Assembly: GCA_026552955.1 (NCBI GenBank)
Contig: JAPMTS010000030.1
Location: 275 to 37,574 of the forward strand
Direction: 5' to 3'
DNA from: Candidatus Methanoperedens sp.
Lineage (GTDB): Archaea; Halobacteriota; Methanosarcinia; Methanosarcinales; Methanoperedenaceae
Length of the DNA stretch: 37,300 nucleotides
Shown here piece by piece: positions 1-37,300 of this stretch; position 1 is the stretch's first letter, and each line of letters begins with the position of its first letter. The position numbers and the translations under genes were made by a program. Below the pieces are notes generated by a model, which saw only the letters and a list, made by a program, of their open reading frames with translations, did not search any database and was not told where the DNA came from.

Positions 1-222
1 TCGCTGAAGTTCACCCTTGAGGGTGATGTTGACCTTCAGGGTTTTCTTGGGATTTCTGAGAGCGTTCGCCCCGGCTACCAGAACATCCGTGTGAACTACA
101 GGGTAAAGAGCGACGCGCCACGGGAGAAGATAGAGGAATTGTGCGATTATGTGCAGAAAACATCTCCTGTGCTTGATATAGTACATAACGGGGTGCCTGT
201 TACTGTAACATTGGAAGAATAA
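1..222 (+). CDS. OsmC-like protein, C-terminal fragment
   Basis: Frame 1 is open from the first base to TAA at 220-222, giving 73 residues whose 5' part lies outside the window. The end carries the pattern CDYVQKTSPVLDIVHNGVPV, which resembles the conserved Cys-containing helix (LCxxAxxxSPVxDT) and final beta strand of OsmC/Ohr-family proteins. In that family the second active-site Cys lies in this helix and reduces organic hydroperoxides; here the Cys of the CDYV segment would fill the role. The upstream Cys cannot be seen. The assignment rests on this short tail alone. It is followed by about 235 nt with only very small ORFs. Confidence 0.6.
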   Translation, partial: SLKFTLEGDVDLQGFLGISESVRPGYQNIRVNYRVKSDAPREKIEELCDYVQKTSPVLDIVHNGVPVTVTLEE

Positions 223-254
223 ATTTTAACAGAACTTGAAATGGATAGATGTAA

Positions 255-347
255 ATGGCGAGAGATACGGCACAGGAAGAGGTTACGGAAGAGGAAATAA
301 GTATATTCAAGCCTCCATTCATTTACAAACATAGAGTTAAGGAGTGA
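255..347 (+). CDS. possible 30-aa small ORF
   Basis: ATG at 255 opens a 30-residue reading frame that starts MARDTAQEEVTEEEI and ends TGA at 345-347. It is acidic at the N-terminus and basic at the C-terminus. There is no convincing Shine-Dalgarno site. I do not recognise it. It is listed only because it fills the gap between the OsmC-like gene and the GYD gene, and it could easily be chance. Confidence 0.15.
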   Translation: MARDTAQEEVTEEEISIFKPPFIYKHRVKE

Positions 348-353
348 ATTAAA

Positions 354-458
354 ATGGGTTATCAAGGAGAAGGAAAACTGTTAGAAGTCTGTACGTGGCA
401 GGGGCGTACCCTTAGATTGCGTCTCGCACGGATGTTCACAAACATAAAGGAGGGATAA
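354..458 (+). CDS. possible 34-aa leader ORF overlapping the GYD gene start
   Basis: ATG at 354 opens a 34-codon frame ending TAA at 456-458, and that stop shares its last A with the ATG of the GYD-domain gene (TAATG). The tail of this ORF contains the GYD gene's Shine-Dalgarno site (AAAGGAGGG, 446-454). Such an overlap would allow translational coupling. The product is Arg-rich with no recognisable domain. The overlap may be incidental. Confidence 0.2.
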   Translation: MGYQGEGKLLEVCTWQGRTLRLRLARMFTNIKEG

Positions 459-787
459 TGCCGCTCTACCTCTCGAAATTCAGATACTCGCCGGAAACTT
501 GGGCGAGGCTGATCGACAACCCGGAGGACCGACGTGAAGCCGCGCGGACCTACATCGAATCGGTCGGCGGAAAGTTGCACGGGTTCTGGTACGCGTTCGG
601 TAGCTACGACGGCTACAACCTTTGGGAGGCTCCTGACAACATCTCGATGGCAGCCGTCGCTCTCGCCATCACCGGAGGCGGTGCACTGAGCTCGTTCGAG
701 ACGACGGTGTTATTGACGGTCGACGAGATGCTCGAGGCGCTTCAAAAGGCAAAGACCGTCCAGTACCGCGCCCCGGGAACCCAGTAG
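458..787 (+). CDS. GYD domain-containing protein
   Basis: A 109-residue protein starting MPLYLSKFRYSPETWARLI. The N-terminal strand followed by an S/T-P-E-x-W helix, then the motif GGKLHGFWYAFGSYDGYNL, is typical of the GYD domain, a small ferredoxin-like alpha/beta fold of unknown function named for its Gly-Tyr-Asp triplet (here SYDGY at about residues 49-53). The ATG is preceded by a strong AAAGGAGGG site. The gene is visibly richer in G and C, with many GCG, CGG, GTC and CTC codons, than the archaeal genes around it, which suggests fairly recent acquisition from a GC-rich bacterium. Neighbouring FAD oxidoreductase, DUF1059, VOC and YCII genes are of the same bacterial accessory type. The substrate is unknown. 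Confidence 0.8.
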   Translation: MPLYLSKFRYSPETWARLIDNPEDRREAARTYIESVGGKLHGFWYAFGSYDGYNLWEAPDNISMAAVALAITGGGALSSFETTVLLTVDEMLEALQKAKTVQYRAPGTQ

Positions 788-804
788 CTGCGAAGCAAGC
801 TATG

Positions 805-866
805 GTTGGTATTTATATAAACTAGAAACCTATTGAATTATTGGAGTATCTCCAATCAAATTGGAG
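805..866 (+). promoter_or_regulatory. promoter with two overlapping palindromes upstream of the FAD oxidoreductase
   Basis: A TATA-like TTTATATA (812-819) lies about 70 nt before the ATG at 885. About 25 nt downstream, where transcription should start in archaea, is a perfect inverted repeat TTGGAG-TAT-CTCCAA (841-855). It overlaps a second one, CTCCAAT-CAA-ATTGGAG (850-866). Together the site holds three alternating TTGGAG half-sites. The position over the expected start suits a repressor operator. The first palindrome recurs at 2654-2668 before the decayed second copy of the gene. Confidence 0.55.
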
Positions 867-884
867 AAACAAAGGAGGTAAATT

Positions 885-2308
885 ATGGTAGATCAGCAGG
901 TAACAATAACCAAGGGTTCGGTCCTTGACGAAGCAGCGGTTCAAAAATTCAAGGCAAGCTTGCGAGGTGAGCTTATCCGTCCTGACGATGGCGGTTACGA
1001 TGATGCCCGCAAGGTATGGAATGGTATGATGGATAAACGCCCGGCAATGATAGCGCGCTGTAGCGGGGCTGTCGATATCATCAATTCGGTCAACTTTGCC
1101 CGCGACAACAAACTCCTGGTGGCTGTGCGAGGCGGGGGTCATAATGTTGCAGGAAACGCGGTCTGCGATGGCGGTATAGTTATAGATCTATCTCGAATGA
1201 AAGGAATTCGAATCGACCCGGAATCAGACAAACTGCACGCGCTGAACCCGGTCTCACCTGGGCTGAGTTCGACCGCGAGACACAGGCATTCGGTCTTGCA
1301 CTACCTGGAGGCATACAGTCTACCACCGGTATTGCAGGCTTCACAGTAGGCGGAGGCTTCGGCTACCTCTCGCGAAAGTACGGTCTGACCATTGATAACC
1401 TCCTTTCAGCCGATGTAGTGACCGCGGACGGCAGGCTGCTGGTCGCCAGTGAAAAAGATAATGCCGACCTGTTCTGGGGCATACGGGGCGGAGGTGGGAA
1501 CTTCGGGATAGTCACCTCGTTCGAGTTCAAACTTCATCCAGTCGGTCCAACAGTACTCGGAGGCAGGTTGATATATCCTCTTGAGAAGGCAAAAGAAGTC
1601 CTGCAATTCTATCGCCGATTCATAGCCAAAGCACCTGATGATCTTGACACTTTCCTTGCCTTCGTGACAGCGCCAAAAGCAGCGCCAATTCCAGAAAATA
1701 TCCAGGGAAAAACCGTACTCTTTGTTATCATCTGTCATACCGGATCGATCGAGGAGGGAGAACGCATAATTAAATCTCTAAGGACGTCCTGTCCGCCAGC
1801 AATCGACCTTGTAGGTCCGACACCCTACACCACGCTGCAGAAAATGCTGGATGCCGGGAATCCACCTGGATGGCAGAACTACTGGAAGTCTGAGTACCTG
1901 AAAGATCTGAACAATGAAGCCATTGATATCCTCATCGATTATGCTGCAAAAAGACCTTCCCCGATGTCGAAGATGCTTATAGGCCACCTGTTGGGTGCTG
2001 TGAAGCGGGTGGGCAATGACAAAATCCCTTACAATCACCGTGATGCGCCCTTCATCATCAACATCGTCAGTATGTGGTCAGATACAACTAAGAATGAAGA
2101 GAATATAAAATGGGCGCGCGACCTCTGGAATGCGGTGCAGCCTTTCGCAACAGGCGGAGTATATGTGAACTTCCTGATGACAGAGGGAGCGGACAGGGTC
2201 ATGGCTGCCTACGGTAAAAAGAAATACGAGCGGCTGGTGACACTTAAAAATAAATATGATCCGACCAACTTCTTCAGTCTCAACCAGAATATTAAACCAG
2301 GGAAGTGA
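885..2308 (+). pseudogene. FAD-binding oxidoreductase (BBE type), frameshifted
   Basis: Two frames make one protein of about 474 residues. Frame 1 (885 to about 1240) holds the PCMH-type FAD-binding start, with GGGHNVAGNAVCDGG containing the His that normally carries 8-alpha-linked FAD. Reading then moves to the frame continuing AEPGLTWAEFDRETQ, through TTGIAGFTVGGGFGYLSR, to 2308. The end has the berberine-bridge motif (KKKYERLVTLKNKYDP, then NQNIKP). A one-base deletion near 1239-1241 explains the shift. The second FAD-anchoring Cys of bicovalent members is absent, because TGIAG stands where G-x-C-x-x-G would be. Family members oxidise alcohols, sugars or alkaloid-like compounds with O2 or another acceptor; the substrate here is unknown. 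An SD site AAAGGAGGT precedes the ATG. It may be a true pseudogene or an assembly error, since the rest is intact. Confidence 0.8.
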
Positions 2309-2464
2309 AAACTCAGAAACTATACGAAAGTAGATACTGAAGATTCTTACCAAACCCATGCTTGAAATTTCGCCATATGTTTGGCTCTTTGCTTTAATGA
2401 GTAGAAAACTTTAAAGGTATTCTCATTCATACTATCTTAATGTTAAGAGTAGGGAGGTGACAAA

Positions 2465-2629
2465 ATGGCTAAGCAAATTGAATGCAAATCAGCGGGGATA
2501 AACTGTCCTTTCATGCTTCGTACTGAAAGTGATGATGAGCTTGTATCATTCGCTCAACAGCATGTTAAGAAAATGCATAAAAAGGATATGTCAAAGCAAG
2601 ATGTCCTCAAAATGGCAAAGACGGTATAG
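2465..2629 (+). CDS. DUF1059 family small protein
   Basis: A 54-residue protein starting MAKQIECKSAGINCPFMLRT and ending before TAG at 2627. The pattern of an early Cys, then CPF, then an acidic stretch (ESDDELVSFAQQHVKKMH) matches the DUF1059 family, small proteins of about 55-60 residues of unknown function. A strong Shine-Dalgarno GGGAGGTGA (2452-2460) and a TATA-like CTTTAAAG about 50 nt upstream support expression. It sits between the intact-promoter FAD gene and its decayed copy. Two cysteines could bind a metal, but nothing proves that. Confidence 0.7.
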   Translation: MAKQIECKSAGINCPFMLRTESDDELVSFAQQHVKKMHKKDMSKQDVLKMAKTV

Positions 2630-2653
2630 GCAAGTATTATCAGCACATTATTA

Positions 2654-2668
2654 TTGGAGTATCTCCAA
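2654..2668 (+). promoter_or_regulatory. second copy of the 15-bp TTGGAG palindrome
   Basis: TTGGAG-TAT-CTCCAA is repeated exactly as at 841-855, with the flanking bases TTA before and TCAAAT after also conserved. The second overlapping palindrome of the first locus is lost here. The repeat lies 32 nt before the ATG of the decayed FAD oxidoreductase copy, so promoter and gene were duplicated together. Confidence 0.6.
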
Positions 2669-2699
2669 TCAAATCGTTTCTGCCCCGGAGAGGTAAATT

Positions 2700-2927
2700 A
2701 TGGTAGACCAGCAAGTAACAATGACCAAGGTTCCGGCCCTTGACGAGGTAGCGGTTCAAAAATTCAAGGCAAACCTGCGCGGTGAACTAATCCGTCCGGA
2801 GGACACGGGATACGATGATGCACAATGTTGTTGGCAATGCAGTCTGCGACGGCGGCATAGTTATAGATCTCTCCCGAATGAAAGGAATTCGCATCGATCT
2901 GGTCAGATAAACTGCACGTGCAGGTAA
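2700..2927 (+). pseudogene. truncated second copy of the FAD oxidoreductase
   Basis: The first 41 codons (MVDQQVTMTKVPALDEVAVQ and on) match the start of the FAD gene at 885 closely in DNA and protein. After TGYDDA the copy jumps over about 135 nt relative to the first gene and resumes in another frame at HNVVGNAVCDGGIVIDLSRM. It degenerates at about 2925 with stop codons, and everything beyond the N-terminal part of the FAD domain is missing. A 228-nt ORF spans the fusion, but its C-terminal half is out of frame and meaningless. It is a duplicate decayed by internal and 3' deletion. Confidence 0.85.
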
Positions 2928-3003
2928 TGGGAGAATTTATGGCAAGGTGGTCAAAATTATTATTGGGGAGGAAGACGTATGAAATCTTTGAATTGGAATA
3001 ATT

Positions 3004-3027
3004 CCACATTGATAAAAGGAAATGTGG
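3004..3027 (+). repeat. inverted repeat CCACATT/AATGTGG before the VOC gene
   Basis: CCACATT (3004-3010) and AATGTGG (3021-3027) are perfect 7-bp arms around a 10-nt loop, 43 nt before the preferred ATG of the VOC gene. It could be an operator or an mRNA hairpin; no T-run follows, so a terminator is less likely. Confidence 0.3.
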
Positions 3028-3069
3028 TGCAGAGGAGGTGAGGCGCAGGAAAAAATAATGGGGGCAATT

Positions 3070-3996
3070 ATGGCAACCATCCGGCAAAAAATAACACCGA
3101 ACCTGTGGTTTGATCGCCAGGCTGAAGAAGCAGCGAGATACTACACTTCAATATTCAGGAATTCCAGGATAGGCAGGATAATACGCGCCAGCAAAGCAGG
3201 TTTTGAAATTCATGGCCTGCCGGAAGGCACGGTTATGACCATCGAGTTTGAGATTGAGGGGCAAAAATTCATTGCAATCAATGGCGGTCCGCTATTCAAA
3301 TTCACTCCAGCTGTATCATTTCTTGTCGCCTGTAATACGAAGGAGGAAGTCGATGAGATATGGGAAAAACTGTCTGAAGAGGGGACGACGCTTATGGAAC
3401 TTGGTGAATATCCCTTCAGCGAAAAATATGGATGGACGCAGGACAGGCATGGTCTTTCATGGCAGGTGATGTACATGGGCGATCGTAAGATGAAGCAGAA
3501 AATCACTCCGACGCTTATGTTTGTGGGCGAGCAGTGCGGGAAAGCTGAAGAGACGATCAATTTTTACACATCGGTGTTTAAAAATGCGGAAATTGGGAGC
3601 ATCCTCCGCTACGGCAAAGGTGAGGAACCTGACAGAGAGGGAACAATAAAACATGCCGCTTTCACGCTTGAGAATCAGGGATTTGCAGCCATGGACAGCG
3701 CTTATGAACACGATTTTACTTTCAATGAAGCCATTTCGCTTATGGTTGAATGCCAGACCCAGGAAGAAATTGATTACTTTTGGGAGAAACTCACTGCAGA
3801 CGGAGGGCAGGAAAGTGTTTGCGGCTGGCTCAAGGATAAGTTCGGTGTATCATGGCAGGTCTCTCCCACTATCCTGGGCGAGATGCTCCAAGATTCCGAT
3901 AAAGAGAAGGTAGAACGCGTTACCAACGCGTTCCTGGGAATGAAAAAGTTCGACATTGGGGAATTAGAGAAAGCATACAAGGGGAGAAGAAAATGA
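3070..3996 (+). CDS. double-domain VOC (PhnB-like, 3-dmu-9_3-mt) protein
   Basis: Two tandem PhnB-type vicinal-oxygen-chelate domains make up about 308 residues. Domain 1 runs from KITPNLWFDRQAEEAARYYT to HGLSWQVMYMGD. Domain 2 restarts at KITPTLMFVGEQCGKAEETI and ends with CGWLKDKFGVSWQVSP plus the usual C-terminal helix, LGEMLQDSD then FLGMKKFDIGELEKAY. Single-domain relatives are about 150 residues, so this is a tandem fusion. The start is taken at ATG 3070 (MATIRQKITP), where family similarity begins; ATG 3058 and a longer start at 3022 are also in frame, with AGGAGGTGA at 3032-3040. It is first in a run of closely spaced + genes to 6495. The reaction is unknown; VOC members include metal-dependent lyases, dioxygenases and resistance proteins. 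Confidence 0.85.
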   Translation: MATIRQKITPNLWFDRQAEEAARYYTSIFRNSRIGRIIRASKAGFEIHGLPEGTVMTIEFEIEGQKFIAINGGPLFKFTPAVSFLVACNTKEEVDEIWEKLSEEGTTLMELGEYPFSEKYGWTQDRHGLSWQVMYMGDRKMKQKITPTLMFVGEQCGKAEETINFYTSVFKNAEIGSILRYGKGEEPDREGTIKHAAFTLENQGFAAMDSAYEHDFTFNEAISLMVECQTQEEIDYFWEKLTADGGQESVCGWLKDKFGVSWQVSPTILGEMLQDSDKEKVERVTNAFLGMKKFDIGELEKAYKGRRK

Positions 3997-4586
3997 GAAA
4001 AATAATTGTTTCAGAGTTTTTAACACTTGACGGCGTGATGCAAGCTCCCGGAGAGCCTGATGAAGACCGCAGTGGGGGCTTTAAGCACGGAGGCTGGCAT
4101 CAGCCATACCACGATGATATTGTCGCCAGGATGATTATTGAAGGCATAGCCGGGTCTGGCGGCTTCCTCCTCGGTCGCAGGACTTATGAGATCTTCGCAG
4201 CCTACTGGCCGACAGCTCCAGAAGAGGCGCAGGCATTTGCCGATCCCCTCAACAGCCTTCCGAAGTTCGTTGTTTCAACGACACTGCGTGAGCCGCTTGC
4301 CTGGAACAACTCGACCCTCATCGCCGGCGATGTCGTAAATGAAATCGCCAAACTAAAGCGGCAATTCGGCAATGACATCCGGGTAATAGGTAGCGGTGAG
4401 CTTGTTCAGACGCTGATGAAGCACGATCTCGTCGATGAATATAATTTAATGATTCATCCACTTGTTCTGGGGAGCGGAAAACATCTCTTTAGAGAGGAAG
4501 GCAGTAAACAAATCCTGGAGCTCTTAGACTTCAAGACCACCAGTAAAGGTGTAACGATATTCAAATATAAAACGGAGAAGGAATAA
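3993..4586 (+). CDS. RibD C-terminal/dihydrofolate reductase-like protein
   Basis: A 197-residue stand-alone RibD-C domain. Diagnostic pieces are FLTLDGVMQAPGEP at the N-terminus, FLLGRRTYEIFAAYW around residue 58-72, the nucleotide-site segment VIGSGELVQTL, and the terminal DEYNLMIHPLVLGSGKHLF. These proteins share the NADPH-binding DHFR fold, but their physiological substrate is generally unknown, and this is not assigned as folate DHFR. ATG at 3993 overlaps the preceding stop by four bases (ATGA), which implies translational coupling with the VOC gene. A second RibD-C gene follows after 3 nt. Confidence 0.85.
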   Translation: MRKIIVSEFLTLDGVMQAPGEPDEDRSGGFKHGGWHQPYHDDIVARMIIEGIAGSGGFLLGRRTYEIFAAYWPTAPEEAQAFADPLNSLPKFVVSTTLREPLAWNNSTLIAGDVVNEIAKLKRQFGNDIRVIGSGELVQTLMKHDLVDEYNLMIHPLVLGSGKHLFREEGSKQILELLDFKTTSKGVTIFKYKTEKE

Positions 4587-4589
4587 TGT

Positions 4590-5144
4590 ATGGCTAAAGT
4601 TATTTTAGGAGTAACAATTTCACTGGATGGGTTTGCTGAAGATAGCAAAGGCAGCGTCGGCGCACTATATCCTGATCTCGACACACTGCGAAAGACCGAT
4701 TTATTACAGGAATCCATACGCACTACAGGGTCGGTCGTTATGGCATGGAAAGAGTTTGAGATGGCACAAGACCCTGATTGGTTTGCGGGTAATTATGAGT
4801 ATCAAGTACCGATATTCGTTCTTGCAGATAAAGCTCCTGAAAAACATCCAAAGGAAACTGGCAATTTAACTTTTACTTTCGTTACAGACGGTATTGAAAG
4901 CGCGGTGCGGCGAGCCAAAGTAGCTGCAGGCCGAAAAGATGTGACAATCATTGGCAGCGCTGCTACTGTGCAACAGGTCTTAAACGCAGGGCTCTCCGAC
5001 GAGCTGCAGATTGATATTATCCCGATCTTTCTCCATAACGGCTTTCGGCCATTTGAACGTGTTGATGGGAACATTAAGCTCAAAAAAATAAAAGTCATCG
5101 AAGCTGGCGAAAGAACGTCGTTACAGTTCCGTGTAGAGAGGTAA
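4590..5144 (+). CDS. second RibD C-terminal/DHFR-like protein
   Basis: A 184-residue paralogous RibD-C domain with SLDGFAEDSKGSVGALYPDL, the segment VTIIGSAATVQQVLNAG, and DELQIDIIPIFLHNGFRPFE near the C-terminus. The canonical G-R-x-T/M-Y/F motif of the first paralogue is replaced by VVMAWKEFEMAQ, so the NADPH pocket may differ. It starts 3 nt after the previous stop, with GAGAAGGAA upstream. Two diverged RibD-C genes in tandem suggest either a heterodimer or successive duplication. The product acts in the cytoplasm; no substrate can be read from sequence. Confidence 0.85.
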   Translation: MAKVILGVTISLDGFAEDSKGSVGALYPDLDTLRKTDLLQESIRTTGSVVMAWKEFEMAQDPDWFAGNYEYQVPIFVLADKAPEKHPKETGNLTFTFVTDGIESAVRRAKVAAGRKDVTIIGSAATVQQVLNAGLSDELQIDIIPIFLHNGFRPFERVDGNIKLKKIKVIEAGERTSLQFRVER

Positions 5145-5184
5145 GAAAGGGACAAAATCATCAAAAGTTAAGGAGGAAAACACT

Positions 5185-5622
5185 ATGACAAAATTAAACA
5201 TCTACCTGAATTTTGCGGGCAATACAGAAGAAGCGTTCAACTTTTATAGATCTGTTTTTGGCGGAGAGTTTACGTCTCTTGTCCGATTCAGGGAAATGCC
5301 GATGGAAGGCGTAAATATCCCGAAAGAGGACGAAAACAAAATCATGCACATCCGTTTACCAGTTGGCAAAGAAGATCTGTTAATGGCGAGTGATATTCTT
5401 GAATCACTCGGGATGAAACTAACTCAAGGCAACAATGTTCACATTTCAGTTCACCCGGAGAGCAAAGAAGAGGCCGACAGGATATTTAACGCTCTTTCGG
5501 ATGGCGGCACGATAGAGATGCCGATCGCTGACCAGATATGGGGCGATTACTATGGCAGTCTTAAGGATAAGTTTGGAGTGCAGTGGATGGTGATTTACAC
5601 TTATCCGAAAGGGGAGAAATAA
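5185..5622 (+). CDS. VOC family protein (PhnB-like)
   Basis: A single-domain 145-residue PhnB-like protein: LNIYLNFAGNTEEAFNFYRS at the start, the helix SKEEADRIFNALSDGGTIEM, and WGDYYGSLKDKFGVQWMV at the end. AAGGAGG lies 9 nt before the ATG. Length and motifs match the usual family size. It is clearly different from the tandem-domain VOC gene at 3070 and from the VOC gene at 16520, so three VOC lineages lie in this window. The role is unknown; bacterial relatives are often neighbours of SRPBCC and RibD-C genes, as here. Confidence 0.85.
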   Translation: MTKLNIYLNFAGNTEEAFNFYRSVFGGEFTSLVRFREMPMEGVNIPKEDENKIMHIRLPVGKEDLLMASDILESLGMKLTQGNNVHISVHPESKEEADRIFNALSDGGTIEMPIADQIWGDYYGSLKDKFGVQWMVIYTYPKGEK

Positions 5623-5649
5623 TGCAAGGAACCTGGAAAAAATAACTTT

Positions 5650-6078
5650 ATGAACAAAGGACTTATCGCAAAGGCATCAATTTCCATCAATGCGCCTGTT
5701 GATAAAATATGGGACGCGCTAACCAATCCCGAATTGATCAGGCAATATATGTTCGGGACAAACATAATATCAGACTGGAAGGAGGAGAGCCCCATTATCT
5801 GGAAAGGAGAATGGGAGGGAAACAAATATGTGGACAAGGGCGTGATCCTCAAACTGGAGCCAGAGCGTTTGATCCGGTACAGTCATTTCAGTCCGCTTTC
5901 GGGTCAGCAGGACTTACCGGAAAATTACCATACCGTAACAATTGGGCTGTCCGTCAAAGGTAAACAGACATTCGTTTCCCTCCTGCAGGATAACAATGCA
6001 ACCGAAAAAGTCCGTGAACATTCTGAAAAGAACTGGAAAATAATCCTTGATGGATTGAAGAAGCTTCTGGAGAAGTAA
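5650..6078 (+). CDS. SRPBCC / AHSA1-like protein
   Basis: A 142-residue START-like (SRPBCC) protein. The opening ASISINAPVDKIWDALTNPE followed by LIRQYMFGTNIISDW is the classic first strand and helix of the Activator of Hsp90 ATPase homologue 1-like family. WKGEWEGNKYVDKGVILKLE and the C-terminal helix ENWKIILDGLKKLLEK complete the fold. The family binds hydrophobic ligands in a deep cavity. The ATG lies 27 nt after the VOC gene, with only a weak ribosome site (AAGGAA at 5626-5631), and a 7-codon ORF lies in the gap. The next gene follows after 3 nt. Confidence 0.85.
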   Translation: MNKGLIAKASISINAPVDKIWDALTNPELIRQYMFGTNIISDWKEESPIIWKGEWEGNKYVDKGVILKLEPERLIRYSHFSPLSGQQDLPENYHTVTIGLSVKGKQTFVSLLQDNNATEKVREHSEKNWKIILDGLKKLLEK

Positions 6079-6081
6079 TGT

Positions 6082-6495
6082 ATGACCGATGCTGTCAAAA
6101 GACTTTTTGTAGAATACGAGAAAGCATTCAATGCAATTGATGCTGAAAAGCAGGTTCAGTTCTTCGCAGAACATTTCATTTCAGCAGGTCCGAAGGGCAG
6201 TATCGCACAGGGAAGGGATGAGTTCGCTAAAATGGCGACTAAAGCCGCGGAATTTTTCAGGAGGGTCGGTCAGACATCAGCAAAAATTCTTTCTATAGAT
6301 GAAATCCCGATCAGCAACGAATATTCTATGGTCAGAGTCCACTGGGGAGTGACATTCAAGAAGAGCGGGAACAGGCTGATCGAATTTGACGTTACATATT
6401 TTATCCAGAAGACCGGCCCGGAGCTGAAAATCATTATGTTCATATCTCACCAGGATGAAGAGAAGGCTATGAAAGAACTCGGTCTCCTGGGGTGA
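6082..6495 (+). CDS. NTF2-like/SnoaL-type protein
   Basis: A 137-residue protein with an N-terminal helix (VKRLFVEYEKAFNAIDAEKQ), a short strand FFAEHFISAGPKGSIAQGRD, and alternating strands such as YSMVRVHWGVTFKKS and FDVTYFIQKTGPELKIIMFI. This is the order of a cone-shaped NTF2-like (SnoaL/DUF4440-type) domain. These domains serve as small-molecule isomerases, hydratases or polyketide-type cyclases, or merely as binding folds. No catalytic Asp-His pair can be assigned with confidence. It is the last gene of the tightly packed + run starting at 3070. Confidence 0.65.
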   Translation: MTDAVKRLFVEYEKAFNAIDAEKQVQFFAEHFISAGPKGSIAQGRDEFAKMATKAAEFFRRVGQTSAKILSIDEIPISNEYSMVRVHWGVTFKKSGNRLIEFDVTYFIQKTGPELKIIMFISHQDEEKAMKELGLLG

Positions 6496-6706
6496 CCGTA
6501 TGGAACTGAGAAAAATCATTATACCATTGGCATGATTTATGTTATAAATGGCGGTTAGTGGGGATTTATTTGATGAAAGAAGATTTCCTGCCCACAGCAC
6601 CCCTTCATATCAGAATCATAAAATAAGGCATTTGCAGTCTGCTTTTCCATCTGCAAAAATTATTTGACAGCGGGATGATCTGCAGCGCCATGAAAGAGGA
6701 GACTAT

Positions 6707-6760
6707 ATGATCACAGAAAAAGGATTTAGAGTTCTCAAAACTATCCCTGATATATCATGA
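6707..6760 (+). CDS. 17-aa leader ORF coupled to the Ddn-like gene
   Basis: ATG at 6707, preceded by AGAGGAG, opens a 17-codon frame ending TGA 6758-6760. It overlaps the next gene's start as ATGA (6757-6760). The Ddn-like gene itself has no good ribosome site, so ribosomes ending here could reinitiate. The rest of the 260-nt gap after the NTF2-like gene shows no gene. Confidence 0.3.
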   Translation: MITEKGFRVLKTIPDIS

Positions 6761-7194
6761 ACCTGATAAATATCTTCAATCCTTTAATGATCTGGCTTTT
6801 GCGCTCGCCTTTGCACAGAATAGCCAGCAAGAACACTCTTCTTGTAACTTTTTTTGGCCGAAAGAGCAGGAAGAAGTACACTACACCTGTCAACTATGTG
6901 CTTGATGGTAATGTCATTTTCATCACAAGCCTTCGAAGCCGTACCTGGTGGAAGAACCTGCGGGGAGGCGCGCCGGTCAGTATTCACCTGAAAGGAAATG
7001 TTATGGAAACATATGGAGAGGTCATTGAAAATAGTGAGAAAGTGACAGAGCAACTGATGGGATATCTTCAAAAGGTTCCGCAATACGCTAAATACTTCAA
7101 GATAGGTCTTGATCCGAACGGTCATCCCAATCCCGAAGATGTCACCCATGCAGCGCAGGAGAGGGTAATGATCCTTCTCAGATTGAACATATGA
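6757..7194 (+). CDS. deazaflavin (F420)-dependent nitroreductase-like protein (DUF385/Ddn family)
   Basis: A 145-residue protein of the split-barrel Ddn/DUF385 family. Landmarks are FGRKSRKKYTTPVNYVLDGN, the loop SLRSRTWWKNLRGGAPVSIH, and the end GLDPNGHPNPEDVTHAAQER. The G-R-x-S-G/R-x-x-x-x-T-P pattern and the W-x-N/S-L segment are family hallmarks for binding F420H2. Methanogen-related archaea make F420 in quantity, so a role in F420H2-dependent reduction or detoxification is plausible. A close paralogue lies at 21606-22040. Convergent with the - strand winged-helix gene that ends 58 nt away. Confidence 0.85.
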   Translation: MNLINIFNPLMIWLLRSPLHRIASKNTLLVTFFGRKSRKKYTTPVNYVLDGNVIFITSLRSRTWWKNLRGGAPVSIHLKGNVMETYGEVIENSEKVTEQLMGYLQKVPQYAKYFKIGLDPNGHPNPEDVTHAAQERVMILLRLNI

Positions 7195-7252
7195 AGGTTT
7201 TAATTGCTCAATAAGAAGAAATAATGACACGTTTAGTCTTTCGATCACATTA

Positions 7253-8425
7253 TCACTCCTTAAGAGGCGACATATACCCTCCTGCCGTCCTATGCGTCAG
7301 GGGAACCATGGAATCGCATTTTTTTATCTGCACCTCTTTCCCTGATATGAACTTCCCCATCCCCAGAGCCTTCACATGTATCTCCTTCAACGCATCCCTT
7401 TCGACATCCTCAAAGAAAAATACCCTGACAAGCGGTTTTGCATCATCCATAAAATCCCAGACCCCGACTACCCTCCCATCGATCAATATCGTTGGTGCGG
7501 CATTTCCATTGAAATCAAAGACATTGTCATAGTACTTAGGGTCAAGATACCTTTCCCTTTCCTCATAGCCCATTATGTACGGGTCCAGGACTGGCAGCAG
7601 GTTCACGTTTTTCTTTCTTGGAAACCCTGTTGCCTTCATCTGTTCTTTATCAGAGCAAAGCATTATGTAAGTTCCATCCGAATCCGGGACCTCCATTCGG
7701 GTTAGGCTGTCACCGAGTTCTTCCAGTATCTTTCTTACCTCCCCTTTTGGAAATCCTGTCCACCACGCAATATCATTTTCAAAGGCAGGTGCAAAAGACG
7801 CAAGATACTTTTTTATGATCGATGTCCGTGCACCTGCTTCGTCAAATTCGTTCAGATCCACGTCCGGAAAAAATTCGTTGAAGGGATAGTATGTATGAAC
7901 ATTGCTTTTCCAGCCTGCTTTAGGGATCCCCCTGATCAACAATCCCTGGTCGCACATGAGGTTCACAATAAGAGATATATTGGATTCTTTTCCCAGCTCT
8001 TTTGTTATTTCCTTTGTCGTCAATCCCCTGCCATGAACAATACCAGCTATTTTTCTGGATATCTTTTCGTATTTTTCCCAGGTGATCCCGAATTGTTTTG
8101 CATAACTTCCGGAAGATGAGCTAACCATTTTCCTTGTTGCAGCAAATGCCTCCGCGATCATATCTTTCGGGAGAATATACAGGGTGCTGCGTATGCACTT
8201 TATCCTGCCGAGATTCTTCTTACTGTAGAGTTCTGAATCCAGATATTCTTTTGTAAAATTTCTGGTCCGCGCAAAAAGGGATAAGTAAGGTGTTTGTGGG
8301 ACCTGCGCATGGAGACCCCCGATATCTCTGACCACATGCACAATATCGTCGATCTTCGAATCATCTGCAAGATGCTGTTTCTTAAGGACGAATAGGTTGA
8401 TCATGTCCAGGTTCATGCTGTTCAT
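7253..8425 (-). CDS. winged-helix DNA-binding protein, AlkZ/YcaQ-like (HTH_42)
   Basis: A 390-residue protein of the HTH_42 family, whose studied members (AlkZ, YcaQ/AlkX) are DNA glycosylases that unhook crosslinks or bulky alkyl adducts. The motif region is GGLHAQVPQTPYLSLFART, where the glycosylases have a catalytic Q-x-Q or Q-x-D; here the first Gln is His (HAQ), as I recall for AlkZ-like subgroups. Later landmarks are CIRSTLYILPKDMI and a C-terminal LPVLDPYIMGYEERERYLDP then TILIDGRVVGVWDF. The length is normal. The start overlaps the preceding DUF3795 gene by ATGA, so the two are translated together. It may be a repair enzyme, but binding-only function is possible. Confidence 0.8.
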   Translation of the reverse strand: MNSMNLDMINLFVLKKQHLADDSKIDDIVHVVRDIGGLHAQVPQTPYLSLFARTRNFTKEYLDSELYSKKNLGRIKCIRSTLYILPKDMIAEAFAATRKMVSSSSGSYAKQFGITWEKYEKISRKIAGIVHGRGLTTKEITKELGKESNISLIVNLMCDQGLLIRGIPKAGWKSNVHTYYPFNEFFPDVDLNEFDEAGARTSIIKKYLASFAPAFENDIAWWTGFPKGEVRKILEELGDSLTRMEVPDSDGTYIMLCSDKEQMKATGFPRKKNVNLLPVLDPYIMGYEERERYLDPKYYDNVFDFNGNAAPTILIDGRVVGVWDFMDDAKPLVRVFFFEDVERDALKEIHVKALGMGKFISGKEVQIKKCDSMVPLTHRTAGGYMSPLKE

Positions 8426-8976
8426 TTTCTCAGTCTCAAATGATATCCTCTCTGTGCTGCGATCTTATAGAGAATAGAGTGGAGTTTTTTCGATCGGTCT
8501 TTAATATCCATTTCCCCTGCACCCTCCCTCGCTTCATCCAGCGCCTTTTTCAGCTCATCAGTCTCAAGAACGGTCGCCGCGATGCAGTAATAATTTTTCG
8601 ATCGCCCTTCGTTGAACTCCTGAAGCATCTGTTTCAGCAGCTCCTCTTTCTGCTCCTGTGATCTTTCGAATGCATCAACTCCATTCTTCAGGACAAAAGA
8701 AATATCATCCTCAAGCTTCTGGTAGCATTTGAACGAATCGTGCAGTTTGCCTGACTCCCTGTGCTTTTTCCATTTTTCGCAGGTCGCGCCAACTTTGCAG
8801 TCCCAGCAGAACTCTATTCCTTTTTTCTTTACGGCGCAGGTAATGAAGGGGCATCCTGCGACCATCCTGGATTCTGTCTTGCACCCGAAGCACCTGCTTT
8901 CTCCCTCGCTCTGGTACCTGGGGCACAGCCTGCAGGATAGCCCGCATACGCCGATCTCAGGGTACTTGAAGATCAT
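8422..8976 (-). CDS. DUF3795 cysteine-rich protein
   Basis: A 184-residue protein whose first 60 residues carry clustered cysteines: CGLSCRLCPRYQSEGESRCF, GCKTESRMVAGCPF, then C-x(7)-EFCWDC. This is the pattern of DUF3795, a family probably binding zinc or an iron-sulfur cluster, of unknown function. The C-terminal half is charged and helical (KKALDEAREGAGEMDIKDRS). It overlaps both neighbours by four bases (ATGA at 8973-8976 and 8422-8425), so the membrane protein, this gene and the AlkZ-like gene form one translational unit. Confidence 0.8.
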   Translation of the reverse strand: MIFKYPEIGVCGLSCRLCPRYQSEGESRCFGCKTESRMVAGCPFITCAVKKKGIEFCWDCKVGATCEKWKKHRESGKLHDSFKCYQKLEDDISFVLKNGVDAFERSQEQKEELLKQMLQEFNEGRSKNYYCIAATVLETDELKKALDEAREGAGEMDIKDRSKKLHSILYKIAAQRGYHLRLRK

Positions 8977-9395
8977 CTTTGAATTCCCTTCTTTCTCTCA
9001 AGCCACAGCCCGATAAGCCAGGGATAGGCTATGGACATCGTGTAGGAGAACCAGATAGAGAAGTAGAAGAAGTAATCCTGGCTTTTGAACAGGATAAAAT
9101 AGATCAGAACATCCAGGATGAAGTTAACAATAAGTATCATGGCACCGAATCTCAATCCTTCCGATACTTTTTTTTCAGTATCTCCAAGATAGTCCATCGT
9201 AATAAAGAAACCGATAATGAAGTAAGCCGCTATGAGCGGGAAGCTGATCGCCGGATATTTCGAGATATATGGAACTACAGGCAGTTCCATTAAAGCCGGA
9301 GTCATAAACACCATTGTTCCCCAGATGAATCCGATGAGCCAGATCAGGACTGAATACAAAAGAGCTTTCCAGGGTTTATAGGGTTTGTATGACAT
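8973..9395 (-). CDS. four-helix membrane protein, unknown
   Basis: A 140-residue hydrophobic protein. Four membrane segments are visible: ALLYSVLIWLIGFIWGTMVF, FPLIAAYFIIGFFITMDYL, GAMILIVNFILDVLIYFIL and SYTMSIAYPWLIGLWL. Both ends are charged, with KPYKPWK at the start and ERKKGIQR at the end. I do not recognise a specific family. It is the upstream member of a three-gene overlapping unit with DUF3795 and the AlkZ-like protein, and lies 40 nt downstream of the alpha-toroid gene. Confidence 0.75.
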   Translation of the reverse strand: MSYKPYKPWKALLYSVLIWLIGFIWGTMVFMTPALMELPVVPYISKYPAISFPLIAAYFIIGFFITMDYLGDTEKKVSEGLRFGAMILIVNFILDVLIYFILFKSQDYFFYFSIWFSYTMSIAYPWLIGLWLERKKGIQR

Positions 9396-9435
9396 AGATG
9401 GATATTTTCCACCACGCTAAATAAATATTTCAATT

Positions 9436-10455
9436 TTACACTGCATAGATCCTTTTTAAAGCCATGAGAGCATGTAATGTAATCCATTTGCTCGGCTTTC
9501 CTTTCTGTTCTATGTTAACAAGAAAGCGCCCATTGAAGGTGCTTTCAAGCTTCCATCTGCCTCGCTCATCCTGCTTTGAAATCACAAGATCAAGAGCCTC
9601 CTGCATCCTCCCGTCCCTGTATCCCAGCTTTGTCAGGATCCCCAGTACTTCCAGAACATCGGTGTTGTACATCAGGGGAAAGCCGAACTCAAGCCATGCA
9701 GGGATAGATATGCGCTGAATGTTATGGCTTCTTTTGAAGATGTGGTGTTTGAGCAGGTATTCTGCACCTTTTCCTATTGTTTCTTTTATATCGGAAGATC
9801 TTTTACCAGAAGGGATCTCAGCCAGCGCCTTCAGCGCTTTCACAACACCCATGTGGCAGCTATGCCTTCTCCAGCAGCGCTGCCTTTTTTCATACGGCCA
9901 GCCTTTTGGTGCCTCCGTGATCTTATCGTCAAACCGCGTATATTTGACGATCCAGTCTATCCCCTGCTGAATTCTCATCTCATCAAGATATCCAAGTCTT
10001 ATCAGGCTCCAGACCATGTTTCCGGTCAGGCAGGGCACTACATTGGCATGCTCGCCTCCATCTTTTCCGCCCAGATACGAGAATCCGCCGCTTTCCCTGT
10101 CCTGCGAGTACTGGAGAATGAACTCACAGGCTTTCCTTATGCGCTCATCGTTCCCGTCCGCGCCAAGCTCGGCAAGGATGATGAGCTGCCACACGGTTCC
10201 CCTGTATTTTGAGCGCTCGTAGAAATCCTGCGGCTTTCCCCAGTAACCTCCATCCTTCTGCATAGATAGGATCCGGGGAACCACACCAGTTTCCATGATT
10301 TCCGCTTTTTCCTGCCTCACTTCTGCACTGTCTTCTGGAATCTCAAGGAGGTTGGTCAGGGCAAAATATCTGACAGAGGGATCATCTTTTTCCAGCAGCC
10401 AGTCTGTGGGATCTGCATTGAGCACCGATCTCCAGTTGTCTTGTTTCCTGAGCAT
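9436..10455 (-). CDS. prenyltransferase/squalene-cyclase-like alpha-toroid protein
   Basis: A 339-residue protein of repeated helix pairs: KDGGYWGKPQDFYERSKYRG, then YSQDRESGGFSYLGG and KQDERGRWKLESTF near the end. G-G-Y/F-W and G-x-W repeats of this kind mark the alpha/alpha-toroid fold of the prenyltransferase and squalene oxidase repeat superfamily. The catalytic DxDD of class II cyclases and zinc ligands of protein prenyltransferases are not evident. Archaeal relatives are, to my recollection, often misnamed NifH in databases; there is no P-loop, so it is not nitrogenase. It starts from a divergent promoter region shared with the M24 gene and is probably the first gene of the - strand operon down to 7253. 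Confidence 0.7.
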   Translation of the reverse strand: MLRKQDNWRSVLNADPTDWLLEKDDPSVRYFALTNLLEIPEDSAEVRQEKAEIMETGVVPRILSMQKDGGYWGKPQDFYERSKYRGTVWQLIILAELGADGNDERIRKACEFILQYSQDRESGGFSYLGGKDGGEHANVVPCLTGNMVWSLIRLGYLDEMRIQQGIDWIVKYTRFDDKITEAPKGWPYEKRQRCWRRHSCHMGVVKALKALAEIPSGKRSSDIKETIGKGAEYLLKHHIFKRSHNIQRISIPAWLEFGFPLMYNTDVLEVLGILTKLGYRDGRMQEALDLVISKQDERGRWKLESTFNGRFLVNIEQKGKPSKWITLHALMALKRIYAV

Positions 10456-10539
10456 CTTTAAAGAGTAACTATGATGACATTACGCTTAAATAGTGGTGAT
10501 TAGTATTTTATAAATAGGGAAAAACATTCGATAAAAACG

Positions 10540-10609
10540 GGGTTATAAATAATCATTAATTCGTTATGTTACGAATTAATAAAAAAATCTCTGAGATAAG
10601 GGAGGTTAA
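10540..10609 (+). promoter_or_regulatory. M24 gene promoter with 26-bp perfect palindrome
   Basis: A TATA-like GGTTATAAAT (10541-10550) is followed at once by ATTAATTCGT (10555-10564), a 6-nt spacer, and ACGAATTAAT (10571-10580). These are perfect 10-bp inverted arms covering the place where transcription should begin. GGGAGGT at 10600-10606 is the ribosome site for ATG 10613. The opposite strand carries the start region of the gene ending at 10455. The arrangement fits a dimeric repressor that blocks initiation. Confidence 0.6.
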
Positions 10610-10612
10610 GAA

Positions 10613-11737
10613 ATGAAAAGTAATCACTACAGGGAACGTCTTGATAAATGCAGCCAATTGATGGAAAAGATGGAACTTGATGCATTATTGCTCACAAAAC
10701 CCACCAACATGTTCTATCTGACAGGGGACGGTCGTTTATGCGCCTTCGCCATGATCACAAAAGAAGGACATGTAGCTCTTGGTGTGCCAAAAACCGATGT
10801 TGAAGATGTGAAGCAATATGCACATTTTGATAAGATCATGGGTTTTGAGAACGAGGTAGGTATGATCCATGCCATCGCTCATTCCTTTGAGCATTTTGGC
10901 ATTGAGAAAGGAAATGTTGGCCTTGAGTATACATTTCTTACCCAGTCGATGATGGGAATGGTGACGCATCCTCACGCAAAGCCAGAAGAGGTCATGGTAA
11001 AAGATTGCACTCATATTATGTCAGAATTGCGCATGATCAAAGATGACGACGAGATCGAGCGCATAAAGAAAGCTGCAAAAGTCGCAGAATCAGGGATGAA
11101 AGCTGCTGTTGAAGCATTGAAGGCAGGTATCACTGAGAGCCAGATCGCAGCTGAAGCAGAATATGCTATGCGTCAAGCAGGGGCTGAGGAATTCTGGCGA
11201 AGTTATGTTTCATCAGGAGAGCGTACAAATATAGCTCATGGACTGCCATCACATAGAAAGGTAAAACAGGGCGACCTTGTGATGATAGATATTCATCCCA
11301 TAGTCAATGGATACAGTGCTGATATGTGCCGTACAGTATGTGCTGGCAAACCCACTAAAGAGCAGCAAGAGGCTTATGAGCTTTATCTTAAAGCGCAGCA
11401 ATCAACCATTGAAAAAGTCAGAGCAGGCATAGGTGTTGGAGAACTCGAAGTGGCGATGCATGGTGTTCTGAAAGATGCAGGGCATGGAGAGCATATCTTC
11501 GGTCCTCCCATCCACGGAGTGGGGATAGAGTTCGAAGAGGCGCCACTTCCCCCCGGCCATGCTTTCTTCCATGGAGAGAAAGAGCCTGAACCGCTTGAAG
11601 CTAACACAGTTATAGCTGTTGGGAACTGCGGATTGTATCTTGGTAATTTTGGTGTGCGAGTTGAAGACACAGTGGTTGTTAAAGAAAAAGGGCATGAAGT
11701 GCTGACAGGATATCCCAGACATCTTGAACTTCGATGA
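10613..11737 (+). CDS. M24 family peptidase-like (Xaa-Pro dipeptidase type), altered metal site
   Basis: 374 residues: an N-terminal creatinase-like domain (LDALLLTKPTNMFYLTGDGR) and a C-terminal pita-bread domain. Family metal ligands map to D226 in VMIDIH, D237 in YSADMCRT, H301 in PPIHGVGIEFEE and E351 in GVRVEDTVVV. The fourth, normally the Glu of an E-P-G motif, is replaced: the segment reads TVIAVGNCGLYL with N338. Substrate His residues (IAHGLPSH) remain. A lost acidic ligand argues for changed metal use, another substrate, or a non-peptidase role as in creatinase-like relatives. The start is well supported by GGGAGGT. It overlaps or nearly touches the CDF gene downstream. Confidence 0.85.
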   Translation: MKSNHYRERLDKCSQLMEKMELDALLLTKPTNMFYLTGDGRLCAFAMITKEGHVALGVPKTDVEDVKQYAHFDKIMGFENEVGMIHAIAHSFEHFGIEKGNVGLEYTFLTQSMMGMVTHPHAKPEEVMVKDCTHIMSELRMIKDDDEIERIKKAAKVAESGMKAAVEALKAGITESQIAAEAEYAMRQAGAEEFWRSYVSSGERTNIAHGLPSHRKVKQGDLVMIDIHPIVNGYSADMCRTVCAGKPTKEQQEAYELYLKAQQSTIEKVRAGIGVGELEVAMHGVLKDAGHGEHIFGPPIHGVGIEFEEAPLPPGHAFFHGEKEPEPLEANTVIAVGNCGLYLGNFGVRVEDTVVVKEKGHEVLTGYPRHLELR

Positions 11738-11744
11738 AGAAATA

Positions 11745-12659
11745 ATGACCGAACCAGGAAGTTCCTCTGAAGAAAGTGATGTGCGTTCCCTCAAGGTAGT
11801 ACTTGGGATCTACATAATTATTTTCGCATTCAAACTTATAGTTTATTTCATGACAGGTGTCATGGCACTATTTGCCGAAGCGCTGCACACCTTGAGCGAC
11901 ATTTTCATTTCAGGCTTTCTCTTGGTCGCGATACTATGGTCCCGCAAAGAGGCTGACGAAGTACACATGTTCGGTTATGGCAGGGCGCAGAACGTGGCAG
12001 CTCTCGTAGCGGCTACGATATTCATTTCATTTACAAGTTTCGAACTGTATAGGGAAGCAATTCCCAGGCTCTTTTCACCTGAAACAGGGAGTTATCAGAA
12101 TCTGCCGTTAGCTCTGGGAATACTTTCCGTGTCGATGATCATCGCTGCTTTTCCGCTTGTCAACATGTTCCGTCAAAAAAAGAAGGGAGCTGCTGCAAAA
12201 GCACAGCTCACAGAACTGTTCAATGATGAATTGGGCTTACTGGCAGCGCTTATTGGCACACTGTTCATCATGCAGGGTCAATTCATTGCTGACCCGATCG
12301 CATCTATCATTGTTGCAACAATTATCGCTTTTAATGCAGCCGGATTGTTCAGGGAGAACCTTAGCTTCCTGCTGGGCAGCTCGCCTGGTCCTGAATTCCT
12401 GAAGACTATTGAGAGCATTGCTCGCTCAGTTGAAGGTGTGCTGGGTGTTCATGACCTTCGCGCCGAGTATATAGGGCCTGATACTGTTCATATTGGGATG
12501 CATATCGAGGTGCAGAAAGGGTCTCCAATTGAAGACGCAGATCGCATCGCTGAAGAAGTCCGCGAGCAGGTGCATAAGTCAATTAAGGGCGGCTATTGTG
12601 TCATCCATATGGATGCTGCGAAGTCAAAGAAATCGGAAGTCGGGGGGCTTACAATATAA
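11745..12659 (+). CDS. cation diffusion facilitator (CDF) transporter
   Basis: About 304 residues from ATG 11745; an in-frame ATG at 11724 lies inside the M24 gene and is less likely. It has the CDF layout: a first helix LGIYIIIFAFKLIVYFMTG, then AEALHTLSDIFISGFLLVA with the H-x-x-x-D metal pair of TM2, and RKEADEVHMFGYGRAQNVAA, which matches the family D-x-x-H-x-F/Y-G-x-x-R loop. TM5 reads FNDELGLLAALIG, so the usual second H/D-x-x-x-D pair is altered and the ion is uncertain. The cytoplasmic tail (GVLGVHDLRAEYIGPDTVHI then MHIEVQKG) is the ferredoxin-like dimer domain. These proteins export Zn, Fe, Co or Mn in exchange for protons. It is placed between M24 and the NOR genes. Confidence 0.85.
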   Translation: MTEPGSSSEESDVRSLKVVLGIYIIIFAFKLIVYFMTGVMALFAEALHTLSDIFISGFLLVAILWSRKEADEVHMFGYGRAQNVAALVAATIFISFTSFELYREAIPRLFSPETGSYQNLPLALGILSVSMIIAAFPLVNMFRQKKKGAAAKAQLTELFNDELGLLAALIGTLFIMQGQFIADPIASIIVATIIAFNAAGLFRENLSFLLGSSPGPEFLKTIESIARSVEGVLGVHDLRAEYIGPDTVHIGMHIEVQKGSPIEDADRIAEEVREQVHKSIKGGYCVIHMDAAKSKKSEVGGLTI

Positions 12660-12693
12660 ATCCCGGACAATTGAATATGATGGAGAGAGTTAA

Positions 12694-13479
12694 ATGAAGA
12701 GAGGCGGTATTCTATTTAAAATGTTGATGGTGCCTTTATTATTGGCATTCGGTCTGTTTTTTCATATAAGCATCGTTTCTGGGGATTATCCGATTGAACA
12801 ATTTTCGCTCAATTCAGGGCGCGAGATTTTTGATTCAAATTGTGCAGGTTGTCATGGCGAAAAAGGAGATGGCTCAGTTTTTAAAGGAGCTTTTAATTTC
12901 ACCAATAATGAACTTATGATAATAAATAACTCATCAGTATTTTTTGATGCTGTCACAAATGGAGTTCCTGGCACTGCAATGCCACCATTTGGAAAACTTT
13001 CGATTCCACAAAGATGGGATGTGGTATCCTATCTCTGGACATTCTGGATGGATTTTACCGAAGTTGAACATGGGAAGACCATATATCAGAAGAATTGTGC
13101 ATCATGTCACGGTATCAATGGCGATGGTTCAGGAATTACCGGTGCTTTTGATTTTACGAATGTAAGCAGGATGGTGCGGGAAGAGCCTGAAGTGATTTTT
13201 ACAAGAGTAAGTGATGGTGTCGACGGAACATCTATGCCATCATGGAAAGATTCTCTCTCGGTAGATGAGCGGTGGAATATCGTCAAATATATATGGACAT
13301 TTCAGTTCAAAGGTTATTTCCAGATACGTCAACCATCTTTAATAACTCCAAACACTGAAAGAACATTATCCAGCGAAGCATGGTATTCTTCACCTATAGG
13401 TATGGCAATTATTGCAATATCAATACTCCTGGCGATTGCAGTATTATATCTATTTGGAAAGGGGATGAAAGAGCGATGA
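12694..13479 (+). CDS. membrane di-heme cytochrome c
   Basis: A 261-residue protein with two c-type heme sites, C50-A-G-C53-H54 and C135-A-S-C138-H139. Each is followed by a likely axial Met (TAMPPF, M96; TSMPSW, M181). The repeated pattern ING/EKGDGS and RWDVVSYLWTF/RWNIVKYIWTF shows two homologous class I cytochrome domains from duplication. A signal or anchor helix (LMVPLLLAFGLFFHISIVSG) leads, and a C-terminal helix (IGMAIIAISILLAIAVLYLF) anchors it with hemes outside the cytoplasmic membrane. ATGA overlap with norC makes it the probable electron donor to the reductase. The family is not specific to NOR, so the donor role is inferred from context. Confidence 0.85.
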   Translation: MKRGGILFKMLMVPLLLAFGLFFHISIVSGDYPIEQFSLNSGREIFDSNCAGCHGEKGDGSVFKGAFNFTNNELMIINNSSVFFDAVTNGVPGTAMPPFGKLSIPQRWDVVSYLWTFWMDFTEVEHGKTIYQKNCASCHGINGDGSGITGAFDFTNVSRMVREEPEVIFTRVSDGVDGTSMPSWKDSLSVDERWNIVKYIWTFQFKGYFQIRQPSLITPNTERTLSSEAWYSSPIGMAIIAISILLAIAVLYLFGKGMKER

Positions 13480-14057
13480 ATAACGTAAGACTCGTATTGA
13501 TCGGTCTGCTGATACCTTCACTCCTCATGATACCATATAGCATAATTTCGTTCTACACTGACTTTGCCAACAAGAATCCTGAGCCAGCTCAGGTTACTGT
13601 CAGTTTTCAAGGCAAGGTTTACAATGCAATTGAGGGAAAGAGAGCGTTTGAGCAGTACCAGTGCATGGGCTGTCACAGCATTGTGGGAAATGGAGCGTAT
13701 TTCGGACCTGACCTTACCAATGTTTACAAAAGGATCAAAGGGAACGATGCTGCACTTGCCGCATATCTTCTTTCTGGTGTTCCTGCAAAAGGTATGCCTC
13801 CAATGAGGGAACGAGAGATGAGCGAGGAGGACGCCTATCGAACCGTAGCTTTCCTGAAGTATGCACAAATGCTGGACACTAATGGGTGGCCGAATAATGG
13901 TTCATGGGATCGTGATGGAAATATCGATGGCGTCCCGGCTAAACAAATATCTCCATCTGGCATATGGCAGATAATACTGGGAATCATTTTCATCAATTTT
14001 CTCATTTTTATCGTTATTATGGTATACGAATCCGAGAAGGAGGAAGAACATGATTGA
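13476..14057 (+). CDS. norC: nitric oxide reductase subunit C (cytochrome c)
   Basis: 193 residues starting at ATG 13476, which overlaps the preceding stop. An N-terminal anchor (VRLVLIGLLIPSLLMIPYSI) is followed by EGKRAFEQYQCMGCHSIVGN then GAYFGPDLTNVYKR, which is very characteristic of NorC around its single heme (C63, C66, H67). MPPM at 107-110 offers the axial Met, and SEEDAYRTVAFLKYAQMLDT matches the end of the domain. Unlike typical NorC, a second membrane helix (IWQIILGIIFINFLIFIVIM) closes the protein. It passes electrons from a soluble or membrane cytochrome to NorB outside the membrane. It overlaps norB by 8 nt. Confidence 0.85.
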   Translation: MNNVRLVLIGLLIPSLLMIPYSIISFYTDFANKNPEPAQVTVSFQGKVYNAIEGKRAFEQYQCMGCHSIVGNGAYFGPDLTNVYKRIKGNDAALAAYLLSGVPAKGMPPMREREMSEEDAYRTVAFLKYAQMLDTNGWPNNGSWDRDGNIDGVPAKQISPSGIWQIILGIIFINFLIFIVIMVYESEKEEEHD

Positions 14058-15393
14058 GTATCCATCAATTGCCAGGACTGGAAAATATTTCGTAACAGCG
14101 ATTCTCCTTTTTATTTTTCAGATGATACTGGGTCTTATCATGAGTTTTGATTTTGTTTTAAGGGGAACATCAAATACGCCTGTCCCATTTGATATCTTGA
14201 AATCTCTGCACCTCAATGTAATGGTCCTCTGGCTTCTTCTTGGCTTCATTGGAGGTCTTTATTTTCTCTTGCCTAAAGAGGTTGGAAGAGATGTAAAGTA
14301 TCCAGTGCTTATTGATTTCCAGTTCTGGTTCTTGCTGCTTATCGGTATAGGTATAATCATTTCTGAACTTTTTTTCACAGGCAAGAACTGGTGGCTTGTG
14401 GAAGGACGGGAATATGTTGAAGCTGGCAGGTTCTGGGATATATTGCTCACTCTTGGACTTTTAAGTGTGGTCTATAATGTGGGAATAACGATCCATGAAC
14501 GAAAACGACATATGAGCTCACCAATGCTTGTCCTTGCAGCGGGTGCGGTCGGTTCTATATTAATGTACATCCCCGGTGAGATATGGTTCAATAGCATCAT
14601 CGCAGCTGAGTACTTCAGGTGGTGGGTGGTACATTACTGGGTCGAAGCTACGTTTGAACTCATAGCGGCAGGAGCGATCGCGCTGATACTTCTCTCAATA
14701 ACAGATGTGCGCCGGGAGATAATAGAGAAATATCTGGCAATTGAGGTCGCCCTTGTCCTGATAACTGGAATAATTGGTCAGGGTCACCACTATTACTGGA
14801 TCGGCACTCCAGGATTCTGGTTATTCGTTGGAGGACTATTCAGTGCTCTTGAACCTGTGCCGTTATTTCTGATGGCCTGGTCAGCATATAAAGACCTGAA
14901 AGAAAACAAAAAACCCATGCAAAATAAGGTCGCCCTTTACATGATAATTGGAGCAACATTGGGGAACTTGCTTGGCGCGGGAGTCTGGGGTTTTATCCAT
15001 ACCCTGCCTCAGATCAATTTTTTCACTCATGGTACCCAGATAACAGCTTCACATGCGCACTTCGCCACTCCTGGAACTTACCTTTTCCTTGTTCTGGGAT
15101 TTGCGTATATTGCCATACCGGCGCTTTCAGATAGAACGAACTTCTTTCAATTAAGGGGTAAAATCGGCTTCTGGATTCTGGTAATCGGATTCTTGAATAT
15201 GATCATTGCACTCCTTCTTGCAGGGATAATTCAGGTGCAATTGCAGAGGATTTCAGGCATGAGTTTCATGGAAGTCCAGAATATATTGTTACCATTTTAT
15301 GGTTGGAGAACGATAGGTGGTGTGATAGCACTAATGGGTGGACTGGTCGTAACATATGATATAATAATGATTGGTAGAAAGAAAATAGTTTAA
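14050..15393 (+). CDS. norB: nitric oxide reductase subunit B (heme-copper superfamily)
   Basis: 447 residues and about 12 membrane helices. All cNOR catalytic residues have counterparts. H54 (SLHLNVMVLW) and H337 are the low-spin heme b ligands, and H335 (ASHAHF) the heme b3 ligand. H195 (VVHYWVEATFEL) with H246/H247 (GQGHHYYWIG) are the FeB ligands. E199 is the extra FeB glutamate, and E268 (ALEPVPLF) the second conserved Glu. The reaction is 2 NO + 2 e- + 2 H+ to N2O + H2O. No N-terminal quinol-oxidase-type extension is present, so it is the short cytochrome c-linked form, consistent with norC next to it. NorD and NorQ accessory genes are not in the window. The related sNOR, eNOR and gNOR types lack this full Glu set. 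Confidence 0.85.
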   Translation: MIEYPSIARTGKYFVTAILLFIFQMILGLIMSFDFVLRGTSNTPVPFDILKSLHLNVMVLWLLLGFIGGLYFLLPKEVGRDVKYPVLIDFQFWFLLLIGIGIIISELFFTGKNWWLVEGREYVEAGRFWDILLTLGLLSVVYNVGITIHERKRHMSSPMLVLAAGAVGSILMYIPGEIWFNSIIAAEYFRWWVVHYWVEATFELIAAGAIALILLSITDVRREIIEKYLAIEVALVLITGIIGQGHHYYWIGTPGFWLFVGGLFSALEPVPLFLMAWSAYKDLKENKKPMQNKVALYMIIGATLGNLLGAGVWGFIHTLPQINFFTHGTQITASHAHFATPGTYLFLVLGFAYIAIPALSDRTNFFQLRGKIGFWILVIGFLNMIIALLLAGIIQVQLQRISGMSFMEVQNILLPFYGWRTIGGVIALMGGLVVTYDIIMIGRKKIV

Positions 15394-15424
15394 TGAAATC
15401 AAATATCTCAATTTGCACAAAAGA

Positions 15425-15562
15425 ATGAACCAACTTAAAAGACATCTTGGCCTAATCAGTATCGGAATGGGTGTAATAAAAAGGACAGGATTGATTGCAT
15501 TCCTTACCGCACTAAGCTCCACTGATCTATCTTCATTTATCACTGAATCAGGAGGAACATGA
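15425..15562 (+). CDS. possible 45-aa small protein in the NOR operon
   Basis: ATG 15425 opens a 45-residue frame beginning MNQLKRHLGLISIGMGVIKR with a short apolar stretch (TGLIAFLTALSS). It ends TGA at 15560-15562, sharing ATGA with the start of the thioredoxin-like gene and containing that gene's GGAGGA ribosome site. The overlap and the fit to the gap favour a real coding or leader ORF. No family is recognised. Confidence 0.35.
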   Translation: MNQLKRHLGLISIGMGVIKRTGLIAFLTALSSTDLSSFITESGGT

Positions 15563-15948
15563 GAGTTCAACTTTTGTATATCTTAGATTGTCCCTGGTGT
15601 GTAAAAACTAAAAAATTGATCAGAGAAAGCCTGGAAGAACTTGGAGTAGAAGCCGGGCTAGAGGAAATTCTAATTGATTCTGATGAAAAGGCGGAGAAAT
15701 ATGAATTTTTGGGTTCTCCAACTGTTAGAATAAATGGAAAAGATATTCAGGAAGAAGTTAGTAAGGGGCAATGTTTACCTTGTGAAGAAATTGTTAAATA
15801 TGAGCAAGAATCAACTGATTTTGTTAAACAGGAATGCAGATGTGGATGCAGGATATATTTTTATAAAGGAAATCAATACCCGTATCCTCCAAAAGAAATG
15901 ATTCAAGAAGCTATTATGAAATTGATATCAGCTGATCAGGACCTCTGA
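15559..15948 (+). CDS. thioredoxin-like protein with C-P-W-C motif
   Basis: A 129-residue protein. VQLLYILDCPWCVKTKKLIR gives a first strand and a CPWC redox motif, and EKYEFLGSPTVRINGKDIQE gives the cis-Pro segment (SPT) and following strand of a thioredoxin fold. The second half adds CLPCEE and a CRCGCRIYFYKG cysteine cluster, which may bind metal or form disulfides. Such proteins resemble DUF2703 and mercury-resistance-associated thioredoxin-like families. GGAGGA lies just upstream. Position after norB could mean a role in cytochrome or NOR maturation, but metal or arsenic detoxification is as likely. Confidence 0.65.
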   Translation: MRVQLLYILDCPWCVKTKKLIRESLEELGVEAGLEEILIDSDEKAEKYEFLGSPTVRINGKDIQEEVSKGQCLPCEEIVKYEQESTDFVKQECRCGCRIYFYKGNQYPYPPKEMIQEAIMKLISADQDL

Positions 15949-15977
15949 GGGAATATCATCGGCTTATGGGAGGCGAT

Positions 15978-15993
15978 CAGGTAAATATACCTG
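15978..15993 (+). terminator. hairpin between convergent genes, possible terminator
   Basis: CAGGTA-AATA-TACCTG forms a 6-bp stem with a 4-nt loop 30 nt after the thioredoxin-like gene. A short T-rich stretch (CCCTTTTTCTAT) follows about 10 nt later. The opposing YCII gene ends at 16036. Weak evidence only. Confidence 0.3.
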
Positions 15994-16035
15994 GAGACCA
16001 GCCCTTTTTCTATGGCTATTCCTTTTGTTTCAGAG

Positions 16036-16476
16036 TTACTTCCGCTTCTCCACCTGTGCTTTCACCCTCGGGCTGTTTGCAGCTTTCTGGACTTCTGGTG
16101 GGAAGTCCGACTCCTCGAACACCTGGCGGATCTCGATCATATCGCCATCCTGTGCGGGGACTCGCTTTGCCCATTCGACCGCTTCTTCCTTTGACTTTAC
16201 GTCGATCATCCAGTAGCCTCCGATTACTTCTCTGGCTTTGATGAGGGGCCCATCGGTCACTCTGGGCTTCGCGCCGGAAAACGCGACGCGTGCACCTTTC
16301 GAGATCGGGTGAAGCCCATCAAGTGATATCAGCGCGCCTGCCTTTGCCAGTTCTTCGTTGAATTTCATCATCCTGGCAACAGATTCAGCAGGCGGAGCGA
16401 ATCCTTCACCAGCCCTCTCTGCTGGCGGCGTATCTGGCTGGTAGACTTTCGGGATCATGAACATCATGAATCGCAT
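16036..16476 (-). CDS. YCII-related (DGPF) domain protein
   Basis: 146 residues: MRFMMFMIPKVYQPDTPPAE at the start, then KFNEELAKAGALISLDGLHP, and RVTDGPLIKAREVIGGYWMI, which holds the D-G-P motif of the YCII/DGPF family, followed by SKEEAVEWAKRVPAQDG. The fold is ferredoxin-like, with a conserved His-Asp arrangement in the E. coli founder. In bacteria DGPF genes often sit beside ECF sigma factors and VOC, SRPBCC or RibD-C genes; here there is only the neighbouring VOC gene and no sigma factor, as expected in an archaeon. GC-rich codons mark bacterial origin. The start has AAAAGGAGA upstream. Confidence 0.85.
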   Translation of the reverse strand: MRFMMFMIPKVYQPDTPPAERAGEGFAPPAESVARMMKFNEELAKAGALISLDGLHPISKGARVAFSGAKPRVTDGPLIKAREVIGGYWMIDVKSKEEAVEWAKRVPAQDGDMIEIRQVFEESDFPPEVQKAANSPRVKAQVEKRK

Positions 16477-16519
16477 GGTCTTATCTCCTTTTGATTATCC
16501 GACCTTATTACAGAAAAAA

Positions 16520-16990
16520 TCATGGCTTCCTGACGAACATGGCCGCAGAGGCCTCTTCTATCTCCTTATCAGATAGCTCCTTTACGCGCTTACCCACCAT
16601 CCAGCTGTGTCCGAACGGATCAACTATACCGCCGGCGCGGTCGCCCCAGAAAGTATCAGCAATGTTCATGGTTACCCTTGAGCCTGCAGAAACAGCTTTT
16701 TCAAAGACAGCATCTGCATTTTCAACATACAGGTACATGCTGGCACTTGTGCCGCCTCCCGGCGATAGGGGTGAGAAGACCTTCATCTCTGGAAATTCAG
16801 GAGATAGCATCAGTATCGAATCACCGATCTGGATCTCTGCATGGACAATGCTTCCATCGGATCCGTGAAAGATGCGCCGTTTCTGTGCGCCAAATGCCTT
16901 TTTGTAAAATTCAATTGCCTTCGCGACATCTTTCACAACGAGATCAGGTGTGAGCGAATGATAACCTTCCGGAATGGCTTTTATTTTCAT
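16520..16990 (-). CDS. VOC family protein (PhnB-like)
   Basis: About 156 residues from the ATG at 16990; a TTG four codons upstream overlaps the GGAGG site, so the ATG is preferred. Features are SLTPDLVVKDVAKAIEFYKK, AFGAQKRRIFHGSDGSIVHA, SMYLYVENADAVFEKAVSAG and FWGDRAGGIVDPFGHSWMVG. The latter is typical of the PhnB/glyoxalase-like branch, and the final helix pair ends in KELSDKEIEEASAAMF. Metal ligands of glyoxalase I (H, E, H, E) are only partly matched: H and E candidates are in IVHAEIQIGD and the FGHSW His. It lies 43 nt upstream of the YCII gene on the same strand, so it is probably co-transcribed. Confidence 0.85.
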   Translation of the reverse strand: MKIKAIPEGYHSLTPDLVVKDVAKAIEFYKKAFGAQKRRIFHGSDGSIVHAEIQIGDSILMLSPEFPEMKVFSPLSPGGGTSASMYLYVENADAVFEKAVSAGSRVTMNIADTFWGDRAGGIVDPFGHSWMVGKRVKELSDKEIEEASAAMFVRKP

Positions 16991-17048
16991 ACTAACCTCC
17001 AAATTATTACTTCCTGCGATTAAGGTTGGTTCTCATTCTATTTTAATT

Positions 17049-17235
17049 TTATTTATTGTTCTCATAAGCCTGCTTTAAAGTACTTACGTCAATCTTTTTC
17101 ATCTAAAGCATTGCCTCCATGACCCTTTCCGATCTCTCTGCATCACTATCCTGCAGCATCTCGCCCAGAACAGTGGGAACGATCTGCAATGACAGCCCAT
17201 ATTTATCTTTCAACCAGCCGCAGCCAATGTATTCT
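17049..17235 (-). pseudogene. C-terminal fragment of a PhnB-like VOC gene with in-frame amber
   Basis: On the - strand the reading CGWLKDKYGLSLQIVP then TVLGEMLQDSDAERSERVME matches the end of the VOC protein at 3070. It meets TAG at 17103-17105 and continues in the same frame as MKKIDVSTLKQAYENN to TAA at 17049-17051, again matching that protein's GMKKFDIGELEKAYKG. The N-terminal three-quarters is absent; homology stops at the junction with the small HTH gene at about 17235. It is a remnant cut by recombination. The amber could be a nonsense mutation of a Gln or Lys codon. Confidence 0.75.
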
Positions 17236-17240
17236 GGTCG

Positions 17241-17402
17241 ATGAGATTTTCATCCGAAAAAGATTTTATTGAGCAGATAGCGTCCTATGATATTAGCGAG
17301 AAGATTGCAAATGATGCTTTGAAGGAATTAATCAACAAGGGAATTGTGGAAAAAAGGAGAAATGCTTTTTATCTGCTAGAAGAGCAGAGGATTTATGAAT
17401 GA
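17241..17402 (+). CDS. small winged-helix-like protein, perhaps 5'-truncated
   Basis: 53 residues from ATG 17241: SSEKDFIEQIASYDISEKIA then NDALKELINKGIVEKRRNAF and YLLEEQR. The helix, helix, G-I-V-E-K-R-x-x-x-F-Y-L wing pattern is that of a winged-helix DNA-binding domain. There is no good ribosome site, and the gene begins exactly where the VOC fragment stops, so its original N-terminus may be lost. It overlaps the nucleotidyltransferase gene by 8 nt, which suggests a regulator and nucleotidyltransferase pair. Confidence 0.5.
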   Translation: MRFSSEKDFIEQIASYDISEKIANDALKELINKGIVEKRRNAFYLLEEQRIYE

Positions 17403-17871
17403 ACGCCAGAAACAGATACAGCTTGCTGTTGAAAAATTTACTTCACAGGTCAGAGATGTTAATGGAGTAATTGAAGTTGCTCTATTCGGCTCAGCAGCTT
17501 CGGATAAACCCAATCCTCAGGATTTTGATCTCATGGTTTTCATAGAGAATGTTGCTTGTATTCCCCACATTTCCAAAAGTATACGGAAAACCACAAATAT
17601 ATTCCATGCCCATGATGTGTTTATTTTTGATGAGAGAAAAAAGTATCTTGGAAGGATTTGTCAGCGAAGCGTTTGCCCTACAAGTTCTGTGGAGTGCTAT
17701 ATCAAAGATTGTGGAAAGATCCAATATCTGAAACAACTTGACCGATTTGTGTTTGACGAAAAAAAAGCCTTCAAAATAAGACCTGTTGTCATCTGGAAGA
17801 ATCCTGAACAGAAAGAAAGCATAAGCCAGCAGTGGTTCAATGCATTGGCATCAAAATCGCCAACTTTATAA
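17395..17871 (+). CDS. nucleotidyltransferase domain protein (MNT/pol-beta type)
   Basis: 158 residues with VIEVALFGSAASDKPNPQDF followed by DLMVFIEN. This is the G-S-x(n)-D-x-D signature of the polymerase-beta nucleotidyltransferase superfamily (GS at about residues 31-32 and two acids at QDFDL), which would bind Mg-NTP. The rest (YIKDCGKIQYLKQLDRFVFD) is unassigned. Minimal nucleotidyltransferases are commonly the antitoxin or toxin half of toxin-antitoxin pairs; here the partner would be the overlapping winged-helix ORF rather than HEPN. The next SEC-C gene begins about 11 nt downstream. Confidence 0.7.
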   Translation: MNERQKQIQLAVEKFTSQVRDVNGVIEVALFGSAASDKPNPQDFDLMVFIENVACIPHISKSIRKTTNIFHAHDVFIFDERKKYLGRICQRSVCPTSSVECYIKDCGKIQYLKQLDRFVFDEKKAFKIRPVVIWKNPEQKESISQQWFNALASKSPTL

Positions 17872-17882
17872 TCCTCAATTCC

Positions 17883-19265
17883 ATGTTAGAGGCAATGAAT
17901 CTGAAAGCTGGCAGGAACGAGCCCTGCCCCTGTGGCAGTGGAAAGAAATATAAGAAATGCTGCATGAAAACTCAGGAAATTAAGGAGAATGCAGAGCGCA
18001 AACTTAGAGAGAAGATACTTGAGTTCTCCAGAGAGCCGCTCTTTAAGGCTGAATTCGAAGAAGCGAGGAAGGTCTTCTTGGAAGGGAGAGAGCCCGACGA
18101 AGGCGATGAAGTCATGTTCATTGACTGGTTCATTCATGACTACAGGCTGAAAAATTATGGTAAGAGTATCATTGAGTTGTTCTATATTGAAAAAAATCCG
18201 TTCCTTCCCCCTGTCGAAAAGGAAATTCTCGAAGGATGGCAGGATACTGCTCTCAGGGTTTATGAAGTAACTGGAATAGAAAGAGATAGAGGCATACATA
18301 TCAGGGATCTCTTTGATAATAATGAAATATTTGTTCATGATATACGTTCTTCCAGAAGAATGACTAAATGGGACATTGGTGCATTGAGAGTTATTAAAAC
18401 GCTCGGCAAATTCTATCTTTCTGGAGCAGCATGCCTCTTACCTGCGACTCGCAAGGCTGATATGATCCAGTTCGGTAAGGAAAGTTTTCTAAGGTTCAAG
18501 ATGGAAAAGCCAGAGGCGACATGGCAGGATTTTTTCAAAGAGCGCGGCCATACTTTCATTAATTTCGCCTTCATGAAAGCAGCTCAGACTCCAAAGATTG
18601 TAACTCCTGAAGGTGATCCAATTCTTTTTACAAAGGCGGTCTATGAAGTCAAGGATTATGATAAGGCGGTGAATGCGCTTTATGAAATTCCTGATCTTGA
18701 GATTGTTGAGTCCGATCAGGATGAAATTCACTTTAAATTAGTCACCGAGATAAAAGATCATTACATCAATGAAGGAAATATAAGGTTTGAAACATCTCTG
18801 GTTTCTGATGATGGTGATCCGCAGTACAGGTCAATGGGAGATCTGACAATTAACAGCAAACAGCTTATTCTGGATTGCCTTTCCGAAAAAAGACTTGAAC
18901 TCGGGAAAGAGATGCTTAAAACTCTGGGAGATTCCATTGAATTCATATCAGAGTCAAAGCAACATCCTGATCTTAGCGGCAGAAAAAATGAGGGCAAGAA
19001 AGGCAAAATCCAACAAAATGAGATAGATGAGCCTCTGCGTGAAATGCTCGGGAAGAAATTCCTTGAAGATCACTATCGAAGATGGGTGGATATGCCCATT
19101 GGATCCTTAGGAGGAATGACACCCAGAGAAGCTTCAAAAACACAGGAAGGGAAAGAGAAGCTTAAAGAAGTCCTTAAAGTAATGGAAAATGCTGAGGAAC
19201 GAAGACATAGAGCTGGAGAATTGAGCTATGATGTTCATAAATTGCGTGAAGTGCTGGGGATGTGA
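17883..19265 (+). CDS. SEC-C motif protein, 460 aa
   Basis: A SEC-C zinc motif at the N-terminus ([19 protein letters not shown]-x-C and CC ligands) is followed by a long domain I cannot name, with segments such as EVMFIDWFIHDYRLKNYGKS and FFKERGHTFINFAFMKA. Its C-terminal piece, WVDMPIGSLGGMTPREASKT then QEGKEKLKEVL, is a P-x-x-x-L-G-G-x-T-P-R-E-A block seen at the end of other SEC-C proteins. SEC-C motifs, first known from SecA, bind zinc and act in protein or nucleic-acid contacts. ATG 17883 is chosen; a GTG at 17832 inside the previous gene and ATG 17895 are alternatives. Two more SEC-C genes follow. Confidence 0.7.
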   Translation: MLEAMNLKAGRNEPCPCGSGKKYKKCCMKTQEIKENAERKLREKILEFSREPLFKAEFEEARKVFLEGREPDEGDEVMFIDWFIHDYRLKNYGKSIIELFYIEKNPFLPPVEKEILEGWQDTALRVYEVTGIERDRGIHIRDLFDNNEIFVHDIRSSRRMTKWDIGALRVIKTLGKFYLSGAACLLPATRKADMIQFGKESFLRFKMEKPEATWQDFFKERGHTFINFAFMKAAQTPKIVTPEGDPILFTKAVYEVKDYDKAVNALYEIPDLEIVESDQDEIHFKLVTEIKDHYINEGNIRFETSLVSDDGDPQYRSMGDLTINSKQLILDCLSEKRLELGKEMLKTLGDSIEFISESKQHPDLSGRKNEGKKGKIQQNEIDEPLREMLGKKFLEDHYRRWVDMPIGSLGGMTPREASKTQEGKEKLKEVLKVMENAEERRHRAGELSYDVHKLREVLGM

Positions 19266-19289
19266 ACTTTTTGCTCGATAAAATGAGAT

Positions 19290-20288
19290 ATGGAAAATAA
19301 TGAGACAATAGAAGAAAGGGACGATCTTGAAGATCTCATAGATGACAATACTGACTATTACTGGAATGAACTTCAAGAAGTAATACCTGAAATGGATACG
19401 CTATCATTGATCAGAACAATGGTTGAGCTTGAACTTTTTGTTAATAAAACTCTTGCTCTTGAAATCTCAAAAAGGGATGATGCCGTATTTCATCTGCGAA
19501 AGATCATCCAGGATGGTGATTACTGGGAGTATGATGGTCTTGGGAACGGATGGGCGCCCATTCATACAATTTTTATACTCCCGCTTATCAAGAATAAGGA
19601 AGCTCTACAGCTTCTCCTTGATATTTTTAGATATCGACGGAAAGATATCACAAACAGGATAACAGGGGAAGTTTCTGGTCTTTTTTATCATTTTGGAGAA
19701 AATGGGATAAAGAACCTCATCGAGTTCACCAAAGATGAAACCCTGGAACCATTTGGGCGGGCTGAAACCATAATAAGTCTTGTGGCTCTTGCAAAAACGC
19801 ACAGTTCTCATAAAGAAGAAATTATGAGACATATTTCAAACCTTATAGAAACCACCGATGATATTACTTTTGCAAGCCTGATAGCAGATGACCTGGCAGC
19901 ATTTCAGGATAAATCAGTCCTTCCCATTTTGAAAAAAGCATTTCAGGATGGAAGAATAATTAATTTATTCATTCATGAAAAAGAAGTAGAATCAATTATA
20001 AACGGGAATACCCCATATGAGATGGAAAGATATACCGTTGATCCGCTGACTCACTTTTCACGAGAAAATATTGAGGATCTTTACTTTGAATGTTATGACG
20101 ATGATGAGGACGAAGATATTGAAAATGAATCATTTCTGGTTGATGAAGAGGAAGATGATGAGGAAATATATTCAGATACTATCAAGCCTGAACAGCCTGT
20201 GAAGCAAAAAAAGGTTGGCAGGAATGCTCCATGTCCATGCGGTTCCGGCAAGAAATATAAGAAATGCTGCCTGCCAAAAGGGAAGTAG
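19290..20288 (+). CDS. DUF1186-like HEAT-type protein with C-terminal SEC-C motif
   Basis: 332 residues. The middle is a string of helical repeats typical of DUF1186: [40 protein letters not shown], then [20 protein letters not shown] and [21 protein letters not shown] very acidic linker rich in Asp and Glu (about residues 260-300) leads to a SEC-C motif ([18 protein letters not shown]). The start is ATG 19290 with a weak GAG upstream. It is a close homologue of the gene at 20726. HEAT-like repeats plus a zinc knuckle suggest a scaffold or adaptor; no enzyme motif is seen. Confidence 0.75.
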
Positions 20289-20324
20289 TAACGCGGCACA
20301 CGTTGATTTTAATTTGATGTAACA

Positions 20325-20696
20325 GAAGAGCGCTCCCATATCAACATCTTCAAGCTTGGCGCATATTATTTCAAGCTTCTTCGATGACCTCAGAGCTGTT
20401 CAGAGAGATTGAGACTTACTATTAGAAGCAAAGATACAGGTTCAAAATGGCGATCGCAGGAGAGAGGAACAAGGTGATGAAAATTCTCGATAAGAAGAGT
20501 TATGACCCCACTTTGATCGAAGACCCTGCACCTTTCACAGTGGAGAATAAGCAGGTATCAGAAGTACGGAGAATTGCTCAAGAATTCGGTGGAAAGCTAC
20601 CCACTCCGGGGTAAGATCGTGCTGGTCATGAAGGATATGGCGTGGGTGGAGCAGGCGGTGACGATGGAGGCGGTGGTGAGGGGCGGGAAACGATGA
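20325..20696 (+). pseudogene. decayed copy of the 131-aa gene at 26131
   Basis: DNA across this stretch follows the gene at 26131-26526 almost base for base (for example ATCAACATCTTCAAGC, AGATACAGGTTCA and ATCGAAGACCCTGCACCTTT). It lacks the first codons and carries several single-base indels and stops, so no frame longer than a fragment survives; it ends TGA 20694-20696. It fills the 437-nt space between the two DUF1186/SEC-C genes, so either the SEC-C duplication or this insertion split an older arrangement. Confidence 0.85.
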
Positions 20697-20725
20697 GTTC
20701 TTTTTGTTGAGAAAGAGTTATACAA

Positions 20726-21583
20726 GTGGGCAATACTAAAATGAGAAACATGTCCGAATATAAAGAAATGAATACTGAACATCTGATAAGTGAGATGGTC
20801 TATCTTTGTCTGGAAGTTCCACCCGAACTCGCCCAGGAAATTGCCACAAGAAATGATGCCATTTCCTATCTGAGGGATATCCTTCAAAATGGAAAATACT
20901 GGGATCATGGCGGTCCGGGTGATGCCTGGACGCCCTATCATGTTATTCATATTCTGGCTTTAATAAAAATAAAAGAAGCTCTTGAGCTTTTGCTTGAAAC
21001 TATGAGAAATAAGAATGATCTTTTAGGTGATTGGATCACGGAAAGCACCCCGACTCTGCTTGCCGCATTTGGTGAAAGTGCGATAGAACGACTGAAGGAA
21101 TGTGTTCTCGATGAAAAACTTGACCTGTATATTCGAGGCTCGATCGCAACGGCTTTGAATGTGATCGCCCATCAACATCCTGATAAAAAAGAGGAAATAA
21201 AGGCTTTTCTTACAAAGCTTTTAGACGATACCAATGACCCAACGTTTGCAGCATTCCTGATAGATGAAGTGCTTTCATTCAAGGATCCGAACCTTGTTCC
21301 CCAGGTACGGAAAGCATTTGAAGATGGGAAAATAGATACGGATGTAATAAGTCAATATGATGTGGATTGGGTTTTCAATCTGCCAGAAGAAGAGCAAAGC
21401 TATAGCAAATTTATGAAAAGCCCGCTGGAGCATTTTTCCAGAGAGAACATCAACTACCTCAAAAAGATATCTTATCCAAAGAAAGAAACTCCCACGAAAA
21501 AAACTAAGACGAAAATAGGTCGCAATGATCCATGCCCATGTGGTTCTGGAAAAAAGTACAAGAAGTGCTGCATGAAAAAATGA
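20726..21583 (+). CDS. DUF1186-like protein with C-terminal SEC-C motif (paralogue)
   Basis: 285 residues from GTG 20726; ATG 20741 is an equally good start. The same helical plan as the gene at 19290 is seen: ATRNDAISYLRDILQNGKYW, WTPYHVIHILALIKIKEALE, IRGSIATALNVIAHQHPDKK and FAAFLIDEVLSFKDPNLVPQ, then PLEHFSRENINYLKK (compare [15 protein letters not shown]) and a SEC-C motif ([18 protein letters not shown]). It lacks the long acidic linker of its sister and has a short Lys/Thr linker instead. Tandem duplication with divergence is clear. The function is unknown. Confidence 0.75.
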   Translation: MGNTKMRNMSEYKEMNTEHLISEMVYLCLEVPPELAQEIATRNDAISYLRDILQNGKYWDHGGPGDAWTPYHVIHILALIKIKEALELLLETMRNKNDLLGDWITESTPTLLAAFGESAIERLKECVLDEKLDLYIRGSIATALNVIAHQHPDKKEEIKAFLTKLLDDTNDPTFAAFLIDEVLSFKDPNLVPQVRKAFEDGKIDTDVISQYDVDWVFNLPEEEQSYSKFMKSPLEHFSRENINYLKKISYPKKETPTKKTKTKIGRNDPCPCGSGKKYKKCCMKK

Positions 21584-21605
21584 TAGCAATCGAGAAGATG
21601 ATACT

Positions 21606-22040
21606 TTGAACCTGACCAGTATTTTCAATCCTTTCATGATCTGCCTCCTGCGCTCACCTCTACATAAGATTGCCAGCAAAAACACACTTCTCATAACATT
21701 TACTGGATGCAAGAGCGGCAGAAGATATACTACCCCTGTTAATTATGTGCTTGATGGTAATGTTATTTTCATAACAAGCCTGCACAGTCGCTCCTGGTGG
21801 AGGAGCCTGCGGAGAGGCGCTGCGATCAGTATACGCCTGAAAGGGCAGGATATGGAAACATACGGGGATGTCATTGAAGATGACGAGAATGTAACAAGAC
21901 AACTAATCGCATATCTTCAAAAGGTTCCGCAATATGCGCGATATTTCAAAGTGAATCTTGATCCTGATGGTAATCCAAACCCTGAAGATGTTGCTCAGGC
22001 GGCAAAGGAGAGAGTCATGATCCTGCTCAGATCAGGATGA
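21606..22040 (+). CDS. deazaflavin (F420)-dependent nitroreductase-like protein, second copy
   Basis: 144 residues, nearly the same as the protein at 6757 along its whole length: SIFNPFMICLLRSPLHKIAS, FTGCKSGRRYTTPVNYVLDG, LHSRSWWRSLRRGAAISIRL and NPNPEDVAQAAKERVMILL. Here the classic G-C-K-S-G-R-x-Y-x-T-P motif is intact. The start is TTG 21606 at the position of the paralogue's ATG. It is coupled to the radical-SAM gene by an ATGA overlap (22037-22040). A redox role using F420H2 fits the iron-sulfur neighbour, but that is inference. Confidence 0.8.
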   Translation: MNLTSIFNPFMICLLRSPLHKIASKNTLLITFTGCKSGRRYTTPVNYVLDGNVIFITSLHSRSWWRSLRRGAAISIRLKGQDMETYGDVIEDDENVTRQLIAYLQKVPQYARYFKVNLDPDGNPNPEDVAQAAKERVMILLRSG

Positions 22041-23263
22041 TCAGAATGCGATATGTTGCCGAAAAAAATCCGGAAAAATGCAGACAATGTGGATTTTGCG
22101 ATGAGGTAGCATGTTCAAGCAGGTATGTTGGGTATTCTGAGGAGTGCAGGGGATGCGGGGCGTGCAGTCTTGCCTGTCCTTATGAAGCTATTCAGATGAT
22201 TGAAATTCAGAATGGAAAGAGCATATCTATTACAGTGGATGGAGCAATTATTTCAGTTCCGGAGAGAGTTACTGTCAAAAAAGCGCTTGAGATGTGCGGC
22301 TATGAACCGTGTGATTTTCCAGGAGATGGAAATCTCTTCTCCCCCTGCAGGACCGGTGGATGCTGGAGCTGTGCGGTTCTCGTGAATGGTGAACTGATGC
22401 CATGCTGTGTCGCAGCAGTTAAAGAAGGAATGAATATTAACACAGAAACAGAGGTTACTCCAAAAAGACCTGTTCACGGCTGGATGGGGCATGCTGTTGG
22501 AGGTGTTGGTACTCCGTGGCGTTTGAAAAAGTCATCCGGTTTCATAGAAACAGCATGTTTTACCTGCGGATGTAACTTCCAGTGTATGCAGTGCCAGAAC
22601 TGGACCACGACATATAATGGAAGAGAGATCGCCCTGACTCCTAAAGAGGCAGCTTTACTCATGAGCGATGCGAGAAGAAACTATAGAGTGGATAGAATGG
22701 CTATTTCGGGAGGAGAGTGTACTCTGAACAGGAAATGGTTAATTGAATATCTCAGGGAATTGAAAAAGAAAAACACTGATGAAAAGGCACGTTTTCATGT
22801 GGATACAAATGGTTCGATACTGACACCTGATTATCTGGATGAACTGGTCGATGCCGGGATGACTGATATAGGCATAGACCTCAAAAGCTTCGAACTTGAA
22901 ACATTTTCGCACATGACAGGTGTAAATAACAGGGAAATAGCCAGAAAATATTTAGAAACTGCATGGAATGCGGTAAAGCATATTGTTGATTATTATCCTG
23001 AAAAAGTGTTTGTTGGTATTGGAATTCCATATAACAATAATCTCATCTCACTTGAAGAGATCCGTAAAATGGGGGATAAAATAAGAAATATCGATGAGAA
23101 TGTGCAGGTCTGCGTATTGGACTACAGACCAGCGTTTCGAAGACCATACATACAGAGACCGGAATATGAAGAAATGGTCAAAGTCTGGACAATTCTTTCC
23201 GGAACTGGTTTGAAAACTGTGATCTGCCAGACTGCCAACGGTCATATAGGGCCGGAATTATGA
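22037..23263 (+). CDS. radical SAM protein with N-terminal 2[4Fe-4S] and [2Fe-2S]-like domains
   Basis: 408 residues in three parts. Residues 15-47 hold two ferredoxin motifs (C15xxC18xxC21x4C26 and C37xxC40xxC43x3C47P). Residues 60-130 look like a plant-type [2Fe-2S] or SoxR-like cysteine loop (CRTGGCWSCAVLVNGELMPC). From 170 is a radical-SAM core with C179NFQC183MQC186 followed by QNW, as in pyruvate-formate-lyase-activase/AmrS-type enzymes, then ISGGECTLN as the SAM-binding GGE motif. Such enzymes cleave S-adenosylmethionine to start radical chemistry; the extra clusters would feed electrons. The target is unknown, with no glycyl-radical enzyme in the window. It is coupled to the F420-type gene upstream. 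Confidence 0.8.
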   Translation: MIRMRYVAEKNPEKCRQCGFCDEVACSSRYVGYSEECRGCGACSLACPYEAIQMIEIQNGKSISITVDGAIISVPERVTVKKALEMCGYEPCDFPGDGNLFSPCRTGGCWSCAVLVNGELMPCCVAAVKEGMNINTETEVTPKRPVHGWMGHAVGGVGTPWRLKKSSGFIETACFTCGCNFQCMQCQNWTTTYNGREIALTPKEAALLMSDARRNYRVDRMAISGGECTLNRKWLIEYLRELKKKNTDEKARFHVDTNGSILTPDYLDELVDAGMTDIGIDLKSFELETFSHMTGVNNREIARKYLETAWNAVKHIVDYYPEKVFVGIGIPYNNNLISLEEIRKMGDKIRNIDENVQVCVLDYRPAFRRPYIQRPEYEEMVKVWTILSGTGLKTVICQTANGHIGPEL

Positions 23264-23265
23264 TG

Positions 23266-23292
23266 TGGATGCTGCTTTTTTATCTGCATCCA
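23266..23292. terminator. bidirectional hairpin between convergent genes
   Basis: TGGATGC (23266-23272) pairs with GCATCCA (23286-23292) around a T-rich 13-nt loop. It spans the ends of the radical-SAM gene (+) and the TIM-barrel-like gene (-), whose stop codon lies in the loop, so it could terminate both. Confidence 0.4.
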
Positions 23293-23970
23293 AGAGCGAT
23301 TGAGTAAGTTTCCTCCATCTCCTCTTCTGAAGTGATCCCAACCGCTATAGAATCTGCATACCCGTAGATATATTCGAAAACAGACCTTTCCGGAGAAACT
23401 TTTCCTGCGGCGAGAGGCTTGATTGCAATAACCCCTTTCCTTGTTCTTTCAAGAGCTTTTAGCGTGCTTTCAACATCCGGTTCCATTCCATAACCGACAG
23501 TATTCACCGGCGCAAGATATGCCTCAAAAGCCAGCTCATCAAGCAGGGGGATTGTAGAACCCGGTGAATGCGTGGAAGCTGCAGGCCTGGCTCCTGCATC
23601 CCTGATCATATCGATCCACTCACTTAGACGGGAATCAAAATCATCGCAGAACTGGGCATGCACAAACGAACTCAGGTTCAAGCGGTGAAACTAGATCAAG
23701 ATTTGCTGCAAAATTCCCTCTGGGAATCACGACCGCAACGAAGAAATCACCGACGAGCTCTTGCGCTTTCATTAACGCCTCTACCAGAGGTTGATACCCG
23801 ATGAGCTGAACAGCCCTGACTCCCAGGCTGGTTGAATGGACAAAAAGTCTTGTCATGTTATCAGTATTGTCGAAAAACCGTCTGCGGTAATCAATGTCGT
23901 ATTTGACTGAATCAGGGATTTTTATCCCACCCGAGTCCGGGGCAAAAACCCAAACTTTACGTGGTGACAT
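23280..23970 (-). pseudogene. TIM-barrel-like protein, frameshifted
   Basis: Two - strand frames join into about 230 residues. From 23970: MSPRKVWVFAPDSGGIKIPD, then LGVRAVQLIGYQPLVEALMK and DFFVAVVIPRGNFAANLDLV. After a one-base shift between 23651 and 23690: FVHAQFCDDFDSRLSEWIDM, TRKGVIAIKPLAAGKVSPER and YADSIAVGITSEEEMEETY. The K-P-L-A-A-G-K-V and A-V-G-I-T-S-E-E-E-M segments resemble the last strands of aldo/keto-reductase-like TIM barrels, though Tyr/Lys/His catalytic residues are not clear. It may be a sequencing error, since both halves look otherwise intact. It begins 2 nt after the 63-aa gene upstream. Confidence 0.6.
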
Positions 23971-23972
23971 GG

Positions 23973-24164
23973 TTATCTCAAGAGATATTGTCTACTTTTC
24001 TTAAGGTCGTTATACCACTCAGGACAATTTTTCTTAATAAACTCATCCATCTCTTCCAGATCCTTTGGGTCCTTGTTCCTTTTTACCCACTCCTCAAGAA
24101 TCTGCTTTTTCTTTGTCGTCATGGAGGCTGATGATCTGTTTTCCTTTTTGGCTATCTTATTCAT
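23973..24164 (-). CDS. 63-aa hypothetical charged protein
   Basis: MNKIAKKENRSSASMTTKKK leads into ILEEWVKRNKDPKDLEEMDE then FIKKNCPEWYNDLKKS: Lys/Glu-rich, helical, with no recognised domain. It ends 2 nt before the start of the TIM-barrel-like gene, so the two may be co-transcribed. A TATA-like TTATATAC lies upstream on the - strand (about 24215-24222), divergent from tumE. An inner Met (MTTKKK) is an alternative start. Confidence 0.45.
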   Translation of the reverse strand: MNKIAKKENRSSASMTTKKKQILEEWVKRNKDPKDLEEMDEFIKKNCPEWYNDLKKSRQYLLR

Positions 24165-24243
24165 TCGTATCCACTCATGAAAAACATTGAGTTGAAATCT
24201 TCACCTTTGTATATAACCTCTTTTCATTTAATCTCCTTTCCTC

Positions 24244-24287
24244 ACCATTAAATATATGTGTGATTAAAACACACATATATATGGTGA
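24244..24287 (+). promoter_or_regulatory. tumE operator/leader palindrome including the ribosome site
   Basis: ATATATGTGTG (24252-24262) and CACACATATAT (24270-24280) are perfect 11-bp arms around ATTAAAA. Outside them ACCAT (24244-24248) can pair with ATGGT (24281-24285), leaving a short bulge. The outer arm overlaps GGTGA (24283-24287), the ribosome site for TTG 24292. It could be an antitoxin operator, an mRNA stem hiding the ribosome site, or both. Confidence 0.55.
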
Positions 24288-24291
24288 ATAG

Positions 24292-24609
24292 TTGGCAAAA
24301 TATCTTATAAATAGATCTTATCAAATCGCCAGGGATGAATTCATAGATGTCGTCGTTATCGCTGTCCCAAACTCTAAAAAGTTTCCCAACGGCATCAAAT
24401 ATGGAGTCAACTATCGCGTTTTCGCAGGACATGAATGGATTGAGCTAATCAGATACGATAATGCACATGGAATAGGCGAACATTGCCATGTGTTTGGTGA
24501 GATAAAACCAACCAGATATATGCGCCCTGAAGAGATAATAACTGAGATGATACAGATAATAAATAAAAGGAGAAGTGAGATAAATGAAATCAAAAACAGA
24601 AAAAGCTAA
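24292..24609 (+). CDS. tumE: TumE-family toxin (formerly DUF6516)
   Basis: 105 residues from TTG 24292, chosen because GGTGA lies 4 nt upstream and no ATG is near. YQIARDEFIDVVVIAVPNSK, then FPNGIKYGVNYRVFAGHEWI and ELIRYDNAHGIGEHCHVFGE, match the TumE/DUF6516 fold, including the conserved R-Y-D-N-x-H-x-x-x-H-x-H core. TumE-like proteins are toxins of type II toxin-antitoxin systems paired with a helix-turn-helix antitoxin, and the next gene, overlapping by 26 nt, is exactly that. The molecular target is not settled from sequence. A TTG start may keep toxin levels low. Confidence 0.75.
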   Translation: MAKYLINRSYQIARDEFIDVVVIAVPNSKKFPNGIKYGVNYRVFAGHEWIELIRYDNAHGIGEHCHVFGEIKPTRYMRPEEIITEMIQIINKRRSEINEIKNRKS

Positions 24610-25015
24610 GCCCTCAATAAAAGCTCATTATGTTGAAATACTCGTTCTTCCAAAAGAGGAATATTTCAAAGGATTGAATGATTTATTCGAGCAGGCGCAT
24701 AAAGGTGAACTAAAACCCCAGCCGCGTCAGATAATAGTGAGTTCTATCGACGACCTCAACAGCATCCTTACTCCGGAACGAGTGAAAATATTAAAAACAA
24801 TTCGTGATTTATCTCCTCAATCCATCAGCGAACTTGCAGATCTTCTGGGCAGGGATCGCAGAAATGTCATCCACGACCTTATGTATCTCAAAGGGTTGGG
24901 ATTCGTAGACATCAAAGATGAAAAGAAAGATAAGAAAGCAAAGAAGCCCACTGTGGATTATGACGCAGTGCACGTGACGATACCGATCTCTTCTGATTCG
25001 GTGGTTCTGGCTTGA
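24584..25015 (+). CDS. tumA: TumA-like HTH antitoxin/regulator
   Basis: 143 residues. The region LTPERVKILKTIRDLSPQSI then SELADLLGRDRRNVIHDLMY and LKGLGFVDI is a winged helix of the HVO_A0114/MarR-like kind; the wing follows as a Lys-rich loop (KDEKKDKKAKK). The N-terminal part, VEILVLPKEEYFKGLNDLFE, likely contacts the toxin, and the end has VHVTIPI. It overlaps tumE by 26 nt, and AAAAGGAGA upstream of the ATG is a good ribosome site, better than that of the toxin, as expected for excess antitoxin. It probably binds the palindrome at 24252-24280. Confidence 0.75.
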   Translation: MKSKTEKAKPSIKAHYVEILVLPKEEYFKGLNDLFEQAHKGELKPQPRQIIVSSIDDLNSILTPERVKILKTIRDLSPQSISELADLLGRDRRNVIHDLMYLKGLGFVDIKDEKKDKKAKKPTVDYDAVHVTIPISSDSVVLA

Positions 25016-25079
25016 ATTCATTGCTATTCCCTGGCTTTTAAAAGATGAGTGGTGCTTCCGCCCTACTTTGCAACTTTGC

Positions 25080-25284
25080 AAGAAATTTTAGTTCTTTCAG
25101 GAACAACATTTTCAAGTGAAATAGCGATTAATTTCCTTATCCGATATTCTTGATGATCTTCTTCAGGAAAGTCTGGAACTCATTGAGAAAGGAGTAGAAA
25201 ATCCGTATCATCTATGGTCCTTCTCGATCAAATCCTTCCTCTTAATGTCGGGGATTTTGGCAACCTCATTTACAGAATCAGCCC
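25080..25284 (-). pseudogene. AbiEii-like toxin N-terminal remnant
   Basis: Just after the AbiEi-like stop, the - strand reads RADSVNEVAKIPDIKRKDLI then EKDHR, the I-K-R-x-D-L-I-E-K-D pattern of AbiEii nucleotidyltransferase N-termini, overlapping the AbiEi stop. It then meets TGA. A second frame continues IRIFYSFLNEFQTFLKKIIK before more stops, and the catalytic GGT and DxD part is missing. The rest of the gap to tumA (25016-25079) shows no gene. Confidence 0.55.
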
Positions 25285-25923
25285 TCACCCAATCACCCTC
25301 TCCATTATTTCAATCACTGTTTTTGGATACTTCTTTGCGTAGCTCATCAACTTCTCTTTTGAATCCTGCTTGGCCCATTCGGATATATCAAGTACCATCT
25401 TGTCATCCGGTACTCCATTATATTTCCAGATGTATATGAAGTCAAGGACAGTCTTTTCAGGGTCTGAATATCTGATGATCTCATCTTTTTTGTTTATTCC
25501 AAAACTAACCAGCAAAGGCGATATCCTGGTGAACTTGAATTTATAACCGGCTATGTTCATTGGATTTGCCCTGAACAGCGTATCATTGATCACATCCTCC
25601 ACCGCAAAATATTCATGAGTCATGTTATTTAGTTTCAGTGCAGTGTGCAGCCCAAAATACCATTTTCTCACGTTCTTTAATTCCAGCCCCTTTGCTACGA
25701 GTTCAAGATGACTGTATTTGCTCCTTCCAAGTTTCAACTCCTCAAGGGTCTTCACATAGAATATTCCTCTGAATATCCTTGTCAGGTAGCCCTGTGCAAT
25801 GAAATATCGGATCACGGTCGTATAGTCCAATTTCATTGATTTGCAGTACAGCTCCAGCTCCTTTGACGTGACGAACTCTTTGTTTTCTATACGAAGCTTT
25901 TTGAGCAGAACACTCATTTTCAT
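25285..25923 (-). CDS. abiEi: AbiEi-like antitoxin (type IV toxin-antitoxin)
   Basis: 212 residues: an N-terminal winged-helix domain (FVTSKELELYCKSMKLDYTT, VIRYFIAQGYLTRIFRGIFY) and a C-terminal domain with WYFGLHTALKLNNMTHEYFA and EIIRYSDPEKTVLDFIYIWK. The Y-L-x-R-I-x-R-G-I-F/Y-Y wing and the Y-S-D-P-E-K-T-V-L-D motif are hallmarks of AbiEi antitoxins, which repress their own promoter and neutralise the AbiEii nucleotidyltransferase toxin without complex formation. The toxin downstream is only a remnant, so this is an orphan antitoxin that could act as anti-addiction or merely persist. Palindromes lie right upstream. Confidence 0.8.
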   Translation of the reverse strand: MKMSVLLKKLRIENKEFVTSKELELYCKSMKLDYTTVIRYFIAQGYLTRIFRGIFYVKTLEELKLGRSKYSHLELVAKGLELKNVRKWYFGLHTALKLNNMTHEYFAVEDVINDTLFRANPMNIAGYKFKFTRISPLLVSFGINKKDEIIRYSDPEKTVLDFIYIWKYNGVPDDKMVLDISEWAKQDSKEKLMSYAKKYPKTVIEIMERVIG

Positions 25924-25935
25924 TTATATCACAAT

Positions 25936-25968
25936 ATCATATATAGTATGATGTTTTGATATATATCA
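25936..25968 (-). promoter_or_regulatory. AbiEi promoter palindromes
   Basis: ATCATA-TATAG-TATGAT (25936-25952) and the perfect 12-bp palindrome TGATATATATCA (25957-25968) lie 13-45 nt upstream of the AbiEi start. AbiEi antitoxins are known to bind inverted repeats in their own promoter, so these AT-rich repeats are likely operators, and they also contain TATA-like sequence. Confidence 0.45.
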
Positions 25969-26130
25969 TTATGCATAATTAAGCTTCTAATAGGAGTTAG
26001 CCGGCATTTTCACGCATGGCAAATTATTAGATCGATTTTCAGATAAATCATACATTTTGCTTGTTGAGTTCAGTAACTCCTAAATGGAAAAAAAATTAAT
26101 CCCATAAATTAATAACAATAGACGAGTCTC

Positions 26131-26526
26131 ATGCCCATCTTCGACATAGCAGAAACGCGCCCGCGTATCAACATCTTCAAGCCGGGCGGCGCATATTATT
26201 TCAAGCACTTCTTCGATGACCTGGAGCTATTCAGGGAGCTTGAACCGTACTATGAGAAACAAAGATACAGGTTCAGGATGGCGACCGCTGGCGAGAGGAA
26301 CAAGATAATGAAGAGATTAGATAAGAAGGGCTATGACCCTAATTTGATCGAAGACCCTGCACCTTTCACCGTGGAGATAAGCAGGCACCAGAAGTACGGT
26401 GAGCTGCTCAAGAATTCGGTGGAGAACTACCCACTCCGGGATAAGATCGTGTTTGTTATGAAGGATCTGGCGTGGGTTGAGCAGGCAGTGGCGATAGGGG
26501 CGGTGGCGAGGGGCAGGGATCCGTGA
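26131..26526 (+). CDS. 131-aa hypothetical protein
   Basis: Not recognised. The protein starts MPIFDIAETRPRINIFKPGG and continues AYYFKHFFDDLELFRELEPY, then a basic middle (KQRYRFRMATAGERNKIMKR), DPNLIEDPAPFTVEISRHQK, and an end DKIVFVMKDLAWVEQAVAIG. It is soluble, mixed alpha/beta, with no enzyme motif. No Shine-Dalgarno site precedes ATG 26131, so it may be leaderless; an AT-rich TATA-like region (about 26090-26115) lies upstream. A decayed copy at 20325 shows the family spreads or duplicates locally. Conservation between copies argues this frame is real. Confidence 0.7.
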   Translation: MPIFDIAETRPRINIFKPGGAYYFKHFFDDLELFRELEPYYEKQRYRFRMATAGERNKIMKRLDKKGYDPNLIEDPAPFTVEISRHQKYGELLKNSVENYPLRDKIVFVMKDLAWVEQAVAIGAVARGRDP

Positions 26527-26591
26527 TCTCATCTCCTGTCATTTTCGCAGTCTATTTATAAGATTAAGAGCCATTTTTGATAGGTGGCAGT

Positions 26592-27539
26592 ATGTCAGTT
26601 CCGATGATATTGAAAATATTGGGTGGTCTAATACTGGCGACGCTGATAATATTATTCTTGGTATATCAAATAGACATTCGTGATGCAAAGGAAAGGATCT
26701 TAGAAAGCCAGGTCGTTGATACGCCCTGCGGGAAGATAGATTACGCACTCACGGGAGAAGGGGACATCAACATACTGACAATACACGGAGCAGGCGGCGG
26801 CTTTGACCAGGGTTTATGGGGAGTAAGATATCTGGACGCCAGAGATTTTCGGTTCATCTCTCCATCACGATTCGGATACTTGCGAACCCCTCTTCCAGAA
26901 GATGGGACACCGGCTGCGCAGGCAGATTCATATGTATGTCTGCTTGATACATTGAATGTTAAAAAGGTAGCTTTGGTGACATATTCTGCGGGAGCGTTAT
27001 CTTCCGCAGAATTTGCATTAAGACATCCTGATAGGATCTCTGCTCTGGTATTAATAATTCCAGATACATGGAGACCGCCATCAGATGAACCTTCCGAACT
27101 GATGCAAGAAAGTTATATTACAAAGGTAGTTCTACGTTCTGATCTCATTATGTGGTTATTTTCAAAATTTGGAAAATCGGCTATGATAACGTTCTTTGGA
27201 GTTCCAAAAGATGTTCAAGCCAACCTTTCTACTCAGGATAAGGAAAGTATCGACGAGCTGATGAAAAATCTATTACCTGTAAGCCAGCGTTATGACGGGA
27301 TGACAAACGATGGAAAAAATAATCTGGGAAAATTACGATTGGATCTAGAGAACATTACAGTTCCAACACTGATAATCGATGCAGAAGATGTGGCAACATT
27401 TCCGGGCTCAAGATATACGGCTGAACATATTCCGGGTGCGAGACTTGTATCATTCAAAACAGGTGGTCACTTATTAGTGGGACACAGCGAAGAAGTGCGG
27501 GCTGAGGTGACTTCTTTCCTGGAAAAATATGCGAAATAG
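26592..27539 (+). CDS. membrane-anchored alpha/beta hydrolase
   Basis: About 315 residues from ATG 26592, with GGTGG upstream; a TTG at 26577 is in frame but lies before that site. One N-terminal membrane helix (MILKILGGLILATLIILFLV) anchors it. The hydrolase fold shows an oxyanion loop THGAGGGFDQG-like stretch (ILTIHGAGGGFDQGLWG), the nucleophile elbow VTYSAGALSSAEFALRHPDR with Ser in Y-S-A-G, a likely acid Asp in LIIDAEDVATFPG, and the His in FKTGGHLLVGHSEE. The usual first Gly of G-x-S-x-G is Thr. The substrate is unknown; esterase or lactonase activity is plausible. Confidence 0.8.
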   Translation: MSVPMILKILGGLILATLIILFLVYQIDIRDAKERILESQVVDTPCGKIDYALTGEGDINILTIHGAGGGFDQGLWGVRYLDARDFRFISPSRFGYLRTPLPEDGTPAAQADSYVCLLDTLNVKKVALVTYSAGALSSAEFALRHPDRISALVLIIPDTWRPPSDEPSELMQESYITKVVLRSDLIMWLFSKFGKSAMITFFGVPKDVQANLSTQDKESIDELMKNLLPVSQRYDGMTNDGKNNLGKLRLDLENITVPTLIIDAEDVATFPGSRYTAEHIPGARLVSFKTGGHLLVGHSEEVRAEVTSFLEKYAK

Positions 27540-27718
27540 GAGAATGCGATCTTTCCCTGTGGGATTTGTGGCGATGTCTTTTATGTGAAAAGGAGTCGGT
27601 TCATACTTCGATTTCTTTGATTTCTCAGGTCAATGAATGGGCTATAGAATTGGGGAGTTTTTGGGAAGAGTTCGTACATCAATTATACGAGTATGAACTA
27701 TGTTACTATCGCGCGTAC

Positions 27719-28906
27719 TTAACAATCAATATCAGGCCACCATGCATCAGGCAGTTTCTTCTTGATCTCATCCTTAGGCAAAGAAATGATTTTTGAATAA
27801 TCCGATTTAGGAATTCTTTTTCGTTCCAATTTGGATGAATGAAACTTATGATTATTTCGAATACAAATATTCTGACGCCTTACATTTTTCCTGAATTGTT
27901 TGACTTTAATATCTGTCCAACTTTTTTCTTTATTAATATAATAGTCATTTGGTGTTTGCTCGATATTACCATTATAATTATCAAATTCTTGAGTTAATGG
28001 TCTGTTCCTGCAATCTGCTATTTGCACACCGAATTCAAAACATTTTTTTCTTTTAGATTCCATCTCTTCAAAACTATAGTCACTGTTATATATCATAAAA
28101 ATTGAAATCTCTTTGGACTTATAACCCGCTTTACATAAGACATTTATCTGTTTTTTGATCTTTTTCCAGTCTTTGTAGGGCCCATCCCAGGCAATTCTTG
28201 GAATGATAAACTTTGCTTTTTTAAGCAATTTTGCAATTTTCAAAGTAAGTAATCTTCCATCAAATCCACTTTGGCTTTCAGAATATACATTTCTTCCATT
28301 GACTTTTAAATCCACAAGCTCTTTTAAAATTTCTTCAATAAATGGATTAGCCAGAAGGTTATTATCGTAAAAAACGAGTTTGTTTTTCACAATTTCATCT
28401 TTTATGCTTTCTTTTGGAATAAAATCTGGTTCTATCTTCCAAACTCCACAAAAAGGACAATGACGTTTACATCCTCGTGATGCATGAATTATCTGGTAAT
28501 CAACATCTATGAGACCATAATCAGGCGCAGATTTTTCGAAATCTTCAACAGTTCCTTTAATCGCGTTCACATTAAGTTCAGCACATTTTTTTTGAAATTC
28601 TGAATTCTCGAAAAATAGAGATACATAAATACCGCCGACATTAATTGGAGTATCAACGAATAAAGTCCTATAATAATTAACAGTATCCCAAAATTCTTGT
28701 TGCCAATATGTAAAAAGCGAGGTTATATATATTAAGTCTGGTTCAAAATCAACATTCACTTTACCATGAATAAGATGGAGGGTATTATTTAATGTTTTAT
28801 GGTATGATGCAATTTTCAATAATGGAATTGGAAGGAAGTCTTTATGGTTGAGACTTTTTGAGGGTATCGGAAATTTTGGTTGTACTAAAAGAATATTTTG
28901 ATTCAA
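27719..28906 (-). CDS. radical SAM protein with degenerate B12-binding-like N-terminus, last gene of the DISARM-like operon
   Basis: 395 residues. The start is TTG 28906 with GAGGT about 7 nt upstream; no in-frame ATG fits. Residues 1-130 have the strand/helix order of the cobalamin-binding domain seen in B12-radical-SAM proteins (ILLVQPKFPIPSKSLN, PDLIYITSLFTYWQQEFWDT, INVGGIYVSLFFE) but lack a D-x-H-x-x-G motif. The radical-SAM cluster is C146KRHC150PFC153 in HASRGCKRHCPFCGVW, followed by VFYDNNLLANPFIEEIL. The C-terminal 100 residues are basic and unassigned (KQFRKNVRRQNICIRNNHKF). It lies 39 nt after the 1100-aa gene on the same strand and shares its AT-rich codon use. It may modify a nucleic acid, protein or small molecule; typical DISARM carries a DNA methyltransferase instead. 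Confidence 0.75.
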   Translation of the reverse strand: MNQNILLVQPKFPIPSKSLNHKDFLPIPLLKIASYHKTLNNTLHLIHGKVNVDFEPDLIYITSLFTYWQQEFWDTVNYYRTLFVDTPINVGGIYVSLFFENSEFQKKCAELNVNAIKGTVEDFEKSAPDYGLIDVDYQIIHASRGCKRHCPFCGVWKIEPDFIPKESIKDEIVKNKLVFYDNNLLANPFIEEILKELVDLKVNGRNVYSESQSGFDGRLLTLKIAKLLKKAKFIIPRIAWDGPYKDWKKIKKQINVLCKAGYKSKEISIFMIYNSDYSFEEMESKRKKCFEFGVQIADCRNRPLTQEFDNYNGNIEQTPNDYYINKEKSWTDIKVKQFRKNVRRQNICIRNNHKFHSSKLERKRIPKSDYSKIISLPKDEIKKKLPDAWWPDIDC

Positions 28907-28945
28907 AACTTTACCTCAGACATATCTACTTTTAATAATATATTA

Positions 28946-31900
28946 TCACTGCCCTATATTAACAATTGTACATTTTCTCATTTTTTCCTCAATTGCGATA
29001 TCTATAGGATTTAACATCTCCCCTTTTCCGTTGGCAACTCTATTTATGGAACGACCTACTTGTCGCAGAAAAGTACCGATTCTACTTCCCTTTTCATTAA
29101 TAATTTGATAATTTTCTATAATTCCACTATGCCCAATAAGTCGCCCTATGACCATTACATTTGTGTCATCATGAAATGAATAATGGGCAGCTTCATTTAT
29201 AGCAGTAGAACATAATTGTTTGAATGATGTTTCTTTATAATTTAATCCCATTATTTTAGCGATATCAAATAATTTAGAATATGTTATATTTTTAGTACCT
29301 TTTATTAAAATTTTCATCAAATTCTCTGGCACTATTAATCCTTTCCATATGCTATCGTCGATTAATAAATCTAAGGAACTTTGTAAATTCGAGTTATCAC
29401 AACGATGATCATAGCCAAATAACAGATTAAATATTTTGAAAAAATTCTCTTTTTGTTCTGGCGAAAGCCAATCAAATTTCTTCATTTTACTTTCATCATA
29501 ACTTTGTTTGAAATTCAAAGAATGAATAATTTCATAAAAAGTTTTCAAGGCAGTCAATGGTTTTGTAATTTCTTCCAACGACATATCGTCCTCCGCCAGT
29601 ATCGTTTTCAATAAGTAATTTTCTATACTTTCACGTTCATCAGTTTGTATGTATATTATCTGATCATTTTCAGAAAGTTCATCTATAGATGTAAGAATAT
29701 AATCGTCTCCTTGTTTTTTCCTTATCAATATGCCTCTTTGGAAAGCAATGCTGTCTGTTGTTCCTTCATCAAACTTTACATCAAAAGTTATGTATTCTTT
29801 AGAAGGATTATGAATGAATGATCTCTTTTGGGGTATATTGTGATCTTTACTTCGTATTTGAGACCATATTTCTTTAAGTGTTTTCATCTCTTCTATGTCG
29901 GTTTCATCAGCTCTGGATTCATTCAATTGTTCTTGCCTTATTAAAGAGTCTATTGGATTGTCGAATCTATCTTCTATCACAACACTAACATCTGGTTTAG
30001 GTGGCAATTCATAACGGCGGCTTTTATTTGTGTGATCAATTGAAAATAACAAGTCCCGTCTTGAGATATTGGTTTCCTTCTCTGAAATAAGATCTTTGTA
30101 TAATTTTATTTGTTTCAATAATTCTTTGAAATTTCTTCCAGGATAGGCAAAAAAGATAATTTTTTTGAACAATAACAAAGCATCGTACCCATGAGAAATT
30201 AATATGTCGTCATCAGATATTGTATGAAAAGGAATTGGACCTGGGATCAATAATTCGCTGGTTTTTATATGTTCATATGGCAAAGTTTGCATTGCTGAAA
30301 GATCAGCATAACTAATTAGTATCTCATGTTCAATAGAATTTTTATGAGAATTATTAGAGAAGTATTCAACTTTGACTTTTAGAATTGAATCGATTTGCTT
30401 TCTTTCAAATAAAATGTTTAATAGTTTTTGCTCATTGAATGAACCATCATCTTTTACAAAAGCTTTGTAAATAATAAAGTCGTTAAGAGATCTTTTCTTG
30501 ATAGTATCATTTCGATCGACCTCCAAATATTCCAATAGAATATTTATGTGTTCTGTTATTTCCAAAATCGGTTCTTTTTGAGAAAAAGTTATTTTGATTT
30601 CAGCATTTGTGTTAGAAATAAACCTTCGTTTAAAATTATGAATACTCGCCCTTTGTATCATTCCATTTTCATAGATAATTTCTCTAATTAGCTCACCATT
30701 TTTGGATTTATATTCTAAAAAAAGGGTGTTATTTGCCTTATGTATGTTAATAGAGCTTTTGATACTTTTGAATGAATTAAAATAATAACTTAAAGAATCA
30801 AAAAATGAAGTTTTTGTTTTAATGAGATGGGGATATAGATTTGCAGCAATAACAGATGTTTGTATTCTTTTGATTTCTTTGTTTTTACTTCCTTCGTGAT
30901 TCATTATATCATCAATTTTCTCAAGAAAATAACTCTGAAAAAGAGTTTTCTTAGTAACCGAAGAATTAGTATAAATTCCCCTTAATTCATATGACAAATC
31001 TCTAAATCTTTCTATATCAGAACATAAACCATTAAATGCCCTGATCGCATGATTCCCGTCTCCCTTTATAATAGAAATCGATTCGTTTATAGGAAGAGAC
31101 AACCACTTATTTTGTAATAAAAAACTCCTTTTAACCTCAGAAGGGCAAAGGAATGTATTTATGACAGGTGGAAATCTCAAAATGTTTTCATAAAATCCTC
31201 CAATTGGTTCATATTTTAGATGTTTCCAGATGTCTTCGATTATTGTATCAAAATACCAATTCCAATCTATAAGTTCATTTGCTGATAGATTTTCTTTATT
31301 TATGTTTAATGCTGGTAATCTTATCCTAAAATCTAAAGAATTTTCATCCGGATAATATACCTTGTCCCAAAGTTCTCCCTCCAATGAAAGATGAATTAAA
31401 TTTAAAGACGGCTTTTTAATTTTTTTGCATGTTTCCATACAAAGTCTTTTTCCTATATGGAACACATTGACATCATAATCATTTTTTATATTTATTAGAA
31501 ATGCAGATAGCCCTTTTAAGTAGGGCCACGAAAAGTGTAAAAGTAATTTTCTATCAGAATTCTTAATGGTTTTTATTAATTCAGTGATGTTATCCAGAGT
31601 ATAGCGCCTTTCATTTATCGATTCATAGATTATCAGCTTTGGATCAAATTTATCTAACTTATGACCAAGTTTTTCAAATTTTATTTCTTTCTTATCAATT
31701 AATCCAGCAGGAGTTATACCTTCTATGGGTATTGATACGATTTTAGGAATCTTTTGAAAACTACCATTATTTAATCTTTCTATAATTGTCTCTTCATATT
31801 TTCTTTTTCGTGATAAAGTACCGTGTGTAGGGTAAGTTTCAATATCCAATTCTGTCAGTTCATTTTGTTCTTCATCAATTTTACCACTACACCAAAGCAT

Positions 31901-32248
31901 ATCATAATAGAAATATCTTGAAGAAGAGGGAAATTTGCGTCGATATAATAAAGAGAAATATATTTTAGTATATTTTCCTTTAGTTAATTTAGTTCCATAA
32001 TAATCATTAAATAATAATTTTGGTATTCCGATAAGCACATCCTGATTTTTTTGATAGGCAAACAGACAAGAAATAATTGGTGTTAAATTTAATGGGCCCT
32101 GTGAAAAAATTATAGTTACTTTTTTATCAATTATAGAATCGAGGATACTCAGGGAAATAGGGGATAGATTTTCATTTTTTTCTTTAATTATAATTACTTG
32201 TTGATCTTTTTCATCTATGTATTCCAATGTGTCTAACTTTATTTCCAT
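28946..32248 (-). CDS. 1100-aa DISARM-associated protein, possibly DrmE-like
   Basis: No family is recognised with certainty. It starts at ATG 32248, overlapping drmC by 10 nt, so it is translationally coupled. Residues 1-330 look like two Rossmann-type strand/helix blocks (VTIIFSQGPLNLTPIISCLF, DVLIGIPKLLFND; then PKLIIYESINERRYTLDNIT, DRKLLLHFSWPYLKGLSAFL) but have no Walker A. A region near residue 820-880 (EYITFDVKFDEGTTDSIAFQ, GILIRKKQ, ELSENDQIIYIQ) is all-beta and resembles a hydrolase-associated beta module. The end is helical (MVIGRLIGHSGIIENYQIIN, FLRQVGRSINRVANGKGEM). Class 2 DISARM includes DrmE, a large protein without a clear enzymatic motif, and this may be a distant version; that is inference from size and position. 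Confidence 0.65.
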   Translation of the reverse strand: MEIKLDTLEYIDEKDQQVIIIKEKNENLSPISLSILDSIIDKKVTIIFSQGPLNLTPIISCLFAYQKNQDVLIGIPKLLFNDYYGTKLTKGKYTKIYFSLLYRRKFPSSSRYFYYDMLWCSGKIDEEQNELTELDIETYPTHGTLSRKRKYEETIIERLNNGSFQKIPKIVSIPIEGITPAGLIDKKEIKFEKLGHKLDKFDPKLIIYESINERRYTLDNITELIKTIKNSDRKLLLHFSWPYLKGLSAFLINIKNDYDVNVFHIGKRLCMETCKKIKKPSLNLIHLSLEGELWDKVYYPDENSLDFRIRLPALNINKENLSANELIDWNWYFDTIIEDIWKHLKYEPIGGFYENILRFPPVINTFLCPSEVKRSFLLQNKWLSLPINESISIIKGDGNHAIRAFNGLCSDIERFRDLSYELRGIYTNSSVTKKTLFQSYFLEKIDDIMNHEGSKNKEIKRIQTSVIAANLYPHLIKTKTSFFDSLSYYFNSFKSIKSSINIHKANNTLFLEYKSKNGELIREIIYENGMIQRASIHNFKRRFISNTNAEIKITFSQKEPILEITEHINILLEYLEVDRNDTIKKRSLNDFIIYKAFVKDDGSFNEQKLLNILFERKQIDSILKVKVEYFSNNSHKNSIEHEILISYADLSAMQTLPYEHIKTSELLIPGPIPFHTISDDDILISHGYDALLLFKKIIFFAYPGRNFKELLKQIKLYKDLISEKETNISRRDLLFSIDHTNKSRRYELPPKPDVSVVIEDRFDNPIDSLIRQEQLNESRADETDIEEMKTLKEIWSQIRSKDHNIPQKRSFIHNPSKEYITFDVKFDEGTTDSIAFQRGILIRKKQGDDYILTSIDELSENDQIIYIQTDERESIENYLLKTILAEDDMSLEEITKPLTALKTFYEIIHSLNFKQSYDESKMKKFDWLSPEQKENFFKIFNLLFGYDHRCDNSNLQSSLDLLIDDSIWKGLIVPENLMKILIKGTKNITYSKLFDIAKIMGLNYKETSFKQLCSTAINEAAHYSFHDDTNVMVIGRLIGHSGIIENYQIINEKGSRIGTFLRQVGRSINRVANGKGEMLNPIDIAIEEKMRKCTIVNIGQ

Positions 32249-33045
32249 ACCCTTCCTCGAGAAAACATGGAATCAAATACTTCACAAATTCCCACAACAT
32301 TAGCCCCTCTGAGCATACAACCGACTTCAAAATTTGCAACAAGACTGTTTCTGCGCAACTCTGCACTTCCTATATATGCTAAATCGTAATCAGCTATCAG
32401 AAGTTTTGCATGAGTGCTTGAAAATATTCCACCTTGTTCAGATGATATATGATAGTCAACTATTCTTAATTTTTCATTTTTTTCTAAATTCTTTGAGATA
32501 TCAATTATCCATCTAACTTCATCACCTCGGTTTTGAAACAATTCCCTTGATAGCAACCGTATCTCTACATTTCTTTCAAAGGCATCGATAATAAGCTGTT
32601 TTAAATCTGGAAAAGTGTCATCGTTAATGACATTTCTCTGAATAAACGGTGAACAAATTCGAAGAATCTTATTGGCAGATGTGATTATTTCACGAAAACA
32701 ATCGATGCTATCAATCTGCTTATTTCTATTTTCGATACCTCCAAGACTTAATTCTTTAAGTCTGGGTCTTGAAATAACTATAGAAATGTTTTCATTTGAA
32801 TTATTAATTGAAAATGGTTTTATTAAACATATAGAGGATTCATCCAATGAAGTTTTCTTTTCAATGATTTTAAGATTCCCGGTTCTCAACGCATTGCTAA
32901 TTGCATTTCGTAATTCTGCTTCTGTGGTAGGAATATTAGTATGATAATTCCGTATCAGTTCTTTGATACTACAAGTTTCATTTACCATCATATATCGGTT
33001 TATATATTCTTGAATTGCAACTTCAACATGGGGATTAATCTTCAT
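32239..33045 (-). CDS. drmC: DrmC-like phospholipase D-fold protein
   Basis: 268 residues with one HKD motif, H212-A-K214-L-L-I-A-D219, in SSTHAKLLIADYDLAYIGSA then ELRRNSLVANFEVG. That is the single phospholipase D signature with the usual downstream G-S and N. A strand/helix lead (ITSANKILRICSPFIQRNVI) and an N-terminal winged-helix-like segment (VNETCSIKELIRNYHTNIPT) precede it. One HKD per chain implies a dimeric active site. DrmC of DISARM has this architecture and is reported to be non-essential for defence. The ATG overlaps the drmB stop (ATGA), and its 3' end overlaps the 1100-aa gene. Confidence 0.8.
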   Translation of the reverse strand: MKINPHVEVAIQEYINRYMMVNETCSIKELIRNYHTNIPTTEAELRNAISNALRTGNLKIIEKKTSLDESSICLIKPFSINNSNENISIVISRPRLKELSLGGIENRNKQIDSIDCFREIITSANKILRICSPFIQRNVINDDTFPDLKQLIIDAFERNVEIRLLSRELFQNRGDEVRWIIDISKNLEKNEKLRIVDYHISSEQGGIFSSTHAKLLIADYDLAYIGSAELRRNSLVANFEVGCMLRGANVVGICEVFDSMFSRGRVWK

Positions 33046-35000
33046 GTGAGATACCCTTTTACAAATCTATCTGAACCACCAACAAGGGTTGATCTGTCAA
33101 TATCCTGATTGTAATTGCAGCAAACGAATTCTGGTACATAACTGCAAGCATTACATGCACCACCTTCGTCGATCATACAAGCAGGATCTTGAGGGCAATC
33201 ATTAGCAAGTTCCATCACTCTGCTGAACCAATCCTCCAGATGATAGTCGTATGTATATTCAAGACCGCCAATATTAATGCTATTTGTGGAATAAATAAAT
33301 ATGGAGGCGATATTCGGATAAACGATCTCAGAAACGCTTTGAAGGTCAAGACCCGTATCAATTGTGGATTGCTGCATAAGCATATGAGAGTATGAATGCA
33401 GAAGTGTATATACCGCTTTTTTGCAATTCTCATCCATAGAAATAACCTGTCTGTAATGTGTTCTGGCTTTTATCCCTGCTGGAGGTGAAATTTCAATTTT
33501 CGGTTTCACATAATCTCGATTCTCCTGCAACCAATTGAGAATTTTATTACAATCCAATTGGAAAAGTATGCCCTCTGTAAAGAAATTCCTCAAAAAAATT
33601 GTTGGTTTCTTATGGTCTTTTTTTCCTGTCTCTATAGGTCTAAACAATACCGGTTTCCTTCGAGTAGAACCTTCAATTATTCCCAAAATCGCTTGAACCA
33701 TATTAAGGTCTGGATGATGTACAACCTTTTTTAATCCAAATTTGTTACGCCAGACTTCGGGATTAGAGAGAAAAGTCTTTGGTTTATCTCTTTTTCCAAT
33801 GTTAGTAGAGCATAGTAGATTCAACCCTTCTAAATCATTTTCATCGAAATTTATTTCCTTCACAGAATTTAAAGCCTTTTTGATAAAATCTATTCCAAAT
33901 TTTTCTTGTATCCTGCTCCTTTCAGCACCATCTTGTATCGAAAGGTTTGCATTCTTCAAAATACGTTTTATTACTTTCAAAAATTGATTTTGGTTAAACT
34001 GAAATCGATCTGGTATTTTCATATCAAGATCATAAAAAACATCATCAATTATCTCATTCACTTTGACAAGCTTCCAGAAATTTTCTTCTTTTAATAAAGC
34101 ATTCTTGAACTCTGGAAGATACAGTTTAGCTTCCTCAAAATCAAGTTCAAAGAAGAAGTTAAAAGCTTCTGATAGTGCTTTTCCCTGAGTAGTTTTTCTA
34201 CCAGATTTATCAATTTCATCATGCTGCGGAATATCAGGAATAGAAATCACAAATGGATGAACAATGGCATTTGCTCTTGCAGGAATTCCTTTGAACCGTT
34301 TGGATTGGCATTTAGATAAACACTGACCGGTTTTTCGAATTGTATGGTCGCAATCATAAAAGTATAATCCCACTTCGTTTCCGCATTTTCTGCATTTTAT
34401 TTTATAGGAACTTATATCATCTTTCCCTCTTGTCCACCTTAATATTGATAGACCCTGTATTTCCCCACATTTTTTACAATCATTGAAAATCATTCTGTTG
34501 TTTTCCTGTTTTGCTAAATTAGTCATATAATGCAGAGGAAGGATTCTGCCGCATTCATCACAGAAAGTGAGAAATGTGAACTGCTCCCAGGGATCGGTAT
34601 CCTTATGGCCACATATTCGTTTTTCACCCAACATGAAATAGTTGTAACAATTATCTTTCTTGCATAATGCAGTTGGAGGATAGATTTCAAATCGTCCGCA
34701 TGCACCTTCTTCTTTGGCATCATCTATCAGTTTGATAGCTTCAATCTTGAGATCATAAGGATTTATTTCATGGAAATCTCCCCCATCATCTTTTCTTGAT
34801 GCTATTTTTCTATTGATTAACCTACTAAATATGGGCCTATATTTTTCAATATTAAAGTCACTGTTTTTATTAATATCGGTATAATTTGATTGTATTCTAA
34901 AACTTAAATATCTATTAAATTTTCTTGAAAAAAATTGATTGATATGCCCTTGAAAGAAACAGCTGTTCTCAGGGATTTGATGAGTAAAATCATCATCCAT
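33042..35000 (-). CDS. drmB: DrmB (DUF1998 protein)
   Basis: 652 residues. DUF1998 occupies the C-terminus: KKAVYTLLHSYSHMLMQQST, IFIYSTNSINIGGLEYTYDY and a final cysteine cluster NDCPQDPACMIDEGGACNAC then EFVCCNYNQDIDRSTLVGG. More zinc-type knuckles are upstream (CDECGR, CKKCGE, CRKCGN, CDHTIRKTGQC). In DISARM, DrmB binds DrmA to form the complex that loads on DNA with a 5' overhang. The R-S-T-L-V-G-G end is typical. It is placed between the helicase gene (2 nt gap) and drmC (ATGA overlap). The length matches known DrmB proteins of roughly 600-700 residues. Confidence 0.85.
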   Translation of the reverse strand: MDDDFTHQIPENSCFFQGHINQFFSRKFNRYLSFRIQSNYTDINKNSDFNIEKYRPIFSRLINRKIASRKDDGGDFHEINPYDLKIEAIKLIDDAKEEGACGRFEIYPPTALCKKDNCYNYFMLGEKRICGHKDTDPWEQFTFLTFCDECGRILPLHYMTNLAKQENNRMIFNDCKKCGEIQGLSILRWTRGKDDISSYKIKCRKCGNEVGLYFYDCDHTIRKTGQCLSKCQSKRFKGIPARANAIVHPFVISIPDIPQHDEIDKSGRKTTQGKALSEAFNFFFELDFEEAKLYLPEFKNALLKEENFWKLVKVNEIIDDVFYDLDMKIPDRFQFNQNQFLKVIKRILKNANLSIQDGAERSRIQEKFGIDFIKKALNSVKEINFDENDLEGLNLLCSTNIGKRDKPKTFLSNPEVWRNKFGLKKVVHHPDLNMVQAILGIIEGSTRRKPVLFRPIETGKKDHKKPTIFLRNFFTEGILFQLDCNKILNWLQENRDYVKPKIEISPPAGIKARTHYRQVISMDENCKKAVYTLLHSYSHMLMQQSTIDTGLDLQSVSEIVYPNIASIFIYSTNSINIGGLEYTYDYHLEDWFSRVMELANDCPQDPACMIDEGGACNACSYVPEFVCCNYNQDIDRSTLVGGSDRFVKGYLT

Positions 35001-35002
35001 AA

Positions 35003-37066
35003 TTATCTCTCCTTTTGTTTCAAAATAATTTCATCTTCTGGTTTTACTTCAAGAACCAGTTGTTTTTGTATTCCGCGCATACCGGATTGATTTCGGAAAA
35101 ATTGTTCACCAGATTTAGTCAATATATTTGGAAAGAATTCCTTATCTTTAGCATTACCTTTTGTTATCTGGTTAATTCTTTTCTCAACCTCATCACTAAT
35201 ATTTATATCAAGTCCGCCTTTCCCATATGTTTTTGTGATAAACTCTACCAACTCTTCCTTTTCTTTCAATGTTAATTCACTTACATGATTTTTAAGATAG
35301 AACGGTCTACCTTTTTTATTAGATAGATAATTAATAATCCCTGCACAGAACATTGAGTTTATTGTTTGTTGCAGTCCAAGGCGTGAAGCCCGATTTATTG
35401 GGACAGGCCTGACTTCATGATCAAGAGAATTATGGTACCTGTCAAAATTACGGAAAAAACTGTCATCTCGCACACGGTTTGGATAAAACCAAAGAAGTAC
35501 AATACCGAGATTTTTTCTACCAACTCTGGAAAGAGCTTGAATATATTCTGAAGTTGAATATGGCAATCCTTGGAAAATCATGAAGTTTAACTCTGTCAGG
35601 TCTACCCCATGCGATACAACGGATGTTGCATAAATTGGTTCAAATATTAGTCCGCCATTATCTACAATTTTGGGATCATAATTTTTGACAAAATATCTTA
35701 CTTTGTCAATTGCCTCTTTGAGTTGGTCAAGGCTGCTATCTCCCGTTAAAACCTCACCTTTGACATCCGAACCATTGAAATGTGTCTTTAATCGGTCTCC
35801 GACAACAGCATCTTTTAATCGCCCCATATCATATGCATCTTGTTTCTTAATGTGGTATGTTAATGGGATTAGATACTGGTTTATGAGTTCCTGTGCTTCA
35901 GAAGAGTCCTTCAAATCAAATTTGATAAAAAAACTTTTCGGATCTGAATTCAAATCTTTTTGAGCATTAATAATGAACTCTGCAAAATGAAGTAGAGTTC
36001 TGAGGGAGGCATAATGGTTATCCCTTAAATTAGGTTTCAAGCCAAATATTATTCGTTTAGGTCCTTCCTTTTTTTCAAAGAAAAAATCATTTTGACTGCC
36101 AGCACCTTCGGGGCAGCGACCAGGGATTACAAAATCTTTCTTATTATATAACTCTTCTATTTGCTTTCTTGTCCCATTCAAAGTGGCACTCATAGTGATA
36201 TGTTTTAATTTGTGGTTTGAGGTGTCCTCTATGATCGTTTCTATCAATCCTTCAAAATGTGCAGAAATTGTTCCAAAACCTTCCCTGAGCAAATGCATTT
36301 CGTCCTGAATAGAAAGTAAAGGCCCACTATAATTTTTCGTATTTTCACCAAGATTTTCACATTTGAAATCCTCTTCTTGTTTATCCTCACATTTATCACC
36401 AGACTGGATGAAACCATGTCCTTCTGGGCACATGCTTCCTGATCCTCCAAGCAAACTACGAGCCCTGCGCTGCGAAGACAAACCAGCCCATTTATCCACT
36501 GTAGATACAACCACAGTGGGTCTCCACCTGAAAACTTCTCTATCGCTCTGATAAATGTAATATTCGCCTCCACATTTATCACATTTATGAATTATCCGTT
36601 TGCCCTTTTTGTCATCGATAAGGCGGATATTGCCTTTCGAATCTGGAGGGCATAAAGGACACTTTGATATTATTTTTGATATTGGCGCAGGAGATATTAA
36701 TTCCTTTTTTTCGTTATGTAGCGTCTTTTTAACTTTAACATATAAATCTGGAAAATCATCGTCACTTCCAACATAATACCCGAGAGAAAATGGAGACCCC
36801 GAAAACATATCATTATTTTTTTCTCTCACCGATTCAGCATGAATTATGATACTTGACACTCGCTCAAGCTGTTGTATAGATAACATTCTCAATGGAAATT
36901 TCACTATTGCGCTTACTCCTTCTTTTTTTCCAGTCATTCGTTCATAAAATGACGTGAAAACGACAAGAGCGAAATAAGCTTCTGATTTTCCGCCACCTGT
37001 ATCCACATGAAGTACATTCACAACATCCAGATCTTTCTTTTCTACCACCGATTCAATACTTGACAA
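35003..37066 (-). CDS. drmA: DrmA-like SF2 helicase, 5' end disturbed
   Basis: 687 residues from TTG 37066. Motif I is HVDTGGGKSEAYFAL (24-30), then RPTVVVSTVDKWAG, motif II QDEMHLL (DExH, 255-258), motif III MSATLNG, and motifs V-VI VVSHGVDLTELN and EYIQALSRVGRKNLG. Zinc-type cysteines are inserted (CPLCPP, CDKCGGEY). This set is that of DISARM DrmA. The frame stays open for 53 more codons upstream, to 37225, encoding DrmA-like sequence (NPNVREAFLKTNETFENYYL, GWRLFQIAFFLSS). It has no ATG and stops at TAG 37226-37228. DrmA proteins usually carry several hundred further N-terminal residues, so this gene is truncated, frameshifted, or an unusually short form. Confidence 0.8.
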   Translation of the reverse strand: MSSIESVVEKKDLDVVNVLHVDTGGGKSEAYFALVVFTSFYERMTGKKEGVSAIVKFPLRMLSIQQLERVSSIIIHAESVREKNNDMFSGSPFSLGYYVGSDDDFPDLYVKVKKTLHNEKKELISPAPISKIISKCPLCPPDSKGNIRLIDDKKGKRIIHKCDKCGGEYYIYQSDREVFRWRPTVVVSTVDKWAGLSSQRRARSLLGGSGSMCPEGHGFIQSGDKCEDKQEEDFKCENLGENTKNYSGPLLSIQDEMHLLREGFGTISAHFEGLIETIIEDTSNHKLKHITMSATLNGTRKQIEELYNKKDFVIPGRCPEGAGSQNDFFFEKKEGPKRIIFGLKPNLRDNHYASLRTLLHFAEFIINAQKDLNSDPKSFFIKFDLKDSSEAQELINQYLIPLTYHIKKQDAYDMGRLKDAVVGDRLKTHFNGSDVKGEVLTGDSSLDQLKEAIDKVRYFVKNYDPKIVDNGGLIFEPIYATSVVSHGVDLTELNFMIFQGLPYSTSEYIQALSRVGRKNLGIVLLWFYPNRVRDDSFFRNFDRYHNSLDHEVRPVPINRASRLGLQQTINSMFCAGIINYLSNKKGRPFYLKNHVSELTLKEKEELVEFITKTYGKGGLDINISDEVEKRINQITKGNAKDKEFFPNILTKSGEQFFRNQSGMRGIQKQLVLEVKPEDEIILKQKER

Positions 37067-37202
37067 GAAAAAAGCAATCTGGAAAAGTCTCCAGCCAGCG
37101 TTTTGAATACCCTGTTTCAGATAATAATTTTCGAATGTTTCATTTGTTTTTAGAAATGCTTCTCTAACATTTGGATTGGATGTAATGAGATTAAAACCCT
37201 TT

Positions 37203-37290
37203 TCAAGAGATTGTCGGAAAAGTCCCTAACTTCACCATATTTTAATTAATGTTATAACCGTCTGTTCGGATTATTTTTTATATAAACATT
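37203..37290 (-). promoter_or_regulatory. promoter-like segment and out-of-frame ATG at the drmA 5' end
   Basis: On the - strand a TATA-like TTTATATA (about 37279-37286) lies some 40 nt before ATG 37238, which reads MVKLGTFPTIS then TGA at 37203-37205. The DrmA frame is open from 37225 in another frame, so a one-base shift between 37203 and 37225 would join this start to the helicase. Alternatively this is foreign sequence joined to a broken drmA. The remaining bases to 37300 show nothing more. Confidence 0.4.
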
Positions 37291-37300
37291 ATGTATCGAA

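Follow-up and report, generated by a model that had tools for sequence, protein, structure and literature searches.

A DISARM variant in a Candidatus Methanoperedens-type genome with a radical-SAM gene in place of the DNA methyltransferase

How might a DISARM-like defence operon recognise host DNA when the methyltransferase expected beside its core is missing? The question is raised by five minus-strand genes at the end of a 37.6-kb contig from a Candidatus Methanoperedens-type metagenome-assembled genome (MAG), within a stretch of 37,300 nucleotides (the window). These genes are drmA, drmB, drmC, a gene for an 1100-aa protein and a gene for a radical-SAM (rSAM) protein, and their lengths and tight coupling are as the preliminary description had them: drmA and drmB are separated by 2 nt, drmB and drmC share an ATGA overlap, drmC overlaps the 1100-aa frame by 10 nt, and 39 nt lie between that frame and the rSAM gene.

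35003..37225, minus strand: drmA, SF2/YprA-type helicase; 740-codon open frame lacking its 5' part (PADLOC DrmA, 4e-87)
33042..35000, minus strand: drmB, DUF1998-type partner of DrmA (PADLOC DrmB, 1e-23)
32239..33045, minus strand: drmC, phospholipase-D-type nuclease (Pfam PLDc_2, 1e-11; PADLOC DrmC, 5e-14)
28946..32248, minus strand: 1100-aa protein, probably a long and divergent DrmE (collinear in profile comparison with an intermediate family positive for DrmE_C)
27719..28906, minus strand: rSAM protein, 395 aa, with a predicted B12-type Rossmann N-domain (Pfam Radical_SAM, 6e-6; phrog_9298, 4e-33; AlphaFold2 model)
28448..28471, minus strand: rSAM codons 146-153, CKRHCPFC, the CxxxCxxC iron-sulphur motif (invariant in relatives)

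The PADLOC matches listed above bear out the earlier assignment of the first three genes to DrmA, DrmB and DrmC. In PADLOC terms the DISARM core is present, with a DrmA helicase and a DrmB DUF1998 protein encoded in adjoining genes, and the DrmC nuclease, recognised by both PADLOC and Pfam, carries a single HxKxxxxD motif (HAKLLIAD). The drmB product is 76-80% identical to the DrmB of relatives. All three proteins score below the NCBIfam curated cut-offs (257.5 of 950 bits for DrmA, which is incomplete in the window, 72.5 of 240 for DrmB and 37.8 of 133 for DrmC), and the class 1 helicase DrmD has no PADLOC match among the five operon proteins. The right edge of the window (37300) is the contig end, and the DrmA frame spans only positions 349-1084 of a 1085-position profile; it retains a Walker A sequence (TGGGKS) and a DEMH box, and is 84-85% identical to the complete DrmA of relatives (1086-1128 aa). 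A stop codon lies before the frame, and the similarity to relatives ends near its first codons, so that drmA has either been disrupted or bears an error at the contig end; we regard a frameshift or contig-end error and a real break as equally likely.

Elsewhere in the window, on the plus strand, lie a COX1-type haem-copper oxidase subunit (14050-15393; 1e-68), encoded here in a lineage considered anaerobic, three neighbouring SEC-C-motif genes (17832-21583), two of which encode DUF1186 proteins, and a 408-aa protein with 2Fe-2S ferredoxin, 4Fe-4S and radical-SAM domains (22037-23263) that is unrelated to the rSAM protein of the DISARM operon.

Do the two extra genes belong to the system? Searching 100 relatives with the 1100-aa protein gave matches in eight, the window's own genome counted. 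An unbroken drmA-drmB-drmC-1100-rSAM order is present at locus L014, in a different genus of the same family, and at L016 and L017/L018, which represent two genomes of the window's genus; in intact relatives of the family the 1100-aa gene always lies between drmC and the rSAM gene, and loci at contig edges (L015, L019, L020) retain the 1100-rSAM pair. The wider phylum holds the set in L031, L032 and L035, as well as in L033 and L034/L135, where the rSAM gene and a DndB-like gene lie upstream of drmA; L036, L075 and L082 encode DrmA, DrmB, a shorter DrmE-like protein and the rSAM protein. The five genes or their equivalents occur in 12 genomes of at least seven families, while bacterial chromosomes were covered by a single scan with the 1100-aa protein, which is sensitive to close relatives only. 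The check proposed at the outset, whether the extra genes accompany drmABC elsewhere, thus has a positive answer in other Halobacteriota genomes, and recurrence of the set across this phylum indicates that both genes belong to the system.

Some copies are altered. Locus L021 (G040:C4:172000-191900) contains, at about 1461-8113, a decayed operon in which the DrmA and DrmB frames are broken, the 1100-aa protein is reduced to its first 99 residues and the rSAM gene was not found. One in-frame TAG each occurs in the rSAM and 1100-aa genes of L031 (G328) and in a family member at L010 (G033), in genomes of the order Methanosarcinales, reflecting either pyrrolysine read-through or decay.

The case for replacement of the methyltransferase is built on a survey in which the same 393 genomes of the phylum were searched for both rSAM and DrmA. 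The rSAM protein occurs in 25 genomes, DrmA in 20 and both in ten, and in all ten, from seven families, the rSAM gene adjoins drmA; half of the DrmA genomes (10 of 20) thus carry a neighbouring rSAM gene, against 25 of 393 genomes with rSAM overall (Fisher p = 2e-8, uncorrected for kinship). C5 methyltransferases (PF00145) are distributed in the opposite manner: one lies within 12 kb of DrmA at 9 of 10 loci without rSAM, the exception being G187, compared with 0 of 12 loci with rSAM, namely G023, G024 and the ten of the survey (p = 2e-5, with the 12-kb limit picked after inspection of the data). In a canonical class-2 locus of the phylum, L125, the methyltransferase directly follows drmC. Contig ends do not explain the missing enzyme, since five of the rSAM loci sit on contigs with lengths of 145 kb to 2.8 Mb. 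Searches with PF00145 and PF02384 found no DISARM operon methyltransferase (DrmMI or DrmMII) linked to any of the 12 rSAM loci and no match anywhere in the window's genome, which is 95% complete. From the complete relatives and these whole-genome searches with two families, we reject the idea that a methyltransferase was overlooked upstream of drmA. The DrmAs tell a similar story: the tree places rSAM-linked DrmAs and the remainder on opposite sides of a split with 100/100 support, those of the ten rSAM-linked loci forming one clade.

Taken from genomics, replacement of the methyltransferase by the rSAM protein in this DISARM variant is well supported. The early observation that no methyltransferase stands beside the core extends, for the two families searched, to the relatives and to the window's entire genome, and the accompanying suggestion of an unreported DISARM subtype, or of a system borrowing the DrmABC core, gains support from the recurrence of the extra genes and the lack of a linked methyltransferase. 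As the methyltransferase is a defining feature of DISARM, we speak of a variant that works like DISARM rather than of a plain member.

The 1100-aa protein was originally called large and unrecognised. It does indeed lack a direct match in PADLOC, Pfam or NCBIfam, and a sequence search of the PDB gave only chance-like matches to Rab GTPases; an AlphaFold2 model built from three sequences was set aside at pLDDT 31. Profile comparison, in contrast, suggests that it is probably a long divergent DrmE, a class-2 DISARM subunit. The corresponding protein of equivalent operons matches Pfam DrmE_C in L036 (1.5e-13) and L075 (1.2e-15), and that of L036 also matches PADLOC DrmE (1e-8); some hmmsearch E-values in this work come from tiny databases and are to be taken as bit scores. 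Profile-profile comparison of the 1100-aa family with this DrmE_C-positive family gave probabilities of 94% (N-terminal part) and 82%, against 0.1-0.2% for control comparisons with unrelated operon proteins, and the match runs through three collinear segments, the long form having about 220 extra residues mid-protein (about 471-697). Compared directly with canonical DrmE, the 1100-aa family scores about 2%, which is not significant, and for this reason its DrmE membership is transitive and unproven. A wholly new component is less likely than a long DrmE, given the profile matches through the intermediate family, and a probable DrmE would make the system class-2-like.

What, then, is the rSAM protein? 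Its Pfam Radical_SAM match, at 27.1 bits, narrowly misses the curated cut-off (29.5), but the CxxxCxxC motif is invariant in sets of 12 and of 13 relatives, and motif and fold together place it in the radical-SAM superfamily. A sequence search of the PDB gave no match. An AlphaFold2 model (pLDDT 77.6) has MgmA, AprD4 and TsrM as its nearest solved folds by Foldseek (E 2e-8 to 5e-7; about 12% identity, TM-score about 0.5-0.6), and the enzyme is accordingly predicted to be of the B12-fold (cobalamin-fold) type. It resembles the three in its predicted Rossmann N-domain followed by a radical-SAM barrel, and differs from them in its context, which is restriction systems rather than metabolism. Genomic context suggests that the rSAM protein probably modifies DNA; the substrates of the nearest-fold enzymes, which are protein, sugar or tryptophan, count against that reading.

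That context extends well beyond DISARM. In several loci (L032, L033, L034, L072, L073, L074) and on rhizobial plasmids, rSAM relatives abut or overlap a gene of the DndB/DpdB family, the partner in some of them being a DGQHR protein of that family. The rSAM gene stands beside PbeA and PbeC in L072, L074 and L076, in an operon with a SNF2 helicase and a ParB-like protein in L069, and with a SNF2 helicase, a PIN nuclease and GHKL ATPases on the rhizobial plasmids. The window rSAM matches the viral family phrog_9298 (E 4e-33), whose members are free-standing in viruses; the family occurs in 11 IMG/VR viral contigs and in phage entries, among them Marinitoga camini virus 1 and Bacteroides LoVEphage. 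A search of viral contigs gave no match to the 1100-aa protein, and such a distribution is as expected of a protective mark.

One pair of genomes of a single genus, G357 (L032) and G258 (L072), provides an illustration of exchange. Their rSAM-DndB cassettes share 77.6% DNA identity and their Schlafen-like helicase regions on the far side 76-77%, and their rSAMs group as sisters (support 100/100); between cassette and far flank, G357 carries a DrmE-like-C-B-A set and G258 carries PbeA-PbeC. Restriction cores have thus been swapped around a constant rSAM-DndB cassette. Across the rSAM tree, in which some deep joins are unsure and some branches long, the DISARM-linked rSAMs occupy two separate parts with viral rSAMs interspersed, whereas their DrmAs form one group. 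In this sense the rSAM is a portable module common to restriction systems and viruses.

Other rSAM loci have different surroundings. Of the 25 genomes with rSAM, about 11 lack a recognised restriction partner, some of them at contig ends, and no recognised restriction gene adjoins the rSAM relatives of L071, L077, L078, L079, L081 and L084; pseudouridine synthase, carbamoyl-phosphate synthase, IS66 and sensor-kinase-like neighbours of some loci were set aside. A second, larger DGQHR-domain protein follows the rSAM-DndB pair in L073 (G408:C4, 9276-14287) and in L039 (Novosphingobium pNL1), both without a recognised restriction partner.

Several enzymes offer a chemical frame for these observations. 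Spore photoproduct lyase belongs to the radical-SAM family, and phages employ radical-SAM enzymes in thymidine hypermodification. Spore photoproduct lyase (PMC5368176) offers a precedent for an enzyme of this type with DNA as its substrate. In published work, the DrmAB complex is kept off by a trigger loop, switched on by 5'-overhang DNA and apparently repressed by methylation (PMC9142583), and the simplest reading of the variant, given that apparent repression, is that the rSAM would provide the mark that represses DrmAB. The enzyme would mark host DNA chemically, most likely on a base, with methylation of an unactivated carbon as a first guess prompted by the fold; DrmA-DrmB would load on DNA that lacks the mark and is single-stranded or has a 5' overhang, and would so become activated, and DrmC and the long DrmE-like protein may help destroy or block the unmarked DNA. 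DNA as the substrate, and the nature of the mark, are what we infer, with component roles taken over from published DISARM work. We consider it reasonably likely that this is a class-2-like DISARM in which a cobalamin-fold rSAM, probably modifying DNA, replaces the C5 methyltransferase DrmMII. We rate a broader proposal as only slightly more likely than not: that the B12-fold rSAM family installs a DNA self tag not of the methyltransferase type for unrelated restriction machineries (DISARM-like, Pbe and SNF2/PIN), and is carried by viruses for protection.

Other roles for the enzyme have to be weighed. It may modify protein or RNA (for example DrmA, DrmB, DrmE or a tRNA) and so control the system instead of marking DNA, a reading to which two of the nearest folds, MgmA (a protein methylase) and TsrM (a tryptophan methylase), lend some weight. 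Yet the DISARM, Pbe and SNF2/PIN sets have no obvious protein substrate in common, the rSAM occurs alone in viruses, and it and a linked DNA methyltransferase are mutually exclusive, all of which make such control unlikely. Alternatively, DISARM could use a methyltransferase encoded elsewhere, with the rSAM as accessory or passenger: several relatives do encode N6 methyltransferases at other genomic sites, and the search covered PF00145 and PF02384 only. This arrangement seems quite improbable beside a 95% complete window genome with neither family, rSAM adjacency held in 10 of 10 surveyed loci from seven families, and restriction cores exchanged around a constant rSAM-DndB cassette.

Prokaryotic viperins are radical-SAM defence enzymes that make modified nucleotides, and an rSAM gene in a defence operon might likewise make a small antiviral molecule, as a second effector on the DISARM core. 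PADLOC gives no viperin match for the rSAM at E 0.01, however, nor for its L036 relative at E 1; carriage by viruses does not fit an antiviral poison, and replacement of the methyltransferase and pairing with DndB/DpdB-like proteins also speak against a role that we consider very unlikely.

We return to the favoured reading, DNA marking by the rSAM, to place it among known systems. DISARM class 2 (drmE, drmA, drmB, drmC, drmMII) has homologous DrmA, DrmB and DrmC in the same order, probably shares DrmE, and occurs canonically in the same phylum (L125, L126); it differs in having a C5 methyltransferase and no rSAM, in DrmAs outside the clade described here, and in its DrmE, the putative DrmE of the variant being divergent, of greater length and encoded after drmC. 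The PbeABCD restriction module (PMC6459918; see also the CxC ABC-ATPase systems of PMC10853773) shares the rSAM or rSAM-DndB cassette through L072, L074 and L076, but consists of other restriction proteins, and its published type uses DndCDEA phosphorothioation. Pairing of some rSAM relatives with a DGQHR protein likewise recalls the Dpd 7-deazaguanine and Dnd phosphorothioate systems. In contrast to Dnd, the sulphur transfer enzyme DndC exceeded the TIGR03183 cut-off in 0 of 16 genomes, which speaks against phosphorothioation behind the rSAM loci, and the window's genome lacks the DndB-like partner. A literature search for rSAM enzymes with DISARM, DGQHR proteins or DNA modification, with most subscription papers outside its scope, found no such system described. 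A recent survey of YprA helicases reports many uncharacterised DISARM-like classes, and the searched portion of its text contains no mention of an rSAM DISARM variant (PMC12458937).

If the favoured reading is true, DISARM would not be bound to methyltransferase marks, and its core could work with a mark that radical chemistry produces, offering a natural test of how DrmAB distinguishes self from non-self. A cassette that makes such a mark could move between restriction machineries, and would join methyltransferases and the Dnd and Dpd enzymes as another type of modification module. The published work on Pbe (PMC6459918) left open which enzyme modifies DNA where its copies are solitary, and the rSAM would be a candidate partner for some of these systems. 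More broadly, it would provide a testable enzyme for DNA modification in anaerobic archaea, rhizobial plasmids and phages.

What the first reader, a model, noticed from the sequence alone, without database searches (positions are those of the whole stretch)
27719..28906. Radical-SAM enzyme as a candidate effector or modifier in a DISARM-like operon
CxxxCxxC (C146, C150, C153) is intact, the N-terminus resembles a cobalamin-binding domain without its ligand motif, and the C-terminus is basic as if nucleic-acid binding. DISARM separates self from non-self by methylation; a radical-SAM protein could install another mark, such as C-methylation, or make an antiviral metabolite in the manner of viperin.
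Basis: partly seen in the sequence, partly recalled or inferred. Interest (0 to 1): 0.7.

Follow-up and report, generated by a model that had tools for sequence, protein, structure and literature searches.

The report
Radical-SAM enzyme in methylase-less DISARM-like operon
In a methane-oxidising archaeon, a virus-defence operon that normally carries a DNA methylase carries a radical-SAM enzyme instead, and relatives of this enzyme sit in several other defence-like operons, which suggests a still unknown chemical mark or product in microbial immunity.

Summary
The gene is real: 395 codons on the minus strand (28906..27719, TTG start), last gene of a tight, AT-rich cassette drmA-drmB-drmC-[1100-aa DrmE-like]-rSAM in a Ca. 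Methanoperedens relative. CxxxCxxC is conserved in 76 of 76 aligned relatives. The AF2 model (pLDDT 95.8) is a B12-domain-like Rossmann plus radical-SAM barrel, nearest AprD4 and MgmA, then MiaB/RimO; viperin matches the barrel only.
Starting from DrmA rather than rSAM, 28 archaeal genomes split in two. Of 16 with this DrmA type, 13 have the rSAM in the locus (one truncated), 2 have it on another contig beside the DrmE-like gene, and 1 is a decayed locus. Of 12 with other DrmA, none has it. Detected DNA methylases: 0 of 13 versus 8 of 12. Exceptions exist in the rSAM-seeded set (L079, L053, L101).
DrmA of this type forms one clade, but its rSAMs are scattered through the rSAM tree among copies beside PbeC/DndE-like, ParB-SNF2, HSP90-like-ATPase and type IV CRISPR genes. 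So an rSAM is kept by, and exchanged between, restriction-type modules. Best reading: a nucleic-acid modifier supplying a self mark. Neither chemistry nor substrate is shown.

The parts
27719..28906 (-). radical-SAM enzyme (rSAM), 395 aa, TTG start with a GAGG 8-11 nt upstream
28448..28471 (-). CxxxCxxC cluster-binding motif (C146, C150, C153)
   Evidence: sequence; invariant in 76 of 76
28517..28906 (-). N-terminal B12-binding-like Rossmann domain (residues 1-130) without DxHxxG
27722..27916 (-). basic helical C-terminal region (residues 331-395, net +10)
28946..32248 (-). 1100-aa divergent DrmE-like protein
   Evidence: no family hit alone at E 0.01; profile comparison with a set holding DrmE_C-bearing proteins 98.3 %, E 2.3e-14 over residues 29-394; DrmE_C in 2 of 7 members, best E 0.0053
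32239..33045 (-). DrmC-like PLD-family protein
   Evidence: PADLOC DrmC 4.5e-14, PLDc_2 1.3e-11
33042..35000 (-). DrmB-like protein
   Evidence: PADLOC DrmB 1.3e-23, NCBIfam DrmB_fam 3.1e-20, 72.5 bits against cut-off 240
35003..37066 (-). C-terminal two thirds of DrmA helicase; homology runs to about 37213, then stops about 87 bp before the contig end
   Evidence: PADLOC DrmA 4.3e-87

Best explanation
The rSAM is a dedicated part of a DISARM-like defence operon (DrmA, DrmB, DrmC, DrmE-like) that has no DNA methylase. Most likely it takes the methylase's place: it uses a [4Fe-4S] cluster and SAM to put a mark, other than the usual 5mC or 6mA, on cellular nucleic acid, probably DNA. The DrmA-DrmB translocase would then read this mark as 'self' and act with DrmC on DNA that lacks it. 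The same enzyme family is exchanged between several restriction-type modules. Shown: fold, cluster motif, operon, near-constant linkage to one DrmA clade, exchange among modules. Inferred: radical-SAM catalysis, nucleic-acid substrate, function as a self mark. Unknown: the chemistry; the nearest folds are a B12-free sugar dehydratase (AprD4; B12-free is recalled), a B12 methylase (MgmA) and methylthiotransferases.
For: Linkage tested from the DrmA side: 13 of 16 loci of this DrmA type carry the rSAM, 2 are split by contig ends with rSAM beside the DrmE-like gene, 1 is decayed; 0 of 12 other DrmA loci. No methylase detected in those 13, against 8 of 12 others (Fisher p 4.6e-4, relatedness ignored). 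DrmA of this type is one clade (100/100), while its rSAMs need 10 label changes in the rSAM tree, at least 7 forced by supported branches: the function is kept while the gene is exchanged. The same rSAM family adjoins PbeC/DndD-like ATPase plus DndE-like genes (PADLOC PbeC 1.7e-215), SNF2 plus ParB-like genes and HSP90-like ATPase genes, DndB/DGQHR proteins and a methyltransferase-fold partner nearest Trm1 (Z 15.2). Gaps to partners are short or negative. DrmAB ATPase is lowered by methylated DNA in canonical DISARM (PMC9142583, passages), so DrmAB is a plausible mark reader.
Against: No substrate or activity is shown. In the rSAM-seeded set, methylases do occur near rSAM: L079 (C5 methylase directly upstream of drmA), L053 and L101 (Dam-type plus N6_N4 methylase), and others, so rSAM is not always a substitute. 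22 of 100 rSAM loci show none of the main partner modules. Three of the 12 'other' DrmA loci (G332, G322, G314) are very distant, and all 12 differ from the rSAM type by ancestry, so the methylase contrast may partly reflect descent. The partners could act on DNA while the rSAM acts on a protein or small molecule. The window's own drmA is incomplete at the contig end.
Confidence: 0.5

Rival explanations
1. Effector: the rSAM makes an antiviral small molecule or nucleotide analogue on infection, as viperin does, and the Drm proteins are the sensor.
For: Radical-SAM antiviral enzymes exist (viperin, recalled); the nearest fold AprD4 is a dehydratase, as viperin's reaction is formally a dehydration (recalled).
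Against: Viperin aligns only over the barrel at Z about 10, level with many unrelated rSAM enzymes; no PADLOC family hits the rSAM. Repeated association with ParB/DGQHR/DndB-like, SNF2 and methyltransferase-fold partners fits modification better.
Confidence: 0.13
2. Protein modifier: the rSAM alters a component of the system (for example DrmE or DrmB) and so arms or restrains it.
For: Enzymes of this fold act on proteins (MgmA, RimO); the rSAM travels with the whole operon.
Against: The partners differ completely between the Drm, Pbe-like, ParB-SNF2 and CRISPR-like contexts, so no single protein substrate is shared.
Confidence: 0.15
3. Counter-counter-defence: the rSAM removes or alters phage base modifications so that the restriction module can act on them.
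For: Exchange between modules that target foreign DNA.
Against: Carriage on phage contigs and, on one archaeal plasmid, beside three DNA methyltransferases, a PAPS reductase and a glycosylase fits making rather than removing marks; no evidence of substrate.
Confidence: 0.1
4. Housekeeping tRNA, lipid or cofactor enzyme that merely lies next to the operon.
For: Fold shared with MiaB and RimO.
Against: Sporadic: 26 of 298 related genomes; almost inseparable from one DrmA clade; lacks MiaB's three N-terminal cysteines (one Cys in residues 1-130).
Confidence: 0.03

Closest known systems
DISARM class 2 (DrmA, DrmB, DrmC, DrmE, DrmMII)
   Same: DrmA, DrmB, DrmC and a DrmE-related protein in one operon
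   Different: No DrmMII or any detected methylase in the cassette; an rSAM gene instead; DrmA forms its own clade
CxC ABC-ATPase / PbeABCD systems (PMC10853773, passages read)
   Same: Relatives of this rSAM follow PLD-helicase, PbeC-like ATPase and DndE-like genes
   Different: Described versions pair with phosphorothioation or methylase genes; an rSAM partner is not mentioned in the passages read
AprD4, MgmA, MiaB/RimO, TsrM (rSAM enzymes with a B12-like or UPF0004 N-domain)
   Same: Fold over 303-338 residues, Z 19-23.5
   Different: 8-14 % identity; no DxHxxG; no three-Cys N-domain cluster; no PDB relative by sequence
Prokaryotic viperin
   Same: Radical-SAM barrel and defence role
   Different: Only the barrel matches, Z about 10; viperins are not part of DrmAB operons (recalled)
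phrog_9298 'radical SAM domain protein'
   Same: 18 of 18 tested relatives match it; annotated in a Methanomassiliicoccales virus
   Different: No function given there

Membership tests
Radical SAM superfamily | CxxxCxxC and partial TIM barrel | tested here: met
   76 of 76 with the motif; barrel in model and fold matches
Radical SAM superfamily | reaches Pfam PF04055 curated cut-off (a detection threshold, not a biochemical feature) | tested here: not met
   27.1 bits against 29.5; a narrow miss, outweighed by motif and fold
DISARM | DrmA helicase and DrmB | tested here: met
   (below NCBI curated cut-offs)
DISARM | DrmC PLD protein | tested here: met
DISARM | class-specific DrmD or DrmE | tested here: met
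   DrmE-like by profile comparison; weak DrmE_C
DISARM | DNA methylase (DrmMI and/or DrmMII) in the operon | tested here: not met
   none in the window or in the 13 loci with rSAM; DNA beyond the window's contig end not seen. Hence 'DISARM-like', not filed as DISARM
Cobalamin-dependent rSAM methylase | DxHxxG cobalamin motif (recalled) | tested here: not met
   absent in the window protein; 1 of 76 relatives has it in its first 150 residues
MiaB/RimO methylthiotransferase | three N-terminal cysteines for a second cluster (recalled) | tested here: not met
   only C108 in residues 1-130, a column with Cys in 41 of 76
Viperin | whole-chain similarity and viperin activity | tested here: inconclusive
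   barrel only, Z about 10; no PADLOC hit; activity not testable
RlmN/Cfr | methyl-carrying C-terminal Cys (recalled) | tested here: inconclusive
   not among the listed fold matches; C299 conserved in 55 of 59 of subfamily I but not in subfamily II
Self-marking modification enzyme | rSAM-dependent mark on DNA or RNA | not testable with these tools
   needs mass spectrometry

The most novel reading that the evidence does not exclude
A radical-SAM enzyme family installs a previously undescribed mark on DNA (or RNA) and serves as an exchangeable 'self-mark' module for at least three unrelated restriction machineries (DISARM-like, PbeC/DndE-like, ParB-SNF2) and perhaps for type IV CRISPR loci: a further route of epigenetic self-recognition beside methylation, phosphorothioation and 7-deazaguanine.
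Probability: 0.38. Interest if true: 0.93.

Novelty: new variant of a known kind. Interest (0 to 1): 0.74.

Why it matters
If the rSAM makes a mark, it would be a new kind of nucleic-acid modification made by radical chemistry, and it would explain how DrmAB avoids self in archaea whose DISARM-like operon has no methylase. Because the same enzyme family is traded between several restriction modules, one chemistry experiment would inform many systems. If it is not a modifier, it is still another rSAM lineage tied to defence besides viperin. The question can be tested with one gene and mass spectrometry.

Tried and rejected
Rejected: viperin homologue (barrel-only match). Rejected: cobalamin methylase or MiaB-type enzyme by motif. 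Rejected: strict 'rSAM replaces the methylase everywhere' (exceptions L079, L053, L101 and other rSAM loci with methylases). Rejected: a constant DGQHR/DndB partner: the motif lies near rSAM in 3 of 109 loci, plus the DndB hit in L172 and plasmid L186. L207 and L208 carry a similar 480/474-aa gene by eye, not scanned.

Led nowhere: PDB sequence searches with the protein and with the A2 profile (none of use); viral structure library (only general rSAM proteins); promoter/terminator scan (archaeal promoters are not covered). RlmN/Cfr did not appear among the listed fold matches.

Partner clusters were defined from the same neighbourhoods, so '79 of 100 have a partner' is descriptive; the DrmA-seeded count is the test free of that circle. 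Methylase queries came partly from the 'other' loci, so distant methylases could be missed, more easily in the rSAM group. Assignment of G033, G040, G058, G427, G470, G472 and of G418, G501, G528, G543 to a DrmA type is by best BLAST match, not by tree; G023, G024, G031 and G425 entered the tree as the same records under L049, L051, L050 and L062. The rSAM tree is a quick one with SH-aLRT only.

Papers: searches gave nothing linking an rSAM to DISARM, Pbe or ParB-SNF2 operons; the library lacks most subscription journals, so earlier comparative-genomics work may exist. Passages only were read of PMC10853773, PMC12988326, PMC4158269, PMC9142583, PMC9716671, PMC12704722, PMC3226654 and PMC7641849; of all others only the search listing.

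Full report
What is there. The frame at 27719-28906 is a 395-aa protein on the minus strand, TTG start. It ends a same-strand cassette: drmA (35003-37066 and beyond), drmB (33042-35000), drmC (32239-33045), a 1100-aa gene (28946-32248) and the rSAM, with overlaps or gaps of 39 nt or less. GC of the five genes is 29-36 %, against 43-49 % for five other window genes, as for an acquired island. PADLOC and NCBIfam name DrmA, DrmB and DrmC. The 1100-aa protein has no hit of its own at E 0.01, but its family profile matches a profile of DrmE-type proteins (DrmE_C found in the two of them that were scanned) at 98.3 %, E 2.3e-14, over residues 29-394. The contig ends just beyond: homology to a relative's DrmA stops at residue 362, about 87 bp before the end; the end is unique in the genome. 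Close relatives are labelled Ca. Methanoperedens or Methanoperedenaceae, so the source is taken to be such an archaeon.

The protein. CxxxCxxC is invariant in 76 of 76. The AF2 model has pLDDT 95.8 and pTM 0.91. Best structural neighbours are AprD4 (Z 23.5, 338 residues, 3.2 A), MgmA (22.2, 303 residues, 3.1 A), an MTAB model and MiaB (about 19.8), CysS (19.8), RimO (19.7) and TsrM (19.2); viperin reaches 10.4 over the barrel only. There is no DxHxxG and no triple cysteine in the N-domain. Residues 331-395 have net charge +10. Two subfamilies exist by an insertion at residues 14-23: I (59 rows, C299 in 55 of 59) and II (17 rows).

Distribution. One copy in the genome. Of 298 related genomes 26 have a match. 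In GTDB genomes 402 candidate stretches encode relatives, 80 kept, across archaea and bacteria; 21 viral contigs carry one; 18 of 18 tested members match phrog_9298. Alphaproteobacterial plasmids carry one; in the record opened it lies after helicase, ParB and DGQHR genes and before an ATP-binding gene.

Contexts. Around 100 loci (79 genomic, 21 viral) I found HSP90-like ATPase genes in 35, PbeC/DndE/PLD-helicase in 16, ParB-SNF2 in 12, a ParB420/c18 pair or member in 11, Drm genes in 10, an N6-methylase cluster in 4, DGQHR in 3, type IV CRISPR in 2, and none of these modules in 22. Identities: PbeC 1.7e-215, ZorD/DpdE-like SNF2, type IV Cas7 5e-79; HATPase_c_3, ParB_N, DndB. Named partners next to rSAM are mostly on the same strand with short or negative gaps. 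In nine loci a 330-aa gene (c10) lies nearby; the model of one (pLDDT 86.8) is a class I methyltransferase fold nearest Trm1 (Z 15.2, 231 residues, 4.2 A).

The test from the other side. DrmA was used as bait: 20 of 395 and 17 of 392 genomes, 28 distinct. Sixteen have the window's DrmA type: the rSAM is in the locus in 13 (G000, G023, G024, G031, G108, G213, G305, G311, G366, G425, G427, G470, G472; in G472 the rSAM lacks its first 108 residues and DrmE its C-terminus); in G033 and G058 contigs break inside the operon and the rSAM lies beside the DrmE-like gene on another contig; G040 is decayed and has none. Of the 12 other loci (G003, G279, G294, G314, G321, G322, G325, G332, G418, G501, G528, G543) none has it. 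Methylases were detected in 0 of the 13 and 8 of the 12 (Fisher p 4.6e-4; not corrected for relatedness; in some of the 8 the methylase lies several kb from the drm genes or is a fragment). Against this, three rSAM-seeded Drm loci have both: L079 (C5 methylase next to drmA), L053 and L101 (Dam-type and N6_N4).

Exchange. In the DrmA tree of 20 rows the 11 archaeal rSAM-linked DrmA form one clade (100/100, branch 1.43); a viral-collection contig (L135) is a separate case among other DrmA. In the rSAM tree (107 rows) the 15 Drm-linked copies need 10 changes of label, at least 7 forced by supported branches, although they are more clustered than shuffled labels (mean 14.2; 0 of 500 as low). The rSAM also differs in place: after the DrmE-like gene in the window, before drmA in L120, L172, L176 and L208. 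So the Drm clade keeps an rSAM but has taken different ones. This is expected of a gene that supplies one needed function, such as a mark with its own specificity.

Mechanism. Canonical DISARM typically carries DrmMI and/or DrmMII, and DrmAB ATPase falls on methylated DNA (PMC9142583, passages). CxC/PbeC systems pair with phosphorothioation or, in some, methylase genes (PMC10853773, passages). The rSAM is found in a comparable place in both kinds of system. I therefore favour a modifier that protects self, at 0.5. The partner set (DNA translocases, nucleases, ParB/DndB-like and methyltransferase-fold proteins) points to nucleic acid. The reaction cannot be told: AprD4's is a B12-free radical dehydration of a sugar, MgmA and TsrM methylate, MiaB and RimO add methylthio groups (reactions recalled; names).

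Relation to the known. It works like a class 2 DISARM but fails one defining feature, the methylase, so I file it as DISARM-like. I found no paper in the held library that links an rSAM to these operons; papers were read as passages only. PMC4158269 lists a 'Radical SAM superfamily enzyme', arCOG00938, as frequent in archaeal dark-matter islands (passage); whether it is this family was not tested.

Noticed in passing
L146:7076-12609 and L149 (viral contigs): An rSAM relative lies between type IV CRISPR csf-like genes (typeIV_Cas7 5e-79) and a second radical-SAM gene (PF04055); the same order is seen in two contigs.
   Followed up: partly
L187:6597-15136 (LC711081.1, archaeal plasmid): An rSAM relative annotated with an intein homing endonuclease, followed by three DNA methyltransferases, a YaaA-like protein, a PAPS reductase and a DNA glycosylase: looks like a DNA-modification cluster.
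   Followed up: no
L175 (G040:C4:168000-187999): Decayed drm locus with about 1.1 kb inserted in the drmA frame and no rSAM within the 20 kb fetched.
   Followed up: no
L112, L137, L138, L142, L144, L148 (partial in L105): A conserved ParB-like, 139-aa, SNF2, ParB-like four-gene module (ZorD/DpdE-like helicase) next to rSAM, often with an HSP90-like ATPase; the two of its proteins scanned in PADLOC name no such system.
   Followed up: partly
window 25285-25923 (-): AbiEi-like protein (PADLOC 1.9e-49); its toxin partner was not looked for.
   Followed up: no
window 12694-15393 (+): Cytochrome c and COX1-family oxidase (possibly NorB-like) genes in an archaeal genome.
   Followed up: no
window 22037-23263 (+): A second, unrelated radical-SAM protein with 2Fe-2S and 4Fe-4S domains.
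   Followed up: no
window 37214-37300: The last 87 bases of the contig do not match DrmA although its frame should continue; unique in the genome, so the window's drmA may be broken or misassembled there.
   Followed up: partly
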